Shown here: piece by piece, positions 1 through 64,000 of the stretch
How the letters are laid out: every line of letters starts with the position of its first letter
Numbering within the stretch: the stretch's first letter is position 1
Source: Bacteroidaceae bacterium
GTDB taxonomy: Bacteria; Bacteroidota; Bacteroidia; Bacteroidales; Bacteroidaceae
DNA length: 64,000 nt
Direction: 5' to 3'
Assembly (NCBI GenBank): GCA_017615835.1
Contig: JAFZZI010000002.1
Coordinates: forward strand, 41,319 to 105,318
The notes under the pieces: generated by a model
The model's input: the letters and a program-made list of their open reading frames with translations, nothing else
What the model was told of the DNA's origin: nothing
Databases searched by the model: none
Translations under genes and position numbers: made by a program

Positions 1-705
1 CAGGATTTTGTTAACCTATATAATAGGTATCCAGAAATACTTAAATGTATTCCCATTCTCATTGCCAAGCGTGAATATGACATTCTCACCACGGATTTTG
101 ATGGTGATCATGTCTTCAATTTTAGAAAGGCCAATTATCCCATTGAAGATTATGTGGTCTTTATGCGTGAGACTGGCCTGTTTGAACTTATTCAGAATAA
201 ACACATAAGTAGTTTGGTTGACTATGTAACTGGTGTTGAGACTGGCTTAGACTCTAATGCACGCAAGAATCGCGGTGGCCACGCTATGGAGGACCTGGTT
301 GAGAACTATCTCGGTAAAGCAGGCTTAAAGCGTGGGGTTGATTATTTCAAAGAGATGTACATCAGCGAGATTGAACAGAAATGGGGGCTTGACCTTTCAA
401 GTATATCAAATGAAGGTAGTACTGAGAAACGCTTCGATTTCGTTATCAAGCGTTCCCAAATGATTTATGGTATTGAGACAAATTTCTATACCAGTGGCGG
501 TTCTAAACTTAATGAAACCGCACGTAGTTATAAGACCATCGCGTTGGAAACCAAAGGTCTGAAAGGCTTTAAGTTTGTTTGGATAACAGATGGTCAGGGT
601 TGGATTTCTGCAAGGAATAATTTGAAAGAGACCTTCGACGTACTGGAACACCTTTACAATATCGCAGATTTGGATTCAGGCATCATATCAACTCATTTGA
701 TTTAA
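1..705 (+). CDS. Type II restriction endonuclease, DpnII/MboI family (5' end outside window)
   Basis: The frame is open from base 1, so only the C-terminal 234 residues are present. The sequence resembles DpnII, which cleaves unmethylated GATC: a conserved RKNRGGHAMEDL segment, a KRFDFVI strand, then GIETNFYTSGGSKLNET and KFVWITDGQGW near the C-terminus. The acidic residues of RFDF and GIETN are expected to belong to the nuclease core. The ATG at 154 is internal: the 51 codons before it continue the family sequence (for example ILTTDFDGDHVF). The next gene starts one base after the stop, and a DpnA-type methyltransferase follows, so this is a DpnII-like restriction-modification operon. The usual Dam-like first methyltransferase would lie upstream of the window. 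The specificity is inferred from family membership. Confidence 0.93.
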   Translation, partial: QDFVNLYNRYPEILKCIPILIAKREYDILTTDFDGDHVFNFRKANYPIEDYVVFMRETGLFELIQNKHISSLVDYVTGVETGLDSNARKNRGGHAMEDLVENYLGKAGLKRGVDYFKEMYISEIEQKWGLDLSSISNEGSTEKRFDFVIKRSQMIYGIETNFYTSGGSKLNETARSYKTIALETKGLKGFKFVWITDGQGWISARNNLKETFDVLEHLYNIADLDSGIISTHLI

Positions 706-706
706 T

Positions 707-1231
707 ATGGTTAAAAACAGATATTGTCATTCAATTGATTTAATGAAAATAACCATAAAGAATTCTAGTAGAGAAGAATTCGCCAAAAGGTTGTTGGAAT
801 TACCATACCGTGGATACGAAGTTGAAGATATTTCAGATGGAAGGAAAATAGTAATAACTAAGCCAGGTGGTAAAATGAGTTTTGGAAAGATTAGTAAAGA
901 AGACTTCCTGGTTTTCATATACAATCCTGAGACTCAGGAACTATGGCAGATCTCCCATAATCAAATATATGAAGATTTACAGAACAAAGCTATTGAGGAT
1001 ATTACACGAACAAAGCAATTGATTGATGTCTTTGAGAATGTCCTTAACGGCGTGGATCCTGATGATATTATTGATACCATAAAACAATTCCGTTTTTCCA
1101 CCGGTGAGTCTCCAGAGGCATTGTTAAAAGCCTACAAATGGATATGGGGGCAGGAAGATGTCAACTATCCAACCGGAAAAGGTAGAATGATGTCATGGGA
1201 AGCCATCGCATCATTGAGAGATAGTTTATGA
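707..1231 (+). CDS. Unrecognised protein inside the DpnII-like operon
   Basis: It encodes 174 residues, starting one base after the nuclease stop and overlapping the methyltransferase start as ATGA, so it is translationally coupled on both sides. An internal ATG at 743 (MKITIKNSS) would give 162 residues and could be the true start, because the first 12 residues look unlike the rest. I see no transmembrane segment or catalytic motif. The protein is acidic to neutral, with a beta-rich N-terminal half (GRKIVITKPGGKMSFGKI) and a helical C-terminal half ending in a WIWGQEDVNYPTGKGRMM segment. Its position suggests an accessory restriction-modification protein, for example a regulator, specificity helper or nicking partner, but no family is recognised. 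Confidence 0.8.
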   Translation: MVKNRYCHSIDLMKITIKNSSREEFAKRLLELPYRGYEVEDISDGRKIVITKPGGKMSFGKISKEDFLVFIYNPETQELWQISHNQIYEDLQNKAIEDITRTKQLIDVFENVLNGVDPDDIIDTIKQFRFSTGESPEALLKAYKWIWGQEDVNYPTGKGRMMSWEAIASLRDSL

Positions 1232-2109
1232 TAGTACCATTCTACAAATCCTCAGATAAAGATTTTACACTCTTAAAAGGAGATTGTGTTGGACTGTTGA
1301 ACTCTTTTGAATTTGAGTTTGACATGATATTTGCTGATCCTCCTTATCATCTATCAAATGATGGTATAAGTGTTCAGAGTGGTAAACAAGTATCTGTCAA
1401 TAAAGGCAATTGGGATAAATCACTGGGGTTCGAGAAAGATTACCAGTTTGATAAATCTTGGCTCCAAGCCTGTCGCGAACACCTAAGACCAGACGGCACT
1501 ATCTGGGTAAGCGGTACATATCACAATATCTTTTCAGTTGCAAGGTGTTTGAGTGAGCTTGGTTTCAAGATTCTGAACTGCATCACTTGGGTAAAAACTA
1601 ATCCACCTCCAAATCTCTCGTGCCGTTACTTTACATATTCAGCAGAGTACATATTATGGGCTCGCAAGGACCAGAAGAAGGGACATTTCTTTAATTATGA
1701 GCTTATGAAAGAAATCAATGGAGGTACGCAGATGCGTGATGTATGGACACTTCCAGCTATTGCTCCCTGGGAGAAGTCTTTTGGGAAGCATCCAACGCAA
1801 AAACCTTTGTGCCTTCTGTCTCGAATAATACTTGCATCAACTAAACCAGGTGCTTGGATCCTGGATCCTTTCTCCGGTAGTAGTACAACAGGCATAGCGT
1901 CCACTTTATTGGGACGCCGGTTCCTAGGTCTGGAACAAGAGGAAGAGTTCCTCGAATTGAGCAAGGTGCGCCGAGAGGAACTTAATGATTTCAGTCGTAG
2001 AGACTATTATATTAATAAGTTGGAACAGCAGGCAAAACTATTTCGGGATAAAGACATACGTGTAGTAGGTGAGCCAGAACTCCAATATGTAAGGGAACTG
2101 CCTTTTTGA
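1228..2109 (+). CDS. DNA N6-adenine methyltransferase, beta class, DpnA-like
   Basis: This 293-residue site-specific methyltransferase transfers a methyl group from S-adenosylmethionine to adenine. The catalytic motif DPPY is at residues 37-40, before the SAM-binding motif DPFSGSSTTG at about 213-222. That order defines the beta class. HPTQKP at about 188-193 is the usual signature just before motif I. In Streptococcus DpnII systems the second methyltransferase, DpnA, has this architecture and can act on single-stranded DNA. Together with the upstream nuclease this supports GATC as the target, although the target is inferred. The start overlaps the preceding stop (ATGA). The gene ends just before the convergent recombinase remnant. 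Confidence 0.9.
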   Translation: MIVPFYKSSDKDFTLLKGDCVGLLNSFEFEFDMIFADPPYHLSNDGISVQSGKQVSVNKGNWDKSLGFEKDYQFDKSWLQACREHLRPDGTIWVSGTYHNIFSVARCLSELGFKILNCITWVKTNPPPNLSCRYFTYSAEYILWARKDQKKGHFFNYELMKEINGGTQMRDVWTLPAIAPWEKSFGKHPTQKPLCLLSRIILASTKPGAWILDPFSGSSTTGIASTLLGRRFLGLEQEEEFLELSKVRREELNDFSRRDYYINKLEQQAKLFRDKDIRVVGEPELQYVRELPF

Positions 2110-2114
2110 TTGGA

Positions 2115-2473
2115 TTATTCAGTGTCTGACATAAGTTTTTCCAAAATAATCCTACCTTTCTCAATCGTAGAGGTCGTGATTGTGGCAATGTAGTTTTGGG
2201 TCGTGGTTGAACTTGCATGACCAAGAAATTTCTGTATCTGTTCAACAGTCATACCGTTTGATTGCTCATCGTCGCAAATGTATGCCTTGCTATGAATGTG
2301 GTGATTCTCCTCAAACATAGATGTTCTGTTATCGTTTTGAGTCCAGCGTTTACCTTCTTGTCTATTCGACCAATGGTGTACAAACAAGTTCTACGGGTAC
2401 AGTATATCCATTTTACTATTGGCGGACAAAATCTGGCTGTGAGGTTGATTACGTGTTGGAGAAAAATGGACAT
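2115..2473 (-). pseudogene. Broken tyrosine recombinase, C-terminal part
   Basis: Two leftward reading frames together spell the end of a tyrosine recombinase. Near 2250-2310 one frame reads FIARHTFAT, equivalent to the HxxR catalytic region (family consensus ARHTFAT). A different frame then continues with MTVEQIQKFLGHASSTTTQNY, the usual xLGHxxxxTTxxY ending with the catalytic tyrosine. A frameshift near 2245-2255 therefore separates motifs that must be on one chain, and the N-terminal domain is missing. It is not related in position to the intact integrase at 3199 and is probably the remnant of an older integrated element beside the restriction-modification genes. Confidence 0.8.
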
Positions 2474-2573
2474 TTCTTTTCATGAAAAGTATCAGGATGG
2501 AGTCTTTAGTTCAGCCAGCCCGCCGCATCGACATGTTGTGTCAGTCATTTGAACCTGCTATAATAATAAGGTT

Positions 2574-2591
2574 CGCGCGCGTACGCGCGCG
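2574..2591. repeat. Alternating CG palindrome
   Basis: CGCGCGCGTACGCGCGCG is a perfect 18-bp palindrome of strictly alternating purines and pyrimidines. It is extended by CG dinucleotides on the right. Such a tract can form Z-DNA or a cruciform. It sits immediately before the iteron-like cluster and stands out in an otherwise AT-rich non-coding stretch. Confidence 0.85.
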
Positions 2592-2600
2592 CGTATGGAA

Positions 2601-2701
2601 AGACCCATATCTGAGTAAAAAAAGACCCATATGTTTTTATAGTTCAGATATGGGTATCTTTTCGTTCAGATATGGGTGTTTTTTCATTCAGACCCATATC
2701 T
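2601..2701. repeat. Five copies of an iteron-like box, AGACCCATATCTGA and its inverse
   Basis: The core box occurs forward at 2601-2614, 2623-2632 (truncated) and 2689-2701, and inverted as TTCAGATATGGGT at 2643-2655 and 2665-2677. Spacers are T- or A-rich, and the copies can pair into hairpins. Arrays like this commonly bind a replication initiator or repressor. No intact gene beside it is an obvious partner, so it may be the control region of the element whose recombinase remnant lies at 2115-2473. Function is inferred only from the arrangement. Confidence 0.7.
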
Positions 2702-2924
2702 TTTTCAGACGGGATGTCCGACTGTCCTGAAAACAGTGCCAGTCCGTCTGTTCTGCGATAGCTTTCCGGCACCGAAACAGCTGTTCGGTGACTAATGCTC
2801 TGCTGCGAAATATTCTGACATAGTTTTTGCAGGTTCTGCTGTCGTTCTGCTTCAGGGACTGTCTTGATGGCATAGCGGAGCGTTGTGCGAGGTATGTCTC
2901 TGTGTCGTGGAAGACTGTCTGCAA
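2688..2924 (-). CDS. Doubtful small open frame in the flanking region
   Basis: A 78-residue frame, arginine-rich, with the segment EQLFRCRKAIAEQTD, which resembles short hypothetical proteins annotated in Bacteroidales mobile elements. There is no clear promoter, and its 3' end overlaps the iteron cluster. It may be a conserved non-coding region translated by annotation software rather than a real gene. It is listed because it is the only coding candidate between 2474 and 3198. Confidence 0.22.
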   Translation of the reverse strand: MQTVFHDTETYLAQRSAMPSRQSLKQNDSRTCKNYVRIFRSRALVTEQLFRCRKAIAEQTDWHCFQDSRTSRLKKIWV

Positions 2925-3094
2925 CTGACGTCCGGTGTGGAATGGCTTACTTTTTCAGATGGTTCTTGCGTAATTATGCAGGAAATGCTAAATTAGCGGA
3001 CAATTGTATGAATTCATATTAACAACTGAGTCGAATTATGTTTAAGGGACAAAGTAGAGAAAAGCGGACCTATTTCGCTGACAATCAGAGTCAA

Positions 3095-3152
3095 GTACAA
3101 TAGCTATTGTACAAACCAGCGATACCCTAATATCCTCTACAATCCCTTGTAG
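3095..3152. promoter_or_regulatory. Palindromes upstream of the integrase (operator or recombinase sites)
   Basis: GTACAATAGCTATTGTAC at 3095-3112 is a perfect 18-bp palindrome. A second inverted repeat, CTACAA-tccc-TTGTAG, follows at 3137-3152. Further on, GGCCCTCC is repeated directly at about 3174-3193, ending a few bases before the integrase start. The location fits an operator controlling the integrase, or core and arm sites of the attachment region. The sequence alone cannot decide which. Confidence 0.5.
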
Positions 3153-3198
3153 GCCCTATGTTTCCCAAAGTTCCGGCCCTCCTGCGGCCCTCCAAATT

Positions 3199-4296
3199 AT
3201 GACACAAACCAAGAAAAAAGAACTTGTAACCCTTAATGAAAAGCCACTCAAAAGCGGCGGCAGCTCCCTGTATCTCAACTACACCATTGATGGAGTAAGA
3301 CACAAAGAATACCTGCACATGTACATCGTGGTACCCAAGACCAAGTTAGAGCGTCTGCAAAATGAGGAAACCATGAAAACCGCGCTGGCCCTCAAAGCCA
3401 AACGCATACTGGAGTTGCAGAACGGCCAGGCTGGATTTGACCGCCAAAAGCATAAAGACATGCTGCTCACGGATTATCTGCTCCAGCGCATAGACTACTA
3501 CAACCAGCGCAACAGCAAGAGCTACCGCCAACATTTGGAAAAGATAGTACGCTGGCTTAACAACTGGGGCGGTCGCATGACACTTAAGGGAGCCGACAAA
3601 CAACAGATAATAAGCTGGTGCAAGTTCATGAAAGACGGAGGTCTGGCTGACACCACCATACGCGGTTACTTTGAGACACTGGGCAGCCAGTTCCGAGCAG
3701 CGGTACGTGATGAGCTTATTGACGTAAATCCGTTTGACCGCATGGATAAGACCGAAAAGCCTGAGCGTGTGGAAGTGGAGCGTGAATACCTTACCATGGA
3801 TGAACTACGTAAACTCAGCCGTACTAAGATACAAAGTGACCAGGTGCGCCGAGCTTTCCTGTTCTCATGCTTTACCGGCCTACGTGTATCTGATATACGT
3901 AACCTTGACTGGGGTGATATACACAACACCGAGGTAGGCCCACAGCTCGCCATACGTCAGGTCAAGACCAAAGGACTTGTTTACCTGCCGCTGTCAAATA
4001 ACGCCATCGGCATATTACCACAGATACACCCTGACCGCGGCAAGGTGTTCCGCTTGCCGGATCAGGCAACCGTCAATGAGACCGTGCGCCACTGGGTCAA
4101 ACGAGCCAAGATACAAAAGCACATATCGTTCCATTGTGCGCGACACACCTATGCCACCTTGCTGCTCACGTCTGGAGTTGACTTATACACTGTCAGTAAG
4201 CTCATGGGACACAAGGATATAAGCGTCACTCAGATATACGCTCGCATCATAGACCAAAAGAAAGTGGATGCCGTCAATGCTATACCTCAGCTTTGA
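3199..4296 (+). CDS. int: Phage integrase, tyrosine recombinase
   Basis: A full-length 365-residue site-specific recombinase that would catalyse prophage integration and, with a directionality factor, excision. The N-terminal part holds an arm-binding region. A SAM-like core-binding domain follows at about 90-190 (DYLLQRIDYYNQRNSKSYRQ). The catalytic domain has the first arginine in FTGLRVSDIR (about 227), the conserved lysine region QVKTKG, HCARH with H312 and R315, LMGH with H338, and the nucleophile Tyr347 in TQIYARI. All catalytic residues are present. It is transcribed toward the late genes and ends three bases before the convergent gene at 4300. Palindromes just upstream are candidate attachment or operator sites. 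The small HTH protein at 61226 is a possible excisionase. Confidence 0.95.
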   Translation: MTQTKKKELVTLNEKPLKSGGSSLYLNYTIDGVRHKEYLHMYIVVPKTKLERLQNEETMKTALALKAKRILELQNGQAGFDRQKHKDMLLTDYLLQRIDYYNQRNSKSYRQHLEKIVRWLNNWGGRMTLKGADKQQIISWCKFMKDGGLADTTIRGYFETLGSQFRAAVRDELIDVNPFDRMDKTEKPERVEVEREYLTMDELRKLSRTKIQSDQVRRAFLFSCFTGLRVSDIRNLDWGDIHNTEVGPQLAIRQVKTKGLVYLPLSNNAIGILPQIHPDRGKVFRLPDQATVNETVRHWVKRAKIQKHISFHCARHTYATLLLTSGVDLYTVSKLMGHKDISVTQIYARIIDQKKVDAVNAIPQL

Positions 4297-4299
4297 CGG

Positions 4300-4692
4300 T
4301 CAACCCCTCATACATGCTGGCATAATAGCTTTCATGCCCTCACGCATCAGAAAGCCCATAGTGTATGCTGCATCCTCGCTGCCCAGCTGGAAGCCATAGA
4401 ATATAGACAGCGCATCCTGAACATGATCCAGCTCATGCGCCAGGCTATCTACCATCTGCTCTTTGCTGGTGGTGGGTCCAATCAGCACAAGGCTCATGGT
4501 CGTGTCATAACTTGACACACAGCAGGCGCAGTTCACACGTCCCAGCACGGTGTTCACGCAGTAGTCAATACGCTCCTCCTTAACGCCAAACGAGCGTAGG
4601 TAGGCACGTATCCTGTCTTCGTCATCCCAGTCCAGGTCATAGCACAACACCACGCCCCAGTAGCCTTCTACATCTATGTACTTTGTAATCAT
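4300..4692 (-). CDS. Small protein with an HExxH metallopeptidase-like motif
   Basis: A 130-residue cytoplasmic-looking protein with LAHELDHVQDAL at about residues 83-94. The HELDH is a classic HExxH zinc-binding and catalytic signature, followed by a helix and no obvious third ligand motif. A CACC pair lies at about 55-58. Short HExxH proteins near the lysis and tail end of Bacteroidales phages are familiar, but I know no assigned function. It is the last gene of the leftward late block and converges on the integrase. Possible roles are virion protein processing or an anti-host protease; neither is shown by the sequence. Confidence 0.75.
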   Translation of the reverse strand: MITKYIDVEGYWGVVLCYDLDWDDEDRIRAYLRSFGVKEERIDYCVNTVLGRVNCACCVSSYDTTMSLVLIGPTTSKEQMVDSLAHELDHVQDALSIFYGFQLGSEDAAYTMGFLMREGMKAIMPACMRG

Positions 4693-4698
4693 AACCAG

Positions 4699-5100
4699 TT
4701 ACAGCATGCGTTCCCAGTGGATAGGAACATCCTTTACGTCCATCTTGGCACGGAAACATGCCAATACCGCTTCGGGCGTGCAGTCTGGATCATAAATGGT
4801 CTCGTATATGAAATACGCTATGGCTTGCTTGTTGGGCAGACAATTGGGATAATCTGCATAACACATGTTATACAGATACCAGGCAGAGTAAATATCCTCC
4901 TCCTTTATCTTCAGCCCCATCTGCCGCATCAGTTCCTCCATCTCTTCAACGGAGTGCTTTACCACAGATTTCAACGTTCCTGTATTCTCGTCTTTCTTCT
5001 TCTTCATGGATGAGATAGCCCACTCGGCCAGCTTGTAACTGAAACGTCCCTTGTACTGGTCCATATACAGAGCCTCACCCTCGCTCATTATGTATTGCAT
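4699..5100 (-). CDS. Conserved phage protein, function unknown
   Basis: A 133-residue, helix-rich protein. A lysine-rich stretch (MKKKKDENTG) separates an N-terminal helical part from a C-terminal part with YLYNMCYADYPNCLPNKQAI and ending in WERML. There is no membrane segment. It lies six bases upstream of the HExxH gene, so the two are probably co-transcribed. A second ATG (codon 5) could be the true start. The protein may be virion-associated or an assembly chaperone, given its position among small structural genes, but I do not recognise its family. Confidence 0.7.
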   Translation of the reverse strand: MQYIMSEGEALYMDQYKGRFSYKLAEWAISSMKKKKDENTGTLKSVVKHSVEEMEELMRQMGLKIKEEDIYSAWYLYNMCYADYPNCLPNKQAIAYFIYETIYDPDCTPEAVLACFRAKMDVKDVPIHWERML

Positions 5101-5127
5101 GTTTTTTCGCTCTAATCGTTTAAAATA

Positions 5128-5156
5128 AGGCCGATGGACGGACAGCCCACCGGCCT
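5128..5156 (-). terminator. Intrinsic terminator-like hairpin
   Basis: AGGCCGATGG pairs with CCACCGGCCT (10 bp, one mismatch) around a short loop. On the minus strand it is followed by TTATTTTAAA. It lies between the genes at 5166-5447 and 4699-5100 and would end or attenuate leftward transcription there. Confidence 0.65.
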
Positions 5157-5165
5157 ACCTGAAAA

Positions 5166-5447
5166 TCACTTGTAGCGTCCCATACGGTCACGCTGGCGGC
5201 GATATTCCTCACGCATCTGGCCTTCCTCCTGGAACTGGTCACCTGAGAGCTCCTTTTCGGCATCTTCCCAGCCTTCCTTGTAGCCCTTGCAGTAACCCTC
5301 CTTGTACTCCTGGCCCTCCTTGTAGTGCGTAGGATAGTGGCGCATACCTGAACCACCCCTCATGCTCATACTGTCACGCATCTCAGAGCGCATACCTGAG
5401 CGCTCATCGTCTTTGTCGTTTATTATTAAGATTGGCATAATCGTCAC
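5166..5447 (-). CDS. Small charged protein with YKEG repeats
   Basis: A 93-residue hydrophilic protein rich in Lys, Glu, Arg, Met and Gly. The middle contains repeated units of the form HYKEGQEYKEGYCKGYKEGW, with tyrosine and glycine at fixed spacing, and the C-terminus is highly charged (REEYRRQRDRMGRYK). Similar low-complexity proteins occur in Bacteroidales phage structural regions. No enzymatic motif is visible. It sits between the gene at 5465 and a terminator-like hairpin, so it is likely the last gene of that transcript. Confidence 0.65.
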   Translation of the reverse strand: MTIMPILIINDKDDERSGMRSEMRDSMSMRGGSGMRHYPTHYKEGQEYKEGYCKGYKEGWEDAEKELSGDQFQEEGQMREEYRRQRDRMGRYK

Positions 5448-5464
5448 TTTTTAAGGAAAGTCAA

Positions 5465-5989
5465 TCACTTGGACCCGACAGCCGACAGAATCTTATCCAT
5501 CATTGTCCGCATCTCATCCAGTTTCTTGTCCTGGTTGTTCACCCTGTTCTGGAGTTCCACCATTGTGCGCGCTTGATTCTTCTCCTCCGCATAGCGGGGG
5601 TTCAGTTTCTCCAGCATCTTCTCACCTTCGGTAAGCACATTCTCATGATACGCCTTTTTGTTTAGTGCATCTTTTGATGCCTGCATCATAGCATCCACCG
5701 CTTGCAACATAGCCTCGCGGCTGGCCGAGTATGTGTCCTTACCCCTTTCGGCTATCTCCACGTTGATAGGCAGAGAGGGTATCACCTCATCTTTGCCGTC
5801 CACTGTCACGGTAATGTTGAACACCTGTTGAGGGTTCATACCGTTGAAAGCCGAAGGAACAGCTTGTGTCTGATACATTGGCTGTGGTGGCGTTTTGGAC
5901 TTTACGGTGCCAACTTCCAGCACAGGTTTAGACTCAGTACGTCTCAGAATATAGAAAGGGCTGCCTTGCCCAAGTGAATTGAAATCCAT
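5465..5989 (-). CDS. Probable virion-associated protein with a C-terminal coiled coil
   Basis: A 174-residue protein. The N-terminal segment MDFNSLGQGSPFYILRR is followed by a proline-rich linker, a beta-like segment (VFNITVTVDGKDEV) and a long helical C-terminus with heptads (AEEKNQARTMVELQNRVNN) predicted to form a coiled coil. It belongs to the set of small proteins between the coat-like gene at 6391 and the end of the late operon. The mix of an N-terminal anchor and a coiled coil suggests a minor structural or fibre-linking protein; this is inference. Confidence 0.7.
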   Translation of the reverse strand: MDFNSLGQGSPFYILRRTESKPVLEVGTVKSKTPPQPMYQTQAVPSAFNGMNPQQVFNITVTVDGKDEVIPSLPINVEIAERGKDTYSASREAMLQAVDAMMQASKDALNKKAYHENVLTEGEKMLEKLNPRYAEEKNQARTMVELQNRVNNQDKKLDEMRTMMDKILSAVGSK

Positions 5990-6030
5990 TGTTTGTTACT
6001 CTTTTTGTTTGTTACTCTTGTTTCTCTCTC

Positions 6031-6369
6031 TTATGCTGTGGCCGTCAGTGGCGATACCACCTGCAGCACACCGTTGAACAGGTCGTTAAAGACCAGTATC
6101 ACACCGGTGCCCACAAGTTCGGCCGCAGTGACAGCATCCCCGCCCAGCTGAGTCAGTGCACGTGCAGTGCCGTTCAGCGTCAGGGTTACAGGCAGAGTGC
6201 CTGTTGTCCCGTCCGGAATGGCGGTGGCAATGCGCAACGCAAACAGACCCACAGGAGCAATCCTTCTGAATCCCATTGCGATGTTCACAGCCTCCGTTGT
6301 TACCTGCACGTTCTTTGACTCCAGGTAAGGAATGCCGTTTACGTTTACCGTTACAGCGTTGCATCCCAT
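6031..6369 (-). CDS. Small beta-rich probable structural protein
   Basis: A 112-residue protein with alternating hydrophobic and Thr/Val-rich strands (VTVNVNGIPYL, GTTGTLPVTLTLNG), as expected for a beta-sandwich virion or decoration protein. It has no signal peptide and no membrane helix. It starts 21 bases downstream of the gene at 6391 and is co-directional with it. Family not recognised; the phage structural role is inferred from composition and location. Confidence 0.7.
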   Translation of the reverse strand: MGCNAVTVNVNGIPYLESKNVQVTTEAVNIAMGFRRIAPVGLFALRIATAIPDGTTGTLPVTLTLNGTARALTQLGGDAVTAAELVGTGVILVFNDLFNGVLQVVSPLTATA

Positions 6370-6390
6370 AACAAACTCCTTATTGATAGT

Positions 6391-7266
6391 TTAGAATGCA
6401 AATCCGTTGCCGTAGAAACCGTTGGCACCATAAAAGCCGTTACCGTATATACCACCCATATACGGAGTGTTGTTCACAGCCTGTATGTTGGGATATACCA
6501 CAGGAACGGTAGGCAGCTGCTTGGCAGCAATCTCGTTCACCTTGTTCTGCAGCGGAGTAATAACGCTGTTCACGTAACCTATAATCTGGTTGCTCTGGTT
6601 GGCGTTGTCAATCTGACCGCGCAGCTGGCTGTTCTGCAACAGCAGTGCGTCAATCTTCTCCTGCATGTCACGCTCCTTCAGTGCGCAGAACTGTTCGTTC
6701 ATGGCCACGGTCTGGTCGCCGATGGCTTTCTGGATTGCGTTGGCGTTGCGGTCTGCCTGTGAGCCCAACTGGTTGGTCTGCTCAAGAGTGCGGATCTGAG
6801 CCTCGTAACCCTGCTGAGTGGTCAGCAAGCGGTTCTCGCAGCAGCACTGAGAGAGCTGTGCGGCCAAACCAGCATTACCAGACTGAATAGAGTTGATTAC
6901 CTGAAGAGCGTTCATGCCCTGATTTGCACCAATAGATGAAAGCAGGTTCTGAACATTCTGCACTGCACCATATACCACGTTGAAATCCTGGCCGGTCGAT
7001 GCGGCAAGGTTCTGAACGGCAGAACGTGTGGCTGCGCCCTCGGCTGTCACAGCGTTCATTACCAAGTCATTGTTCATACCCGGAAAACCGCCTCTGTTGC
7101 CAAACAGGTTAGGAAAAATGCTTGCTATAATAGCAAAGCCAAACAGGTCCATCAGGTTAGTCTGGCCGCTGCCAAACAAACCACCGCCACCTCCGCCAAT
7201 AGGAATAGAGAACGGAAGACCGCCATTGCCGGAGTTACTCTCCGGAAGTTGTACTATTTCTGACAT
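6391..7266 (-). CDS. Gly/Asn/Gln-rich phage structural protein
   Basis: A 291-residue protein. The N-terminus has a polyglycine run and a hydrophobic patch (MDLFGFAIIASIFPNLFG). A long central helical region rich in Gln, Asn and Ala contains QCCCEN at about 139-144. The C-terminus has YGNGFYGANGFYGNGF repeats. Gly/Tyr/Phe-rich tails of this type suggest assembly or membrane contact. A perfect -7 box (TACTTTTG) and a terminator hairpin lie just upstream, so it probably begins its own transcript. I recognise the protein type from Bacteroidales temperate phages but not a function; a virion-associated role is inferred. Confidence 0.75.
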   Translation of the reverse strand: MSEIVQLPESNSGNGGLPFSIPIGGGGGGLFGSGQTNLMDLFGFAIIASIFPNLFGNRGGFPGMNNDLVMNAVTAEGAATRSAVQNLAASTGQDFNVVYGAVQNVQNLLSSIGANQGMNALQVINSIQSGNAGLAAQLSQCCCENRLLTTQQGYEAQIRTLEQTNQLGSQADRNANAIQKAIGDQTVAMNEQFCALKERDMQEKIDALLLQNSQLRGQIDNANQSNQIIGYVNSVITPLQNKVNEIAAKQLPTVPVVYPNIQAVNNTPYMGGIYGNGFYGANGFYGNGFAF

Positions 7267-7315
7267 AATGTACTTTTAGTTAGTTAAACAATAAGTTTTG
7301 TAACCGGTTATGCCA

Positions 7316-7323
7316 CAAAAGTA
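7316..7323 (-). promoter_or_regulatory. Bacteroidetes -7 promoter element for the gene at 6391
   Basis: On the minus strand TACTTTTG matches TAnnTTTG exactly. It lies 50 bases upstream of the start codon at 7266 and just downstream of the hairpin at 7328-7364. No clear -33 TTTG lies at 19-21 bases, and the phage upstream box seen at 21269 is absent at the 22-base spacing. Recognition would need another factor, or this is a weak promoter. Confidence 0.5.
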
Positions 7324-7327
7324 CAAT

Positions 7328-7364
7328 GGCGCTCTGCGGTCTCCTATCATTACCGCAAAGCGCC
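7328..7364 (-). terminator. Long hairpin between two late transcripts
   Basis: GGCGCT and TGCGGT pair with ACCGCA and AGCGCC, giving twelve pairs with one mismatch around an 11-base loop. It lies downstream of the leftward gene at 7398-7709 and directly upstream of a -7 box, separating the lysis gene group from the structural gene at 6391. Confidence 0.7.
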
Positions 7365-7397
7365 ACAACAATATAACAATGAATCAGTTACAGGCGG

Positions 7398-7709
7398 TTA
7401 TGCCTTTTCTCTGCGTATCGCAGCAGCTTTCTCAACCTTATAGCGGTTATAGTGTAATTCATTAAACCCTATACGGTGTTCACCTTCTGGAGCCTCGCCC
7501 TTCTTCACCAGTTCAGCATACTTTGTCCGTTTGACATCCATAATACGCATAGCGTCATACTTGCTCACGTCAGGACTGAGCACCGTATGAAGTGCATCCA
7601 GTGCTGTCTCGCACTGGCTATCGGTCAAATGTGAATTACCGCTGCGTAGTGCGGTTGTTACACACTCCAGCAGGTCCGTCAGATTTTCTTCTTTGGACTT
7701 CTTTGACAT
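7398..7709 (-). CDS. Small conserved phage protein, possible DNA-binding
   Basis: A 103-residue protein with a helical N-terminus (SKEENLTDLLECVTTALRSG) and a C-terminal segment SKYDAMRIMDVKRTKYAELV, which resembles a winged-helix or MerR-like recognition unit followed by basic residues (ARREKA-type tail). Its start lies 74 bases inside the end of the membrane protein gene upstream, so translation is probably coupled. A regulatory role is possible but unproven. The gene is followed by a strong hairpin and is likely the last of the lysis transcript. Confidence 0.65.
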   Translation of the reverse strand: MSKKSKEENLTDLLECVTTALRSGNSHLTDSQCETALDALHTVLSPDVSKYDAMRIMDVKRTKYAELVKKGEAPEGEHRIGFNELHYNRYKVEKAAAIRREKA

Positions 7710-8058
7710 GGTGAATTACAAGCAGAATGATAACAAAGCCCACCAGCGCTACATGCAGCACAAACATACCCTTGTTGCTGATGGGAATACCTACGTAATA
7801 ATCAAAAGTGTTGATTGCCTCACAAGCCATAATATAGGCAATCAGGCATCTGTGCCAAAAGCAGAACCGCAGCACATAAGAAAGCAGGAACACACCTATG
7901 TAGATGAGCATCGTCACCAGGTAACCCAGCGCTTCCATGTTATATCCAAAGTAAGCCGATAGCGAGTTGCTGGCGCAAGCCAGTGCCGCTATAATCGGCA
8001 GATGCTTTATCCAAAGCGCTGCCAGTTTCCTTATACGCTGATACCTATCTTCGTTCAT
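7636..8058 (-). CDS. Holin-like integral membrane protein
   Basis: A 140-residue protein with about four membrane segments: HLPIIAALACASNSLSAYFG (about 19-38), GYLVTMLIYIGVFLLSYVLR (about 45-64), a shorter one at about 70-85, and MFVLHVALVGFVIILLVIHH (about 98-117). The C-terminal tail is charged and cytoplasmic (KEVQRRKSDG). Together with the adjacent DUF6549 spanin-like and DUF5675 hydrolase genes it fits a holin that permeabilises the inner membrane. Its start codon overlaps the stop of the 38-residue basic protein gene (TAATG). Holin families are too diverse to assign by sequence alone; the call rests on topology and location. Confidence 0.65.
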   Translation of the reverse strand: MNEDRYQRIRKLAALWIKHLPIIAALACASNSLSAYFGYNMEALGYLVTMLIYIGVFLLSYVLRFCFWHRCLIAYIMACEAINTFDYYVGIPISNKGMFVLHVALVGFVIILLVIHHVKEVQRRKSDGPAGVCNNRTTQR

Positions 8059-8174
8059 TAGTGGGTCTTGCGTCCGTTACGTGATACACCTTTCTTTGTA
8101 GCCATTGGCCGCGGCCGCGCCTTAGCTTTCGCCTTGGTGCTGCTACTGCTGCTCTTGCTCTTGTTGCCTGCCAT
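8058..8174 (-). CDS. Very small basic protein (38 residues)
   Basis: A short gene with sequence MAGNKSKSSSSSTKAKAKA at the N-terminus and ARPRPMATKKGVSRNGRKTH at the C-terminus. It is extremely basic and serine-rich. Its stop codon overlaps the start of the holin-like gene as TAATG, which supports translation. Small proteins ending in a similar ATKKGVSRNGRK motif recur beside lysis genes in Bacteroidales phages as far as I recall. It could bind nucleic acid or be a minor virion component; the function is unknown. Confidence 0.65.
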   Translation of the reverse strand: MAGNKSKSSSSSTKAKAKARPRPMATKKGVSRNGRKTH

Positions 8175-8227
8175 AGGTTTTCTCTGTTAGGTTAAACAAT
8201 ATAGTAAATAATTCTCAAATCGCAATC

Positions 8228-8833
8228 TTATCTGTCAATGATTATGTGCTCCAGCCCAGTAATGGTGCTATGAGGGTTGAGTGACACCGCATCCAACTGG
8301 CGGTCCTTGACTTTCTTGGTTTTCCAGAACAGGAACTTTTTGTAACGGACCGTCTCTGTCAATACTATCTCATCACGACTTGTCATGGTACCGGTAAAAC
8401 TATCCTCAGTAAGCAGGCCGTCAAACGTGTACCACTCATCACCACAATGGACTGATTTAGCAGTGATATATACAGAGTCTATCTGGATCACTGTATCATG
8501 CGGAACACAGCTCAGCTGCTCGATAGTATTAAGCTGCGCTTTATTGAGCTGCTGCAGATCGCGGTTTTTACCGGTCAGCTCCTTAATTAGTGCTGCATCC
8601 TGAGCCCTGAACTTTTCAAACTCCTTTATAGTCAGCTCCAGCGAGCCCACACGCGCAGCATTAAGGCTGTCACGTACCTGAAACTGCTCGCAGTCAGCCA
8701 GCAGCACCTCAGTGTTACTCTTATACTTGTCACGTTCATCAGTCAGTTTTTTAATCTGACGTTCCTGCGACACGATGGTTGCTATCATGCAAAACAAGAT
8801 AGTTCCCAAAATGATATAGAGCTGTTTTTTCAT
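8228..8833 (-). CDS. DUF6549-type spanin-like membrane protein
   Basis: A 201-residue protein with a single N-terminal membrane anchor (LYIILGTILFCMIATIVSQ, about 5-23). A long periplasmic coiled coil rich in Lys, Glu and Gln follows, then a beta-rich C-terminal domain with the segments YTFDGLL, FTGTMTSRDEIVLTE and KKFLFWKTKKVKDRQLDAVS. This layout matches the DUF6549 family of Bacteroidales phages. The i-spanin (Rz-like) topology suggests a role in disrupting the outer membrane during lysis, which is inferred. The start overlaps the stop of the DUF5675 gene (ATGA), so the two are translationally coupled. Confidence 0.75.
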   Translation of the reverse strand: MKKQLYIILGTILFCMIATIVSQERQIKKLTDERDKYKSNTEVLLADCEQFQVRDSLNAARVGSLELTIKEFEKFRAQDAALIKELTGKNRDLQQLNKAQLNTIEQLSCVPHDTVIQIDSVYITAKSVHCGDEWYTFDGLLTEDSFTGTMTSRDEIVLTETVRYKKFLFWKTKKVKDRQLDAVSLNPHSTITGLEHIIIDR

Positions 8834-9270
8834 ATTATACGGATAAATGTTTTGATACCTCTCTGCTTAGCATCAAGCATCAGATGCATCAGTTCATGAA
8901 AACGCTTTTGGCTGTTCAATACCTTTCCAACTTCCAGATTGTCACCAGGCAATATACATCCATCGGTATCGTTGACCGTTGTCCCGGGGTGCATCAAAAT
9001 GCGGCTCCGGCCAGGCACATTTTTAAGAGTAGGAACCACCCCGCCATAAGGCTTTGCCCACACGCGGTTTTTAAACTTGGGACTAACCGTATCAAGATCT
9101 ATCTCATAAGTTCCCTCTGGAATAGCCGTTACACCATGATGATAACCGTTACAAGGCGGCTCCAGTATATTGCAAAGCCTTACACCATCAAGGCTCAAAA
9201 CCCCAATGGTGTAAGCTGCTTTCTGCCACCTGCGCACCAGCACCAGTATCTGTTTACTTTCCTGCTCCAT
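8830..9270 (-). CDS. DUF5675 protein, probable endolysin
   Basis: A 146-residue soluble protein matching the DUF5675 family. Visible hallmarks are the early LEPP segment (ILEPPCNGYHHGVTAIPEGTY, trimmed here to its key residues LEPP and IPEGTY), RILMHPGTTVNDTDGCILPG with the conserved His-Pro-Gly and Asp-Gly-Cys, and a C-terminal helix. The HPG and DGC residues resemble the His/Cys active site of L,D-transpeptidase-like folds, so it may act on peptidoglycan. It lies next to spanin-like and holin-like genes, which makes it the best endolysin candidate in the window. The leader ends in TAACTGATATCG before ATG, like the early gene leaders. Confidence 0.75.
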   Translation of the reverse strand: MEQESKQILVLVRRWQKAAYTIGVLSLDGVRLCNILEPPCNGYHHGVTAIPEGTYEIDLDTVSPKFKNRVWAKPYGGVVPTLKNVPGRSRILMHPGTTVNDTDGCILPGDNLEVGKVLNSQKRFHELMHLMLDAKQRGIKTFIRII

Positions 9271-9360
9271 CGATATCAGTTAGTATATCCCAGAATATCA
9301 AAACAAAGTATTTTGTTATTATATTCAGTATTGCAATATGTACCTCTGTTCATGTCCATC

Positions 9361-12300
9361 TTACGCCTGTAAAGCCTCAATGATTGCTGCATAGTCGCTC
9401 CAGCCGCTCGCAGTCTGATATGCCGTCACGCTTGCCGCCGGCACGTATATGTGCGCAAGCGACGCGCACCTATCGAAAACACCCCAGCCGAGTGCGGGAG
9501 GTGTCAGGGCGAGGACTGTCACTGTCTGCAGGTAGGTACAGTCTTTGAATATTCTATTTTTAATAGTATGCAACGTCGAAGGAAGTGTGACGTGTTCTAG
9601 CTCCAGACATTCCAAAAAGACATCGCCTCCATTTTCAGTCTCCGAGCCCCCCAAATATTGGATAGCGCCCAGGTCAGAGACACTCTTCACTTTTGTCCCT
9701 TTGAAGGCGCTACCACCAAGCATTGTTAGGTTGGGCAGGCTAAGGCTGACATTTTCGAAGGCTAGGGTGCAGCCCTCAAACGCTCCGCTAGCGACCTCCG
9801 TCAGCGATGCCGGAAGGTTGATAGTCGTCAGCGATGTGCAGCCACTAAAAGCATTTGTACCTATGCGTGTGGCGGCCAGCGGCAATGAGACTTCTGCCAG
9901 CGATGTGCAGTTCTGGAACATCCCTCTCCTTGTGCCGGGCGAGACATCTGTTATGTTTCCGAGGCTCGCGACCTTCGTTATGCCCGACCCGTAAAAAGCG
10001 TCGGAGTAACTGTCTCCTGCATTAAGATACTGGAGAGCAGGCATGTTGACGATGCCAGTCACCTTGGTACAGCCTCGGAAGGCGCCATAACCAAGCCGTG
10101 TGACATTCGGCAGGTAGAGCCCGTTAATCTCAAGGTTAGCACAGTCAAGGAAGACGTTGCCCCCTCCATCTACTAGGTCATTGCCTATGGCCGTCAACAC
10201 TGTCCAGTCAACATTCACAGTGCGGAGGCTGGTGCAGCCGGCGAAGGTTCTCGCCCCCAGCACGCGCACGGTGCTAGGCAGCGTAGCCTCCGTGAGGTTC
10301 AGGCACCCTTCGAAGGTGCCATGACGATTGCCGGGCGAAGTATTCACCACACTGCCGAGATCCAGCACGCGCGAGATGCCTGTATTTTCAAATGCACCGG
10401 AAGTAGAGTCATCGACTCCAAGTGTTGTAAGGCTGGGTAATCGCACGTCGCCCGTCAGGCCGGTGCAGTTCCTGAAGGCCCAACGTTCTATCTGTGTGAC
10501 ATTCGGCAGATAGAGCCCGTCCATCACGAGGTTGGTGCAGCCGCTAAAAAGGCTGGCGCCGAGCAATGTAAGCGAGGAAGGAAGCTCTACGGATGTCAGG
10601 GCAGTGTTGTCCAGGAAATTATTTTCGTATATTTCGAGCAGCGAGGAAGGCAGGACGACATGTGACAAGGAGATACAGCCGTAGAAGACGTTTCGTCTTA
10701 TCACGGTTACGGACTGCGGCAGCTCTACGGAGCGCAGCGACGTGCAGCCGTTGAACGTATATTCGCCAAGTGTCGCTATGCCGGTGAAGCGTGACAGCTC
10801 GTCGAAGCTGACAAGCGACGTGTTGCCGTTGAAGAGACTGCTCAGCGTCGTGACGGCAGCGGCCTCCTCGGACGTGATGCCGCCGTCGTGGTCGGTGTCC
10901 CAGTTCGCGAGGGCCACGGCGGAGACGACGGGGTCGGCGAATCTTATCCACAACTTCGCCGCGTCGATGTGCAGGCCCTGGAAGGTGCTCTCCAGCGTGC
11001 CTATGCTGTCCTCATAGGCGGCATCCACGGTGATGTCGCCCTGTATGACGGGTACGTCCGTCTCGAGACCGTCGGCGGTGAGACCTTTGTATGTGTGGCT
11101 GTTGCCGTCCTTGTCTTTGTTGGCGGCGATGGCGGACAGCGCGTCAAGCAGCGTGCCGTTGCCCGTCCACGTGAAGTTGGTGACGCGGATGAGCTGGAGC
11201 CGCTGCCCCTCACTGTTGAAGATGGAGGCGAGCATGCTGACGGCATCGGTGGCGCCGGCATCTTCCACCTCCAGACGTACCACGCCCGCCAGCGAGGAGT
11301 ACGAGAGGTTGGTCAGTCTCTTTACAGAGCGCAGTATTATTGCGCTGATGGTGGACGGCAGAGAGAGCGTCGTTATCTTGGAGCCCTCCGGCAACGTTAT
11401 GTTGGTGACGGAGGTTCCGGCGAACAGTGCCTCGCGCAGGCGAGGACAGCCGCTCAGGTCAACGGCACTGGCCAGCGACGGCAGGTTACGCGCGTCGATG
11501 CTTTTCAGCGACGGGCAGTCGCCGATGCCCACTGACGACAGTTGCGAGGTGACCTCCAGTGCGTCTGCATCTCCAAGCTTCAGCACGCGCAGGCGCTTGC
11601 CGCTTATTGACGGTAGCGCAGCGGCGGTCGTCTTGCTGAGGTCACCTATGCTGGTGAGGTAGTCAGAAGCCACGATGTATATGTTGGTGTCGGCGCCGGC
11701 CGGCCCTGTCAGCGTCACGGGCTCGCCCGCCATGACGCGCGACGCGGCTCCGACGCGGCTATTCTGTCCTATCAGGATGGCGGGGTAGAGGTCGAAGGCC
11801 GGTGTCAGCGTGAACGTCTCGGCGGCCAGCGGTCTGTATGAGAGACGGCCCAGCGATGCGTCGGAGCTGCCGGCGGCGAACGGGCCGTAGCGGTACAACG
11901 ACATGCAGTAGAGCATGCGAAGCTCCACCCAGCGGCGCTCGGCCTCCAGATGGTCGCCCAGCGACTGCGCAAGCGGGTGTGTATCGACGGAGGCGACGTA
12001 TGCGCCGTTCTTCCACGCATCCTCGTAGGTATATTCGGCATCGTTGTTGTATGCCGTCTTGGTGAAATACCGCTGGGCCTTGCCCCAATAGTAAGCCTCG
12101 AAGAAGCCCATCAGACGCTCCATCACCGTCGTGCCGCTTCCTGCGGCGTACATCGCGCCCAGTATGTCGCGGCCCGTCTGACGGCACTCGTCGGCGCAGC
12201 ATTCGCCCACGAGCGTCCAGAAGACGCTATCCTCGCCACGGAAGACATAGCCCGTGCGTGAGTCGTCGAGGAAGTCGTGCATCTCGATGCTGTACGGCTT

Positions 12301-15300
12301 GCGGCTGTGGCCCTGGTTGTCGATGTCGAAGATGGTGTCAAGGTCGTCCTGCCGCCAGCGCCACTTGCAGCCGTTGCCGCCGAAGCAGTACGGGTAGCTG
12401 TTCTTGGCGAAGTTGTCCGTAGCCCCGAAGATCTGCAGGAACACGAGGTGGAACAGCGCGTCGCGCTTGTCCCAGTACTGTTCCCAGTTCGCGAGGAAGT
12501 CCCCGCGGCGGGCTTCGCGGAACAGCTCGTTCTTTTCCGCGGTCGTCAGCCCCTCAAGGTCGGTGGCCTGACCGCCGTAGCTGACGTACTGGTCGAGCAT
12601 GCTGACGCCACTGAACTCGTAGCGGCCTGTGCGTATGTCATGGTAGCACAGCTTGTATCGGTCGGGGCCCTCGCCGTCCAGCCAGAACTCGTAGTACTGG
12701 TACAGGCGGCCCGTCGCCGTGTCGCGCTGCGCCTCCCACGCCGCCACGTCGGCGTTAATGTCGGCGAGTGTTGAGGTGGTGCCCAATATAAGTGTGCTGT
12801 TGCGATACGCCACCTCGTAGGCCGGTTTGAAATACTGCTCCATGGCTGCTGTCACGGCATCCTCGGAGGCCGTCTTGTCGGTGTCGAGCCCGCGGAAGTT
12901 GCCAGCCTCCCACCCGGCCTCGTAGTCAGCGACACCCTTGACGACACACAGAGCCTCCTCCTCTCCGACATAGCGGACGTCACTGTTCCACGGATAGCGG
13001 AAGGTGGTGAGACGCACGCTGTGGTCCAGACCTTCCAGCGACATCAGCGTGTCGCTGAATCGCTCGTCATCCCACTTGAAAGTCGGCTTGTCGCCTTTGT
13101 CGGGGCCCACGGTGAAGAGGCCGATGAACCGGTATGAGTACAGGCCCTCGGCGCCCTCGACAGGCTCCTTGACAAAGCCGTACACAGGCTCCATGTAGAT
13201 GGCCGTGCGGCCGCCGGCCTCGTTGGGGCCCGCCACGATGTCATGAAGGTCGTTGTAGGCCGCAGTGGTGCCCATCTTGTGGCCCTGCATAGAGCTGGCC
13301 ACATTCTTTTTCGCCGTGATGCGCTTCAGTGCCGGATAGTCCGCGCCGCGGAACCGTGCAGTCTTGGAATCCGCGGGCTCGCCCCAGTCTCCGGAGGACA
13401 CGTCCCAGTAAGATACGGGGCATTTCTTTGCGTCATTGCTCTTGTCAATGCGGAAACGCAGGTTCCAGCGGTAGTAGTTCATGGATGTGGTGCCCTGTCC
13501 GGACGTCTCCACGCCGAATATCTTCAGCGAGTCCGCGGGACGGTCGTGCCAGCGGAACTCGACATTGGATTTGGTGGCATATTTCTTGTCCATACCCCAG
13601 GCGGGGAGCACCCCTTCCGGCTCGGCTATCTCTATCACCATCACGTTGGCCTCGCGGCTCACGGCATCATAGTCCACGTGCCAGCCGTCATCCACGACAG
13701 AGCGCCCTGTCGCATACGCCAGCTGCTTGTCGGCCTGCGTCGGCAGCGAGGCGACATAGTTGGCGAAGGCGTCTGCGGAGCCGAAGGCACGGTTGTAGCA
13801 GCGCACGCCGTAGAGATACAGGTCTGCGGCGGAGCTGCCCAGTACCAGCGGCGCATCTATGCTCCACACGTCGTTGTCGCCATAGGCGAACTGGCATTTT
13901 TTCGCTCCGTTGACGTATATCTGCGCAAGGTTGCCGTAATTGCCCTTGTAGTTGCGTGTCAGCGTGACGATGACGTTGACGCGCTCGCCCTCCTTGAAGG
14001 TATAGCTCTGCTCCAGGTCGCCGGAGGCGGCAGAGAGGTCGTTGCTGTGCAGCGTCACCTGCTCGGGCCTTATGCGCAGACCGCGGAAAGCTGCCGACAG
14101 GAGGTCGTCCATCACGGCTATAACAGGCTCGTCGTAGTCAGAGGCGTTGCGCACGGCGAAGGTCAGCTCGACGGTGCGGGCATTGCCCACGTCGCCCAGC
14201 AGCGGCCATGAGATGACGGGACGCGCACCTGCAGGCACGAGCAGACAGCGGCGACCCGCCTCGTCGGCAGTCCATCCGTCGGTGCCGTCCACCCACGCTA
14301 TGCCGTCCCATGTCGCGGCGATGCGGCTGCCGTCCACCTCGTTGACGGCGTAGTGCTGGCGGTTGCTGCGGTTCGCGGGATTGATGTAGAGCGTTGCGCC
14401 AGGCGTTGCGGGGTAGCTCGCGGCGTTGTCGATGGCGATGTCCGCGGCGGCGGTGTTGCCGCCATCCACCTCTATTGTCACATGTGCAGTCAGCTCGGAC
14501 GAGTCCGAGGCCACTTCCACCTGGTGTGAATACACGTGGGGTTGCGAGGTGGTCTGATTCTCTATTATGTCGTCCTCGACGATATAGGACGTCTGGCCGC
14601 CGAGACGCACGGACGCGTTGACGGTGACGGGAGCCGCCACAGCGCTCTCGCCGTCATACAGCGCATACGAGAAAATGTCGTTGGCGGCACCGTTGACGAG
14701 GCTGCCGGCAATATTGTTCATTACCGCGAGGCGTGCCGTCAGCACGTCACCGGCGGCGACGCAGATGATACTGAAGCGCACGTGCTCTGTGGCCAGTGTG
14801 TCGCTGGTCACCCACATCTCGACTGTATATATGCCGCTGCCGGTCTCGGGGAACGTCAGCGATGGATAGAAGTACTCGTTCTCGGTGTATGTCTGGGTGC
14901 CAAGATTCACTTCCACGTCAGCCGGAGTATAGCCGTCGCCGCGTACGCGGATGTGCAGCGTCTTGCTTACAGCGCCGCCGATGTTGAGCCCGCCAAGCGA
15001 GTAGGGACGGCCCTCGATGAAAGGGGCCCACCAGTTGAACCTGTCAGCGGCGAGGTACATGCTCGTCAGTGTGGCGTCATATATGGCAGAGGTCTGCTCG
15101 TGTGTCTCCGAGCCCACTGCCATCACGCGGATGCGGTTGCGGCCGTTGGCGAGCCAGCGGCGCACGTCGAAGGTGAAGGTGTCGCCGTAGCGCAGCGTCA
15201 CACCCTCCATGATGGTGTTCCATTTCCCGGCGGCGCCGGTATCGACGGCTATCTGGAGTGTCGAGTCCTCGCGTGTGTCGCTCCATTCGATGTCAGTCAC

Positions 15301-15735
15301 CGCCTTGCGCTGGCTCAGCACGCTCACGCTGACGAGAGCCTCCTGCTGCTGCACGGTGTAGTAGTACACGCCCGTGGGAGAGTCGCCCAGGATGCGGTAC
15401 TGATAGACGGTGCCCGTGAAGTTGAAGATACAGCTCGACACTATCAGGTCGCTCTGCTCCGGCTGCCCCTCATTTAGCCACTGCTGGCGGTCGGCCGCGT
15501 CGCGGAAGTTATACAGCGTGCTCGTCGCCGACACAAAGAAGGATGCGCCCGCACGGGCGTTCAGCGCCTCCTGTATCTTGAGTTTCAGAAACTGTTCTAT
15601 CTGGAGACCGCTAAAGGGCAGGCCGTCGCTCGACGGCTCGAAATGGGAAATACGGCCTCGCCCGTCAGGGGCGCAGTTGCCGTTCCAGTCCTGTTCAAAA
15701 CTCTCAAGCTCGTCTATGGTAGGTTTCTTTGCCAT
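9361..15735 (-). CDS. Giant receptor-binding-type tail protein: LamG-like, CotH-like region and BspA leucine-rich repeats
   Basis: About 2,125 residues. The start at 15735 (MAKKPTIDELESF) follows an AT-rich leader; an ATG at 15768 would add 11 residues. The N-terminal third is beta-rich. A concanavalin/LamG-like segment (about 560-680; INVIVTLTRNYKGNYGN-type strands, IYVNGAKKC) is followed at about 750-1240 by a CotH-kinase-like region, tentative, with FGATDNFAKNSYPY and the acidic RWRQDDLDTIFDIDNQG. An EF-hand-like loop, DTDHDGGITSEEA, lies at about 1606-1618. The C-terminal 500 residues are BspA-type (LRR_5) repeats such as IGTNAFSGCTSLTTINLP, as in Bacteroidales adhesins. It probably binds the host surface. 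The central part is much more GC-rich than neighbouring genes, suggesting acquisition by transfer. Confidence 0.85.
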   Translation of the reverse strand: MAKKPTIDELESFEQDWNGNCAPDGRGRISHFEPSSDGLPFSGLQIEQFLKLKIQEALNARAGASFFVSATSTLYNFRDAADRQQWLNEGQPEQSDLIVSSCIFNFTGTVYQYRILGDSPTGVYYYTVQQQEALVSVSVLSQRKAVTDIEWSDTREDSTLQIAVDTGAAGKWNTIMEGVTLRYGDTFTFDVRRWLANGRNRIRVMAVGSETHEQTSAIYDATLTSMYLAADRFNWWAPFIEGRPYSLGGLNIGGAVSKTLHIRVRGDGYTPADVEVNLGTQTYTENEYFYPSLTFPETGSGIYTVEMWVTSDTLATEHVRFSIICVAAGDVLTARLAVMNNIAGSLVNGAANDIFSYALYDGESAVAAPVTVNASVRLGGQTSYIVEDDIIENQTTSQPHVYSHQVEVASDSSELTAHVTIEVDGGNTAAADIAIDNAASYPATPGATLYINPANRSNRQHYAVNEVDGSRIAATWDGIAWVDGTDGWTADEAGRRCLLVPAGARPVISWPLLGDVGNARTVELTFAVRNASDYDEPVIAVMDDLLSAAFRGLRIRPEQVTLHSNDLSAASGDLEQSYTFKEGERVNVIVTLTRNYKGNYGNLAQIYVNGAKKCQFAYGDNDVWSIDAPLVLGSSAADLYLYGVRCYNRAFGSADAFANYVASLPTQADKQLAYATGRSVVDDGWHVDYDAVSREANVMVIEIAEPEGVLPAWGMDKKYATKSNVEFRWHDRPADSLKIFGVETSGQGTTSMNYYRWNLRFRIDKSNDAKKCPVSYWDVSSGDWGEPADSKTARFRGADYPALKRITAKKNVASSMQGHKMGTTAAYNDLHDIVAGPNEAGGRTAIYMEPVYGFVKEPVEGAEGLYSYRFIGLFTVGPDKGDKPTFKWDDERFSDTLMSLEGLDHSVRLTTFRYPWNSDVRYVGEEEALCVVKGVADYEAGWEAGNFRGLDTDKTASEDAVTAAMEQYFKPAYEVAYRNSTLILGTTSTLADINADVAAWEAQRDTATGRLYQYYEFWLDGEGPDRYKLCYHDIRTGRYEFSGVSMLDQYVSYGGQATDLEGLTTAEKNELFREARRGDFLANWEQYWDKRDALFHLVFLQIFGATDNFAKNSYPYCFGGNGCKWRWRQDDLDTIFDIDNQGHSRKPYSIEMHDFLDDSRTGYVFRGEDSVFWTLVGECCADECRQTGRDILGAMYAAGSGTTVMERLMGFFEAYYWGKAQRYFTKTAYNNDAEYTYEDAWKNGAYVASVDTHPLAQSLGDHLEAERRWVELRMLYCMSLYRYGPFAAGSSDASLGRLSYRPLAAETFTLTPAFDLYPAILIGQNSRVGAASRVMAGEPVTLTGPAGADTNIYIVASDYLTSIGDLSKTTAAALPSISGKRLRVLKLGDADALEVTSQLSSVGIGDCPSLKSIDARNLPSLASAVDLSGCPRLREALFAGTSVTNITLPEGSKITTLSLPSTISAIILRSVKRLTNLSYSSLAGVVRLEVEDAGATDAVSMLASIFNSEGQRLQLIRVTNFTWTGNGTLLDALSAIAANKDKDGNSHTYKGLTADGLETDVPVIQGDITVDAAYEDSIGTLESTFQGLHIDAAKLWIRFADPVVSAVALANWDTDHDGGITSEEAAAVTTLSSLFNGNTSLVSFDELSRFTGIATLGEYTFNGCTSLRSVELPQSVTVIRRNVFYGCISLSHVVLPSSLLEIYENNFLDNTALTSVELPSSLTLLGASLFSGCTNLVMDGLYLPNVTQIERWAFRNCTGLTGDVRLPSLTTLGVDDSTSGAFENTGISRVLDLGSVVNTSPGNRHGTFEGCLNLTEATLPSTVRVLGARTFAGCTSLRTVNVDWTVLTAIGNDLVDGGGNVFLDCANLEINGLYLPNVTRLGYGAFRGCTKVTGIVNMPALQYLNAGDSYSDAFYGSGITKVASLGNITDVSPGTRRGMFQNCTSLAEVSLPLAATRIGTNAFSGCTSLTTINLPASLTEVASGAFEGCTLAFENVSLSLPNLTMLGGSAFKGTKVKSVSDLGAIQYLGGSETENGGDVFLECLELEHVTLPSTLHTIKNRIFKDCTYLQTVTVLALTPPALGWGVFDRCASLAHIYVPAASVTAYQTASGWSDYAAIIEALQA

Positions 15736-15755
15736 GTTATATTTTTTTGTTGTTA

Positions 15756-15872
15756 CTAATGTTTCCATACATCCTCATGGCTCCAGGTGGAATCGTGAAG
15801 CCATACGCCGCCGCCGAAGCAGCTGGCCGCCGCGGACATCGCCGCCATCAGAAATCGTCTCAGACTGCTCAT
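15756..15872 (-). CDS. Very small protein (38 residues) between fibre and receptor-binding genes
   Basis: It begins at 15872 with an ATGA overlap with the stop of the fibre gene upstream and ends 20 bases before the chosen start of the giant tail protein. The sequence starts MSSLRRFLMAAMSAAASCF and ends GGGVWLHDSTWSHEDVWKH. The N-terminal part is hydrophobic with a Ser-Cys that could be a lipobox-like site, and the C-terminus is rich in Trp, His and Asp. The overlap, position and amino acid pattern suggest a real gene, perhaps a small tail or lipidated protein; function unknown. Confidence 0.6.
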   Translation of the reverse strand: MSSLRRFLMAAMSAAASCFGGGVWLHDSTWSHEDVWKH

Positions 15873-17278
15873 ACGCCGCCCACTGCTGTGTATAACCCGA
15901 TACCATTTACAATACTCACCTGATAAGTTCTTCCTGCCTCGAATTCCGGAGTTTCAGGCCAGACAACAATTGCCTCCAGGAAAGGGTTGACTCCGTCCCA
16001 GTCCTGATAGTCGGTGGTGAACTGAAACATGAACTCGTTAAGTCTGTCCGGATACTCAAAAGCAAAGTCGTCAAGGTCTATTCTGAGCGACGTAAGACTT
16101 TCGTTCCATATATAAAATTTATTGGGTTTAGCCAAGAGATGGTCTGTCCCGTCGGGTTTAGGATTCCTCCGTTCCACATGTATGTTTTCCATTACTACCG
16201 GTGAGGCTCCGTTCACCTGTATGGACACGTCTCCCGTCCTGTCATTCTTTGCCGCTACGACCACAGGCGCCAACATGACGCTGTATTGGACGGTCTCAGC
16301 GACAGAATTACCGACGATGCAGCGCGTCCAGATATACTTGCCTGCCTCTACGGAAGTTATCACACTGCTCCATCCGCTATCTGGCGGTGTCGAATCAGAC
16401 TCGCCCTGTGCATATTCTATAACAATCCTGTTAATCAGCAAATCATGGTCGTGTCCCGCCCGGTCGTGGTCATTTAAGTTCTGCAAATGGTCAAAGTCAG
16501 CACGTATGTGGTCCTCGTTTGCACGTGTGTGGTCACTCGCAGCCTGGTTGTGGTCATCTAAGTTCTGCGAATGGTCAAAGTCAGCACGTGCGTGGTCCGC
16601 GTTTGCACGTGTGTGGTCACTCGCAGCCTGGTTGTGGTCACTCACAGCCTGTATAAGCGCTTCCTTAATAGCTGTGAAAGTAGCCACCACAACACCCCCG
16701 GATGCCCGCCCTTTATAAACAGTGATAAGACCCTTGTCCTCACCGGTCTCAGTAAACTTGATAGAATAGTAAGCTACAATCTCCTCGTTTTCTTCATCAA
16801 CTATACGCTGGCCGTTGAAATACCAGTAGCCGTCTGAACCGCCCACTGGAGCGGTAGGCTGGTACAGATTGAACTCACCTACGGTAAACAGCTGCACAAG
16901 AGGTGTCGAGCCTGCGTTAGGTACAACAGAGTTAGGTATAAAATCGTTAGTTCCAGCCGTCTGATTAGACACGGTTGTGCGGCTGCGCATCAGCGTTACA
17001 GCGTCACGATAGATGATGTCATTTGTTCTGCCGCCGTTTTGCATCAGTTGGAGCAGGAAAGAATACTCACCTGTGCTGGTCTGCATCTCAGGTGTCAAGG
17101 TAAATCCCAGATAACCACCCTCGGCGTTCATCACCACCGATGGAACCGCAAACCTACCCCTGGCATTGATGCAATAAAGCGTAGGCACTTGTCCTGTCAG
17201 GCTGTAGTTTTCACCATCCGGACGCTTGAAATGCCACTGGATGTTAAGCGGTGTCCCTAACTCAAACTGATTGTTCAT
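15869..17278 (-). CDS. Tail fibre or baseplate protein with DH-heptad coiled coil
   Basis: 469 residues. The N-terminal domain (about 1-105; FELGTPLNIQWHF, GYLGFTLTPEMQTSTGEYSF) resembles the BppU-type baseplate attachment fold. The middle (about 215-280) is a repeated heptad series, SDHNQAASDHTRANADHARA, with Asp-His at every seventh position, typical of a trimeric fibre stalk. The C-terminal domain is beta-rich (YIWTRCIVG, GDVSIQVNGASPVVM) and may carry the tip or bind the next fibre. The stalk is encoded by an 84-bp tandem duplication. It overlaps the next gene (ATGA) and precedes the receptor-binding-like protein, so the two are probably physically connected. Confidence 0.8.
   Translation of the reverse strand: MNNQFELGTPLNIQWHFKRPDGENYSLTGQVPTLYCINARGRFAVPSVVMNAEGGYLGFTLTPEMQTSTGEYSFLLQLMQNGGRTNDIIYRDAVTLMRSRTTVSNQTAGTNDFIPNSVVPNAGSTPLVQLFTVGEFNLYQPTAPVGGSDGYWYFNGQRIVDEENEEIVAYYSIKFTETGEDKGLITVYKGRASGGVVVATFTAIKEALIQAVSDHNQAASDHTRANADHARADFDHSQNLDDHNQAASDHTRANEDHIRADFDHLQNLNDHDRAGHDHDLLINRIVIEYAQGESDSTPPDSGWSSVITSVEAGKYIWTRCIVGNSVAETVQYSVMLAPVVVAAKNDRTGDVSIQVNGASPVVMENIHVERRNPKPDGTDHLLAKPNKFYIWNESLTSLRIDLDDFAFEYPDRLNEFMFQFTTDYQDWDGVNPFLEAIVVWPETPEFEAGRTYQVSIVNGIGLYTAVGGV
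16466..16633. repeat. 84-bp tandem duplication in the fibre stalk
   Basis: Two adjacent 84-bp units (16466-16549 and 16550-16633) differ at only a few positions, and a partial third unit follows. Each unit encodes 28 residues, exactly four heptads, so copy number can change without breaking the reading frame. This would change stalk length. Confidence 0.85.
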
Positions 17279-17283
17279 TGTAT

Positions 17284-18075
17284 TCAGAATTTGATGTTGT
17301 CAAAATATATCTTGCTTTTCTCCGTCTGGCCGTAAATGGTCAGCACCATGCCGGTAAGCTGGTACACCACAGCGTCCAGCAGCCCGTCCGATAACAGATA
17401 ATGCGCTCCCACCTCCTGAGTGGCAGCGACATAAAGCCGCCCTTTCTCCAGCTCACACTCCGGCATGAAGGTGAACGTGTCAAACGGAAACGCGGCGTCA
17501 ACGTCTCCGTCAGTTATGTAATCGGCAAAATCAAAGCCTTCAAGGTCTCCACCGTCTGTTATGGTCTCCTTTCTCAGGCTGTAATAGATGAACCTCAGCC
17601 GTGAGCCTTGAAGGCCCACCAGCCGCGGATCATCATAGCGCCCACGCACGTAAGGGTTCAGCTGCTTACGTCCCTCGGCCGATGCCTCCGGTGTGACATC
17701 AGTCAGCACCACGGCCGAATCCAGCGCTTTAAGGCCCACCAGCCGCAGCCATGGACCTAACTTGTTTTTGTCAAGCGTGAACGACACCCACCCGTCGGGG
17801 TCTATCGTCACAGCTTCGTAGTCGCTGTTGTATGTAGGGGGGTCCGATGGTTCCTGCGCAGGCTCTTGATAAAGGCTCCTCACGTCAATACCTTGCAGCC
17901 TGTCTGCTGGCACAACCTTGTTGATGGCGTTGATAGCCTCCGGTAGCGTACGTCTGATAACATCATTCAGAGCTAAGGTCTCCGGCTGATCCAGCATAGC
18001 CTCTACGCCAGTGTCCACCTCATCCATGTTTTTACGGACCAGGCTCACCACCTCACCTACATACAACTTAATCAT
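17284..18075 (-). CDS. Probable structural protein, function unknown
   Basis: A 263-residue protein starting at ATG 18075 (MIKLYVGEVVSLVRKNMDEV); the upstream TTG at 18090 is less likely. The N-terminal third is helical, with pairs such as LALNDVIRRTLPEAINAINK, and the rest is beta-rich with DPDGWVSFTLDKNKLGPWLR and a C-terminal VLTIYGQTEKSKIYF. It overlaps the preceding gene by 8 bases and lies 5 bases before the fibre gene. The position between capsid and fibre genes suggests an adaptor, stopper or tail-tube protein; no family is recognised. Confidence 0.7.
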   Translation of the reverse strand: MIKLYVGEVVSLVRKNMDEVDTGVEAMLDQPETLALNDVIRRTLPEAINAINKVVPADRLQGIDVRSLYQEPAQEPSDPPTYNSDYEAVTIDPDGWVSFTLDKNKLGPWLRLVGLKALDSAVVLTDVTPEASAEGRKQLNPYVRGRYDDPRLVGLQGSRLRFIYYSLRKETITDGGDLEGFDFADYITDGDVDAAFPFDTFTFMPECELEKGRLYVAATQEVGAHYLLSDGLLDAVVYQLTGMVLTIYGQTEKSKIYFDNIKF

Positions 18076-18604
18076 TGTGATTATCCTCAAAATTGAAGTT
18101 GGGGAACTTAATCTTGTTGGCTATCATGAAATTCTTCATTGCGGACTTGTTCATAAGCACGCCGGCATTAGCACCGCGGGCCTTAAGAGCCACGCGAGCC
18201 TCCTCAATGGTTGTCACCTCCGGTATCACGGTCACCTCACTGTCTGACCCCTCTACGTCATTATCGGTGGCAGAGCCGTTTTCTTGAGGGTTCGGATTGA
18301 TTCCACCGGCATTGCTGTTAGCTCCGCCTGCTCTTTTGCCTTTTTTCTTGTTTTCAGCAGCGGGCTCGGCAGTCCCGATAACCTTGATAAGCCTTATTAC
18401 ACCGGCTTGGAAGAGTGAGCTTGATTCAATCATCAGCTGCTCTATCTTGTTAGCACAAGCGTATGTTGCAGGCCGATAGTTGGCACCGCGCAGATCATTG
18501 CCGCGTTTGAATGTTACCTGCATCTCGTTACGGCCGTTACCCAGCGGTATCATCATCACCGCCTCACGTTTGCCGTCAACTCCGTAAATCTTAGTTTGTG
18601 ACAT
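18068..18604 (-). CDS. Small phage structural or decoration protein
   Basis: 178 residues. The N-terminal half contains VMMIPLGNGRNEMQVTFKRG and YRPATYACANKIEQLMIESS, a compact fold. The middle is a low-complexity linker (KKKGKRAGGANSNAGGINPN). A C-terminal helix-strand unit follows (VTTIEEARVALKARGANAGV), similar to Rho N-terminal/LEM-like small motifs. It is the first gene after the capsid terminator hairpin. A head-completion or decoration role is inferred from the location. Confidence 0.68.
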   Translation of the reverse strand: MSQTKIYGVDGKREAVMMIPLGNGRNEMQVTFKRGNDLRGANYRPATYACANKIEQLMIESSSLFQAGVIRLIKVIGTAEPAAENKKKGKRAGGANSNAGGINPNPQENGSATDNDVEGSDSEVTVIPEVTTIEEARVALKARGANAGVLMNKSAMKNFMIANKIKFPNFNFEDNHND

Positions 18605-18634
18605 ATAAGTAATCTTATGTTATGTTTATGAAGA

Positions 18635-18662
18635 AAGAGGAGAGGGTGCTCCCTTCCCTCTT
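18635..18662 (-). terminator. Terminator-like hairpin after the capsid gene
   Basis: AAGAGG pairs with CCTCTT and an inner GGG with CCC, separated by a small internal loop, with a short U-rich run on either side. It lies between the capsid gene and the gene at 18068 and would reduce read-through downstream of the capsid, which is usually the most abundant phage product. Confidence 0.6.
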
Positions 18663-18687
18663 TTATGTCAGGTTTCTTTGAGAATTA

Positions 18688-20409
18688 TCAGGCTACCTGG
18701 CCCACAATACCCTCAAACAGTTTCCAGTCTTCCAGGTTGTTGTCCCACTCAACAATGTCACCAGCCTTGAATCCGGCAGTGTCATCATCGGCAGTAAGGA
18801 AGTACTTCTTAAGCTTCAGGCTTGCGTCAGCTGCAATCTCCTCAGCGGTAGGCAGTTCATTTACAGGCTCAAAGGTTGCCTGGATGGAACCGATCTTAGC
18901 AGCCTTGGCGGCAGCAGCCTGTGACGGGCAGGCCAGTACGGCATTGTGCCCAAGCAAGTCAACGCAGTCAATACGGATAAGGTTGTACTCCTTAGCCTCA
19001 CGTGCCTCGCCGGTCTTGGACATGTCACGCTCCTTTCTCTCTTCTGGCTTCAAATACGGACGCTCGGCGTTCTCAAGGTCAAGCACAGCCATGTACTCGG
19101 TGTAGCCCAGGTCATCCAGTGTCTGTGACCAGATAAACTCCAGTGAGCCGAAGTTATCCTCGTACATTCTGATCTTGATACCGAACTTGTTAACCTCTAC
19201 CTTACCCACATCCTTATGCTTGATGCTGGAGTTAGCATACTTGATGATACGCTTAAGCTCCTTCTTGCCGCAGAATGCGTAAGCATGGTCGTTGGTAGCA
19301 TTGTTGGTAAACATTAGGGTGGTTATTGCCAGGAAGTCATCATCGTTCATCTCGTTACCGTGAGTGTAAAGAATAGGAATCTGACGGAGCATACCCTTCT
19401 CGTGGAACACGCTCTCACGGCCGTTGGTTGCCTTGACATCTATCTGGTCATGGAACTGCTTACCGTTCCAGTGTGAACGTGCGCACTTACGCTTGAAGTT
19501 ATCCTTGGCGTGAGTAAGAATGTTACGGGTCTTCCATGACATCTTAGTTTCACTCTCCTCAAAGCGTTCAGTCACCACAACAGTCTCAATCTTCTTCTGC
19601 AGGAAGCATTGACCGGGAGCAGGCTGGAATGATGATGACTGGACGTTCATCTGTGACTCAGAGGCTGCGGTTGCCATGCAATGGAATATTGCGGTAGGCT
19701 CGATGGTTACGGTTGTACCGCTTGCAGTGGGAGGATTCAAAACTTTGAACTTAATCTTCTCACCCTGGAAGTCGTTGTCCAGTACAAAGAGCGTAAGCTC
19801 ACCATCAGCAATCTGGTTGCCTGCCTCATCCTTAGTGTAACCCTGTACGCCTTCTATTACTACATCTGAATAGTTGATGAGTATCTCCCAGTTTTCAAGG
19901 TCTTCCTTATCTATTGATATGGTCTTGTTGTTGCTGTTATAAGTAATGGTAATGTTACTGTCGCCGGTATATACGGAATCAAGGTCTGATGAGCCGTCAA
20001 CCCAATGATTATGAACATAATCCTTAGCCTTGACAGGTTTACATACACGTGCAATGATAAGCTCCTCGGGATACTTGAACTTACGGAACTCAACCGTCTT
20101 CTCATCGTAGTCCTCAGCCATCAAACCGGCATCACGTAGGTTGGTAGCCGATGACGGCTGTCCGGGCAGCTGTGTCAGGTTACCCTGTTCATCGGGCTTG
20201 ACAGCTTCACCAGCTGGCCTGCCGCCAGGATTGCTTTCACTTACAGGTTCTATATTCTCAGATGGATTGGGGTCAGCCGCAGGCTCTACCGGTTCCACCA
20301 CTGCCATCGCAAAGCCGCTGCTGGCTCCCAGCAGAACAGCCACAACCACGAGTAGAGCTGACAGCAAACTCATTTTGTGGTTCTTCAGATAATTAAAAAT
20401 CTTCTTCAT
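18688..20409 (-). CDS. Major capsid protein with an N-terminal membrane segment
   Basis: 573 residues. The start MKKIFNYLKNHK is basic and is followed at about 13-37 by a hydrophobic stretch (LLSALLVVVAVLLGASSGFA, then MAVV), like a signal anchor. A Pro/Glu/Asn-rich linker runs to about 90. The rest resembles an SU10-type HK97-fold capsid protein, with EFRKFKYPEELIIARVCKP, GMLRQIPILYTHGNEMNDDD, FGIKIRMYEDNFGSLEFIWS and a C-terminal domain ending in NLEDWKLFEGIVGQVA. The scaffold gene is immediately upstream. The membrane segment is unusual for a capsid protein. Its small residues, ASSGFAMA, resemble rhomboid protease cleavage sites, and the phage encodes a rhomboid (21737). The membrane part is probably removed during maturation; this is inference. 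Confidence 0.82.
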   Translation of the reverse strand: MKKIFNYLKNHKMSLLSALLVVVAVLLGASSGFAMAVVEPVEPAADPNPSENIEPVSESNPGGRPAGEAVKPDEQGNLTQLPGQPSSATNLRDAGLMAEDYDEKTVEFRKFKYPEELIIARVCKPVKAKDYVHNHWVDGSSDLDSVYTGDSNITITYNSNNKTISIDKEDLENWEILINYSDVVIEGVQGYTKDEAGNQIADGELTLFVLDNDFQGEKIKFKVLNPPTASGTTVTIEPTAIFHCMATAASESQMNVQSSSFQPAPGQCFLQKKIETVVVTERFEESETKMSWKTRNILTHAKDNFKRKCARSHWNGKQFHDQIDVKATNGRESVFHEKGMLRQIPILYTHGNEMNDDDFLAITTLMFTNNATNDHAYAFCGKKELKRIIKYANSSIKHKDVGKVEVNKFGIKIRMYEDNFGSLEFIWSQTLDDLGYTEYMAVLDLENAERPYLKPEERKERDMSKTGEAREAKEYNLIRIDCVDLLGHNAVLACPSQAAAAKAAKIGSIQATFEPVNELPTAEEIAADASLKLKKYFLTADDDTAGFKAGDIVEWDNNLEDWKLFEGIVGQVA

Positions 20410-20429
20410 AGTTGTATTGAAAAAAGTTA

Positions 20430-21206
20430 TTACACTATTTCATCCCAAGGATTATATGGCTTTGGAGGCTCAGGCTTGGGCATGCTGCCGCCACGACCAC
20501 CGTTAATTGACGGCATTGTACTGCCGCTTGCTGTGCCGCGTGTCCTGCGGCTTGCCTCAATACGCTCGTTACGTCCGGCCACCAGACCCTCGTTACGTGC
20601 AGCCTGCACGTCATCCTTGTAGCGTATTCCTTGCCATACGGTCTCCATATCAGACTCGTCATACTGATTGACATTACCTTTTTGCTTAATGTCTATCAGG
20701 CGTACCGCGATAGAGGCTTTTTCTTCGTTACTCAAGTTGTGTTCGTCGCCCCACGTGTTCAAACGCTCCAGGAAGTCGTCCCAATTATGCTCCTCCTCCT
20801 CTTGAAGTCTTTTACTTTCACTTACACGTTCACGATAGTTATCCCAGTTCTTTTTAAAGCGTTCACGGCCCTCCTCGGTTGCTACCTCTGCCATTTCTTC
20901 TCCAAATGCCTCAATCAATCCTGGCCTTGGGTCACCAGTCTCTATCCAGACATTGAGGAACGTAGCAGCTTTAGGATCGCTGTACAACAATTGTGCAAGT
21001 TTCTTGTTTACTTCAGCGTTCTCTGCAATCTGTGATGCGTCCGCATCCATCATCTCATTGATAGCCTCATCCAGGTCGGCCAATTGTCCGTCTTGTCCTT
21101 CCTGTCCTTCTGGTCTCACAAACTGGCGGTCGGGGAACCGTCCCTGCGCTCTTTCCAGCAGTCTCTCCCTTGCGGTCTTAACTTGCTCTTTATCAGGTTT
21201 TGCCAT
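20430..21206 (-). CDS. Probable capsid scaffold protein
   Basis: 258 residues, strongly charged and helical, with coiled-coil runs such as KKNWDNYRERVSESKRLQEEEEHNWDDFLE (key features: alternating acidic and basic heptads). An acidic N-terminal part contains DLDEAINEMMDADAS, and the C-terminus is Gly/Pro-rich and basic (SINGGRGGSMPKPEPPKPYN). Location 20 bases upstream of the capsid gene, size and composition match phage scaffolds. It is the first gene of a leftward transcript that starts at the phage promoter at 21239-21281. Confidence 0.75.
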   Translation of the reverse strand: MAKPDKEQVKTARERLLERAQGRFPDRQFVRPEGQEGQDGQLADLDEAINEMMDADASQIAENAEVNKKLAQLLYSDPKAATFLNVWIETGDPRPGLIEAFGEEMAEVATEEGRERFKKNWDNYRERVSESKRLQEEEEHNWDDFLERLNTWGDEHNLSNEEKASIAVRLIDIKQKGNVNQYDESDMETVWQGIRYKDDVQAARNEGLVAGRNERIEASRRTRGTASGSTMPSINGGRGGSMPKPEPPKPYNPWDEIV

Positions 21207-21238
21207 TGCTTTATGATTGTATGTTTCTTTCTTGCTAC

Positions 21239-21281
21239 CAAAAGTAACGCAGACCGCAAAGTGGGGTAGTCTATCTTAGCC
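21239..21281 (-). promoter_or_regulatory. Phage promoter module for the scaffold-capsid operon
   Basis: On the minus strand GGCTAAGATAGAC (21281-21269), then 22 bases, then TACTTTTG (21246-21239), a perfect TAnnTTTG -7 box. The start codon is 33 bases further on. GTGGGG and CCCCAC flank the upstream box and can form a hairpin. The same box and spacing occur at 27893, 51364 and 53477. Confidence 0.75.
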
Positions 21282-21326
21282 CCACACAATTTGTAACTTC
21301 AATGCAGCAGACAATCAATTAAGGCA

Positions 21327-21740
21327 TTGAAAGATACAGAGCTCAAACGTCAGCGGGACCGTGACCTCTACAAGGTCTATGTGCGCTCACTCAGTACTGG
21401 TCATTTCGCCAGTATCGGTGAAGCTGCCGACCACGCTCGCCGCCAACCTGCACCACAATGGTATATCTCCGCACGGACCGCCAGCCTGCTTATCGGCCGT
21501 ATCATGACCCACCAGTCGCTCATCAACCTCAACAGCAACTCACGTCAGCGTATATGGTATCTCTATGACGCATACCGCGATTATCTCAAAGCCCACCCGG
21601 GCTGCACGCTCTCACGTGAGCTCATACTGGAGCAGCTGGTAGAACAGCCGGCACCGCATTTCTTTGTGTCAGCCGGCCGAGCCAAACATATAATCATCTA
21701 TGAACGCCGCGCTGCTATCAGGCGCATGAGGAGACAATGA
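21327..21740 (+). CDS. Small basic protein in the packaging operon (candidate small terminase)
   Basis: 137 residues from a TTG start at 21327; no in-frame ATG follows the upstream stop. It is rich in Arg, Ala and His, with two similar segments (QPAPQWYISARTASLLIGRI and EQPAPHFFVSAGRAKHIIIY), so it appears internally duplicated. Each half looks like a helix-turn-helix-sized helical unit. It is the first gene before the rhomboid and large terminase genes, overlapping the rhomboid gene as ATGA. DNA recognition for packaging would fit, but the family is not recognised and the role is inferred. Confidence 0.72.
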   Translation: MKDTELKRQRDRDLYKVYVRSLSTGHFASIGEAADHARRQPAPQWYISARTASLLIGRIMTHQSLINLNSNSRQRIWYLYDAYRDYLKAHPGCTLSRELILEQLVEQPAPHFFVSAGRAKHIIIYERRAAIRRMRRQ

Positions 21741-22198
21741 GAGTAATTATAATCATAATATGCAGCATCCTGTTACTTACAGGCGTGCCTCAGTGGCTTA
21801 CCGATACACACTGGCCGCTGCTCTGTGCCATGCTCTATCCGTTTTTCCACGCCAACCTCTTTCACCTGTCCGTCAACATGATTGCCGTCTGGCCGCTATA
21901 CGCACCCCAGCGTAAGAACAAAGGTCTGCTGCTGCTTGCCAGCTGGCTCATATCGTGTCTTGTATGGCCGCTGGCACCGCATCCGGTAGTAGGTATCAGC
22001 AACCTGCTGTATGCCAGCATTGGCTGTCTCTCTCCGGTACTGCGCCCAGGCTACTGGCGCTCACCGGCTGTCATTACGTTCTACGTCATGACCTTTGCCA
22101 TGGTATTCCTGCCTTTCGTGGCAGGCTGGTCCCATATAGCAGCGCTCGCGCTCGGCATTGTCGTATCACTCATCCGAACCAAGACCCATGGCACGTAA
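21737..22198 (+). CDS. Rhomboid-family intramembrane serine protease
   Basis: 153 residues with about six membrane segments: 3-17, 27-37, 43-55, 63-80, 84-101 with 108-127, and 130-147. Catalytic residues align with E. coli GlpG. HLSVN (H43, N47) corresponds to HILFN, the oxyanion motif. GISNLLYASIG (S88, Y92, G96) corresponds to GLSGVVYALMG, with the nucleophile serine. SHIAALALG (H133) corresponds to AHIAGLAVG, with the catalytic histidine. All essential residues are intact, so it should cleave membrane helices. It overlaps the small gene upstream (ATGA) and the terminase downstream (11 bases), which places it in the morphogenesis operon. The major capsid protein begins with a membrane segment and is a plausible substrate. 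Confidence 0.92.
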   Translation: MRVIIIIICSILLLTGVPQWLTDTHWPLLCAMLYPFFHANLFHLSVNMIAVWPLYAPQRKNKGLLLLASWLISCLVWPLAPHPVVGISNLLYASIGCLSPVLRPGYWRSPAVITFYVMTFAMVFLPFVAGWSHIAALALGIVVSLIRTKTHGT

Positions 22199-24353
22199 AA
22201 ACACTGACACAGCGCAGCAGCACCTCGATATGACACAAGAGGAGTTAATTGCTGTCCTTGACATAGTTGCCGAGAACCAGCGCCGCTGTGCCACGTACGC
22301 TGCCATCTATGACCCTATCACCGGACAAGGCCTCTCTGAGCTGATGGATGAGGAGCGCAGCCAGCTCCGCATACCGGACTTTGCCGTACCTGTCCAGTAC
22401 GTACCCAAACGTATGATGAAAGTAAAGCTCATACGTAACATAGTACGTGCTGGCGGCATACAGAAATTCATTGACCGCCACAAGTGGAAGTCCGATGACA
22501 TACCAACCTTTCAGGAAATAGAAGATGAGCTGCGCCGCATACGTCATAAGTATGACTTCTGCAACTGGGCCTATGAGTGTATATGGATAGATTTCAAGCT
22601 GGGAGGCAGCGGCCGTTTCCGTCTCAACTACGCCCAGCTACAGGTGCTCAAGCTATGTATGATACTCCTTTGGGCCAAAGTACCCATCAACATAGTCATA
22701 GCCAAGGCGCGTCAGTGGGGTGGTTCAACCTTCTGTATCTTCTTCCAGTTCTGGCTGCTTGCTCATCATGATCCGTATCACTCCTTTGCTGTGGCAGCCC
22801 ACGTACAGGACGCAGCACATAACGTGCTTAACATGCTGGTCAAGGCGCTGGAGAAATACCCGGCCTGGGACCTCGGCCTGCCACATGCTGAGCAGCTGCA
22901 TCTGGGCAACTACGGAGGTAACAAACACGGTTTTCAGATAAAAGACAGCGCAGGTAACGCAGTACTGCCAGGTATCATTTATATAGGCTCAGCAGAGCGC
23001 CCTGAGTCACTGCGTTCAGGCCGTATATCAGGAGCCCACTACACCGAGGTAGGTGTATGGCCCGACACTCCAGGCAAGAGCGCAGCCGGACTGGTAGCCG
23101 ACATCAGCGGTGGTATTCCCAAACAGCAGCCGCTGGCCATGCAGGTCTATGAATCCACCGCCAAGACCTCCGATGATTTCTTTCATGACATCTTCTACGA
23201 TGCGCTGGACGGCAAGAGTAACTTTCATCCGCTGTTCATACCGTTCTATTACATACCGCATGACACCATGCCCATACCTGATGAGACGGAGTTTGCCCTG
23301 TGGCTGTATCGTAACCGTAACAACGAGACACGTGAAGGTAAATGGCGCAGCACCGGCCGTTACTACTGGTGGCTGTGGACCGAGGGTGCCACGCTCCAGG
23401 CAATACAATGGTACCGATATGAGGAGTTCAGTTTCACGCGCCGCTCCGAGATGGTCAATGAGGCACCGGCCAGCATCGCCGAGGCGTTCCAGTCATCAGG
23501 TAAAAAGGTCTTTGACTTCTATGATGTAGAGTGGTTCATGAAACACACACATGAACCTCAGTGGGAAGGTGACCTCATCAGTGACGGCACACGTGGGGCC
23601 GATGTACTTAAGAACATACGTTTCATAAGCCGTGACGGCGGCCATCTTAAGATATATGAAAAGCCGGACCCCACACCCATACTCAACCGCTACGTGGTAG
23701 CCGTAGATATCGGTGGACCCAATGAGACCAGTGACTATTCATCCGTCCGTGTCATGGACCGTCTTATGATGATGCCTGAGTTCGGTACCGGTGGCCGTCC
23801 TGCCATCGTGGCTGAGATGCACTATCATACCGATGATGACCTGCTGGCTTATGACGCAATGCGTCTGGCCGCCTGGTATAACAACGCCCTGCTGGTGGTA
23901 GAGAGTAACACCTATGAGAGCCGTGACCAGAACCGCGACACCGGAGTGGAGGGGTTTGAGTATATCATGGACGCTGTGGCCGAGCTGTATGGTGAGCGTA
24001 ACCTATATGCACGTCATAACAAAGAGGAGGACGTGGATGAGAAGGTAGAACGTAAATGGGGCTTCAACACCAATATACGTACCAAGCCTCTTATCATCAA
24101 CCACATGCGCACCTGTTTGCGTGACCGCCTGTGGGATGAGCCCAGCAAGACCTGCTGTCAGGAGATGTCCATATACATAGAGGACAAAAAGAAACTCACC
24201 GCACCACCCAAGAAACATGATGACGTACTTATGGCTACGGCCATACTCCTCTGGATCGCTTACAAGGAAATGGAGTTGCCGCAGCTTGTCAGGGAACCCG
24301 CCAGCACCGATGACGGCCGTCCACGCAGCAGCAATAACCTCACCGCATTCTAA
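22188..24353 (+). CDS. terL: Terminase large subunit
   Basis: 721 residues from ATG 22188 (MARKNTDTAQQH), overlapping the rhomboid gene by 11 bases. An upstream in-frame ATG at 22158 is inside the rhomboid gene. The N-terminal ATPase has a Walker A-like KARQWGGST at about 172-180, preceded by INIVIA. The C-terminal RuvC-like nuclease has RYVVAVDIGGPNETSDYSSV (first aspartate about residue 507) and PPKKHDDVLMAT with the HDD motif at about 676. This is the packaging motor that cuts and translocates phage DNA. The portal gene is nearby but on the opposite strand, separated by a convergent terminator. Confidence 0.93.
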   Translation: MARKNTDTAQQHLDMTQEELIAVLDIVAENQRRCATYAAIYDPITGQGLSELMDEERSQLRIPDFAVPVQYVPKRMMKVKLIRNIVRAGGIQKFIDRHKWKSDDIPTFQEIEDELRRIRHKYDFCNWAYECIWIDFKLGGSGRFRLNYAQLQVLKLCMILLWAKVPINIVIAKARQWGGSTFCIFFQFWLLAHHDPYHSFAVAAHVQDAAHNVLNMLVKALEKYPAWDLGLPHAEQLHLGNYGGNKHGFQIKDSAGNAVLPGIIYIGSAERPESLRSGRISGAHYTEVGVWPDTPGKSAAGLVADISGGIPKQQPLAMQVYESTAKTSDDFFHDIFYDALDGKSNFHPLFIPFYYIPHDTMPIPDETEFALWLYRNRNNETREGKWRSTGRYYWWLWTEGATLQAIQWYRYEEFSFTRRSEMVNEAPASIAEAFQSSGKKVFDFYDVEWFMKHTHEPQWEGDLISDGTRGADVLKNIRFISRDGGHLKIYEKPDPTPILNRYVVAVDIGGPNETSDYSSVRVMDRLMMMPEFGTGGRPAIVAEMHYHTDDDLLAYDAMRLAAWYNNALLVVESNTYESRDQNRDTGVEGFEYIMDAVAELYGERNLYARHNKEEDVDEKVERKWGFNTNIRTKPLIINHMRTCLRDRLWDEPSKTCCQEMSIYIEDKKKLTAPPKKHDDVLMATAILLWIAYKEMELPQLVREPASTDDGRPRSSNNLTAF

Positions 24354-24377
24354 TCATCAACTCAAAACAATACAGTT

Positions 24378-24776
24378 ATGAACAAAACAAACATCTTTCA
24401 GTCAATCAAAGAGTGGTGGCACAACCTACGCCGCCGCTGGGCACGCCGTGTAGTCACACGTTACGCCAAACGAGAGTTCCATGCTGCCATGCGCAGGGCC
24501 GATGAGCGCTACAAGCATGAGCACACCATGATATATGTCTGCTCCCAGCCGTTCCGTCCCGATGTCCTCACCACATACGACCGCATCCGTTTCAAACGTG
24601 AAAAGAAAGTCTGGGGCTATCAAGGCATCCTGCTCACCCTCACAACCCTTAAGATTGGCTGTTACTACCATACTCCTGACAAAGCAGGTAACCAGCGCAT
24701 GAAACAGAAAGACATAGATGTGCGCCTCAAGTATTTTATCAACGAGCGTTTAACTCTCGCCAATCTTGCCGATTAA
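24378..24776 (+). CDS. Small arginine-rich protein after the terminase
   Basis: 132 residues, very basic at the N-terminus (LRRRWARRVVTRYAKREFHA), followed by a compact mixed fold (TYDRIRFKREKKVWGYQGIL, LTTLKIGCYYHTP). Starts 24 bases after the terminase stop and is the last gene of the rightward packaging operon. The basic helix could bind DNA or the portal, but no family is recognised. The convergent hairpin follows directly. Confidence 0.68.
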   Translation: MNKTNIFQSIKEWWHNLRRRWARRVVTRYAKREFHAAMRRADERYKHEHTMIYVCSQPFRPDVLTTYDRIRFKREKKVWGYQGILLTLTTLKIGCYYHTPDKAGNQRMKQKDIDVRLKYFINERLTLANLAD

Positions 24777-24783
24777 AAGCAAC

Positions 24784-24811
24784 ATGGGCCGCGTATCACT
24801 ACACAGCCCAT
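24784..24811. terminator. Convergent terminator-like hairpin
   Basis: ATGGGC and GCCCAT form a six-pair stem with a 16-base loop between the end of the rightward packaging operon and the end of the portal gene. Its strength looks modest, because no long T-run follows on either side. Confidence 0.45.
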
Positions 24812-24855
24812 ATCAAACCTTACAAAATCAATTATGTATCAAAAGTATGTTTCTC

Positions 24856-26781
24856 TTATTGGGCAGGAACAGGCGCAGGGACAGCCTCCTGCTGGCGTGC
24901 GTCACGATATTGTTTCAGTTTCTGCATCCACGGCCGTTTGCTTATCAAAGCATATTCGTCAAACGTAATGAGACCGAGCTTCAACATCTCCTTTGCATCC
25001 TGCTCGGCAATCTCACGGAATGCCGGTGTCTCGGCACTCTCCTGTATAGTCAGGTCACAATGTATGTAACGCAAATCATCCAGGTTAAGCGTAGCCATAT
25101 CAAACTCACCGTCCAGCTGGCCTACAATCATCTCCCAGCGCTTGCGGTCATAGAAATACAGCAGGTTCTGCATCTTCTTGGTATGCTGCAGCTCCAGGAA
25201 CTTATGGAACTTAAGCAGGAACGCAGCCACCGTAGTGGTGCTGTTACTTGCCATCTGTGCATACAACGTACCGCTGGCACCGGCAAACGGAGTCTTACCC
25301 TGCAGCGCATCCGTGATAGCCGTTGACTTGTCACTCATACCTGAGAACGTCTGCAAGAATCCGCTTAGGTCAAAGTTCACCGCATTGCTGTGGAATGACT
25401 TTGGCATCAGATTCTCCATGCCAGGCTTCACATCCACAAACACCAGTCCGCCTATCTCCGTCCAGCTCTTTGCAAATTCTTTCGGATCAATACCCTGAAC
25501 TATCTGCTTAGGCACAACCGTCACACCCTTAACCTGAGCGCGCAGCAGCCAGTCATGCAGCACAATGGCACGGTTCATGATGATATTATGGTCAATTACC
25601 GGATACAGGAAACCCTGTATCTTACCGTCAATCATCGGTATGGTACGTACTATGAACGGATGGTTACGTCCGGGCAGCGTGCTCTCACCCTCCCACAGAA
25701 TCGTGCCGTCAGGAGCTATGAACCTGCAATACCAGAACTCATCAATAAAGAAACCGTCCTCACCATATCCGTCACCGGTGATATATGGTATTTCATCTTC
25801 GCGCCAGCGCTCAGTGGAACTCTCTGCAATAGCACGGCGGTGCTGGTTCTCCTGCTTTATACGCTTACGCTCAGCATAATCATCAGCGTCAATGATAATT
25901 TCTACACCCTTGTTCCAGTCTTGCAGCCTGATACGCGGCTTGGTCTCCTTGGTCCATGCCTCCAGTATCACGCAAACTGACGGGTCTTCATCTTTCATCC
26001 ACTCCAGTACTCCGTCCTTGTAACGGTCCATCGGTGTGTCAAAACGTGCCTTGCTTTTAAGTGGCTCATACTGCTCAGGGAAAATAGAACGCAGCACGGC
26101 ATAGTCATCAGCGTTACGTGCAAAGGTGGCGGCCAGCTTACCAAAGCTGCATTTAATCATACGGCCAAACATGGTAGCGTCCCACATGCGGCTGTCGCTC
26201 ATCATGCAGTCCATCACAAACAAGTTCGGGTTCACGTAACTGGACCAGCTGTCAAACGTGCCGTCCGGACCGCTGGTGCTATCCCATGTCTCATAGCCTA
26301 CCATCAGGCCACCCAGACACAGCTCGCGCCCCCAGTCCAGATACAGCTCGTTCATGGAGTTTTTCTTGCAGTTTACCTGCAGTCCCTTACTCACAATCTC
26401 ACCGAACGCCTGCTCATCGGCATCTATGGCAGTAGCCTGCGGTTCCAACATCTCACGTGTAATCACGCCAATCATGGTCTCCACCTTTTCCTGCACCTGG
26501 TTGCTTTGTACTACGATGTTACCGGTGCTCTGCAGATACTGGCGCATGGTCATGATTTTGCCGTCGTACTCCATCAGGTCACCCCACTGGTCATCATAAG
26601 CAAAACGAAATGCCCTGCCTCGCTGCTCGCGGTAAGGCTGCATGTTCAGCCACAGGTTGCGGAACTGCTCCAGTAGTGCCATATCACGTTTACTGCGCTC
26701 AATGGCTTTCTTCCGTACGCGCACGCTATCCATCTCGCTAACGGATTTCACTCTGCGGTATAGTCTGTCAGGCTTCTGCAT
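24856..26781 (-). CDS. Portal protein
   Basis: 641 residues, the length typical of portals of podovirus-like phages. A long N-terminal basic helical segment leads to a central region with VQSNQVQEKVETMIGVITRE, PNLFVMDCMMSDSRMWDATM and EIWYCRFIAPDGTIL-like strands, then IMNRAIVLHDWLLRAQ and a C-terminal helical region ending in Gln/Pro/Ala repeats. It forms the dodecameric ring at the capsid vertex through which DNA is packaged. The context (adjacent terminase, downstream of structural genes) supports this call. The hairpin 33 bases upstream of its start separates it from the preceding transcript. Confidence 0.85.
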   Translation of the reverse strand: MQKPDRLYRRVKSVSEMDSVRVRKKAIERSKRDMALLEQFRNLWLNMQPYREQRGRAFRFAYDDQWGDLMEYDGKIMTMRQYLQSTGNIVVQSNQVQEKVETMIGVITREMLEPQATAIDADEQAFGEIVSKGLQVNCKKNSMNELYLDWGRELCLGGLMVGYETWDSTSGPDGTFDSWSSYVNPNLFVMDCMMSDSRMWDATMFGRMIKCSFGKLAATFARNADDYAVLRSIFPEQYEPLKSKARFDTPMDRYKDGVLEWMKDEDPSVCVILEAWTKETKPRIRLQDWNKGVEIIIDADDYAERKRIKQENQHRRAIAESSTERWREDEIPYITGDGYGEDGFFIDEFWYCRFIAPDGTILWEGESTLPGRNHPFIVRTIPMIDGKIQGFLYPVIDHNIIMNRAIVLHDWLLRAQVKGVTVVPKQIVQGIDPKEFAKSWTEIGGLVFVDVKPGMENLMPKSFHSNAVNFDLSGFLQTFSGMSDKSTAITDALQGKTPFAGASGTLYAQMASNSTTTVAAFLLKFHKFLELQHTKKMQNLLYFYDRKRWEMIVGQLDGEFDMATLNLDDLRYIHCDLTIQESAETPAFREIAEQDAKEMLKLGLITFDEYALISKRPWMQKLKQYRDARQQEAVPAPVPAQ

Positions 26782-26813
26782 ATATATTGTATTTTTCTCT
26801 TTATACTTTCAAA

Positions 26814-26840
26814 GGCTGGGTGCTGTCACAGCCGCCAGCC
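26814..26840 (-). terminator. Strong nested hairpin upstream of the portal gene
   Basis: GGCTGG pairs with CCAGCC, and an inner GCTGT pairs with ACAGC, giving an extended stem of eleven or more pairs. It lies downstream of the leftward genes at 26943-27870 and about 33 bases before the portal start codon. It would end or attenuate that transcript. No -7 box of the phage type is visible between it and the portal start. Confidence 0.6.
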
Positions 26841-26942
26841 TTCCACCTTTCCATTTCGTTAACTTACGATTCTATTACTAACCTAATTCTAACCAAATGA
26901 AAGAAGGTCTTATGTTACCTTATGAAAAAAAACAGATTTCTA

Positions 26943-27278
26943 TCATTTATCCTCGCTGTTGTCACCATTATACCCACAACGCTGACAGCGTTTTTCCAGA
27001 CGCTCGTTGTTGGCCTCATCAACAGGACAGTGTATGTTAGGGTCCTTGAACCTATGCTCGCACTGACCGGATTTCATGATCACCGCACTTTTCTCGGCGC
27101 TGTCCAGTTTCTCACGCTCAAAATCAGCGTTGCGTTCCTGATAAAATCTCTTCTGCTCCTGTAACATCTCCAACACCATGGTGTAGGGTGTCTTACGCTT
27201 GTCAATAATCTTGCCAAGCACACCGCCCACACCGACCGAAATAACCGATGTAATGATTAACGTCCAGTCAATCTCCAT
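26943..27278 (-). CDS. Small membrane protein with a putative zinc-binding tail
   Basis: 111 residues. One N-terminal membrane segment (WTLIITSVISVGVGGVLGKI, about 5-24) is followed by a charged helix (EMLQEQKRFYQERNADFERE). The C-terminal tail has C-x-H, C and CQRCGYNG, giving a CHCC-type set of ligands. It lies 7 bases after the beta-sandwich repeat gene. The single anchor, coiled coil and zinc-finger-like tail could link a virion or replication complex to the membrane. It is neither a clear holin nor a clear spanin; function unknown. Confidence 0.68.
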   Translation of the reverse strand: MEIDWTLIITSVISVGVGGVLGKIIDKRKTPYTMVLEMLQEQKRFYQERNADFEREKLDSAEKSAVIMKSGQCEHRFKDPNIHCPVDEANNERLEKRCQRCGYNGDNSEDK

Positions 27279-27285
27279 TGCTTAT

Positions 27286-27870
27286 TTACGGTTGGGTAGG
27301 AGTGAATGTGAATGATTCAACCGCACTGTCCACCATACCGCTCTTTATGGCAATAGCCTTGTATGTGGTCTCCTCGGCAGGCTGGTCAAGTCCGGCAGAG
27401 TAAGCTGTTGATGCCGATGTCGGGTCTGAACCGTCAGTAGTGTAGTAGATACTTGCACCATTGGTGGCGCTGCTCATCTCAATCTTACCGGTATCTGCGT
27501 TAAGACCGATGACCGGCTTAGCCACAATCGTGAACACCTTACTTGCCACAGCGCTGTCATGACAGTCCAGTTTCATGGCGATAGTCTTGATAGTGGTAGG
27601 ACTGGCAGCGATACTCAGAGGCTCGCTGTAAACGGCCGATGCAGCTGTCGGTTCAGTGCCATCAGTGGTGTAGTGTATCACCGCACCGCTTGTAGCGCAG
27701 GTAATGGCAGCCTTGTTACTTGACAGAGCAATAACCGGAGTTGCCACGGTAGGCAGCTGGTTATGCGCAATTACCGCAAGCTGTTCTTTAATCTCAGCCA
27801 AATCCTTGTTCATGCCAGCAAGTCTGTTGGCAATAATACGGATGTAAGGGTTTTCTTTATTTGCTCCCAT
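27286..27870 (-). CDS. Protein with two chitobiase/hexosaminidase C-terminal-type beta domains
   Basis: 194 residues. A short N-terminal helical part (IIANRLAGMNKDLAEIKEQL) precedes two copies of a beta-sandwich unit marked by IHYTTDGTEPTAASAVYSEP and IYYTTDGSDPTSASTAYSAG, about 85 residues apart. This YTTDGxxPT signature belongs to the CHB_HEX_C-type domain, usually a non-catalytic surface or carbohydrate-associated module. A decoration or fibre role on the virion is inferred. The gene is the first after the promoter module at 27893-27935. Confidence 0.8.
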   Translation of the reverse strand: MGANKENPYIRIIANRLAGMNKDLAEIKEQLAVIAHNQLPTVATPVIALSSNKAAITCATSGAVIHYTTDGTEPTAASAVYSEPLSIAASPTTIKTIAMKLDCHDSAVASKVFTIVAKPVIGLNADTGKIEMSSATNGASIYYTTDGSDPTSASTAYSAGLDQPAEETTYKAIAIKSGMVDSAVESFTFTPTQP

Positions 27871-27892
27871 AGTAAGTGTATATTAAGCTAAA

Positions 27893-27935
27893 CAAAAATG
27901 GGGACAAATACTTGCCCCCAAAGTCTATCTTAGCC
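27893..27935 (-). promoter_or_regulatory. Phage promoter module before the beta-sandwich repeat gene
   Basis: On the minus strand GGCTAAGATAGAC (27935-27923), 22 bases, then CATTTTTG (27900-27893), one mismatch from TAnnTTTG. The spacer itself contains a hairpin, GGGGGCAA and TTGTCCCC, which can terminate the transcript of the 953-residue gene upstream. The start codon is 23 bases further on. Confidence 0.7.
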
Positions 27936-27945
27936 TATAACAGTC

Positions 27946-30807
27946 TTATCTCAAGCGGCTGGCATAACGTGTCTCATACTCCGCCTCCAGATAGCTGATA
28001 CGCTCCGTCTGCAGCAGCTCAGAGAGCAGCACCACGCGGAACAGCTTGTATGAACCGCCACGAAACGATTGCAGTATCTGCCAGCGCACGCCATCCATGG
28101 AGCCCAGCAGCACCATCTTGACATATTGCTTGTCATATTGTCCGCGCACATACAACCTGTTCAGTACCTTACGCACGTCAACCTCATCAAGGTCTATGGG
28201 ACGTGTTACCAACAGCGCTTTCTGTCGGTCTGATTCAGTCTGGTTCTGCTTACGTGCCTCCGAGAAACTGACTACTGCGGCGTAACGGTGCGTCACCGGC
28301 TCCTGCTCCTCAGTGGCTTGCGGCTCGCTGTCCTGGACCTCCTCGGGTTCGGGTTCCTCCGTTTCAATCCTTACCATAGATATGAGTGTGTCCGGATAGC
28401 TGTTCAGGATATGTTTGAACACATAACCTTCCGGCAGCACCACCTTATGCCAGCTGTCCGTCTCAATCATATACACATATATGTACGGTTGTGCTGGCCG
28501 CTCAACGGCGTTGCTGAAGAACAGCAGCCTGCGTCCCACATAGTCATAGGCAGTACGCGCATCCTGCATATACTCCATGAATGGCTGGTCTTCATGAGCC
28601 ATGGATGCAAGGTCACCCCATTTCTCTACATGCGTAGAACTACGTAACAGGTTATGAACAATGTCATCCAGCTTGTAATGCCGGCCGTGCATCTTATCTG
28701 ATATACAGCGCAAATCAGACCCTGTCAGCAGCATCACACCCTTCTTGGTGGTGAATACTACCGCTTGATCCAGTTGACAAACCGTACCAGGTAGCGCCAC
28801 ATCCTGCGATATTGCATCCTTGGCTGCTAAGCTGCCGTCACTATTGATTCCAAGACCCCACAAACCTTCATCTGTAAACACGTAGAGAGATGAATAACCA
28901 AACTGTCCTGTTGACAAAGGCTTGGTGATGACCGCAATGTCTATGAGTTTACCGGTAAATTCTTTTTCTGCAGTAAATACAAAAGGATTGAAAGCTTCGG
29001 TCTGTACCAGAGTATTGAATCTATTTCTATATGGCTTGTCAATATTTTCATATGTATATGGCAAGTTAGGATTTACTTCAGCGCCCCAGCCCAAAAATCC
29101 ACATGCTCCGTTCAGGTGGATATCCTCAAACATATCAACAGTCAATATATAGTAGTCACTAGATGAGCTTATTTTTATGATGTCAGCCTTGTAGCAATTC
29201 CTGTCAGGATAAAACAACCACGGTCCTGGCGCCACTAAATACCTTTTACTGACTATAATTTCTGAGCCAGACTGCCACCCTCCTGCATGAATATAATATC
29301 TTAAAATCCACTCTTCGTTTGGAAGGTCATTCTCATACTTACGGCTTGCCGGTTCTGGATAGCCAGACATGTATTTAACTTTTGTACCTGAAGCCATAAG
29401 GCGGCTATTATAAACTTTTATAGCCGAAGGTACAGTCACATGATGCGAGCTGCTTACAAGATCATCAGACAAAGTAGGCAGTGTTACAAGATTTTCGTTG
29501 TAAAACACCTTATAATCGTCTATATCAAGAGGGGTGGCTGTTGTTGCATTGACATAATCATCAATTTCAATCTTTTTTATCTGATAGAAGATGCTATGTG
29601 AGCTGATCATCTCCAGCATTTCCTTGTCAGTGTATGGCTTAAGATGAAAAGTTGAAGCAGCATAATAATTGTTGTTAAAACTATCTAAATGGTCAGGGTT
29701 AAAATCGTCAATTTGCAACACCTTCATTCTCTTTCTATCTATCAACTCGCTTGCAAAAATATCCACTCCTGATACTATATCTTTCCAATTGGCAAATTCA
29801 CTCGCATTCTTAATAATAAACGACAAAGTGTATGGCTCGGTTTTTTTTGTGGTGTAGTAAGGCGAATTATTTTCTACAAATGTAAATTTCAAAAGCGAAT
29901 CATAAACACTTCCTGTCAGCTTGTCATAATGAAAGCGCATTGTGGATACAAGTTCCTCATCCGCAAACAACATTGGGTCTATCAGAATAGGAGCTGATTG
30001 TTTGGTATATGAGCCGTCATATAATCTTGCCGCATAACGAATAAACACCGGTTCTGACAACGTTTGATTATCAAGATTATGCTTTGTCACATAGTTGTAT
30101 ATGCTGTCAACTATCTTATTCAGCATACCATTGAAATAGTTTGTTTGGCTCTCATTCCAATATTTTATATCCTGTTCGGTAATAACCTCGTCCGGGTCAA
30201 ACTGATAGCCGCATAACATCCTCAAAAAACTGAACATTCCCGCATTTTCTTCGGGACTGATAGCCCATGCAGCCTGTAAGTCGGTCTTGCAATCCTCATA
30301 GTCCTCTTCTTCCAAATCAACGGTAGTCTGAACTATTTCTATATCAGGAGTTGGTATCTGTTCACCAAGGTCAACATATGCTCCGTCCTTAAAAATGACA
30401 TATTCCATACGTTGATTCTCACCCTGAGAGTTAGCTAACAGTATTATAAGAGTATTACCCATGCTTTCTATATCCTTGCAGCACTCACCAGTTCCAAACG
30501 TATAGAACGCATGGAAATAGGGACTGACGCTATCAAGCAAACCTATACCGGTATTATTCTTGGCAATATAGTTGGTATAGTCATTTGTCTTATGGATATA
30601 TACTATTTCCACGTCTTCCAGGTTGGCATTATCCAGCAATACATCATTACCTACGATGTCACGTGTCACGTCAGTAGCCGGCACGTTGACCGCCAGCTCG
30701 TTCTCGTTCATCTCAAGCCCTATTGACTCGGCCAGCCCACCGTCAGCGCTCATGCGGTCTGACGGAGTGCGGCTTATACCTCTCAGTTGTATTCTTTTTG
30801 TCGGCAT
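27946..30807 (-). CDS. Large virion structural protein
   Basis: 953 residues. The N-terminal portion starts with KRIQLRGISRTPSDRMSADG, common at the start of podovirus tail-tube or head-tail adaptor proteins, and the body is a long beta-rich chain (WLFYPDRNCYKADIIKISSS, TDEGLWGLGINSDGSL, MLLTGSDLRCIS) consistent with a beta-propeller or hub. An acidic, low-complexity insert (EEPEPEEVQDSEPQATEEQE) lies at about 815-840. It is translated just after the giant polyvalent gene in the same direction. A tail nozzle or hub role is inferred from size and repeats. Confidence 0.75.
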   Translation of the reverse strand: MPTKRIQLRGISRTPSDRMSADGGLAESIGLEMNENELAVNVPATDVTRDIVGNDVLLDNANLEDVEIVYIHKTNDYTNYIAKNNTGIGLLDSVSPYFHAFYTFGTGECCKDIESMGNTLIILLANSQGENQRMEYVIFKDGAYVDLGEQIPTPDIEIVQTTVDLEEEDYEDCKTDLQAAWAISPEENAGMFSFLRMLCGYQFDPDEVITEQDIKYWNESQTNYFNGMLNKIVDSIYNYVTKHNLDNQTLSEPVFIRYAARLYDGSYTKQSAPILIDPMLFADEELVSTMRFHYDKLTGSVYDSLLKFTFVENNSPYYTTKKTEPYTLSFIIKNASEFANWKDIVSGVDIFASELIDRKRMKVLQIDDFNPDHLDSFNNNYYAASTFHLKPYTDKEMLEMISSHSIFYQIKKIEIDDYVNATTATPLDIDDYKVFYNENLVTLPTLSDDLVSSSHHVTVPSAIKVYNSRLMASGTKVKYMSGYPEPASRKYENDLPNEEWILRYYIHAGGWQSGSEIIVSKRYLVAPGPWLFYPDRNCYKADIIKISSSSDYYILTVDMFEDIHLNGACGFLGWGAEVNPNLPYTYENIDKPYRNRFNTLVQTEAFNPFVFTAEKEFTGKLIDIAVITKPLSTGQFGYSSLYVFTDEGLWGLGINSDGSLAAKDAISQDVALPGTVCQLDQAVVFTTKKGVMLLTGSDLRCISDKMHGRHYKLDDIVHNLLRSSTHVEKWGDLASMAHEDQPFMEYMQDARTAYDYVGRRLLFFSNAVERPAQPYIYVYMIETDSWHKVVLPEGYVFKHILNSYPDTLISMVRIETEEPEPEEVQDSEPQATEEQEPVTHRYAAVVSFSEARKQNQTESDRQKALLVTRPIDLDEVDVRKVLNRLYVRGQYDKQYVKMVLLGSMDGVRWQILQSFRGGSYKLFRVVLLSELLQTERISYLEAEYETRYASRLR

Positions 30808-30893
30808 AATCTTTATTGAACTTATAGGTTAAAAACTACAATAACTATAAGTGTTATTTTACTTTCAAGCCCTAAACTTAAATAACCATATCA

Positions 30894-33800
30894 TCATTTC
30901 AGGTCTGAAATGTCCCTGATCATACGTGCTCTCAGCGCGTCATGTTCCCGGGTTATCTGCTTGCGCTGCTTGCGGTCCTTTCCGTCAAGCTGACGCAGGT
31001 ACTTATCATAACCGTCCATCTCCTTCTCATAGCGTTTCCACACCTCCAGCACTTTGTAGTCGTAGCTGCCGGCAACTTTCTTGTAGTACTTTTCATCACC
31101 GGCTTTCATTGCCTCCTTGAGCCTGCGCTCGGTATCCTGTGCCACCTCACGGTAGTAGTAATACAGGTCAGTCACATGTGCATTACGATATCGGTCATCG
31201 TTCCATGTCATCAGTCGGCGCAAGAATGGAGTGTCACTTATCTTCACCTCACCGCCCAGCGCGTTCTCCATGAACTTGAGGCCCTTGCCTACGGTAGTGC
31301 CCACGCCACCGGTGTAACCCTCAACAATATGCTCTATTATGTTGGGATTCCAGTTCACGGCACCAGCCTCATACTCGTTACCGCCGCTAATCCAGTTCAG
31401 CGCCTCTGACAGCGCCACATACACCTTACTGGTGTTCTTAAGCGGATTGCGGTAAGCAGGAATATGTTTCTTCTCCTCATCACTCAGGAAACGGTTCTCG
31501 TTATACACCCTTGCACCCTTATAGTCCTCGTTCTGTATCACCTCTACAACAGGAGTAGTGATACTGGGCAGCACGGCAGCCAGGCCCGATGTCGCATCCA
31601 GCGGAGCAATCTCACCAATCATGCTTGCCACCTCACCTACGATGTTACGGTGCGGCTCGCGACCCAGTGAGTGATTGACAACCATGTCACCCATACCGTA
31701 GAAAACACGTGCCTCCTGCGGCAGTGCCCATTTCAGGTAAACACCCTTAAGGCCCAGCAGCAGGTTATTGCGACGCTCATAGTCGGGTACGTCAAGGTAC
31801 TGGTCATCATCGTCATCATCACCATCCAGCATAGCATGAAGCACAGCGTTCATGACACCCAGCATCAGGTAACCGCCCACCCACAAGCCCAGCTTGCTCT
31901 TGTCTTTCTTGGCCAGCAGGTACATGGCGTTAAGACCCTGGACCGATGCGTTAAAAAACATGATAGCGTGACGGCCATATACAGACAGCATGCTGGCCGA
32001 TACGGCAAACAGACGCTCTATGTCATTGAGCTTGCGGCCCTCTCTTGTGCGCAGGAACTCACTTTCTTTCCAGGTGATACCCTTGCCGCTGCCTTTGCGG
32101 TTGAAGTTCACCGTAAGCTCCTTTGCATCGGCCACACTCTCCACTACGCTCTTACCCTGCTGGCGTGATGTCAGGTATGCGGCAAAACGTGTCATCTGCT
32201 CAAAGCTCTCGCCAAACTCCTGAACAGCGTCCAGCGCTGCACCAGCACGCTCAATGGCGGTACGTGTCTCACCGGTATATTTCTTTATCTCAGCTTCCCA
32301 TACGTCAGTACCGCGGACCGATGTATAACCGGTCACACCGCCGTTCTCAACAAACAGGCGGTAGTGCTGCTCCAGTTCTCCTGTTCCCAGCTTGCCGTTC
32401 TGCAGGTCACGTTTCATGCGTACCACCTTCATGGCCTGTCTCAGGTTCTTACGGAAAGCCTCGTTATACGCCTTATCTTCCTTGACGGACACAGCCATCA
32501 GCGCAAACAGCGTATCACGCTGCAGGTTACTCAGCCAGAACTCGGGGTTAAGTGATGTGTTGAGTGCTGCAAACGCACGCAGGAACTTAAGCGTAGCCTT
32601 AGTAAACTCATTCTTGCTGGCATCTACGTTCAGCTCTCCGTTGATAGCCTGAGCCGCACGCGGATTGCCGTTGATAAACATGAACATGTCACGGCCACCC
32701 AGCTTGAATGCAATTATATGAGACTTTGCCTGCTGCTTGGTGGTGTTGATAACATAATTCAGACGCTGTTTCTCAATCTCACGCACGCCACGGAAAGCAC
32801 GGTGTTCACGCGCCAGCTGCTTCATTTCATTTTCCCACTGCTCATACTCGGCCTTAGCCTGGTCGGTAGACAGTGCCTCGGTGAACGGAGGATACTGCGG
32901 CTCAAAAATGGTACGTCCCTGCTCATCCAGCAGCGCATTGCCGTCTGCATCCACCTGCTTAACATACCACACGTCACTGACCAGCACCAGGTCATTATCC
33001 TTCTGGCGGTTACTCACAAAGTAATACAGGGCCAGTTTGCTCTCATTCTTAATGTCAGCAGCGATAGCTGAGCTTGCCATGGCACCGATATATGCCAGCG
33101 GTGACTCGGCCTTGGTCTTACGGCCCTTTGCCTGTTTGAGCGGTACCACAAACGTAGCGTCAGCATTGCTGGTGTAGTAAGAGTACATATCTTCGGGAGT
33201 GGTCTCGGCAAAGCCACGCAGCGGCACGTAATACTTGAACATGTCACGTACATGCTCATACTGGCCGCGGCTCATCATGTTAGCGTCATACTGGTGTTTC
33301 AGCACCGCTTTGGTAGCGCCGTTAATCTGTTTCCACAACTCAGTCGTCAGGTCGCTGCCCATACGCTTCTCAAAGTCTGCAATTTCGGCATCTGCGGCCA
33401 GCTCCATATCTGATATATTGTCAAACATAGGCTTACGTGCAGCCAGCAGCCGTTTCTCATACTCCTCCTGCGTCTCGGTGGTAGGAACATACGGATTGAT
33501 GTTCTCATAGTTGGAGTAGAGACCGGTCAGACCGCCGTAATCCTTCTCGCGCAGTTCTTTGTACTTGCCGTCAGTACCGGACTTGATAGCTGTAAAGTGG
33601 CGGTCCAGTTTCTCATCCTCACGGTCTATACGCCGCTGTATCTCCTCGTCCGATACGTCAGGATGCTGCTTGGCATACTCACGTATAGAGGCCACCTTGG
33701 TGTCATGGATAGTCTGATAGTAAGCACGTGCGTCACGTTTGGCAAACACATCGTTACGCTCCACACCATGCTTGAGCATCAGGTAACGCTCCACCTCGTC

Positions 33801-36800
33801 ATAACTCAGCCCACGCTCGTCAATAATAGCCTGCACAGCCTTCATCATCTTATTCCAGTGCTCGCGCTCCCATTTCTGCATGGCGGCCAGGCCCTTTGAA
33901 CTCTGCTGGTTCAGTGCCTTGCGTATATCCTCAAATTCCTGCGCCAACTTCTTGGACGCTTTCTCCAGTGCGTCAACAAGAGTATTCACGCTCTGGAACT
34001 GGTCGCGGTAAGTCTCATCCATGCGAGCCCACATACGGCTCACCACGCGGTTGTAGAGGTTGGCGGCACTCTCGCCTGTACGCTCCTGCGCCTGCTGTAC
34101 CCTTGCAGCCTGCGCACCGTCCGCACGTATCTCGCGGTCGGCAGTGCTCACGCCTTGCGCATGGGCCAGCCTGGCGCCTCTTGCTATCACCTCAATGGAA
34201 CTATCTCCCTGATGCGCATTTTTGAACAGGATATAACGCAGCTGGTTCATGCCGAACAGCTGTATTCCCATCAGAGCCTTGTCTGCAAACACCCTGTCAA
34301 GCATATTGTCAAAAGCAGTGCGGATAACGCTCCATGTCTTTATGGTCTCATCGTCAGCAGTCTCGCTTTCTGCCATGGAGCCCAGATACTGCATCATAGC
34401 CCGAGCGGTGTTCCACCCATACTGTTCCTGTGCAATCTCCACCACCTTCTGTCGGAACTCCGGCAGATTGCGGTAACACTCCTGCGCAAATTCACGCACA
34501 GCCTCATCGCCCAGTATCTCACTGAGCGACATCTTCTCGCTCATTGCCATCAGCGCAGCCGACAGCTCCGATTGACCATTTAAAGCACCAATATTGACTT
34601 TAAGCGTACCGCCCTCGTATGTACTGACGGTAGCATCAAGAGGCTCATTGACAACCTCTACCGGCACACCCAGCTTATCACCTATAGCCTTCCATCTGTC
34701 TTTTATTCTGGAGAGGGGCGCAGCGTCTCCTCCGTCGGAGGATTCGTCGGCTTCTCCGGTTCCTTCCCGTCGTAACTGTCCTTGAAGTCGTCCAGAAGCA
34801 TCGACTGTCTCAGAAGCCTTGCCAGTTTCTCTTCCTCGGTTTCCTGTCGCAACATATCCGAAATCGCTTAAAAACTTTGATAGTATCTTTTTCTCACTCC
34901 TGCCGTCGGCATCCTCTACGGCCTTTGCGTCTTCGTTGAACAATATGTCGGTCAGATACCTGACGGACATCTCTTCCGCGTAGTCGCTGCCTTTGCCGTA
35001 GTGCTCTTGGATTTCCTTGATGAAAGCCTCGTATCTGCCGCGGAGCTTTGCCTTCAGGTAATCCTCTGCAATATTACGGATTTCTGACAGATAGTCAAAC
35101 AGTCTGTAGGAATTTTCCTCGCTCTCGTTCCTGTACCGGTCAAAGAAGGCGTGAAGGTTCTCGTGTATATACGTATTCTCCATGTCAGCCACGGTCGGGA
35201 CAATGCTCTTGCCGTCCCCGTTTCTGACACTGTCAAACACGAATATACGCCGTGTGTCTGAACCGTCATAGAACCCCATTTCGTTCTGCGGCCTCGCGCC
35301 TATCTTGCGGTGCAGCCTTTCGGCAGTTTCCCATTCAAGGCCTGTTATCTGCGCCAGCTCCTCAGCCGTAATATCCCTGCTTATCGCGTGGACAGGGGCG
35401 ATTGTCCTGTATAGTCCGTTGAGGCTGTCCGTCACCCTGCCCGCATATTGGAGCGGTTCCTCTGTCTTCGCGTCAAAGTCCCCGACAGTTGGTGTGTTCA
35501 TGCGGAATCTTATGTTTATTCCATCTTCCTCCATTGCACGCTCCTTAACCCACTCCGGATAGGTGGCCAGCTCTTCTGCGGTCAAAGGTTTGTAGCCTTC
35601 CATCGGGAAGGTTTTGGTGTAGTTATGAGGGGTGTCAAGGGAATCATAGCAGGTATAGAGCTGGACCACTTCGTTTTTTTCATACTTATAATACTCATGG
35701 CCAATTTCCTTGCTACCCGGCTGCTGCACGAACCAACGCAGTAACGGCTTACCCTCGCTATTCCAGGTTTCAGCAAGACCTTCTGCCTTTCCTTCAACAT
35801 AAGTATTCCTCTGTTTGGGATTGCCGTTATCGTAGAATTCCTCATACAATCCATCTCTGAAACCTTTGTTGTAGTGTGTGCGCTCAACAAGAACGGATTT
35901 CTTGTCGTCCCAATTCCATTCATATTCCTCCCATGTGCCAGTAGCATCGCCGTTCTCATCCCAATATCTTGCTACATCCATGTCTCCGTTAGGAAACCAG
36001 CGAAAATTACGCTTCGCCACGCCATTTACGTAGTCAACCTCGTGCTTCTTTGTACCATCACTATACCATCCGGTCTCTGTACCGTTCTCGTGGCCATCTT
36101 TGTCGTAAGGTTCAAATAACTTCATCTGGCCATTGATGTAGTACGATACTGCGGGCTCAATAATATTGCCATTCGCCTTATCAGAAAATACAGTTCTATT
36201 TTCAAGCTGACCGTTTTCATAAAAACTTTCATATAAGCCTCGCCAATTAACGCCATGACTACGCGTACCACGTTTGAGAACTTGTCCGTTATCATACCAC
36301 GTTGTGAAAGGACCGTCAGGATGCCCGTTTTCATCGTTATAGAATTCGGCTTGCTTCTTGCCGTTTTCATACCACCTCTCTTTCTTGCCTACGTCAACAC
36401 CATTCTTGCGAGTAGAGCGGCTTCTTAACTGTTCGCTTGTACCGTAATATATCTCAAACGGCCCGTTTTCGCGATTTCCCTTCCACGTATCACCGGTAAT
36501 ATTCATCTCTCCATCAATGGGGTTGTACTCCATGACAGCGGAACGTCCAAGTTTATCACCAGGAATCTTACCCTCAACAGGAATGCCTTTGTGAGACTGA
36601 TCCATTCTATCCCACCAGATTCTCTTTTCTTCGTTATTTGCGGAGAACGCCTGTAGTTTACCATCCTTGAAAGCAACCTGCTTCGGATATGCGTTATAGT
36701 ATTCCCAATACTCACGGCTCTGGCGAGTCAGATTCCCTTCACCATCACCCTGTAACAAACACCAAGGAGATGACTCCTTGCCGAAGTGAGTGTCAATGAT

Positions 36801-39800
36801 AGCACGCATATTCTTGCGGCTCTCCTCGGTATCATCTACGTCATAGACTACGATTCCCTCCGGCAGTTCCTGCGCCTTATGCAGTGTGCTTACCTCGTCA
36901 GGATTGATAGGCTTCTCCTTCGCCTGGATATCAGCATGAGCGTTGATAAGCTCCATCGGCGATGAATACTTAAGCGGGTCAACCTTGGCTATTGAAGATA
37001 TGGCCACAGCCTGCTCTACCTTCGGCATATCCTCCGGGAGCCTGATTGTACCCTTGGCAAACCACCAACCGGTAGCGAGCTGAGTCTTGGCATCAGCCAG
37101 GTTATCTATGTAAGCCAGTGTTGATTCACGCTCAGCGGCATCAATATCGGTGCGCTTGTTCAGCCAGGACTCTACCACCTTTCGGTTGTTCTTGCTGAGA
37201 CGGAAGCGGATGTCATCAATAATCTCGTTATCGAGAATTACATGGTCTTCACCCGGCTGTTTCTGCTTGGCATTCAGCTCGTGGGTTCTTTCATTATCAC
37301 CGATACGGAACATTACCTGGCCTTCCATGACATCGGCCTTCATCTCAGGTGTGATGTCGATAGTCCACCATTTACCTCCAAGGTCACCTATTTCCTGGAG
37401 CTCAGGCTTAACGCCCCACTGCTTGCCGTATTTGGTCATGAAAGCGGGGAGCATACGGTCGTAGAAACCTTTCATGCCCTCACCGCCAATCTTTAGGCCG
37501 TCACCTTTGACAACCTTGTAGTCGTAGCGTATAGGCTCATTGTCTCTTCCGATTCCCCATTCTATATTTTCCGTGCCATTGGATTCTCCTTCCTGCATAC
37601 GGCGAGCCATGTCCTTGCCAACATACTGCGCGACCTCCTCCCAAGTGTTTCCTATTGGCTGATAGTTGCCATCAGGAAGATAAGCCCTTGCGTCTATCTT
37701 GTCATCAGGAAGAACGGTGTACGCGATATGGTCTATTGCAGAAGATAGGCTATACCGCTCAGCCTGTGTTTCGCCGTCAGTCCACGCCATCTTATCATAA
37801 CCTTCCTCTGCTGCAAGTCTAAGCATACGCTTCATGCAGAGCTCAGGCCAGTTCTTCTCGAAGGGTGCATCAGGAACGGCTTCATAACGATATTCTTGTT
37901 GTCTTGCGATATCATTCAAAGCCCATTGCTCTTGTCCGTACCATCCAGCATTTCCAAAATCTCCAATATGAGCAGCATAAAGCGTGCTACCATCATAATC
38001 GGCAGTTCTTCTTGATATATCTCCTATTTTGTTACCATCTGAATCATAAATAGGAGCGGTATAGATGTCCTGTGTTGTATATTTCTCTCTTTGATATTCT
38101 CCTATTTTAACATTATCAATATCAAATCCTTTTTTTTGTGCACTTTTATACCCCTTTCTTTTTCCTTCCTGATGACGCTTACTCTGTATTTCATCAATAA
38201 CAAGAATTTTATGAGAGATAGCCTTTGTCTTGGGATTGTTATCATACCACTCGTTAAGAGCCTTGCGTGCATCCTCAAGGGTATCAAACGGGCCAATCTG
38301 CTTATTGCCATCATTGACCATAAGCACATACTTATCTTCCCCGGTGCGTATGCGGCCATAAACCACATACTCCTTGGTATTATAGCTATTGCCGCCCTTG
38401 GGATAATAAGACTGTCTCTTATTGATTGTCTCCACGGGTTCCTCGAACTCGTCAACGTGTCTATCAATAGGAATACGCTGAGTTCTATCATAGGTCTCTC
38501 CAAACCTTATCCAGCCAATAGCTCTACCGCCACCAGCATCACCGAAATGGACTACATCTTGCGTATTGTACGGTTCTATTGTCGGCACTGTAAGCGCAAT
38601 CTCGCGCTTGTTGTCAAGTCCAATGGAGGAATAATTCAGACGAGTGGGGTGTATATCTGTTTTGTTGAGCTGTATCTTATATTTTATTTGTGTTCCTAAT
38701 TCTTCATCAAACGAAACAGTATAGATATCGTTGAAACCATGATGTTTTTTCTCCATTTCTTTACTTATGTAGCGAACGATATCATCGGCATCAACATCGG
38801 AAAATTCAGTATCAGCACCATCTTTGCCGTACTTTGTTAAATATTCTGCTTCAACCTCCACCAAATCATTGGTTATTTCATCGCCAATTTCATCTATTCC
38901 AGCAAGTTCTTCGTTTTCGCTATACTTGGTCTCTTCTATCTTAATGGCATTTGCTGCTATGTAACCCAGCACCTCCTGCTTGGTAAGTGTCTTAACGCCC
39001 TCGGCCTTCTTGTCATTCAGCCACTGAGACAGTCCCATCCACTTGTCTTCACCGGCTTTCAGGCCGCCCTTGCTCTGGATCATGGCCAGCCACTGGTCAG
39101 GCGTAGCCTTCTCTTGCTTGATGTTCTCTACGGCTTTCTGGGCGTTGCTTACGAAGATAGCCTGGTTGGCGTTGGCTACGCGGAAACGGATAGTGTCATT
39201 TGCCCTGTTCTTGACATTCTGCCATGCTTTATATTCAGGTGTCTGCTCGAACTCATTACGCTTATTCTCGTAATCCTCCATAGCCTTATCGTAGGCTTCG
39301 AGGTTCTTCTGATACTCCTCGTAAGCCTTCTGCTGCTGCTCATATTTCTCCGGGTCTGAGATAGCGGCATAGGCATTGGGCTTTTCAACAGGCCTCCATA
39401 CGTTATATTCAAACTTAGAAGGCTTGTGTTCCGTGAAACGCGGACGGTTACTCAGAGCCTCACGGTATTCCTTGGCAGTGTTGTATATATTCTCAACATC
39501 CTCGTCTGAGGCTATGTTGATAGGATTATTGGCCGTACCAAGCTGGTACTGCCTATAATAATCCGGATGGTCGATGACGGATATAGCATGAGGGTTAAGA
39601 ACAAGTAACTCCTGCTCTCCCTTACCTTGCTTACCTTCGCCCACCCATACTGCATCAACGCCGTCATTCCAGAGCTGCTCTATCTCCTCGGCGGCATCGT
39701 AGGCATCATCCCATTCGGGGCGCTCTACAACCTTAGCGTTCTTGCTGAGCACTACAGGATATATCCGGACGTTACTGCTTGTACCGGAGAAGAGGGAAGC

Positions 39801-42800
39801 AGTCTTCTTATCTTTAGTCAAGGAAATGCCCCAATACTTATGGCCATATCCACCTCCTCCATAACGCTCAACATCGCGGTCTCTCATGGTGATGCTTGGC
39901 TTAAGGTCAGACGGAGCGTATGCTGTGCCATGATAGAACATATGGTCCTTGAACTGCTCAGGGCTGTCAAACTCACTAATCATCCTTGCTGACATATTCA
40001 AACCATGATTAGCGTGGTTATCCTTGAGCCAGCGCAGAATCTTCTTCTCGGTCCAGCCTCCACGAACCTTTGGCATACTCTCTCTGGGTTTGTATTCACG
40101 GAACATGACATTACCCTGCGGGATAATACCGTCGTTAAAGAAGCGGTCTATCTCGCCCAAGACCATACTTGGATTAGCATCCTCATACTCTGCTGATTCT
40201 ATTTGGTCAGTCTCAGGGTTAAGAATATCTACCATGACATTACCATCACGCTCGCCAATAAACCGGTACAATGTGCGCTTTTGTTCCGGTGTAGGTCTTA
40301 CTGCAAGTTCAAATCCGTCAGCCTCCGGCTTCATGCGGATAGCACCCCTGCTCATGAAGTCATACATATACTTCCAGCCTTCATCGGCCGTACCCTCGTA
40401 GGCAATACCTACGTTGCGGTGGTCTGTTACTCTGTAGCCCTGACCTTCACTGAAATCAAGATATCTACCATCAGGCAGCATATATCCGGCTCTGCGAGAA
40501 CTGCTTGTTGTGCCGTATTCTTCGATAGCACGGTTGAATACATCCTCAGTCTTTTCGTCTGCAATAGCCTCACGGAAGCGGATGTCATCCATACCCGTTG
40601 CATCCAGCTGCCATACAGACTGCTGCGTCTCATCCACAATGGGATTACGCGCTATTATCATGTTGTTCTTGATGCTGACGTCAGCAAAATGGTTCTCCAC
40701 TTCCGAAACGTATGAAGCCAGAGTGCGGTTGTTCTGCCAGCTGTCTTTCAGAGTCTCGCGGCCCACGCCGCTCTTGTCTCCTTCATATACGCTGAAATAA
40801 GCCGCACCGCCAGGGGCAAGTGCCTTGGCGGCCTGCAGTATCACATTGTCCCTTGCAGCTTCGCTGTCTATTACATTCAGCACATTGTTGCAGGTAACGC
40901 TGTTCACCCGGCTGTCCCTTACTCTCCTGGCTATACGGGCGTTGCTGCGGCTGTCACGGTTATATGGGTCAAATACCAGATTCTCCACACCGCGTTCTTT
41001 CAGGTAATTGGTGGCTTCATCGTAACGCCCACCGCCCAAATCAAGGTTAGTGGTTCCTTCCTGCCAGTCTATCTTACGGAAAGCGGCAGCCACCTGACGC
41101 AACGATGTCGCGGCCGATCCATGCGCCTGCCTCAGTGATTCGGCAAACTCCTTGCTGCTGCTGATACCGCTGTTCACTCCGGGCTCGCCCAGCAGGCCTT
41201 TATCCCTGTAGGACATATAGTCGTATCTGCCATCGGCGGCAAGACTCACCGCACCAAGGAACTGTATCTGGTACTTGCGCAGATCCAAGGTCAGCTGCCC
41301 CGTTTTATTCTCGGAGAGGGAGCTGGATTCTGGCTTGCCTACTCCAGTGCCATATACCACCACCGCCGACGCGCTGCATGCACCACAGTATCTCGCGCAC
41401 TCCCTCGCGAGGTCGCTCGCGGACTCCGCGCTGAGCTCGGTCATGTCCGAGAAGAAGTTGCCGACGACTCCACCGTTTCTGTTCAGGCAGATAATGTTTA
41501 TCTTACTGCGCTCGCCCAGACGGTGTGTGGCCACGAACTGCGCCACATCCTGCGACGAGCGTATCCGTTCCAGGCGTTGGGGATTGTAGTCCTTGCTGAA
41601 GGCGTTCTCGTCGAACTTGTACACCGACAGCGGCACTTCATTCTTCACCCTGCCGGGTATTGCGTCAACGGCTTCAAGCTTCCCGGTGTTGAAGGTGCCA
41701 TACATGCCCGAGGTGGTGTCGATGATTATGCCGTCGTCAACCTTGACCTTTCCTCCGGAGTAGCTGTCCACCATACCCGTTATCGCGTTGAGCAACCTCA
41801 TGTCTTCCCTACTCGCTTTCAGATTGCCGGACGGATGGTTGTGTACCAACGCCACGCGTGCGGGCTTGATACTGTCAAGCATGGGCACTATCACGCTCGT
41901 GTCAACGGCCGACTCAGACATGGCACCCATGCCCACGTGCAGCACCACGGCCTTCTCTGCCTCCCCGCCATAGAACACAAGAAAGGCGTTCTCCACCGCC
42001 TTGTTCTCCAGAGAGCGGAAAATGTAGGCTATGTCTGCCGTTGTCTCTATCTTCTCGCCCGAGGTGAACAGGAAGTTGCCGCTTCTTGTCATGCGCCTCT
42101 CCACAAGACACGTCTCGCCCTCGCGGAGCTTTCTCAGGGGCTTCACCACCGGCTCTGACCGCAACGGCCGTTCAGCCTGCGCGGTCTGCCCGCCTGTCGT
42201 CAAAGAGTTGCCGGGAGTGCGGTCGGCCATATCCTTCTCGCTAAACAGCGAGAGTTGCGAATCTTCCGAGAACAACGTTTTCCCGCCGCCCTGGAAGCGG
42301 AACCTTATATCGGGATTCTCCTTGTCGAACCTCTGACTCAGTGGTATCAGGCTGCCGTTGTCGTCGTAGGTGACGGTCATATCCTTAAGACCCTTTATCG
42401 GGTTCGACCTTAGACCCTTGGCATAAGCCAGCGTGAAGCCGCCTTCTATTGCCTGTGTCGCGGCCTTGGCTGTCTCACCTGAGTTAACCACATTGTCGAT
42501 GAACACCGGTATCATACCTTCCGGTATGTCCTCGACCTGTCTGAACCCCAGTTCTTCTGCGGACGGGCCTCTCTTTCGTTGCTGCTTGGCTTCATGACGG
42601 CTCTCCCTTTCGTTGCCTTCCAGTGCCGCCACGACGGGCGAGCCTGTCAGTGCGGACACGGCTTCTGCAAGCATCTTCGTGTCGGTATCGTCCGTCACCT
42701 TGCCTGTATGGTCGGGCATCGGCACCAGCACGGCGTTGCCCGGCACGAACCTTGCCATGTCCGAGGCAGCCTTCCCTGTCGCGCCATCCTCGCCCTCCTT

Positions 42801-45800
42801 GATTTGGCGGGCGACGTCTCTGTGTGAGCCGGCATAGCCGGCGGGTGCTATGTATGGTATGATTCCGTCTGTTTTCAAGGCTTTCTCCCGGAGCATGGCA
42901 AACGCCTTGTCCGCATCGCCGCTCTTTACCGCCTCGACGTACTCGCGGTCAAGACGGGCCAGCTCTTCCTTGTCTGCCTCGACGGGCTGTTCGGTCTGCT
43001 TACTTTCTTCTTTAGCCTTAACCTCAGGAGTCTGTTTGCCACTGATTATCTCTTCAACCTTTTGCCTTGCACTGTCATAGTCCTTAGCCTGAGCAAACAG
43101 GATAGACAGCGGCATACCATACTGAACGTAAGCCATGCCGGATGCCTGCTGTAGTACATCCTCCGGCTTTGTGTTCTCGTTGCCGAACTTTCTCAGGTAG
43201 TCCTGAACGGCGGGAATATCCAGATAGTCATTGATTACCGACTCGGTAAGATAGCGTGTATTACCCTGCTTCTCGCGGCCCTGTGCAATAGACTCACTGA
43301 CATCTTCCAGGGTAGCCTGCCGTCTCTCGGTTCTCACCTGGGCGGGTGTCTTACCCTCCACGAAGGCTATTGCTTCTACCTGGTCGTTGGTGAGCTTTTT
43401 CTGTTCCTTCTTGTAGTCCTTGTTGCGCTCCAGCCACTCGTCTATTGTGCCGGACTTGTCAGGACGGATAGGATTGATGTCAACCTTTATGCCGTCTATC
43501 TCCAATCCATCCTCGCCGTTCAGGGCGTTAAACAAGTCGTCCTCACGGACACTTCCTTCATATTCCACAAGCACATCCAGATCACTGTCCTCATTAGCTG
43601 TGCCGTTGGTACGTGAGCCTACGATACGTACACCAGTAACCTTGAAGTCTTCAGGCAGATAGTCCTTGAACTCGTTTATGTAGTTGGTTACTATATCCTG
43701 AATCTCCTGCTCGGTATAACCGTCAAGACCCTGGATTACTCCGTTTTGTGCAGTTCCTGATGTGCCAGCTCCAGCAGGTACATTGTCACCGCGTGTCTCT
43801 GAACCTCCGGCCCGAATCCGTGCGCTTCCGTTATCAGATGCTTCTCCCTGGCCCAACGAATTGCCTCGGCCGTAAACTTCATTTTGTCCGTTACCGCCTG
43901 GTATATTTCCTTCATTTTGTCGCTGAGTATCTTCCTCTCCGGATACTTCTTCCAGTACTCCTCCGGATGAGCCTTCCAATACTCCTTGTCCTTCTCCGGC
44001 TCGTTCGTCTGCTTCTGTTCCATATATTGCGTTGTAATAATCGTCAATCTGGCTTTCGGAAACTTCGTTGACAATATCCCCGTCATGCCATAATTCCTCA
44101 AAGGTAACATAATCCTGGTAATCGGCAAAACCGTAGGCGCGTGCGAACTCATTCTTCTGCCTTTCCTCCTCCTCGCGCTCGGCCTGCTCGTACCTGTCGA
44201 TGATGTCGTTGTACACCTGCCTTACAAGTTCCGATGGCGATTTGGCCGACTGTACGGTGTCCAGTATAATATCAAGCACCTCTTGCGTATCGTGTCCCTC
44301 CACAAGATTCTCAGGCAGGTTGTAGAAGATATTGTGTGCTATCATCTCCGGTGTCATACCGCCCTTGTCAGTTCCGGCTATCCATGCGAAATACTTCCGG
44401 CGATCCCGCTCCGATGCTCCGTTGCGGGACGCTATGATGTGGTTGCCAAGGCCCTTGCCGTGCGGTGCATCCTCCCACAAGAACTTGTACTGCGACAGCG
44501 CATAGCGCACCTGTGTGGCGAAGTCCATCTCGTCGATAACATCCTCCACCGCCCTGCGCAGCACTTGGAAATCAGTAGGCTGTCTGTTGATGCGCTTCTT
44601 GGGTGCATACTTCTGACGGAGAGACTGAATATAGTTATTTATCTCGGCACTCACAGCGGCTGCCTGTTGATGCTGTTCGTTTGTACCACCGTCTTCCCTT
44701 GCCATTATCTCATTTTCCAGTGCAGTATATTGCTGGTCGAGAGTCAACAGCTGTATGCACTCGGCCTTGGTAAGCCTCTTACTTAAAGCCGGGTCTGCGT
44801 TCCATCCGTCCAGGCTGGTTGCAGCCAGAGTCTGTAGCTCAGCGGCTTTCATCGTATTATACTGGCCGGGCGATACGGGTGCTGCCTCTTGCTGTGTCTG
44901 GGGTTGCAGCTCTTCTGTCTCAACCGGCATTTCTGTCTTGGTTTCTGTCTGCGTTCCTTGAACCTCTGTAGCTTCTGCCAAATTGATGGCATCCAGTACG
45001 GTCTGCCAGAATAATGTTTCGCGTGCATTCTCCTTGAGAGCGTCATTCAGCTTCTGCATCTGCTTGGGCGATATCGCTTTCTTCTTGCCAGCGGCAATCT
45101 TCTTGGCTTCACCGGCCAATGCGCCAATGCGGTTGGCTGCAAACTCCTTGATGGAGTCAGAGTCCAGTCCGGCCTCAGCCATTCCAAGTAATGCGGTCTG
45201 TACATCCGGCGCTTCTGGCCATTTGTAATCGGTCTCTCCGTCATTATCGGTGAACGAAGGTATCTTGCTCAGGGCGCTTTCCTGTTTCGGCTCCTGTTTG
45301 TCCTCCTTCTTGGACTCCTGGGCCTGCTGTCTGTTAAGCAGCTTGTAGCGTGTCAGCGAGTCGACCAGAAGGTCGCTCAGGTCCTGCTCAGTGATGTTGG
45401 TACCGCTAATCTTACGCAACAGGTCAACAAGCATCTTGACGAACTGTTGCCAGGTGGTCTTAACCTCCTCGGTCGGGTTCATCTGCATCTGCTCAGCGAA
45501 GTAAGCTATAAACTCATCGGCTGCGGCCAGCTGCTTGGCATCCTCGCTGACATTAAGATGCGACACACTGCCCAGGAATGTACGTCTCTGCTCCTCGCTC
45601 ATCAGCTGGCTCCATACCCGGCGACATAGGACAGCGTAGTTCTCGCCGCCCAGCAACTCCCTGAGACCTCGATGGGAGACAACTTCATGAATAAACGTCT
45701 CGTCCAGGTCTTTCGCGTCCTCTATGTTAGGCAGATAGAAGTACACCTCATTGGTATTGGGATCATACCAGCCCTTCACTCTGTCAGCGGGCTTACCCTG

Positions 45801-48800
45801 CTTCTCGGCCTCTATCTGGGCTTCTATCTTTTGGCGCGCTATCCTGTTGGGAACATCCTCCACGCGTTCAAGCAGGTTTACCTTGACGCCCGTAGCTTTC
45901 TCCCATTCGGCGGCACGCTGACGCAACGGGTCAACCGGCTTTTCGCTTACGGCTTTCTGCTCGTATCGGGAGAGTATGTCATCAAACCTCTTTACGTGCC
46001 CTGCCAGTTCCTGTCTCTTTTTCTCCAGGGCGTTTAGCCTGTTGGGCGACGTCTCAGCCTCGATACTTTTCTGCACTTCCTCAAGCTCAGTGGCAGCCTT
46101 GGCTCGCAGCTTACCTATCAGGCTGACGGAGTTGGCCCCGCCGTCCTGACGCCGCTCGTCGTTCCATGCAGCCCACGCCTCTGGTGACTCCTGTATAAAC
46201 GCATCTTCATTGACCGTAGGATTGCCATCCTCATCCAGAATAGGCTGGCCATTTTCATCCATTACTATAGGAATAGCCTTACCATTCCTGTCACGCAGCA
46301 CACCTTTGTCATCAGTATATGATGCAGGTTTAGGCTTATCCTGCTCCATGGTCATGGTATCGCCGCCTTTGGCAGCCCACGCAGCCTCATTAACTCCCAA
46401 ATATGCTGCCACCTCCTCGGTTTCAAGCATCATGCTGTCGTTGTTGCCTTCCTCATCAGTGACATATACATGCAGTACCGGTGTCCCATCTTCTTTTTCC
46501 TCCCATCCTAAAGCAGCATTGATATGATATTTATTGCCGTCGCGCTCCAGCGGCACCGCATCGCCGCGCTTGGCTATGGCATCCACTTTGTCCTTCAGTT
46601 CCTCACGGTGTTCAATATTTACCACCTCATCATTTTCGAGTTCTTCATCGCTTTTGCTGTCTATGGGGTTACCCATGTGCTCGGCAATCTGGGATATAGA
46701 ATATTGGTTAATTTGTCCGTCAGGAGTCTGGATAACATAACCGTCCGGCAGAATCTGATTGACAATAGCCGTGCCCTGGTCCCAAGGTATTTCAGCTTGT
46801 GGTGTAAGCACGCTTTTTAAGTCCTCGGCCTGCTTGGCTTTTTCGCTACCCATACGCATCTCCTCGGCAGCCTTCTTATTCTCAACGGCATGAAGGTCCA
46901 GAAAATCCTCTTCAGTCATCCAGCCGGTATCAGCACCATTGCCGTTAGAAACAGCATCTTGAATATCTTTCTCACTCAAATAGCCTACCGAGCCATCTTC
47001 ATAGTTGACACCCCACTCAGTCTCATCGCCACTAACTATATAACCGGTCTTGTCATCTATCTGTACGCGCCTTACGCCGTTCATGTATGCACTGCCGTTA
47101 GGCAGCTCACGTTTCATGGTGAAACCGCTATGACCTTGCATACTGCCTGTCACCGCCTCACGCTCATGCTCCCTGTTAACCTTCTGGTCTATGGCATTAC
47201 GTGAATCAACCTCCAGCGCCTTAGCGGTAGTATTGATATAATCCAGTATCATCTTATAACCTGTCGCATCGCTTTCGTTGTCCTTTAGGAACTGACGCAG
47301 ATATGGTGACGTGTTATGTGCAAGGTCATAAGGCGTATCACCGCCCACAGCGTCAACAAACGCTTTGGCAGCATCCTCAGTATAGCCGCTGGTATTGATA
47401 AGATAATTGTATAAACTTTCCTTCTTTGATTGCTGCTGGTTATGAAGATGTTTTCTCTGTGCAGCAGACAAGGCAGCACCGCCGCCGATGGTAGGAGCAA
47501 AAGAAGTGAGCAGGATCAGCTGGTTCTCGCCACTCCAGAACTCACCCATTTCCTTTGTGTTGCCAATTTTGTTGCCGGTCATTAAGCCAGCCAGGGCACG
47601 TATATATGCACCGTTCAATTCCTCTCCCCATTCCTCAACTCCACTCTGTATGCCAGCCGCTTTCATTACACGACCCACGGAACCGGAATAGAGACTACCC
47701 CATTGTCTGCGTCCTATTGCTTTCACCAACTGTCGCTTACCAGCCTGCAGACCCTTATTGGCTAAACCTAATCCAAACTCAGAGGCGTTTTCTATATACC
47801 GGTCAAAGATACCGTCCAAAGCTCCCTCTACCGTGCGGTCCAACTCGCCCTTATCATTTATCGTTGCTATACGCTCCATCACACCTGCATAGGTAGATGG
47901 GGCAACGGCAGTCTGAATGGCACCGCCCACAAGTGCACGTGTCTCGCCAACGGCAAACTTGCCGGTTCCTTTGATTGCGGCACGTCCCAACTTGGTAGAA
48001 GCTGTACCTGCACGCTTGGCAAACCATTTTAGCATACCCTTTGTCGCGCCATTGGCGGCAGAACCGGTAGCGCCGCTGCCCACCATCATCTCAGCCATGA
48101 ACTTCATGCTGTCAGTAAATGAACCACCGGATTTATAGCTCCAGTGAATATCCTTGTTGTCATTGGTGGCCTGACTATTACGCAGGTAAGCCTCAAGTAA
48201 AGCCTGCTCGCTGTCTGTAAGGTTGTCATCCAGAACCTTAACCATGTCAGCCTCTTGGATGTCATTATATGAACCTATCAGACCAGTAACCTTGTTGTGC
48301 AGTTTATATATGGCATAATTGCTTGATACGGGGTCAACAAGTTCTTCCCAGAACTCTTGCTCAGTTACTCGGTCAGCACCTCCCTTTGCCATTGATGCCA
48401 CAGCCTTAGCGGTTTTTTCATACCATGGCAAACCCTGAAAATCCTTTTTCTTAGTAGCGCCATATAACTTGATGGACTCATCTATGAGTTGGTTGGCAGC
48501 TTTATAGTTTGCCTCATCTTCAGCGTTACCCGTCAATTGGCTTGTCACATTCATCATGCCAGGCTGTCCAGACGCAAGGGCGGCGGCCGGGTTTACCGCA
48601 AGCGCCAGTCTGTCAAGGAATAGTCTGCGCCTTGCGTATTTGTCATTGGGATTGTACTGCGCGGCTAAATCCTGATTAGCCAGCTCATTCCACTTGGCTT
48701 CATTGGTTGCCTTCTGTTTTTTCAGATCCTCAACGGTCTGATTACGGTAGTCGTTACGCTTTGATATTACAGCAGGATTGTTTTCATAAGCCTCTTGCTT

Positions 48801-49298
48801 TGTTTGGAGCTGATTTACAAGCTCATCATAATACCGCTTGTTTTCAGCAACATATTCATTTGCCTTTTTCCTGCGTTCCTCGGGCAAAGAATCATCATCA
48901 AGCTCTGATTGTCTGGCCTCATACTCCGCTATAAAGTCTCCATTGGTACGGTCAAACTCATCCAGTTCTGCTTGCTGTGTCTTGGCGCGTTCGCCCCAAT
49001 AGTCATAGGGACGCATACGCTCCACCTTGACATCTTTGTTATTCTCAACAAATCGCTGCACGTTGGGAGTATGATAATCTTCGTTGGAATAGGTCTTTGA
49101 GTTTCCGTTAGGCAGTGTGAGTGTAAAGATGTCATCTTTAGTATCCTCGTTCTCTACAGGTGCCAGAGGCTGTAACTCATACACTTTATACTGTTGGTCA
49201 CTCTGCAAGAAATTCTGCACGTTAGGGGATGAGAACTCATCCTCTGTATATCTCTTTGACTTGCCGCCAGGCAACTCAATAACATAATCCTTTGCCAT
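30894..49298 (-). CDS. Giant polyvalent protein (6,134 residues), probably ejected with the DNA
   Basis: Modules in order (approximate residues): duplicated N-terminal units with LPGGKSKRYTEDEF and LPNGNSKTYSNEDY (3-100); coiled coil (105-215); hydrophobic Gly/Ala-rich stretch (390-480); HEVVSH zinc peptidase (1203); low-complexity linker (1760-1855) also coding in another frame; nucleotidyltransferase VGSRTNGTANEDSDLDVLV (1890); phosphoribosyltransferase-like VFIDNVVNSGETA (2260); RadC/JAB-like VHNHPSGNLKASRED (2480); methyltransferase LDLGGGRYDEA (2750); ADP-ribosyltransferase-like FYHGT (3115); a domain with DEIQSKRHQEGKRKGY (3700) and WTDGETQAERY (3845); MORN-like repeats (4286-4520); a second peptidase, YIHENLHAFF (4705); C-terminal LPD38-like region with membrane segments (5560-5960). 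Polyvalent proteins are thought to enter the cell with phage DNA and counter host defences. A single frame is open throughout. Confidence 0.9.
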   Translation of the reverse strand: MAKDYVIELPGGKSKRYTEDEFSSPNVQNFLQSDQQYKVYELQPLAPVENEDTKDDIFTLTLPNGNSKTYSNEDYHTPNVQRFVENNKDVKVERMRPYDYWGERAKTQQAELDEFDRTNGDFIAEYEARQSELDDDSLPEERRKKANEYVAENKRYYDELVNQLQTKQEAYENNPAVISKRNDYRNQTVEDLKKQKATNEAKWNELANQDLAAQYNPNDKYARRRLFLDRLALAVNPAAALASGQPGMMNVTSQLTGNAEDEANYKAANQLIDESIKLYGATKKKDFQGLPWYEKTAKAVASMAKGGADRVTEQEFWEELVDPVSSNYAIYKLHNKVTGLIGSYNDIQEADMVKVLDDNLTDSEQALLEAYLRNSQATNDNKDIHWSYKSGGSFTDSMKFMAEMMVGSGATGSAANGATKGMLKWFAKRAGTASTKLGRAAIKGTGKFAVGETRALVGGAIQTAVAPSTYAGVMERIATINDKGELDRTVEGALDGIFDRYIENASEFGLGLANKGLQAGKRQLVKAIGRRQWGSLYSGSVGRVMKAAGIQSGVEEWGEELNGAYIRALAGLMTGNKIGNTKEMGEFWSGENQLILLTSFAPTIGGGAALSAAQRKHLHNQQQSKKESLYNYLINTSGYTEDAAKAFVDAVGGDTPYDLAHNTSPYLRQFLKDNESDATGYKMILDYINTTAKALEVDSRNAIDQKVNREHEREAVTGSMQGHSGFTMKRELPNGSAYMNGVRRVQIDDKTGYIVSGDETEWGVNYEDGSVGYLSEKDIQDAVSNGNGADTGWMTEEDFLDLHAVENKKAAEEMRMGSEKAKQAEDLKSVLTPQAEIPWDQGTAIVNQILPDGYVIQTPDGQINQYSISQIAEHMGNPIDSKSDEELENDEVVNIEHREELKDKVDAIAKRGDAVPLERDGNKYHINAALGWEEKEDGTPVLHVYVTDEEGNNDSMMLETEEVAAYLGVNEAAWAAKGGDTMTMEQDKPKPASYTDDKGVLRDRNGKAIPIVMDENGQPILDEDGNPTVNEDAFIQESPEAWAAWNDERRQDGGANSVSLIGKLRAKAATELEEVQKSIEAETSPNRLNALEKKRQELAGHVKRFDDILSRYEQKAVSEKPVDPLRQRAAEWEKATGVKVNLLERVEDVPNRIARQKIEAQIEAEKQGKPADRVKGWYDPNTNEVYFYLPNIEDAKDLDETFIHEVVSHRGLRELLGGENYAVLCRRVWSQLMSEEQRRTFLGSVSHLNVSEDAKQLAAADEFIAYFAEQMQMNPTEEVKTTWQQFVKMLVDLLRKISGTNITEQDLSDLLVDSLTRYKLLNRQQAQESKKEDKQEPKQESALSKIPSFTDNDGETDYKWPEAPDVQTALLGMAEAGLDSDSIKEFAANRIGALAGEAKKIAAGKKKAISPKQMQKLNDALKENARETLFWQTVLDAINLAEATEVQGTQTETKTEMPVETEELQPQTQQEAAPVSPGQYNTMKAAELQTLAATSLDGWNADPALSKRLTKAECIQLLTLDQQYTALENEIMAREDGGTNEQHQQAAAVSAEINNYIQSLRQKYAPKKRINRQPTDFQVLRRAVEDVIDEMDFATQVRYALSQYKFLWEDAPHGKGLGNHIIASRNGASERDRRKYFAWIAGTDKGGMTPEMIAHNIFYNLPENLVEGHDTQEVLDIILDTVQSAKSPSELVRQVYNDIIDRYEQAEREEEERQKNEFARAYGFADYQDYVTFEELWHDGDIVNEVSESQIDDYYNAIYGTEADERAGEGQGVLEGSSGGVLEEVSGEEDTQRQNEGNIPGGNGQNEVYGRGNSLGQGEASDNGSARIRAGGSETRGDNVPAGAGTSGTAQNGVIQGLDGYTEQEIQDIVTNYINEFKDYLPEDFKVTGVRIVGSRTNGTANEDSDLDVLVEYEGSVREDDLFNALNGEDGLEIDGIKVDINPIRPDKSGTIDEWLERNKDYKKEQKKLTNDQVEAIAFVEGKTPAQVRTERRQATLEDVSESIAQGREKQGNTRYLTESVINDYLDIPAVQDYLRKFGNENTKPEDVLQQASGMAYVQYGMPLSILFAQAKDYDSARQKVEEIISGKQTPEVKAKEESKQTEQPVEADKEELARLDREYVEAVKSGDADKAFAMLREKALKTDGIIPYIAPAGYAGSHRDVARQIKEGEDGATGKAASDMARFVPGNAVLVPMPDHTGKVTDDTDTKMLAEAVSALTGSPVVAALEGNERESRHEAKQQRKRGPSAEELGFRQVEDIPEGMIPVFIDNVVNSGETAKAATQAIEGGFTLAYAKGLRSNPIKGLKDMTVTYDDNGSLIPLSQRFDKENPDIRFRFQGGGKTLFSEDSQLSLFSEKDMADRTPGNSLTTGGQTAQAERPLRSEPVVKPLRKLREGETCLVERRMTRSGNFLFTSGEKIETTADIAYIFRSLENKAVENAFLVFYGGEAEKAVVLHVGMGAMSESAVDTSVIVPMLDSIKPARVALVHNHPSGNLKASREDMRLLNAITGMVDSYSGGKVKVDDGIIIDTTSGMYGTFNTGKLEAVDAIPGRVKNEVPLSVYKFDENAFSKDYNPQRLERIRSSQDVAQFVATHRLGERSKINIICLNRNGGVVGNFFSDMTELSAESASDLARECARYCGACSASAVVVYGTGVGKPESSSLSENKTGQLTLDLRKYQIQFLGAVSLAADGRYDYMSYRDKGLLGEPGVNSGISSSKEFAESLRQAHGSAATSLRQVAAAFRKIDWQEGTTNLDLGGGRYDEATNYLKERGVENLVFDPYNRDSRSNARIARRVRDSRVNSVTCNNVLNVIDSEAARDNVILQAAKALAPGGAAYFSVYEGDKSGVGRETLKDSWQNNRTLASYVSEVENHFADVSIKNNMIIARNPIVDETQQSVWQLDATGMDDIRFREAIADEKTEDVFNRAIEEYGTTSSSRRAGYMLPDGRYLDFSEGQGYRVTDHRNVGIAYEGTADEGWKYMYDFMSRGAIRMKPEADGFELAVRPTPEQKRTLYRFIGERDGNVMVDILNPETDQIESAEYEDANPSMVLGEIDRFFNDGIIPQGNVMFREYKPRESMPKVRGGWTEKKILRWLKDNHANHGLNMSARMISEFDSPEQFKDHMFYHGTAYAPSDLKPSITMRDRDVERYGGGGYGHKYWGISLTKDKKTASLFSGTSSNVRIYPVVLSKNAKVVERPEWDDAYDAAEEIEQLWNDGVDAVWVGEGKQGKGEQELLVLNPHAISVIDHPDYYRQYQLGTANNPINIASDEDVENIYNTAKEYREALSNRPRFTEHKPSKFEYNVWRPVEKPNAYAAISDPEKYEQQQKAYEEYQKNLEAYDKAMEDYENKRNEFEQTPEYKAWQNVKNRANDTIRFRVANANQAIFVSNAQKAVENIKQEKATPDQWLAMIQSKGGLKAGEDKWMGLSQWLNDKKAEGVKTLTKQEVLGYIAANAIKIEETKYSENEELAGIDEIGDEITNDLVEVEAEYLTKYGKDGADTEFSDVDADDIVRYISKEMEKKHHGFNDIYTVSFDEELGTQIKYKIQLNKTDIHPTRLNYSSIGLDNKREIALTVPTIEPYNTQDVVHFGDAGGGRAIGWIRFGETYDRTQRIPIDRHVDEFEEPVETINKRQSYYPKGGNSYNTKEYVVYGRIRTGEDKYVLMVNDGNKQIGPFDTLEDARKALNEWYDNNPKTKAISHKILVIDEIQSKRHQEGKRKGYKSAQKKGFDIDNVKIGEYQREKYTTQDIYTAPIYDSDGNKIGDISRRTADYDGSTLYAAHIGDFGNAGWYGQEQWALNDIARQQEYRYEAVPDAPFEKNWPELCMKRMLRLAAEEGYDKMAWTDGETQAERYSLSSAIDHIAYTVLPDDKIDARAYLPDGNYQPIGNTWEEVAQYVGKDMARRMQEGESNGTENIEWGIGRDNEPIRYDYKVVKGDGLKIGGEGMKGFYDRMLPAFMTKYGKQWGVKPELQEIGDLGGKWWTIDITPEMKADVMEGQVMFRIGDNERTHELNAKQKQPGEDHVILDNEIIDDIRFRLSKNNRKVVESWLNKRTDIDAAERESTLAYIDNLADAKTQLATGWWFAKGTIRLPEDMPKVEQAVAISSIAKVDPLKYSSPMELINAHADIQAKEKPINPDEVSTLHKAQELPEGIVVYDVDDTEESRKNMRAIIDTHFGKESSPWCLLQGDGEGNLTRQSREYWEYYNAYPKQVAFKDGKLQAFSANNEEKRIWWDRMDQSHKGIPVEGKIPGDKLGRSAVMEYNPIDGEMNITGDTWKGNRENGPFEIYYGTSEQLRSRSTRKNGVDVGKKERWYENGKKQAEFYNDENGHPDGPFTTWYDNGQVLKRGTRSHGVNWRGLYESFYENGQLENRTVFSDKANGNIIEPAVSYYINGQMKLFEPYDKDGHENGTETGWYSDGTKKHEVDYVNGVAKRNFRWFPNGDMDVARYWDENGDATGTWEEYEWNWDDKKSVLVERTHYNKGFRDGLYEEFYDNGNPKQRNTYVEGKAEGLAETWNSEGKPLLRWFVQQPGSKEIGHEYYKYEKNEVVQLYTCYDSLDTPHNYTKTFPMEGYKPLTAEELATYPEWVKERAMEEDGINIRFRMNTPTVGDFDAKTEEPLQYAGRVTDSLNGLYRTIAPVHAISRDITAEELAQITGLEWETAERLHRKIGARPQNEMGFYDGSDTRRIFVFDSVRNGDGKSIVPTVADMENTYIHENLHAFFDRYRNESEENSYRLFDYLSEIRNIAEDYLKAKLRGRYEAFIKEIQEHYGKGSDYAEEMSVRYLTDILFNEDAKAVEDADGRSEKKILSKFLSDFGYVATGNRGRETGKASETVDASGRLQGQLRREGTGEADESSDGGDAAPLSRIKDRWKAIGDKLGVPVEVVNEPLDATVSTYEGGTLKVNIGALNGQSELSAALMAMSEKMSLSEILGDEAVREFAQECYRNLPEFRQKVVEIAQEQYGWNTARAMMQYLGSMAESETADDETIKTWSVIRTAFDNMLDRVFADKALMGIQLFGMNQLRYILFKNAHQGDSSIEVIARGARLAHAQGVSTADREIRADGAQAARVQQAQERTGESAANLYNRVVSRMWARMDETYRDQFQSVNTLVDALEKASKKLAQEFEDIRKALNQQSSKGLAAMQKWEREHWNKMMKAVQAIIDERGLSYDEVERYLMLKHGVERNDVFAKRDARAYYQTIHDTKVASIREYAKQHPDVSDEEIQRRIDREDEKLDRHFTAIKSGTDGKYKELREKDYGGLTGLYSNYENINPYVPTTETQEEYEKRLLAARKPMFDNISDMELAADAEIADFEKRMGSDLTTELWKQINGATKAVLKHQYDANMMSRGQYEHVRDMFKYYVPLRGFAETTPEDMYSYYTSNADATFVVPLKQAKGRKTKAESPLAYIGAMASSAIAADIKNESKLALYYFVSNRQKDNDLVLVSDVWYVKQVDADGNALLDEQGRTIFEPQYPPFTEALSTDQAKAEYEQWENEMKQLAREHRAFRGVREIEKQRLNYVINTTKQQAKSHIIAFKLGGRDMFMFINGNPRAAQAINGELNVDASKNEFTKATLKFLRAFAALNTSLNPEFWLSNLQRDTLFALMAVSVKEDKAYNEAFRKNLRQAMKVVRMKRDLQNGKLGTGELEQHYRLFVENGGVTGYTSVRGTDVWEAEIKKYTGETRTAIERAGAALDAVQEFGESFEQMTRFAAYLTSRQQGKSVVESVADAKELTVNFNRKGSGKGITWKESEFLRTREGRKLNDIERLFAVSASMLSVYGRHAIMFFNASVQGLNAMYLLAKKDKSKLGLWVGGYLMLGVMNAVLHAMLDGDDDDDDQYLDVPDYERRNNLLLGLKGVYLKWALPQEARVFYGMGDMVVNHSLGREPHRNIVGEVASMIGEIAPLDATSGLAAVLPSITTPVVEVIQNEDYKGARVYNENRFLSDEEKKHIPAYRNPLKNTSKVYVALSEALNWISGGNEYEAGAVNWNPNIIEHIVEGYTGGVGTTVGKGLKFMENALGGEVKISDTPFLRRLMTWNDDRYRNAHVTDLYYYYREVAQDTERRLKEAMKAGDEKYYKKVAGSYDYKVLEVWKRYEKEMDGYDKYLRQLDGKDRKQRKQITREHDALRARMIRDISDLK
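43736..44023 (-). CDS. Probable overprinted gene inside the polyvalent gene
   Basis: A 95-residue frame on the same strand as the polyvalent gene but shifted, starting at ATG 44023 after an AT-rich leader (caatat before ATG). The protein looks genuine: KEYWKAHPEEYWKKYPERKI, then SDKMKEIYQAVTDKMK and AEAIRWAREKHLITEAHGFG, with regular helices and no low complexity. In the main frame the same DNA encodes only a Gly/Glu/Asn-rich linker (GEGQGVLEGSSGGVLEEVSG). Either this is an internal overlapping gene, or the segment was once read in this frame before frameshifts fused it into the polyvalent chain. No family recognised. Confidence 0.5.
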   Translation of the reverse strand: MEQKQTNEPEKDKEYWKAHPEEYWKKYPERKILSDKMKEIYQAVTDKMKFTAEAIRWAREKHLITEAHGFGPEVQRHAVTMYLLELAHQELHKTE

Positions 49299-49318
49299 AT
49301 ATGATGATTGTGTTTGGC

Positions 49319-50722
49319 TTAGCCTGCAACAGGAAAGCCGTCTTTGTCTGTTTTTATCTCATTTTTCTGAGTACCTTGAGCGCTTTGCCCGCCCTGATTG
49401 GGTTGAGCCCACGCAGGCTGTGTCTGCACAGGTTCCTGCTGTTGTTGCTCACCTATGTTGTAGGAGTTAATGGAAACTCTGCGCAAAGCCTCTACAAGAG
49501 TGGGGGAGTACATGGCCGCTGTTTGTATCTGAGTTTGAAGGTCGGTACCAGACAACTTACGTTCAGTGAATATGTCACCATTAGCACCTTTCAGCTGGTT
49601 AACTATAGCATCCAAATCAAATCCTGCGGCCGCCAGTTCCTTTTTCACCTGCTCATCCTGAGCATAAGACAGGATAGTGTTTTTAAGGCTGTTGGGGTGA
49701 ATATACATCACCACGGCGTTACGTTCACCATACGCAGGAATTTCAAGCGCCTGAGCGCCCATTTTCTTTGCGGCCAGCGCCGGTTCAAAAACAAATCCTC
49801 CGTTACCGTCAGGAACAAGACCCTGTTTAAGGAGTTCAATGTTAAACCTGGTCTCATCGGCATTGTATCTTTGCTTTATTGCAGCCAGCTCAACATCTTG
49901 ACCTCGCATCTGCGCCTCAATCCTCTTGGCGGCCAGCGCGTCAGTGACAGCATTACGGCTACGCTCATACGCCTCATTTTTCTCAGCTTGACGCGTCTGC
50001 TCTAAATCAATGGCGTTAGCACCCTTGAGTTTTTTCAAGTTCAGCTGCTCGGCAATCTGCTCTTTGGTCATTTGGTACCTGGCATTCTCGCCGGCCATTT
50101 CCTGCTGGCGTAGCTTGTCACGCATACGTTCCAGCCGTTCACGCTCCTGCAAGCGGTGTTGGTCTGCCTCACGCATCCAGTCCTGAGTGACGGTACGCGG
50201 CTGCTGGTTCACGGCACCCTTGCTGGTACCAATAAGGTTAACCAGTGCGCCGGCAAACTCCGTCACACCGGCAAAAACATTCTTATTGGTATCTATCTGC
50301 TTTTGCAGCTCAGCCTCTTTCTTGGCCTCTCGCAGCTCATTCTGATAGCCCTCTATAACCTTACCAAGAAAGTTCTGATAGTTGGCGTTAGCGTCCGCAT
50401 TGGCCTTGGCAGCGTCCTCGGCCGCCTTCTCTACATCTTTATATGCAGCAGCTTTAGCGGTTGATACGGTGCGGTCCACCTGTACGCCATCAGAACCCTC
50501 ATCATTGTATGTGGCAGGTGTTGTGGAGGCCGGCTGTGCGCCAGCAGTATTAACGGCCGCTGGTGTAATTGGCTGCTCTTGTCCCTGGAGTGCTGCAGCC
50601 TGCTGTTGTTGAGCAGCTGCTAACTTAGCGGCCTGCTCAGCCAGTTCCTCTTGCTCGCGCTTTCTGCGCTCCTCCAGCTCCTCCTGGAGTCCCGTTGTCT
50701 GCTGTGAACCTGTTGACGGCAT
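49319..50722 (-). CDS. Probable internal virion protein, Gln/Ala-rich
   Basis: 467 residues with strong coiled-coil and low-complexity character: the N-terminus has EELEERRKREQEELAEQAAK and polyglutamine runs, and a central helical region has KVIEGYQNELREAKKEAELQ, followed by REREQ-type heptads. The last 150 residues are more globular (YGERNAVVMYIHPNSLKNTI). A hydrophobic patch, VFAGVTEFAGALVNLIGTSK, lies at about 150-170. It precedes the polyvalent gene by 20 bases and follows the gene at 50740 by 17 bases. Ejected internal virion proteins of podoviruses have this composition and position; the assignment is inferred. Confidence 0.72.
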   Translation of the reverse strand: MPSTGSQQTTGLQEELEERRKREQEELAEQAAKLAAAQQQQAAALQGQEQPITPAAVNTAGAQPASTTPATYNDEGSDGVQVDRTVSTAKAAAYKDVEKAAEDAAKANADANANYQNFLGKVIEGYQNELREAKKEAELQKQIDTNKNVFAGVTEFAGALVNLIGTSKGAVNQQPRTVTQDWMREADQHRLQERERLERMRDKLRQQEMAGENARYQMTKEQIAEQLNLKKLKGANAIDLEQTRQAEKNEAYERSRNAVTDALAAKRIEAQMRGQDVELAAIKQRYNADETRFNIELLKQGLVPDGNGGFVFEPALAAKKMGAQALEIPAYGERNAVVMYIHPNSLKNTILSYAQDEQVKKELAAAGFDLDAIVNQLKGANGDIFTERKLSGTDLQTQIQTAAMYSPTLVEALRRVSINSYNIGEQQQQEPVQTQPAWAQPNQGGQSAQGTQKNEIKTDKDGFPVAG

Positions 50723-50739
50723 AATGCGTGAGTGTTAGG

Positions 50740-51333
50740 TTAATTTTTTTTCTTGAACAAATCAGACCATTCCTTGTCTTTGAGCGCATCCACCAGAGCA
50801 CCGCCCATCTGAACGGCAGCACCTGAAGCCTGCGCGCCAGCCTGTGCGGTCTGCTGTGCCTGCTGCATGTTCTGATTATAACCGGCATTGGCCATATTCT
50901 GAGACGCGGCATTGTCCATACCCAGGTACATCTGGTCCAGCTTATCCTGATTGGCGGCTCCAGCAGCTGCTATATTGGCAATGGTCTCACCCATAGCTTT
51001 ATTGGCCGCCTCTTTCTCGGCCGCCAGCGCAGCCTCACTGCCGCCAGCTACCACATTGGTAGCGCGTGACTGGTTGTAACGCTCGTTAATCAGCTCACGC
51101 TGTTTGGTGAGCGCTGCCTGAACATCGGCACGTTTGGTGTAATCCTGGTTACTGCGTATGTTGTACCAGGTCTCGTTCTTACGGCGTTGAGCCTCGGTCT
51201 CCCTGTTATAAGCGTCACGTGCCGCATTAGCCTGTTCCTTGGAGTTTTTTGCTGCGATGCCGGTGCTGGCCAGAGACGCAACACCGCCGATGATTGCCGC
51301 TACTATAGCAGGCGCAATTGCCATTGTAAGCAT
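50740..51333 (-). CDS. Probable internal virion / DNA pilot-like protein
   Basis: About 197 residues from ATG 51333 (MLTMAIAPAIVAA); ATG 51324 is equally possible, whereas the longer frame from 51366 would begin at the promoter. A hydrophobic Ala/Gly-rich segment (AIAPAIVAAIIGGVASLAST) is followed by a long helical, Gln/Ala/Asn-rich chain (KNSKEQANAARDAYNRETEA, QNMQQAQQTAQAGAQASGAA). This resembles DNA pilot or ejection proteins that insert into the envelope. The leader contains AATACA just before ATG. It is the first gene behind the promoter at 51364-51406 and is followed by the coiled-coil and polyvalent genes, so all three may be ejected together. Confidence 0.72.
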   Translation of the reverse strand: MLTMAIAPAIVAAIIGGVASLASTGIAAKNSKEQANAARDAYNRETEAQRRKNETWYNIRSNQDYTKRADVQAALTKQRELINERYNQSRATNVVAGGSEAALAAEKEAANKAMGETIANIAAAGAANQDKLDQMYLGMDNAASQNMANAGYNQNMQQAQQTAQAGAQASGAAVQMGGALVDALKDKEWSDLFKKKN

Positions 51334-51363
51334 TGTATTGTATTTTAAGTTTATAAACCACCC

Positions 51364-51406
51364 CAAAATAAAAATAGACCGCCACTAAGAGCAGTCTATT
51401 TTAGCC
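51364..51406 (-). promoter_or_regulatory. Phage promoter module for the internal protein and polyvalent operon
   Basis: On the minus strand GGCTAAAATAGAC (51406-51394), 22 bases, then TTATTTTG (51371-51364), one mismatch from TAnnTTTG. AAAATAGAC of the upstream box can pair with GTCTATTTT inside the spacer. The first ATG is 31 bases beyond the -7 box. Confidence 0.7.
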
Positions 51407-51455
51407 CACACCGCAAATGACAGCGACAAACTACATTAAACTACAAAAGTATCAA

Positions 51456-51770
51456 TCAAGGCGTTTCGGCACGCATCTCCTCCAGCTCCTCCTTATAGGT
51501 CTTGACAGGCACTTTGTCTTTCAGCTCCACAGCGCTCAGCTTTGGTATCACATAAGGGATAAGGTCCTTCATCACCTTGGCACGCTCGGCAGGCTGCATG
51601 GCTTCCAGATCTTCCGATAGTTTTGCTTTGGTCTTCCCCAAACCCTCACCACTCACATAAGCCTCAACGACAGCGGCCAGCGCGCTCTTAGCCTCGCCAG
51701 TCACCTTATTGGGAGTACCTTTGGCGCGCCCACCTAATCGGCCCTTGCCATCGTTCTTTGGTCTTGCCAT
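51456..51770 (-). CDS. Small basic protein with a GRAKGTPNK-type N-terminus
   Basis: 104 residues. The N-terminus MARPKNDGKGRLGGRAKGTP has the basic Gly/Arg-rich pattern seen in small DNA-binding phage proteins (DUF5681-like). Helices follow, with AALAAVVEAYVSGEG-type sequence and PAERAKVMKDLIPYVIPKL. A similar layout occurs in some small terminase-like proteins and portal-associated factors. It starts 3 bases after the stop of the gene at 51774. The function is not established; DNA binding during packaging is a guess from composition. Confidence 0.7.
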   Translation of the reverse strand: MARPKNDGKGRLGGRAKGTPNKVTGEAKSALAAVVEAYVSGEGLGKTKAKLSEDLEAMQPAERAKVMKDLIPYVIPKLSAVELKDKVPVKTYKEELEEMRAETP

Positions 51771-51773
51771 ATA

Positions 51774-52304
51774 TTAAAACGGATTTCTTGGTCGGCCCCA
51801 CGGATTCAGCGGAGGAATAATGATAGTATCGGGTGACATGATGTTGGCGATATCTGACTCCAGTCCTTGCAATTCGGCAGCATACACAGCACTCTGTTTA
51901 CTGCCCATGCCGGCAGCATACCAGTCATACAGGGCACCCCACACCAGATATCGGTGTATGTATGTAGTCACAGTCTTAAGCAACTCATCCTTGAGCATTA
52001 TCGGTACTATCAAATGATATTCAATATACGGATTCTGCTGGAGCTCATCATCGGCTATTATAAGCAGCTCCTCGGATTCTATCCAACGTCTTAATATTTC
52101 ACGCAGCTTTGCCTCCCTATACTCCACGTTACGTGCCAGCAGGTGACCGTCAGGACGCTCCGTAGAATCAGAGCTCATGGCATCTTTCAGCTGCTGACTC
52201 TCTATGCCTGCAGCTTCGGCATATTTGTATGTCAGAGAGTCAATATCATCATATATACCTTTGCGTCTTATCTTGATGATACGCCTTTTCTCATCGTTAT
52301 TCAT
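51774..52304 (-). CDS. Probable head-tail connector-type protein
   Basis: 176 residues, helix-rich: IDSLTYKYAEAAGIESQQLK, VEYREAKLREILRRWIESEE, LLKTVTTYIHRYLVWGALYD. The C-terminus is proline-rich (TIIIPPLNPWGRPRNPF). Four-helix small proteins in this position are commonly head-completion or neck proteins. Overlaps the next upstream gene by 8 bases, so translation is coupled. Family not recognised; the role is inferred from location and composition. Confidence 0.68.
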   Translation of the reverse strand: MNNDEKRRIIKIRRKGIYDDIDSLTYKYAEAAGIESQQLKDAMSSDSTERPDGHLLARNVEYREAKLREILRRWIESEELLIIADDELQQNPYIEYHLIVPIMLKDELLKTVTTYIHRYLVWGALYDWYAAGMGSKQSAVYAAELQGLESDIANIMSPDTIIIPPLNPWGRPRNPF

Positions 52305-52752
52305 ATCTCGGTGGTGTTTTGATGTACAACAGCTGCTCTATCTCCCTGGCCGCATCCGCTGTCTGCAGGCTATGTGAGTTGCTCAGTTCACCGGCATTGA
52401 CAGACTTATAGTAACGTGCCAGCACATAATGGACCATGTAATCATGACACGCATCCGTCAGTGGCTGTGCCTTGCCCACCATACGCCGCTCGCTCAGGTT
52501 CAGGTTCCACGCCAGCTCATCGGTCATGCCCAGCATATTGTCTGCCGCAGCCCTGTCATTATCAGCCAGGAAACGGCTTAACATACGCGTCAAGGCAGAG
52601 CTGACCGTTATCATTTCTCTCTTTAGCTGGTCGTTTTTCTCACTACCTGCTTCAACACGATACTTCACCTCCGGATCCATGCCGTTGGTGTCAAGGCTGC
52701 TCTTTTCACGTATATCCCTGAGCAGTTCATCTACTATAAGTGTAATCTTCAT
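52297..52752 (-). CDS. Small probable structural protein
   Basis: 151 residues. N-terminal strand-helix (KITLIVDELLRDIREKSSLD) followed by helices with ALTRMLSRFLADNDRAAADN, ERRMVGKAQPLTDACHDYMV and HYVLARYYKSVNAGELSNSH. It overlaps both neighbours: 8 bases with the gene at 51774 and 4 bases (ATGA) with the one at 52749. It probably belongs to a connector or neck complex with them; the function is not assigned. Confidence 0.65.
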   Translation of the reverse strand: MKITLIVDELLRDIREKSSLDTNGMDPEVKYRVEAGSEKNDQLKREMITVSSALTRMLSRFLADNDRAAADNMLGMTDELAWNLNLSERRMVGKAQPLTDACHDYMVHYVLARYYKSVNAGELSNSHSLQTADAAREIEQLLYIKTPPRYE

Positions 52753-53459
52753 AGCGATATTCTCTGGCTTACAGGCTTGCGTATCTTAAGATGGTGTATA
52801 GTCTCCTCCAGCACCATGTTAGCATGGCTCACAAACTCCTCGGCACGCTGGTAGTGTTTCTCTATCAGCCATAATGCCGTAATATATTGAGTAAGGAAAC
52901 GCACCACATCAGCGTTCGCCAATTTCAGGAGTGACATGTTAAAGTCCGGAAGATTATATATCAGCTGTTCCGGATGGTATAAAAAACGTAACGGTTCACT
53001 ATCAGCAGAGAACGTTCCTGTGGCTATAAGCATATCATCTCTGTGAAAGCTTATCTCATATTCTTCCTGCTCGCTGTTATATGCAACTCCTTTGGTGCCA
53101 CTAAAAGGAATGCCGTTTGCATCCGCATATATCTGTGAGGCTATTGGAGGATTTGCTTTGAAATAGTAATATTTCTGCTCAGCATCAGGTTCAGTGGAAA
53201 CCATCAACACGGCGTAAAATTCTTCTGTAGGTGACTCGGGCAATTGTTCAAGCAGAATATCCCTGCTGCGTTCTACCAGCTTGGAGAGAGCATCTTTATA
53301 CATACGTTGCAAAGCGCCCCCATCACGGCTATATATTATGATAGAGTCATAAAGAGAAAACCCCTCGCCGTTATAAGCCGATGCAGCCACCCTGGAAACC
53401 TCCTCCTTAACGCTCTCCAACACCTTATCCCTTTTTATTTCAATGACAACAGTTGACAT
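52749..53459 (-). CDS. First gene of the leftward morphogenesis block, function unknown
   Basis: 236 residues. The start MSTVVIEIKRDKVLESVKEE is helical. The middle is beta-rich, with YAVLMVSTEPDAEQKYYYFK and ISFHRDDMLIATGTFSADSE, and the last third is helical (FLTQYITALWLIEKHYQRAE). No signal peptide or membrane segment. It is preceded by the phage promoter module and overlaps the next gene (ATGA). It is conserved in position relative to the connector genes, so a head or neck role is likely but unproven. Confidence 0.65.
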   Translation of the reverse strand: MSTVVIEIKRDKVLESVKEEVSRVAASAYNGEGFSLYDSIIIYSRDGGALQRMYKDALSKLVERSRDILLEQLPESPTEEFYAVLMVSTEPDAEQKYYYFKANPPIASQIYADANGIPFSGTKGVAYNSEQEEYEISFHRDDMLIATGTFSADSEPLRFLYHPEQLIYNLPDFNMSLLKLANADVVRFLTQYITALWLIEKHYQRAEEFVSHANMVLEETIHHLKIRKPVSQRISL

Positions 53460-53476
53460 ATTATCTTCGTTCTACG

Positions 53477-53519
53477 CAAATAAACAAGTCCACGCCCACA
53501 CCAGATGTCTATCTTAGCC
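53477..53519 (-). promoter_or_regulatory. Phage promoter module at the head of the leftward late block
   Basis: On the minus strand GGCTAAGATAGAC (53519-53507), 22 bases, then TTTATTTG (53484-53477), one mismatch from TAnnTTTG, and the start codon 18 bases later. This is the fourth copy of the module. A GGTAGTT and AACTACC inverted repeat lies just upstream, at about 53541-53564. Confidence 0.7.
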
Positions 53520-53632
53520 TAATTACTACAGATAACTACAGGTAGTTTTGCCTCACCAACTACCCGCTACTTCTCCCTATCTTTTGTTCTGCCCACCCAA
53601 ACGTTAAATCTTGTTAATTTTATGATTTCGTA

Positions 53633-53662
53633 TTGCGGAATCAAAAAGGGGTGTTATCTTTG
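53633..53662 (+). promoter_or_regulatory. Canonical Bacteroidetes promoter for the rightward group at 53684
   Basis: TTG at 53633-53635 and TATCTTTG at 53655-53662 (a perfect TAnnTTTG) are 19 bases apart, the spacing of the primary sigma factor of Bacteroidetes. The start codon ATG at 53684 lies 22 bases downstream. This excludes the longer frame starting at 53633. Divergent from the phage promoter module at 53477-53519. Confidence 0.8.
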
Positions 53663-53683
53663 CAGCAGAAACGCCAACCAACG

Positions 53684-54076
53684 ATGAAGGAAATAACCCA
53701 GATAGAGTTGATTAAGAGGGCTTACAATCTCGGCACGAAGGATTGTAAGGATGGCGGCTATACGTCATTCTACACACCGAGATTGCAGCTTGCCTATAAT
53801 CTGGGTTACTCCAATATTCCTGTTGATTTTGACAATGTGGTATCTGGGTACAGATATGGAGAGTGCCCTGAGCGCGCAAGCTGGAATTATGCAAGCAACA
53901 CTTGGGAGGATGGTGTATCTCTGGCAGCCTTGGATGGCGAAAAAGAGGTTGGCAGTTCCGTGTGGTTCGCCGACCGTGAAAAGGTGCAAGTCAGAGGATT
54001 GCTTATCGCAAGTAAGGGCAGCGATGGCGAGCCTCTGGTTGTACCATTAGACATGACCGAGCAATATGATTTTTAA
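53684..54076 (+). CDS. Small rightward gene, function unknown
   Basis: 130 residues from ATG 53684 (MKEITQIELIKRAYNLGTKD). The protein is mixed alpha/beta with YTSFYTPRLQLAYNLGYSNI, ERASWNYASNTWEDGVSLAA and a C-terminal LLIASKGSDGEPLVVPLDMT. No membrane segment or metal site is visible. It is driven by a host-type promoter, faces away from the late genes and is followed by two more small genes and a terminator. That makes it a candidate for a lysogenic, regulatory or anti-defence gene. Confidence 0.72.
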   Translation: MKEITQIELIKRAYNLGTKDCKDGGYTSFYTPRLQLAYNLGYSNIPVDFDNVVSGYRYGECPERASWNYASNTWEDGVSLAALDGEKEVGSSVWFADREKVQVRGLLIASKGSDGEPLVVPLDMTEQYDF

Positions 54077-54100
54077 ATAACCTTTTTATATTTTTCAGAA

Positions 54101-54469
54101 ATGAAAGCAACAATTAAGACTTACCAGACCAACGCAGATGTCTGGTTCAATGAAGAGAGTAAAACCATCAACTGGGATGGCTTACAGGTTGACTCCGCAG
54201 AGGAGTACAACGAGTGGATAGATAACGAACTCGCCTTCTGCAAGGAGGCTGAGAACTATCAGGAGATCCGTCAGTCGTTGGCAATTGCCACCGAATACAT
54301 CGAAGACAGCACCCACGTTGTAGAGGTTGAAGACGGGCAGGCAATAATCTATTCGCGCGGGACGCAATACAGGCTCCTGTTGTCAGACGAAGAGATGGAG
54401 GGCCTGGAGTATATGACTCCGGATGACCTCGAGCAGTTGATTCACAACAACGACTGCGAAATCCGATGA
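54101..54469 (+). CDS. Small acidic protein, function unknown
   Basis: 122 residues, strongly acidic, with SAEEYNEWIDNELAFCKEAE and a C-terminal LLLSDEEMEGLEYMTPDDLE. A WFNEESKTINWDGLQ segment opens the protein. The acidic character and small size are compatible with a DNA-mimic or anti-defence protein, but this is speculation. Starts 24 bases after the preceding gene and overlaps the RHH gene downstream (ATGA), so the three are one operon. Confidence 0.7.
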   Translation: MKATIKTYQTNADVWFNEESKTINWDGLQVDSAEEYNEWIDNELAFCKEAENYQEIRQSLAIATEYIEDSTHVVEVEDGQAIIYSRGTQYRLLLSDEEMEGLEYMTPDDLEQLIHNNDCEIR

Positions 54470-54630
54470 GAGGCGGTAAAAGGCCTGGCGCCGGGAGGAA
54501 GGCGCAAGGTGCCACAAGGGTGACACTCTCGATGAGGGTGTTACCCACAACGAAAGCCTTGCTTGTGGACAAGGCTAAGGAAGCCAGCCTGAGCGTCGGG
54601 CAATACGTTGACAAGATAATGAGTGAATAA
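54466..54630 (+). CDS. Small ribbon-helix-helix-like DNA-binding protein (54 residues)
   Basis: The sequence begins MRGGKRPGAGRKAQGATRVT and continues with LSMRVLPTTKALLVDKAKEA and SLSVGQYVDKIMSE. The basic GKRPGAGRK arm, a beta-strand of the type TRVTLSMRV and two helices ending in a VGQYVDKIM helix match the ribbon-helix-helix (CopG/Arc-like) pattern. It is translationally coupled to the gene upstream (ATGA) and immediately followed by a strong terminator. It may autoregulate its operon or control the divergent promoters. Confidence 0.78.
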   Translation: MRGGKRPGAGRKAQGATRVTLSMRVLPTTKALLVDKAKEASLSVGQYVDKIMSE

Positions 54631-54649
54631 CCTTGTCAAAATGCAACAG

Positions 54650-54679
54650 AAAAGGGCCGCCTGAGAAGGTGGCCCTTTT
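54650..54679. terminator. Strong bidirectional intrinsic terminator
   Basis: AAAAGGGCC and an adjoining GCC pair with GGT and GGCCCTTTT: a 12-pair stem (one G-T pair) with a six-base loop, and A and T runs at both ends. It separates the rightward group at 53684-54630 from the leftward early block. The next 168 bases, to 54847, contain no convincing gene. Confidence 0.9.
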
Positions 54680-54847
54680 AATGCAAAATCATCCTTTGTC
54701 ATATCGCGGTTATAGTCCGTAGTGCTTGTGTATAATCATAGCTTAATTCACATTCTCGGGCTCTTGTATTCCAAGTAATCTACTTGTATAGAACCCTATT
54801 AGGAAATATCCGATTACAATCCAATCTGCTCATATCACTTATTTGTA

Positions 54848-54994
54848 TCAACTGAGTTTTTCTATGCGTCTTCTCAGTTCAGCCATCTCTTCCCTGTTCA
54901 GCTCCGTCCAGGTGTTGAACGCGATGTATGTCGCCAATGACACAACCAAGGCGACTGCGGCCATAAGGCCGACAACTACCAGTAATGCTTTCAT
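54848..54994 (-). CDS. Tiny membrane protein (48 residues)
   Basis: One N-terminal membrane helix, MKALLVVVGLMAAVALVVSL (1-20, extended to about 27), then a polar amphipathic helix WTELNREEMAELRRRIEKLS. It is the last gene of the leftward early block. Single-span phage microproteins of this kind can modify a host membrane complex, act as antiholins or exclude superinfection; none of these is shown by sequence. Confidence 0.6.
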   Translation of the reverse strand: MKALLVVVGLMAAVALVVSLATYIAFNTWTELNREEMAELRRRIEKLS

Positions 54995-55045
54995 ATTGAA
55001 TTTTCATTTATAGTTAATACTTTTATATCACTTCTCCTTTATCTC

Positions 55046-55375
55046 TCACTTTTCATTCATCCAATCCTCTGCTTGCTTGCACCAATCATCCATCCACTTG
55101 GTCTTAATGTATTCTGGTGTTCCTTCTTTGTAGCAATCAGGGCAAAGGAAGGCACCTGATGGTTCTGCTTCGTGGCGAGTACAATGCCATCCGTGATTGA
55201 TAAGCCACCCGATTGTGAATACTGTCCCAGCCGGGCAATAAGGGTGTAAGACCTCTTTCCTCAATTTCTCAGAAAGCATATTGGGCATTTCAAGTTCTTT
55301 TCCGCACTTGAAACAATGGACTTTTCTCGTCTTGGAGTTAAAGCCGTATTTCTCTTTCAGTTCTTGTATTGTCAT
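55046..55375 (-). CDS. Putative zinc-ribbon protein
   Basis: 109 residues. It contains CFKCGKEL at about 21-28 and FLCPDCYKEG further on, two CxxC pairs that could bind one zinc atom, plus CTRHEAE between them. The N-terminus TIQELKEKYGFNSKTRKVHC looks like a short HTH-like helix pair. It is preceded by the conserved AACTGAT leader. A DNA- or protein-binding zinc-ribbon function is likely; the target is unknown. Confidence 0.7.
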   Translation of the reverse strand: MTIQELKEKYGFNSKTRKVHCFKCGKELEMPNMLSEKLRKEVLHPYCPAGTVFTIGWLINHGWHCTRHEAEPSGAFLCPDCYKEGTPEYIKTKWMDDWCKQAEDWMNEK

Positions 55376-55380
55376 ATCAG

Positions 55381-55785
55381 TTATTGTATCTGGTTATTTT
55401 GAAAATAACTCTGCATACATTTTCTTGTAGAGCAATAATCCATCATATCACTGCCAAGAGTAATAACAAATTTCTGCCCTACTTTTTTGTAATATCTATA
55501 ACCATCAGGCTCGTGGTATTCCATTTGCCACAAAAGACCACCACCCTCATTCTTGTAGAATGGTTCTGCCTTGTATGTTTCTGATTGCCCAAAATATTTC
55601 ATATACCTTTCAAAAGTTTCTTCATTCCATACAGCATTAACAGGAACAGCCACCTTCTCATATTCCGCTTGCGTACATTCCTTCCATATTGGTTCATTAT
55701 GCCCATATTTGATAGAAAGATATGCAATAAACAACTCATCATCAAGAGCATCAAATTGCTCTTTTATATTCTTTGGTAAAACCAT
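55381..55785 (-). CDS. Early phage protein, function unknown
   Basis: 134 residues, mixed fold, with FIAYLSIKYGHNEPIWKECT, ETFERYMKYFGQSETYKAEP and EYHEPDGYRYYKKVGQKFVI. No membrane segment or known motif. It is expressed leftward from the early block, separated from its neighbour by only five bases. Its Tyr/Lys-rich composition matches the small proteins around it, suggesting a common origin as host-takeover genes, but no family is recognised. Confidence 0.65.
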   Translation of the reverse strand: MVLPKNIKEQFDALDDELFIAYLSIKYGHNEPIWKECTQAEYEKVAVPVNAVWNEETFERYMKYFGQSETYKAEPFYKNEGGGLLWQMEYHEPDGYRYYKKVGQKFVITLGSDMMDYCSTRKCMQSYFQNNQIQ

Positions 55786-55811
55786 AGTTGTTAGTGTATT
55801 GCCAATTATAC

Positions 55812-56126
55812 TTACAGGTTATCTGGTTCAATATATTCTATGCCTCTTGCCTCCAACAATTCCTCAAAGGTGTAATCATAAGGCATATCTTTAGTCCAAT
55901 AGTCAAGAAAGCCTGTTCCTCTACAAGAGATATTGTAATGTTCATATAGGGTATTCTTGTTGAGTAACTTTGCCATACAAACATCAGTAACAATTATAGG
56001 CTCATAATCTGGCTTGTTTTTGTTATGCTCATTCCAGATGTAGGTATAAAAGCATATCACCTCTATACCCTTATCAAGCAACTCTATTAGATGCTTATAG
56101 TTTTTACTTGTCTTATATGCTACCAT
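55812..56126 (-). CDS. Early phage protein, function unknown
   Basis: 104 residues. It starts MVAYKTSKNYKHLIELLDKG and has a hydrophobic strand GIEVICFYTYIWNE and a C-terminal DYTFEELLEARGIEYIEPDN. A short leader repeat (one of two identical 29-bp copies) lies immediately upstream at 56124-56152. No domain recognised. Confidence 0.62.
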   Translation of the reverse strand: MVAYKTSKNYKHLIELLDKGIEVICFYTYIWNEHNKNKPDYEPIIVTDVCMAKLLNKNTLYEHYNISCRGTGFLDYWTKDMPYDYTFEELLEARGIEYIEPDNL

Positions 56127-56152
56127 ATCAGTTATTGTATCAGGAGATATAC
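56124..56152 (-). repeat. Leader repeat, copy 1 (29 bp, includes the ATG of the gene at 55812)
   Basis: Identical over 29 bases to 56844-56872. On the minus strand it ends in ATACAATAACTGATATG, where the last three bases are the start codon. The same core, with small changes, precedes the genes at 55046, 57478 and 8830. It appears to be a conserved translation-initiation leader rather than a protein-binding site. Confidence 0.85.
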
Positions 56153-56155
56153 TAA

Positions 56156-56449
56156 TTATTCATCCCAAGTATTCCAATCCACATCAGCCAAACTATCTTC
56201 TTGCAGTTCCTTTCTAAAGGTTTCAATCTCTGCCTCCGATAAGGAATGCTTTTCTTTAAGACAACGACAAGCCTTATTTAGCAATTCTTTTATGCGGTAG
56301 TTCGGAATGTATGCGACATAGTTACTACGCTTATCCTCCCCATCCAATTCTTTTATTTCAATGTGCGTTGGATCATAGGCAGAATAATAGGCACCTGTAT
56401 TATACTTTTCATCTTTGTGCAATAGCACTTGTTCTGGCATCTGGCTCAT
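56156..56449 (-). CDS. Early phage protein, function unknown
   Basis: 97 residues. It begins MSQMPEQVLLHKDEKYNTGA and has a helical C-terminus (KEKHSLSEAEIETFRKELQE) that ends in an acidic, Trp-containing tail (DSLADVDWNTWDE). A basic patch, CRCLKEK, precedes the helix. No motif recognised. Its co-directional neighbours are all small early genes. Confidence 0.62.
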   Translation of the reverse strand: MSQMPEQVLLHKDEKYNTGAYYSAYDPTHIEIKELDGEDKRSNYVAYIPNYRIKELLNKACRCLKEKHSLSEAEIETFRKELQEDSLADVDWNTWDE

Positions 56450-56462
56450 ATCTGTACTTGTA

Positions 56463-56636
56463 TTACTTTTGGTTTATGAGTTCCTTGACATCATTTAATG
56501 CTTGCTCATAGAAATGTTCAGCAACCTTCAAGATGTCAATATATGTAGTAACAAAGTTGCCACTATTGATTTCTGATGTTGCCTTACCACTCTTGATAAA
56601 AGCTTCAAGTTCTGCTTTAATGTCTGCTCTGCTCAT
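56463..56636 (-). CDS. Very small early protein (57 residues)
   Basis: It begins MSRADIKAELEAFIKSGKAT and ends EHFYEQALNDVKELINQK. It is predicted to be all helical, with a central SEINSGNFVTTYIDILKVA. It lies between two early genes with short gaps on both sides. No family recognised, but continuous coding with good helical periodicity makes a real gene likely. Confidence 0.58.
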   Translation of the reverse strand: MSRADIKAELEAFIKSGKATSEINSGNFVTTYIDILKVAEHFYEQALNDVKELINQK

Positions 56637-56648
56637 ATATCAAAATTT

Positions 56649-56846
56649 TTATGTATCGCTGAATATACTATAAACCTTTATATCTGCACCAATGCAAACA
56701 CAATCTTGATGGAAACCACCAACTCCCAAATTGCGGACATAAGGTGCGCCAATGGGAATATATGAGGCATTACCACCTAACTCCATCATTACCTCTGCAT
56801 CTTCTGATAATACTTGCAAGAGTTCTATAAATTCCTTTGTTTTCAT
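56649..56846 (-). CDS. Very small early protein (65 residues)
   Basis: It starts MKTKEFIELLQVLSEDAEVM and continues MELGGNASYIPIGAPYVRNL and GVGGFHQDCVCIGADIKVYS. It has the shape of a small alpha/beta unit ending in hydrophobic strands with a CVC pair. The conserved leader repeat (copy 2) precedes it. Unknown function. Confidence 0.6.
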   Translation of the reverse strand: MKTKEFIELLQVLSEDAEVMMELGGNASYIPIGAPYVRNLGVGGFHQDCVCIGADIKVYSIFSDT

Positions 56847-56872
56847 ATCAGTTATTGTATCAGGAGATATAC
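56844..56872 (-). repeat. Leader repeat, copy 2 (29 bp)
   Basis: Same 29 bases as 56124-56152, including the ATG of the gene at 56649. Two perfect copies about 0.7 kb apart inside one operon could recombine, or reflect gene duplication followed by divergence of the coding parts. Confidence 0.85.
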
Positions 56873-56873
56873 A

Positions 56874-57437
56874 CTAATTTTTCACATCATCGGGCAGCAA
56901 ACTCAACTCCGCAAGTGATATGTATTGCACTTCATCACTCAACTTGCCCTCTGATATGCAGTAATGCCAATCACCATATTCATCCATCCATCTTGTAAGA
57001 CAAGGAGGATATTGTTCTTTTTTATTGACACTTTTCCATATCGGTCTTTTGGTTGCCTCCTTTGGTTTTTCTGATGTGAAGATGTTATCTGGGATAATAA
57101 GTTCATCACCTCGGTCATCTAATGTCCACTTGCTATTAGTGCTTGTTATGCCTTTGTAATAACCACATAACAACATTTCTTCGCAAAGAATGACATACAC
57201 ATATTCTACATCCCAACCTATCTCACTTTTTGCTATCCTATAATCGGAATCATACTCATTGATAAACTTCTGCACAATTTCTGGAGTCCAAGCCAAAGGA
57301 CATTCACTCAATATGCTTGATAACTCGCTACCCACACCGCTTGGATAGCCATCACAATGATGATAAAGACCAAGAAAATTCCCATCTTCTGTATCACCCC
57401 TATTCTTACAGATTGCTATATAACTTCGTGTACTCAT
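56874..57437 (-). CDS. STRS/HxDGY-type early phage protein
   Basis: 187 residues. It opens MSTRSYIAICKNRGDTEDGN and has LYHHCDGYPSGVGSELSSIL. This N-terminal pattern (TRS..I, then Y-H-x-D-G-Y-P) recurs in a family of small phage proteins of unknown function. The rest is beta-rich with YVYVILCEEMLLCGYY. The C-terminal half has WMDEYGDWHYCISEGKLSDE. I know no tested activity for the family. It is the largest of the early small genes. Confidence 0.72.
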   Translation of the reverse strand: MSTRSYIAICKNRGDTEDGNFLGLYHHCDGYPSGVGSELSSILSECPLAWTPEIVQKFINEYDSDYRIAKSEIGWDVEYVYVILCEEMLLCGYYKGITSTNSKWTLDDRGDELIIPDNIFTSEKPKEATKRPIWKSVNKKEQYPPCLTRWMDEYGDWHYCISEGKLSDEVQYISLAELSLLPDDVKN

Positions 57438-57477
57438 ATCATAACATATTTAGTTGTTATTGTATTGCCAATTACAA

Positions 57478-57882
57478 TTATTTGTTTTCTTCCATCCTCT
57501 CAAAGTAGAACTTACCATCCCAAGGCATGTATTCTATCATGCCGTATTGTATGGCCAGTTTGGTCTGAAACGTGGACCGGCATGTATGTTCAAGTTCAGT
57601 AAGGATGCGTCTGCGGAATCCTTCTATGTCGTTCATCGACTTATAGAAGTTACAAGAACTGCAAGAAGGCATGAGGTTGCCGATTTCGTTGAAGGAACCG
57701 TCAAGAATCATCTGACGAACCTTCTCGGCATCCTTCTTCTTTCCGTAGTAGGATTTCATTACCGGTATGATGTGGTCCACTTGCATTTCCTCTATCTTCA
57801 GTTCACGACCGCAGTAGGCACAATGACCATTGTACTTGTCATAAACTTGTTGCCTTAATTTTTTTGATATTGGTTTCCTCAT
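57478..57882 (-). CDS. HNH endonuclease
   Basis: 134 residues. A short N-terminal basic helix (MRKPISKKLRQQVYDKYN) leads to C21-AYC24, then VDHIIP (D36, H37), and a second pair in MPSCSSCNFYKS. This is the full HNH core with a zinc-binding CxxC pair and the DH metal ligand. Free-standing HNH proteins in phages act in packaging, DNA repair or homing. Here it lies in the early block, not beside the terminase, so homing or recombination is as likely as packaging. The leader repeats the conserved AACTGATATG pattern. Confidence 0.85.
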   Translation of the reverse strand: MRKPISKKLRQQVYDKYNGHCAYCGRELKIEEMQVDHIIPVMKSYYGKKKDAEKVRQMILDGSFNEIGNLMPSCSSCNFYKSMNDIEGFRRRILTELEHTCRSTFQTKLAIQYGMIEYMPWDGKFYFERMEENK

Positions 57883-57913
57883 ATCAGTTAGTGTATTATT
57901 GGAAATGTACTTA

Positions 57914-58066
57914 CTATTCTTTTTGTAATTCCTCTATTGCCACATCAAGGGCAGCACATAGGTCTTTCCGTAAAACAGGATGCGGGGATTTCTCGCTATC
58001 GGAAATTTCAAACCCCCAATACTCTCTCTGTTGTTTTAGTATTTTTATAGCATCTTTTTTATCCAT
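57914..58066 (-). CDS. Very small early protein (50 residues)
   Basis: It begins MDKKDAIKILKQQREYWGFE, is entirely helical and ends ALDVAIEELQKE, with a polar middle (ISDSEKSPHPVLRKD). The stop of the RuvC-like gene upstream is one base before its start. No family recognised. Confidence 0.6.
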   Translation of the reverse strand: MDKKDAIKILKQQREYWGFEISDSEKSPHPVLRKDLCAALDVAIEELQKE

Positions 58067-58067
58067 A

Positions 58068-58700
58068 TCACTTTCTTTTTTTTAGTCCAGCTAATAACAG
58101 AAACTCTCCCTCTTTTTCAGTCTTTTTCTTGAACTCATCCAGAGCGTTTTTCTTTATCTGTTCCTTATCAAACTTTTTGTTGTAAAAGTCAGCCGGTATC
58201 CGTATCGGCAGATTAGCATAGTTCCAAGCCAGTAAACACGCATCCCGACACTCCTGGTTTATGCGTTTCGGCAAACCAGGAACAAACTGCATCAGCTCCT
58301 CCTGTGTTATCTTTCCATCACGCCCCATCCAGCTCTTTTTGAGTGGATGTTGCAGCGCCACGGTAAAACCAAGGTGTTCACACCATTCTTTGATATGTCT
58401 CTGAGTCGCGTTACACAAGCCAACATTACGACCGGTAGCCGCAGCTTCACGTACACCCATCTTGGATGATAAATGCCAGTTAGTAGAGCTATCACTGTCT
58501 TCTATGACAATAGTTACGGCATCCTTTGTAAAGGGCAAGCCAAGCTCCCTTTTAACATGCATACTGTTTATATACATCATGAGCTCAGGAAAAGCCATGC
58601 TCTTGACCGTTTCAAAACAGCGCCTTTCTACGTCAAGAAAAGCCACTCCGCTTTTTTCAACATCCGGATCAATACCAATTATGTATTTTGGTTTACTCAT
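58068..58700 (-). CDS. RuvC-like Holliday junction resolvase
   Basis: 210 residues from ATG 58700 (MSKPKYIIGIDPD); the TTG three codons upstream is less likely. The RNase H-like fold shows IIGIDPDVEKSGVAF (first aspartate D11), AVTIVIEDSDSS (E67) and, near the C-terminus, NQECRDACLLAWNYAN with the aspartate that usually completes the metal site. The spacing matches phage RuvC-type nucleases that resolve branched DNA before packaging. The acidic residues are all present. It is the best candidate for the phage Holliday junction resolvase; pox-type or Rap-type resolvases are ruled out by the motifs. Confidence 0.85.
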   Translation of the reverse strand: MSKPKYIIGIDPDVEKSGVAFLDVERRCFETVKSMAFPELMMYINSMHVKRELGLPFTKDAVTIVIEDSDSSTNWHLSSKMGVREAAATGRNVGLCNATQRHIKEWCEHLGFTVALQHPLKKSWMGRDGKITQEELMQFVPGLPKRINQECRDACLLAWNYANLPIRIPADFYNKKFDKEQIKKNALDEFKKKTEKEGEFLLLAGLKKRK

Positions 58701-58701
58701 A

Positions 58702-58893
58702 TCAATCAATGGTTTTTTCTTTTATTAGGGATATCAACATCATATCATACATGACTATTTTTCTGTTTATCACTTTTTGGCGCAACATACACTTATTCCA
58801 TTCCCTCTTCCATTCCCTCCTAAGAGCAAGTGTAATTGTGCGTTTTGGCCGAATTACGCCTTTGTTACACTTCTTGCGAGGTTTCCTTTTCAT
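58702..58893 (-). CDS. Possible very small basic protein (63 residues)
   Basis: The frame begins MKRKPRKKCNKGVIRPKRTI and continues TLALRREWKREWNKCMLRQK, very rich in Arg and Lys. It ends one base before the RuvC-like start codon. Such basic peptides are common before nucleases in phage early operons. The frame lacks a recognisable fold and could be noise, so confidence is moderate. Confidence 0.42.
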   Translation of the reverse strand: MKRKPRKKCNKGVIRPKRTITLALRREWKREWNKCMLRQKVINRKIVMYDMMLISLIKEKTID

Positions 58894-58941
58894 TTTTATT
58901 GTTTCCTTTTTCTTTAAACAATAATTTCTTGGCCATATCTT

Positions 58942-59280
58942 TCACTTCTTTATCGGCGCATACCACTGGCTGTCATGATAGAACACGTCAAGCCCACAGC
59001 TGGTAGCAATGTCATGCTCCAGTTTGCAGCCGTGGCTCCACTGCCAATCCTTGCACATGTAGATAGCATCACACTCTATCAGCATGGCAATGTCAGCCTT
59101 CATGTGTTTGCTCCAGTGAACATCATACTCCAGCTTATTGTCAAGAGGGTTCACAACCTCATACCAGGGCATAAGTCTGTTTATCTCCTCTATCATCGCA
59201 GCAGCGTAAACACGCCTTTCATCAGCCTCGCGTCCTGTAATAGGTAAGCTCAAATACAGCTTCTTTTTCTTTTCCTCCAT
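58942..59280 (-). CDS. DUF4406 protein (nucleoside 2-deoxyribosyltransferase-like fold)
   Basis: 112 residues from ATG 59280 (MEEKKKKLYLSLPITGREAD), which lies four bases after the upstream stop; a longer version from 59304 would overlap it. The pattern LYLSLPITG, HWSKHMKADIAMLIECDAIY, and GCKLEHDIATSCGLDVFY belongs to DUF4406, related to nucleoside deoxyribosyltransferases. The conserved aspartate and the glutamate in GCKLEHD correspond to the active site in relatives. It could modify or degrade nucleotides; the substrate is unknown. Confidence 0.8.
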   Translation of the reverse strand: MEEKKKKLYLSLPITGREADERRVYAAAMIEEINRLMPWYEVVNPLDNKLEYDVHWSKHMKADIAMLIECDAIYMCKDWQWSHGCKLEHDIATSCGLDVFYHDSQWYAPIKK

Positions 59281-59284
59281 ATCG

Positions 59285-59653
59285 CTATTTGTTTTGAATT
59301 GCATAATAAAACTTATCCCTGGTCACGTCATAGTACTTTCTCTTGACACTAATCTGATACGTGCCATATCCACCCAGCAGCTCGCATAATCTGTTGCTCA
59401 GTTCAGCAGAGCATATACGTCCTGTATGGGCGCTCTTTGTCTTGATCCTGTAATCAGCAACATTGTCGGTACCACAAATCCACGCCTGACGGCCAGCATC
59501 GTCTGATACGGTCACCTCGGCATAGCGCCTGCGGTCACCGCCCACGCCCAGAAGCCGCATGGCCGCAGCGTTCAGCGTGCAGTAGTTCTTATACACACGT
59601 AACAGCGGAGCTGTACGCGGCATCTGGTCCGATATGCGCTGCATCTTAATCAT
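59285..59653 (-). CDS. Early phage protein, function unknown
   Basis: 122 residues, basic and beta-rich: CTLNAAAMRLLGVGGDRRRY, AEVTVSDDAGRQAWICGTDN and YQISVKRKYYDVTRDKFYYA. No membrane segment. Overlaps the preceding DnaA-like gene as ATGA and is followed by DUF4406, so it is part of the replication transcript. A nucleic-acid-binding role is possible from its basic strands. Confidence 0.65.
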   Translation of the reverse strand: MIKMQRISDQMPRTAPLLRVYKNYCTLNAAAMRLLGVGGDRRRYAEVTVSDDAGRQAWICGTDNVADYRIKTKSAHTGRICSAELSNRLCELLGGYGTYQISVKRKYYDVTRDKFYYAIQNK

Positions 59654-60138
59654 TGTATTATCAATCGTCTCGTTTTAACCTTGTTTTCAGGTCTGTCCTT
59701 TTTCAGCTCCAAGCTGATACGGTCCAGATGGTTGCTGATAGCATTCTTCTTACCCTCGGGCAGGTCACTTGCTATCTTACGTATAGCGTTCATGTGGTTT
59801 TTGATACGCTTCTCTCTGTTGGGCAGCATGATGTAGCTCTTGAATTTCTCGTTAATGATATTCTCCATCTGATAACCGCAAGGGGTTTCATCTATGATAG
59901 CATGGTACCGCTTGATGCCAGAATATACCGTAGCATGAACGCGCCTGAACACACGTCCAACCCTTACCAGACTCCATTGATACTCCTCACGTAATAGCGT
60001 ATACAGCATAGACCTTACAAAAGGCAGCGGTACCTGACGTGAGTCGCTTTTTATAGCCGATATAGAAAAACCGCTTGCTACAGCAGCTGCCTTAAGCAGG
60101 TGCGACAAAGTCTCATTATCCTCTTCTGTGTAAACCAT
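59650..60138 (-). CDS. DnaA C-terminal (domain IV)-like DNA-binding protein
   Basis: 162 residues. Residues 1-80 resemble domain IV of the replication initiator DnaA: helices VASGFSISAIKSDSRQVPLP and FVRSMLYTLLREEYQWSLVR, then VFRRVHATVYSGIKRYHA at about 63-80, which matches the DnaA signature helix (DHTTVLHA region). There is no ATPase domain, so it is not a complete initiator. The C-terminal half is basic and helical (NREKRIKNHMNAIRKIASDL). It may bind DnaA boxes at a phage or host origin, either helping replication or blocking host initiation. The DUF4373 gene follows directly upstream. Confidence 0.75.
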   Translation of the reverse strand: MVYTEEDNETLSHLLKAAAVASGFSISAIKSDSRQVPLPFVRSMLYTLLREEYQWSLVRVGRVFRRVHATVYSGIKRYHAIIDETPCGYQMENIINEKFKSYIMLPNREKRIKNHMNAIRKIASDLPEGKKNAISNHLDRISLELKKDRPENKVKTRRLIIQ

Positions 60139-60143
60139 AGCCT

Positions 60144-61220
60144 TTAATCCTTAATGATGTAACCAAAAAAACGAGCGCCCACGGACTTCTGCAGCTCTTT
60201 AACATCAGCCATGATAACATCCAGGTTGCGCTCCATCCACTCATACAGATTGTTTGTGGTAGGCAGCTCATATTGTCCGTTAACCGCCTGGCCGGGCTTG
60301 CAGTAATCATCCAGCAGCTCATACATCAAGTTGTATTCCTGACGTTCCGCCATCTTTACATACAGCGCCTCAACAAAAGCAGCCCACGCCGTATCATCCC
60401 AGCGCGCATCAGTCTGCTGGTCCTTACATTTGGATTGCCACATACGCGCAGCGGCAAACCATTGTTCAACACTCCAGTTGGCCGCCTCCTTGTGGTGCAT
60501 CAGGTTATATGCAATCAGGCGGTCTGTCTCAGCTACTGCGTGCTGCATGTGCAGCTGGAACGCCATATACGTAGCTACTTCAAGCGTCCACTCCGGCTTA
60601 CCGTCAGGCTGTCTTTTGTAAGGGATTTCAAGCTCTGTGTCGTGTAGTGTAAACACCACACAACTTTTCTTTTCTTTATTTTTAATTTCTTTTCTCTTTA
60701 CTTTTATTTTATTTAATGCCATAGGCAAATTATCACTTTTGCTATCGTTTTGCCATTCTTTGCCATTTTGAGCAGGGTTTTTGTCATCACCATTTTTCAT
60801 ATTTTCTTCATTTTTTGTGGTGTTATTTTTACTTTCTCTTTTAAATTTCTTTTCTTTTTTGCCATCATCTGAAAGAAAAGAACCCCAGCGGCCTGATGCG
60901 CCCTTGCGGCCAGCCTGCGACCTTATCTCACGCAGCTCCATACGCTCAATAAAACCCTTTGAGCTGAACTGCTTGCCGTCACGGCTTATCTCAAACAAAC
61001 CAAAATCCTCCACCACAGACTTGATAAGAGCCTTATCCTCGCGCAGATCATACGCAATCATGTCATAATCCCTGTCACTTGTATAACCACCCTCCTCACG
61101 CAATCTCTCCAGCAGCATGAAGTACACACCGTACCCGGCCGCTCCATGTGCCTGGCGTAGCCGCAGCAGTTTCTTGCTGTTCCTTGCGTTACTATCGTGA
61201 CTGAAATATGATGATGCCAT
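60144..61220 (-). CDS. DUF4373 (Lin1244/Lin1753-like) replication protein
   Basis: 358 residues. The N-terminal domain, SYFSHDSNARNSKKLLRLRQ, AAGYGVYFMLLERLREEGGY and YDLREDKALIKSVVEDFGLF, is a winged-helix of DUF4373 (DnaD N-terminal-like). A long basic, low-complexity linker (KEKKFKRESKNNTTKNEENM) follows. The C-terminal half resembles DnaD-type helicase-loading parts (NWSVEQWFAAARMWQSKCKD). By family it is involved in starting phage DNA replication, and the DnaA-like gene five bases downstream supports that. Helicase and polymerase genes are not in this window and may lie to the right. Confidence 0.82.
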   Translation of the reverse strand: MASSYFSHDSNARNSKKLLRLRQAHGAAGYGVYFMLLERLREEGGYTSDRDYDMIAYDLREDKALIKSVVEDFGLFEISRDGKQFSSKGFIERMELREIRSQAGRKGASGRWGSFLSDDGKKEKKFKRESKNNTTKNEENMKNGDDKNPAQNGKEWQNDSKSDNLPMALNKIKVKRKEIKNKEKKSCVVFTLHDTELEIPYKRQPDGKPEWTLEVATYMAFQLHMQHAVAETDRLIAYNLMHHKEAANWSVEQWFAAARMWQSKCKDQQTDARWDDTAWAAFVEALYVKMAERQEYNLMYELLDDYCKPGQAVNGQYELPTTNNLYEWMERNLDVIMADVKELQKSVGARFFGYIIKD

Positions 61221-61225
61221 ATATG

Positions 61226-61465
61226 CTACTTAATTGCTATCACGTTATGTTTAACCTTCAGCTGCCACGCCTCAATATCCTCCCTCTTGAACCATATTCC
61301 ATGACCGTTCCTGTAATGAGGAATCTCATCCACCATGTTACGCACGGTCTTAGGCTTAAAGCCCAGCAGCAGCGCCACATCGTCCACGTTAAGCACATTC
61401 TTGGCACCCAGCAGCGTCAGCTTCTTGATCTCATCCAGTTCGGTCTTTATTTCATTCAGGTCCAT
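61226..61465 (-). CDS. Small HTH protein, excisionase-like
   Basis: 79 residues from ATG 61465 (MDLNEIKTELDEIKK), one base after the stop of the radical SAM gene; a longer frame from 61543 lies inside that gene. A helical N-terminus precedes LLGAKNVLNVDDVALLLGFK and PKTVRNMVDEIPHYRNGHGI, the MerR/Xis-type winged helix (HTH_17) with conserved V..LLG.....V. Proteins of this type act as excisionases or as repressors. It lies at the start of the replication genes. A role with the integrase in excision is plausible but unproven. Confidence 0.78.
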   Translation of the reverse strand: MDLNEIKTELDEIKKLTLLGAKNVLNVDDVALLLGFKPKTVRNMVDEIPHYRNGHGIWFKREDIEAWQLKVKHNVIAIK

Positions 61466-61466
61466 A

Positions 61467-62462
61467 TCACCCTTTTTGAGTAAAGTAACTACTACAGCGA
61501 AAGCCTTTCCTCGGCTCAAACTCCTCAAACGAATGAGCAACAAAATGCGCTTTCTTGTTTACCCAACCGGCCATATCCTTCTGCCATTGCGGTATGGGAT
61601 TGTCTGGATTGTCAGGGTCACGGAAGGGCTGGGCGTAGGCATACACCTGCCTGCCCTCATGAGACTCTCGCACCTGACGCATCCTTACCCACCAGTGGTT
61701 GATGCGGCCGTAACACTCCTGGAAATCTCCGTTAAGCATGGTGTACAGGAAATACTGGCCGGTAAATCCATATCCGTTTATCAAGTCCATTGCCCGCTCG
61801 CAATCTTCTATCTGCTTGTGAGTGTCACAACCAAAACGGATTCTGTTATTGTCAAGCCATTTGATTTTAGCCAGCAGCTGTGCTATCTCATCTGTCACAA
61901 GCCGAGCATCCAGCGCTTGGTTAAAATCAATTCTCAGTTTAAGGTCTATGATCTTCTGAAGCTGTTCCAGACAATAGCTCCCTGCCGCCAGTATGTTATT
62001 ATCCATCAGTACCACCTTCTTGTTACCATTGGCTACGCGCTCAATATCCCAGTATGGTTTTATTGCGCCTTCTTTTCTCGGTACTACACACCACTTGCAT
62101 TTGTTGGGGCATCCGCGAGTAAGGAATCCGTATGATATATCTTTAGGTAGTAATGGATAGATAGAGTAATCAGGTTGCATATCATCAACCTCTTGCGGAA
62201 GTTTAGAGGTGATGTCATATCCGGTACCACCTCTTATCACCTTGTCAGCATCATAACTGCGCTCATCGTCAGGAGTAAAGTTGAATATCTTGGACTTGTA
62301 GATGATGTCATAGTGCTGCATCATAGGTATAGCCCACTCAACCATATCACCCTGCGCCTTATGCCACGCGGCAATCTTACAAAGCGCAAGGTTGGGATAT
62401 ATCGTAGCGCCCCATTTCTTCTTTGTCGCATGCCCATCTATGTCAGCCAATCCAATTCTCAT
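61467..62462 (-). CDS. Radical SAM protein with an N-terminal cobalamin-binding-like domain
   Basis: 331 residues from ATG 62462 (MRIGLADIDG). The N-terminal 110 residues (PNLALCKIAAWHKAQGDMVE, DADKVIRGGTGYD) resemble the cobalamin-binding half of B12-dependent radical SAM enzymes. FLTRGCPNKCKWCVVP holds the CxxxCxxC iron-sulfur motif at C118, C122 and C125. The barrel continues with RIDFNQALDARLVTDEIAQL. Such enzymes add methyl groups or make other difficult bonds. It lies two bases after the Dam-like methyltransferase gene, so a shared role in phage DNA modification is inferred. The substrate is unknown. Confidence 0.85.
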   Translation of the reverse strand: MRIGLADIDGHATKKKWGATIYPNLALCKIAAWHKAQGDMVEWAIPMMQHYDIIYKSKIFNFTPDDERSYDADKVIRGGTGYDITSKLPQEVDDMQPDYSIYPLLPKDISYGFLTRGCPNKCKWCVVPRKEGAIKPYWDIERVANGNKKVVLMDNNILAAGSYCLEQLQKIIDLKLRIDFNQALDARLVTDEIAQLLAKIKWLDNNRIRFGCDTHKQIEDCERAMDLINGYGFTGQYFLYTMLNGDFQECYGRINHWWVRMRQVRESHEGRQVYAYAQPFRDPDNPDNPIPQWQKDMAGWVNKKAHFVAHSFEEFEPRKGFRCSSYFTQKG

Positions 62463-62464
62463 AC

Positions 62465-63289
62465 TCAATCACTTTCCTGTTCGTCAAACAATGATGGGTA
62501 CGGCCGATAATTACAAACCAGGACCTCTTGCTTTCTCCTTGGCTGTTTGATTAAAGCCGGTATCATACACTTCTTCTCTATCACCCTGACAAACCACCTA
62601 TTGTCCTCAATGTATCGTGATAGAATATCAGACTGAAAGTTGCTGAGTATAAACTTGCCTTTAATTCCAGATAACACCTGCAGCAACTTTTCAAAATCCT
62701 CCGCTTGATAACCTTTGTAATGCTTCTGGTCACAATTTATGTACGATGGATCAAGGTAAAAGAAAGTATCAGGTGTGTCCCTTTCAGTAATCACATCAAG
62801 GGCATCCCTGCATGATATCTGCACGTATTTAAGCCTATCATATACAAGCGTAGAGAAATTCTTTCTATACGAGTCAAATCCTATACCGATGTGACTGCCA
62901 CCGGTACCATTGTCACGTTTCCATCCACCTCTCGGTGTAGCCATCATGCTCATGTTGGTAACAACCCATACAGCCCACGCTATATTAAGCTTGCTCTGAT
63001 GCTTAGGGTTGTTATATATGCGTTTAGCCTTGTTATATTCAGACTCGGAGTGCAGCGTGCATTGTATTTTCTCCTGCAGCCTATCAAAGTCCTGAACGCA
63101 GACCTTGTAAAAAGTAATCAGCAAGTCATTCCTGTCATTGATTACCTCCAGAAAAGACGGACCCTTGGCAAAGAAAACAGCCCCACCGCCAAAGAACGGC
63201 TCACAATATATCTTGTGCGGTGGCATCATACTAATGATGTCATCCGCCAGCTGCTGCTTACCTCCGTAGTATGTTATGGGCGTTTTCAT
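62465..63289 (-). CDS. DNA N6-adenine methyltransferase, Dam-like alpha class
   Basis: 274 residues. YYGGKQQLADDI (7-18) and EPFFGGGAVFF (30-40) form the SAM-binding half, and YLDPSYINC holds the catalytic motif D180-P-S-Y183. This SAM-before-catalytic order and the YGGK start define the D12/Dam alpha class; DPSY replaces DPPY, a variant known in active enzymes. The likely product is N6-methyladenine, perhaps at GATC, in phage DNA. The host flank carries a DpnII-like nuclease that cleaves unmethylated GATC, so this gene could protect phage DNA from it. The recognition sequence is inferred. Confidence 0.85.
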   Translation of the reverse strand: MKTPITYYGGKQQLADDIISMMPPHKIYCEPFFGGGAVFFAKGPSFLEVINDRNDLLITFYKVCVQDFDRLQEKIQCTLHSESEYNKAKRIYNNPKHQSKLNIAWAVWVVTNMSMMATPRGGWKRDNGTGGSHIGIGFDSYRKNFSTLVYDRLKYVQISCRDALDVITERDTPDTFFYLDPSYINCDQKHYKGYQAEDFEKLLQVLSGIKGKFILSNFQSDILSRYIEDNRWFVRVIEKKCMIPALIKQPRRKQEVLVCNYRPYPSLFDEQESD

Positions 63290-63303
63290 CTGATTGTCTT
63301 TAG

Positions 63304-63393
63304 CGGAAGGTGAGGGATTTGAACCCCCGATACGCTTATCACGTATGCCACGTTAGCGGTGTGGTGCTTTCAACCAGGCTCAGCCAACCTTCC
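63304..63393 (-). tRNA. tRNA-Ser(GCT), phage-borne, with C at position 33
   Basis: 90 bases fold as a class II tRNA. The acceptor stem GGAAGGT/ACCTTCC is followed by discriminator G; no CCA is encoded. A D-arm with GCT/AGC, an anticodon arm CCACA/CGTGG around loop CCGCTAA, a variable arm ATACG/CGTAT, and a T-arm GGGGG/CCCTC with TTCAAAT follow. The anticodon is GCT (63355-63357), for AGC and AGT serine codons. Position 33 is C instead of the near-universal U, and pair 31-39 is A-C. It lies between two phage genes, so it is not an attachment-site tRNA. Activity is uncertain because of C33. Confidence 0.82.
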
Positions 63394-63476
63394 ATGGGGT
63401 GCCTTTGCGTGCTTCACAGCAGACAAAGGCATGGGGATATAAAAAGGACGGTATTATCCTAAACAACAAGTATTCT

Positions 63477-64000
63477 TTATGTCTTTGTGTTCATATATTC
63501 TGTCTGGAGCTGCAGCTCTATCGTGTCCGCCAACTGCTCAATCACACTGCCACCATAGGCGGTATGAGTAAGCTCAATAAACTCCTTCACCGTAAAGCTG
63601 TCCGTCTTAACGTTAATACCATGTTCTTTGCAAAACTGCTCGCGGCCCATCATGCAGGAGCCAGTCAGCATTCCATGCCAGTTGAATAAATCCTGAGCAT
63701 CATATTTCTTCTCTCTATCCGGATGTTCATTTATGAAGCGCTCAATCTTCTTTTCAACAGGCATATTCTGTAGCTCCTTCGTCTGAGCGTCTGCATGAGC
63801 CTTAGACAAAGATTCACCATGTGCAAAGCTGTTACCAACCCTTGCAACATAACAGGGTGTAAAAGTCAAGTCATTGTTCAGGATGCGGCCTTGTGCGTAA
63901 GTACGGTGTACGCTGTCAATAAGAGTAGGTACGCTGTCAATACAATAGACCTTCTGACCGGCAAAAGATTTTACGCCATCGCCATCGCCATAGCCATAGC
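63477..64000 (-). CDS. Phage protein with Asp-Gly repeats and PCYVARVGN domain (5' end outside window)
   Basis: The frame is open to the window edge, giving the last 173 residues. It begins with YGYGDGDGDG-type repeats (bases 63975-64000), then KVYCIDSVPTLIDSVHRTYA, LTFTPCYVARVGNSFAHGES and FNWHGMLTGSCMMGREQFCK. Proteins with this C-terminal part recur in Bacteroidales phages and prophages with variable Asp-Gly repeat regions; I know no function. The TTG at 63869 is not the start, because the family sequence continues upstream. The repeat region could change length by slippage. Confidence 0.72.
   Translation of the reverse strand, partial: YGYGDGDGVKSFAGQKVYCIDSVPTLIDSVHRTYAQGRILNNDLTFTPCYVARVGNSFAHGESLSKAHADAQTKELQNMPVEKKIERFINEHPDREKKYDAQDLFNWHGMLTGSCMMGREQFCKEHGINVKTDSFTVKEFIELTHTAYGGSVIEQLADTIELQLQTEYMNTKT

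Follow-up and report, generated by a model that had tools for sequence, protein, structure and literature searches.

The substrates of most rhomboids are, to our knowledge, still not known. Hepatitis C core protein is matured by the host signal peptide peptidase. Prohead maturation proteases such as HK97 gp4 and T4 gp21 (described in part in PMC3185693) are phage-encoded and trim the capsid protein at its N-terminus; they are soluble enzymes in the prohead and have a soluble domain as their target. This 2011 review states that membrane association of proheads during assembly had not been demonstrated in phages besides T4 (PMC3185693). Rhombosortase, as described in PMC3237569, is a dedicated rhomboid with near-perfect co-distribution with a short hydrophobic signal, GlyGly-CTERM, at the C-terminus of secreted bacterial proteins, and the genes of enzyme and target lie next to each other in certain genomes but at a distance elsewhere. 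In PMC2941825, a short N-terminal extension of Providencia TatA is cut off by the rhomboid AarA at a motif with a small P1 and a hydrophobic P4 residue; the TatA N-terminus is periplasmic, and one type II rhomboid substrate, Star, is discussed. Here we describe a locus in which a phage-encoded rhomboid is probably dedicated to processing the major capsid protein of the same phage, by removal of its leader.

A rhomboid gene and a leader-bearing capsid gene in one locus

We studied a 64,000-nucleotide stretch of Bacteroidaceae DNA (hereafter the window), in which the following features were assigned:

18688 to 20301, minus strand: remainder of the major capsid protein, with a flexible linker that extends to about residue 109 and precedes an HK97-like shell domain (SU10_MCP, model and fold search)
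20302 to 20409, minus strand: predicted capsid leader, codons 1-36; basic, then hydrophobic, ending in GASSGFAMA (leader pattern in relatives)
20430 to 21206, minus strand: scaffold-like gene between capsid and rhomboid, named by position and make-up (phrog_22323, no assigned function)
21327 to 21740, plus strand: small open reading frame (ORF) directly 5' of the rhomboid gene, possibly the small terminase by position alone (phrog_27246, likewise with no assigned function)
21737 to 22198, plus strand: predicted phage rhomboid intramembrane serine protease of 153 aa, with H38, H43, N47, S88 and H133 (Pfam PF01694, invariant columns and GlpG-like model)
22188 to 24353, plus strand: large terminase, overlapping the rhomboid gene end (phrog_2 terminase large subunit, E 3e-16; start ATG read from the sequence)
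24856 to 26781, minus strand: P22-like portal protein (PF16510, 48 bits; phrog_156)

The first-pass annotation had read a rhomboid whose GlpG-like catalytic set is complete, coupled to the large terminase, and both readings were borne out. PF01694 was the sole Pfam family matched by the ORF (33 bits; cut-off 22.6), and H38, H43, N47, G86, S88 and H133 were the only invariant columns in an alignment of 32 phage rhomboids, out of 35 distinct ones listed. The AlphaFold model (mean pLDDT 79) resembled GlpG, which accounted for 22 of the best 23 Foldseek rows (the remaining row was iRhom1 with ADAM17), all of them weak (E 0.0033 to 0.15, none at or below 0.001; TM-score by query 0.53-0.71). As judged from sequence and model, the protein combines the rhomboid domain, the catalytic Ser/His pair with the HxxxN oxyanion motif, and a GlpG-like fold, and since only catalytic residues are invariant, this speaks for proteolysis. 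The rhomboid ATG overlaps the stop of the preceding 137-aa ORF, and the rhomboid end overlaps the terminase ATG at 22188; an ORF of the phrog_27246 type directly preceded the rhomboid in 161/161 loci that hold both. No known prohead protease family was found among the scanned window proteins, which represent part of the window's ORFs.

The capsid ORF (18688-20409, minus strand) encodes 573 aa and matched SU10_MCP with 37.9 bits (cut-off 24.1), and in a fold search its model resembled the capsids of phage VP1, phicrAss001, SU10 and HK97, which places it in the HK97-fold capsid family. Its residues are basic up to about position 12 and hydrophobic from 13 to about 36, and the model shows helices at 2-10 and 12-26 followed by a largely low-confidence chain to about residue 109. 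The leader described by the first-pass annotation stood up in the sequence and also begins relatives that are 15-23% identical overall; together with purifying selection on the leader (pooled dN/dS 0.14; 8 pairs), this recurrence indicates that it is more than a chance feature.

Phage rhomboids occur with leader-bearing capsids

Searches of annotated phages with the window capsid and the window rhomboid (tblastn) gave no matches. Scanning viral sequences with this capsid as sole bait also found nothing, and the terminase was then taken as bait. The resulting 152 rows were reduced to 124 at 95% identity, of which 35 had no readable capsid (3 of these with a rhomboid) and 89 were readable. Among these 89 non-redundant loci, the phage rhomboid was accompanied by a leader-bearing capsid in 28/28 cases and by a leaderless one in none. 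With the capsid core as bait, 80 loci were obtained, 5 of them unclassed, and rhomboid went with leader in 75/75 readable loci (L272 was scored leaderless by rule despite a visible hydrophobic stretch). Likewise, a phage-type rhomboid was found with a leader-bearing capsid in 126/126 loci with a readable capsid start. The hydrophobicity cut was 1.6 for the 89-locus and 75-locus sets and 1.4 for the 126-locus set, lowered once the values were known; Prevotellaceae leaders are weakly hydrophobic (10/16 under 1.6), and leaderless capsids lie at or below 0.56. Left out of the 126-locus set were edge-cut capsids, capsids below 380 aa, loci with unreadable rhomboid regions (among them eight leader-bearing loci, L346 and L348-L354), and L319 (short frame, by hand). 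The locus sets overlap, including those that gave 28/28 and 126/126, and "no rhomboid" means none within the fetched stretch, with whole-genome searches for 30 (the Prevotellaceae set) and 48 genomes.

The two genes are separated by 14-22 kb in Prevotellaceae phages, and there the rhomboid was present in 16/16 leader-bearing genomes vs. 0/14 leaderless genomes, and a contig-level tally of the rhomboid with vs. without the leader gave 7/7 vs. 0/5. Loss of the leader alone, between capsids that are 90% identical, was accompanied by loss of the rhomboid. Five of 14 leaderless capsids begin no more than 10 residues upstream of LP(D/E)AG, adjoining the predicted mature end. Both features are also present in a prophage of Phocaeicola massiliensis DSM 17679 (locus L275). 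The first-pass annotation had asked whether related phages carry one feature without the other as often as both. The answer was one-sided: in these sets no rhomboid occurred next to a leaderless capsid, but leaders often occur without a phage rhomboid, as in 27 of the 55 leader-bearing loci among the 89, in separate lineages, and in the eight genomes L346 and L348-L354, where a whole-genome search found no phage-type rhomboid.

The rhomboid follows the capsid type

In gene trees the rhomboid tracks capsid type and not the terminase, scaffold-like or small-ORF trees: its state changes 2 times on the capsid tree, 13 on the terminase tree, 9 on the scaffold-like tree and 10 on the small-ORF tree (the terminase tree omits 17 of the g21 rows and the capsid tree three short capsids). 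On the terminase tree, seven supported independent pairs gave 6-7 agreements and 0 disagreements (p 0.016-0.031); for none of the other three trees was the same test significant when taken alone. In swap pairs with alike neighbour genes and different capsids, the rhomboid was gone where the capsid had been swapped or the leader lost, and the scaffold and small-ORF genes were unswitched where capsid or leader and rhomboid had switched. Taken together, this co-evolution gives strong support to a link between the phage rhomboid and the capsid leader.

That rhomboid and leader share just ancestry or linkage, with no functional tie, we find scarcely credible. The association does lie mostly deep on the capsid tree, with its 2 changes, but against the terminase, scaffold and small-ORF backgrounds the two switch together, and within one capsid type they are lost together, with the genes up to 22 kb apart. 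Pure physical linkage was rejected because of the joint switches on other gene backgrounds, the swap pairs and the contig-level tally.

Another host or phage protein might instead be the substrate, the capsid link being indirect via the head module. This is improbable in our judgement: rhomboids can have many substrates and the gene directly downstream of the capsid diverges along with it in swaps, but |phi| between the rhomboid and the scaffold, small ORF or portal does not exceed 0.24 (57 loci), and the concerted loss of leader and rhomboid between 90% identical capsids also speaks against it. Six other ORF clusters had |phi| above 0.4 to the rhomboid (0.74, -0.56, 0.48, 0.47, 0.44 and -0.42) and are taken as shadow ORFs, from position only, as they lie over the capsid gene or within the terminase. 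Further small ORF clusters reached |phi| of up to 0.34.

A separate idea, that the phage rhomboid substitutes for one lacking in the host, was prompted by genome G000 (82% complete), in which no second rhomboid was seen. It was rejected since all 44 genomes (44/44), including the same-genus G133, carry a rhomboid outside the phage.

The leader end fits a rhomboid motif and contains a conserved AxA

The published rhomboid motif has a small P1, a large hydrophobic P4 and a hydrophobic P2' residue (PMC2941825). The resemblance of the leader end to a rhomboid cleavage motif, proposed by the first-pass annotation, was upheld: in the window P4 is F33, P1 is A36 and P2' is V38, and P4 and P1 fit in 91/98 leaders (under a lenient residue set that admits A and T at P4); P2' is mostly A (88/95 leaders). 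From this motif (PMC2941825), a cut after A36 of the window capsid is predicted.

The same segment could be read differently, with host signal peptidase I cutting at AxA, the alternative already named by the first-pass annotation, and the phage rhomboid clearing or trimming the leftover hydrophobic membrane peptides. We had argued that the frequent M, F or Y two residues before the MA alanine excludes signal peptidase, and we dropped this argument because A-x-A is conserved in the next register. A compatible AxA is present in 88/98 leaders (AMA in the window), with A at -5 in 85/95 and at -3 in 88/95. Net charge is +3.1 ahead of the helix and -1.2 behind it, predicting an N-in/C-out orientation as in signal peptides, and lineages with the leader and without a phage rhomboid exist. 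We nevertheless rate this reading as rather unlikely: the joint loss of leader and rhomboid would be unexplained unless clearing is needed, and export of a shell protein would be of no use for assembly.

The predicted orientation, with the motif at the C-terminal end of the helix, would place the shell domain on the wrong side, which is awkward since the shell protein must package DNA in the cytoplasm. In an alternative outside the membrane, the leader would pack within the procapsid as a scaffold-like helix and the rhomboid would be a non-cutting chaperone or extractor. Along with this topology, the small residues at every fourth position (76/98 leaders) and the separate helix on a flexible linker in the model are in its favour; it is nonetheless very doubtful, given that the only invariant rhomboid columns are the catalytic residues.

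Discussion

If the rhomboid is the processing protease of the capsid leader, the capsid protein would first arise as a precursor whose N-terminal leader, basic and hydrophobic, becomes inserted in the inner membrane or docks there. Cutting by the rhomboid would fall close to where the hydrophobic helix ends, with the (V/F)-x-M-A alanine (A36 in the window) as the most likely residue before the cut, so that the freed capsid protein begins in the flexible linker, and release from the membrane might time or place head assembly. The first-pass annotation had likewise proposed that the phage's own rhomboid releases a membrane-made capsid precursor; of this, the tie of rhomboid and leader is sustained by their co-evolution, but the frequent leaders without a rhomboid, the N-in/C-out charges and the conserved AxA count against the remainder. 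We therefore offer only tentatively the further reading that, in a group of temperate Bacteroidales phages, an HK97-type head is tethered to the inner membrane by its shell protein and that severing of the tether by a phage intramembrane protease is a maturation step. Heads would then have a further way to mature, in addition to soluble prohead proteases and scaffold exit.

More broadly, the rhomboid-leader pairing in gut-bacterial viruses suggests a new shell maturation route at the cell membrane, and our literature search found no report of such a pairing. If correct, it would provide a natural substrate for a phage rhomboid and imply that in gut and rumen phages the shell protein crosses a membrane or docks on it; the model is open to study in cultured hosts such as P. 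massiliensis DSM 17679.

Like hepatitis C core, the protein proposed to be processed here would be a capsid protein matured by an intramembrane protease; there, a host aspartyl enzyme acts on a C-terminal signal in an RNA virus, whereas here the enzyme would be a phage-encoded serine protease and the shell has the HK97 fold. Rhomboid genes also occur in other tailed phages, the Stenotrophomonas phages DLP3 and DLP5, for which the available passages of PMC7326821 and PMC5834331 list them amid hypothetical proteins and give no capsid link. The Providencia pair (PMC2941825) likewise involves a short N-terminal extension, but the capsid leader is predicted N-in and has its motif at the other end of the helix, whereas TatA is N-out with an N-terminally placed motif. 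Rhombosortase (PMC3237569) resembles our system in its dedicated enzyme, co-distribution and variable gene distance; its target is a C-terminal signal on secreted bacterial proteins, whereas here a virus shell protein carries the hydrophobic segment at its N-terminus, which sets the phage enzyme apart from rhombosortases. As with HK97 gp4 and T4 gp21 (PMC3185693, in part), the protease is phage-encoded and would shorten the capsid protein from its N-terminus, but in place of a soluble enzyme acting on a soluble domain, we propose that a membrane-embedded protease cuts a hydrophobic leader.

The rhomboid gene and the prophage around it

The window forms the final 64 kb of its contig and holds a prophage with these genes:

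3199-4296, integrase
18688-20409, minus strand, major capsid protein
20430-21206, minus strand, scaffold-like gene, named by position and make-up
21327-21740, plus strand, small ORF
21737-22198, plus strand, rhomboid, 153 aa

The first-pass annotation's rhomboid with a catalytic set beside the terminase was borne out by a Pfam match (33 bits, cut-off 22.6) and by an alignment of 32 phage rhomboids, in which H38, H43, N47, G86, S88 and H133 are the sole invariant columns. A profile search against the PDB gave a weak GlpG match (E 0.0071), and GlpG occupied 22 of the 23 top Foldseek rows for the predicted model (mean pLDDT 79), at E values of 0.0033-0.15 throughout. The rhomboid ATG overlaps the stop of the preceding small ORF, and its 3' end overlaps the terminase ATG at 22188. 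In 161/161 loci holding the two genes, repeats of the same contigs included, the small ORF stands immediately ahead of the co-oriented rhomboid; a scripted cut scored 131 as adjacent, the remaining 30 being longer overlaps of stop-to-stop frames.

Other genes in the window include:

9361-15768, minus strand, 2135-aa protein that combines BspA-type leucine-rich repeats with a laminin-G-like stretch
30894-49298, minus strand, 6134-aa open frame with LPD38, RadC-like JAB and nucleotidyltransferase domains
50740-51366, minus strand, 208-aa protein with a sub-threshold T7 gp14 resemblance (17.7 bits, cut-off 27)

By its domains the 6134-aa frame is a giant polyvalent protein, and the BKO1-TP3 gene at the matching place is annotated DarB-like. 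The repeat protein is possibly receptor-binding, and the gp14 resemblance would fit a short-tailed phage.

A removable-looking leader on the capsid protein

The capsid protein matches SU10_MCP (37.9 bits), its model has an HK97-like fold, and its N-terminus reads MKKIFNYLKNHKMSLLSALLVVVAVLLGASSGFAMAVVEP. This basic, then hydrophobic leader is modeled as helices 2-10 and 12-26, with residues 28 to ~109 mostly at low confidence. The temperate Bacteroides phages BKO1-TP3, BS-TP4 and BF1-TP2 (GenBank) share the window's gene order (capsid, scaffold-like gene, small ORF, rhomboid, terminase) and all carry a leader; the window and BKO1-TP3 capsids are only 22% identical, yet their leaders align. Pooled over 8 pairs, dN/dS was 0.14 in the leader vs 0.048 in the core. 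Small residues stand at every fourth position (A24, G28, G32, A36), as in helix-packing motifs, and the same spacing occurs in 76/98 relatives. Prevotellaceae leaders are weaker (10/16 under the first hydrophobicity cut).

Occurrence of rhomboid and leader

We pooled 80 viral loci chosen by terminase similarity (the best 80 of 382) with loci from genomes. A scan baited with the core of the Bacteroides-type (type-A) capsid gave 80 loci (the best 80 of 137), and a named-genome scan (the best 80 of 372) added a Prevotellaceae lineage with the rhomboid far from the capsid gene. Some records are oddly labelled: terminases are annotated as tail spike protein in three phage records (L034, PQ571269, 11499-14124; L035; L036), and the BKO1-TP3 rhomboid as glycoside hydrolase. 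Type-A capsids also occur in assemblies whose labels read Bacillota, Clostridia, Staphylococcus and Clostridium (L278, L285, L300, L328), labels that look doubtful because the other hosts are Bacteroidales.

Among 124 loci non-redundant by terminase, the capsid was readable in 89: 28 had rhomboid and leader, 0 rhomboid alone, 27 leader alone and 34 neither (39, 0, 29 and 40 before redundancy reduction). The earlier expectation that the two features go together held from rhomboid to leader and failed in the reverse direction. Among readable type-A loci the two features agreed throughout: both features were found in 75/75 loci with both regions readable in the core scan (best 80 of 137), and 140 readable capsids comprised 126 with both, 14 with neither and 0 discordant (97 and 13 after reduction), a count that leaves out L346 and L348-L354, whose leaders are present in genomes with no phage-type rhomboid; the L347 capsid start was unreadable. 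When 30 Prevotellaceae-lineage genomes were searched whole with a phage-rhomboid profile, 16/16 with a hydrophobic capsid start matched strongly (E at or below 2e-31) and 0/14 without one did so; 2 of these 14 had weak hits (3.5e-5 and 9.4e-5) to 327-aa frames on other contigs. In a wider reading of 12 contigs, small ORF and rhomboid were present in 7/7 leader-bearing contigs, separated from the capsid gene by 14-22 kb; a rhomboid was missing from 5/5 leaderless contigs, which did have the terminase and capsid genes, the small ORF and the scaffold-like gene.

Leaders without a phage rhomboid occur in genus g21, L182, L184, L188, L346 and L348-L354. Cellular rhomboids, present throughout a set of 44 genomes, could cut these leaders, as could signal peptidase, or there could be no cut at all. 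The g21 genomes (L038, L040-L073; many species) carry a related capsid whose leader follows a differing pattern, NPLFVLLSLVA... followed by LAAVxVVP; a phage rhomboid is absent. Most hold one such element per genome, which could point to domestication or to a prophage that is common in the genus.

Joint switching on gene trees

The terminase tree (72 rows) had 13 rhomboid and 12 leader changes; across 7 supported independent pairs, 6-7 agreed and 0 disagreed (p 0.016-0.031). The capsid tree without leader columns had 2 rhomboid and 3 leader changes, too few for a test. On trees of the scaffold-like gene and small ORF, which sit between capsid and rhomboid, the rhomboid changed 9 and 10 times, and supported pairs agreed in a mean of 4.7/5 and 2.4/3, with 0 against, below significance. 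In type A both traits changed 6 times at the same places, and supported pairs agreed 4/4 (p 0.125). Capsid type and rhomboid thus switch jointly while the genes between them stay put. Two locus pairs illustrate such swaps: identities for L137 vs L138 were terminase 86%, portal 63%, scaffold 63%, small ORF 59% and capsid 25%, and for L153 vs L091 75%, 75%, 57%, 56% and 29%. The gene directly downstream of the capsid (18068-18604, minus strand) has no family match; its counterpart also diverges in some swaps, and it is a possible capsid partner.

Predicted mature end and the protease

The capsid of L309, a locus with leader and rhomboid, reads GADAGMLMAAATPLPEAGKT; that of L316, which has neither feature, is 90% identical to it and starts MSTTSSPLPDAGITN. 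Of 14 leaderless capsids, 5 start beside LP(D/E)AG, 2 beside DAG and 7 with other short starts. Aligning 95 distinct leaders by the LPDAG anchor revealed G at -13 (77) and -9 (80), V at -8 (76), M at -6 (72), and A at -5 (85) and -3 (88). Taking -8 as P4, -5 as P1 and -3 as P2' gives a pattern that fits the rhomboid rule of PMC2941825. Host signal peptidase, the alternative proposed earlier, is also accommodated at -5/-3 (91 and 88 of 98 leaders, with lenient residue sets). Topology is a difficulty for cutting by the phage rhomboid: the charge around the leader helix (+3.1 before, -1.2 after) predicts an N-in/C-out orientation, in which the shell domain would sit outside the cytoplasm. This conflict could be avoided if the leader enters the membrane only in part or is cut as it inserts.

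Comparison with known systems

We found no description of a rhomboid-capsid leader pairing in the portions seen of the literature on rhomboids or intramembrane proteases and phages or capsids, nor in the passages seen of the phage rhomboid paper PMC7326821. A term search of the 2025 rhomboid review PMC12615303 returned no term with the stem phage, virus or viral, and one of the available text of the phicrAss001 structure paper PMC10172136 returned no such leader on the capsid. We infer a dedicated rhomboid-substrate pair serving head maturation. Prohead proteases and the hepatitis C core protein are among its nearest precedents. So is the rhombosortase pairing (PMC3237569).
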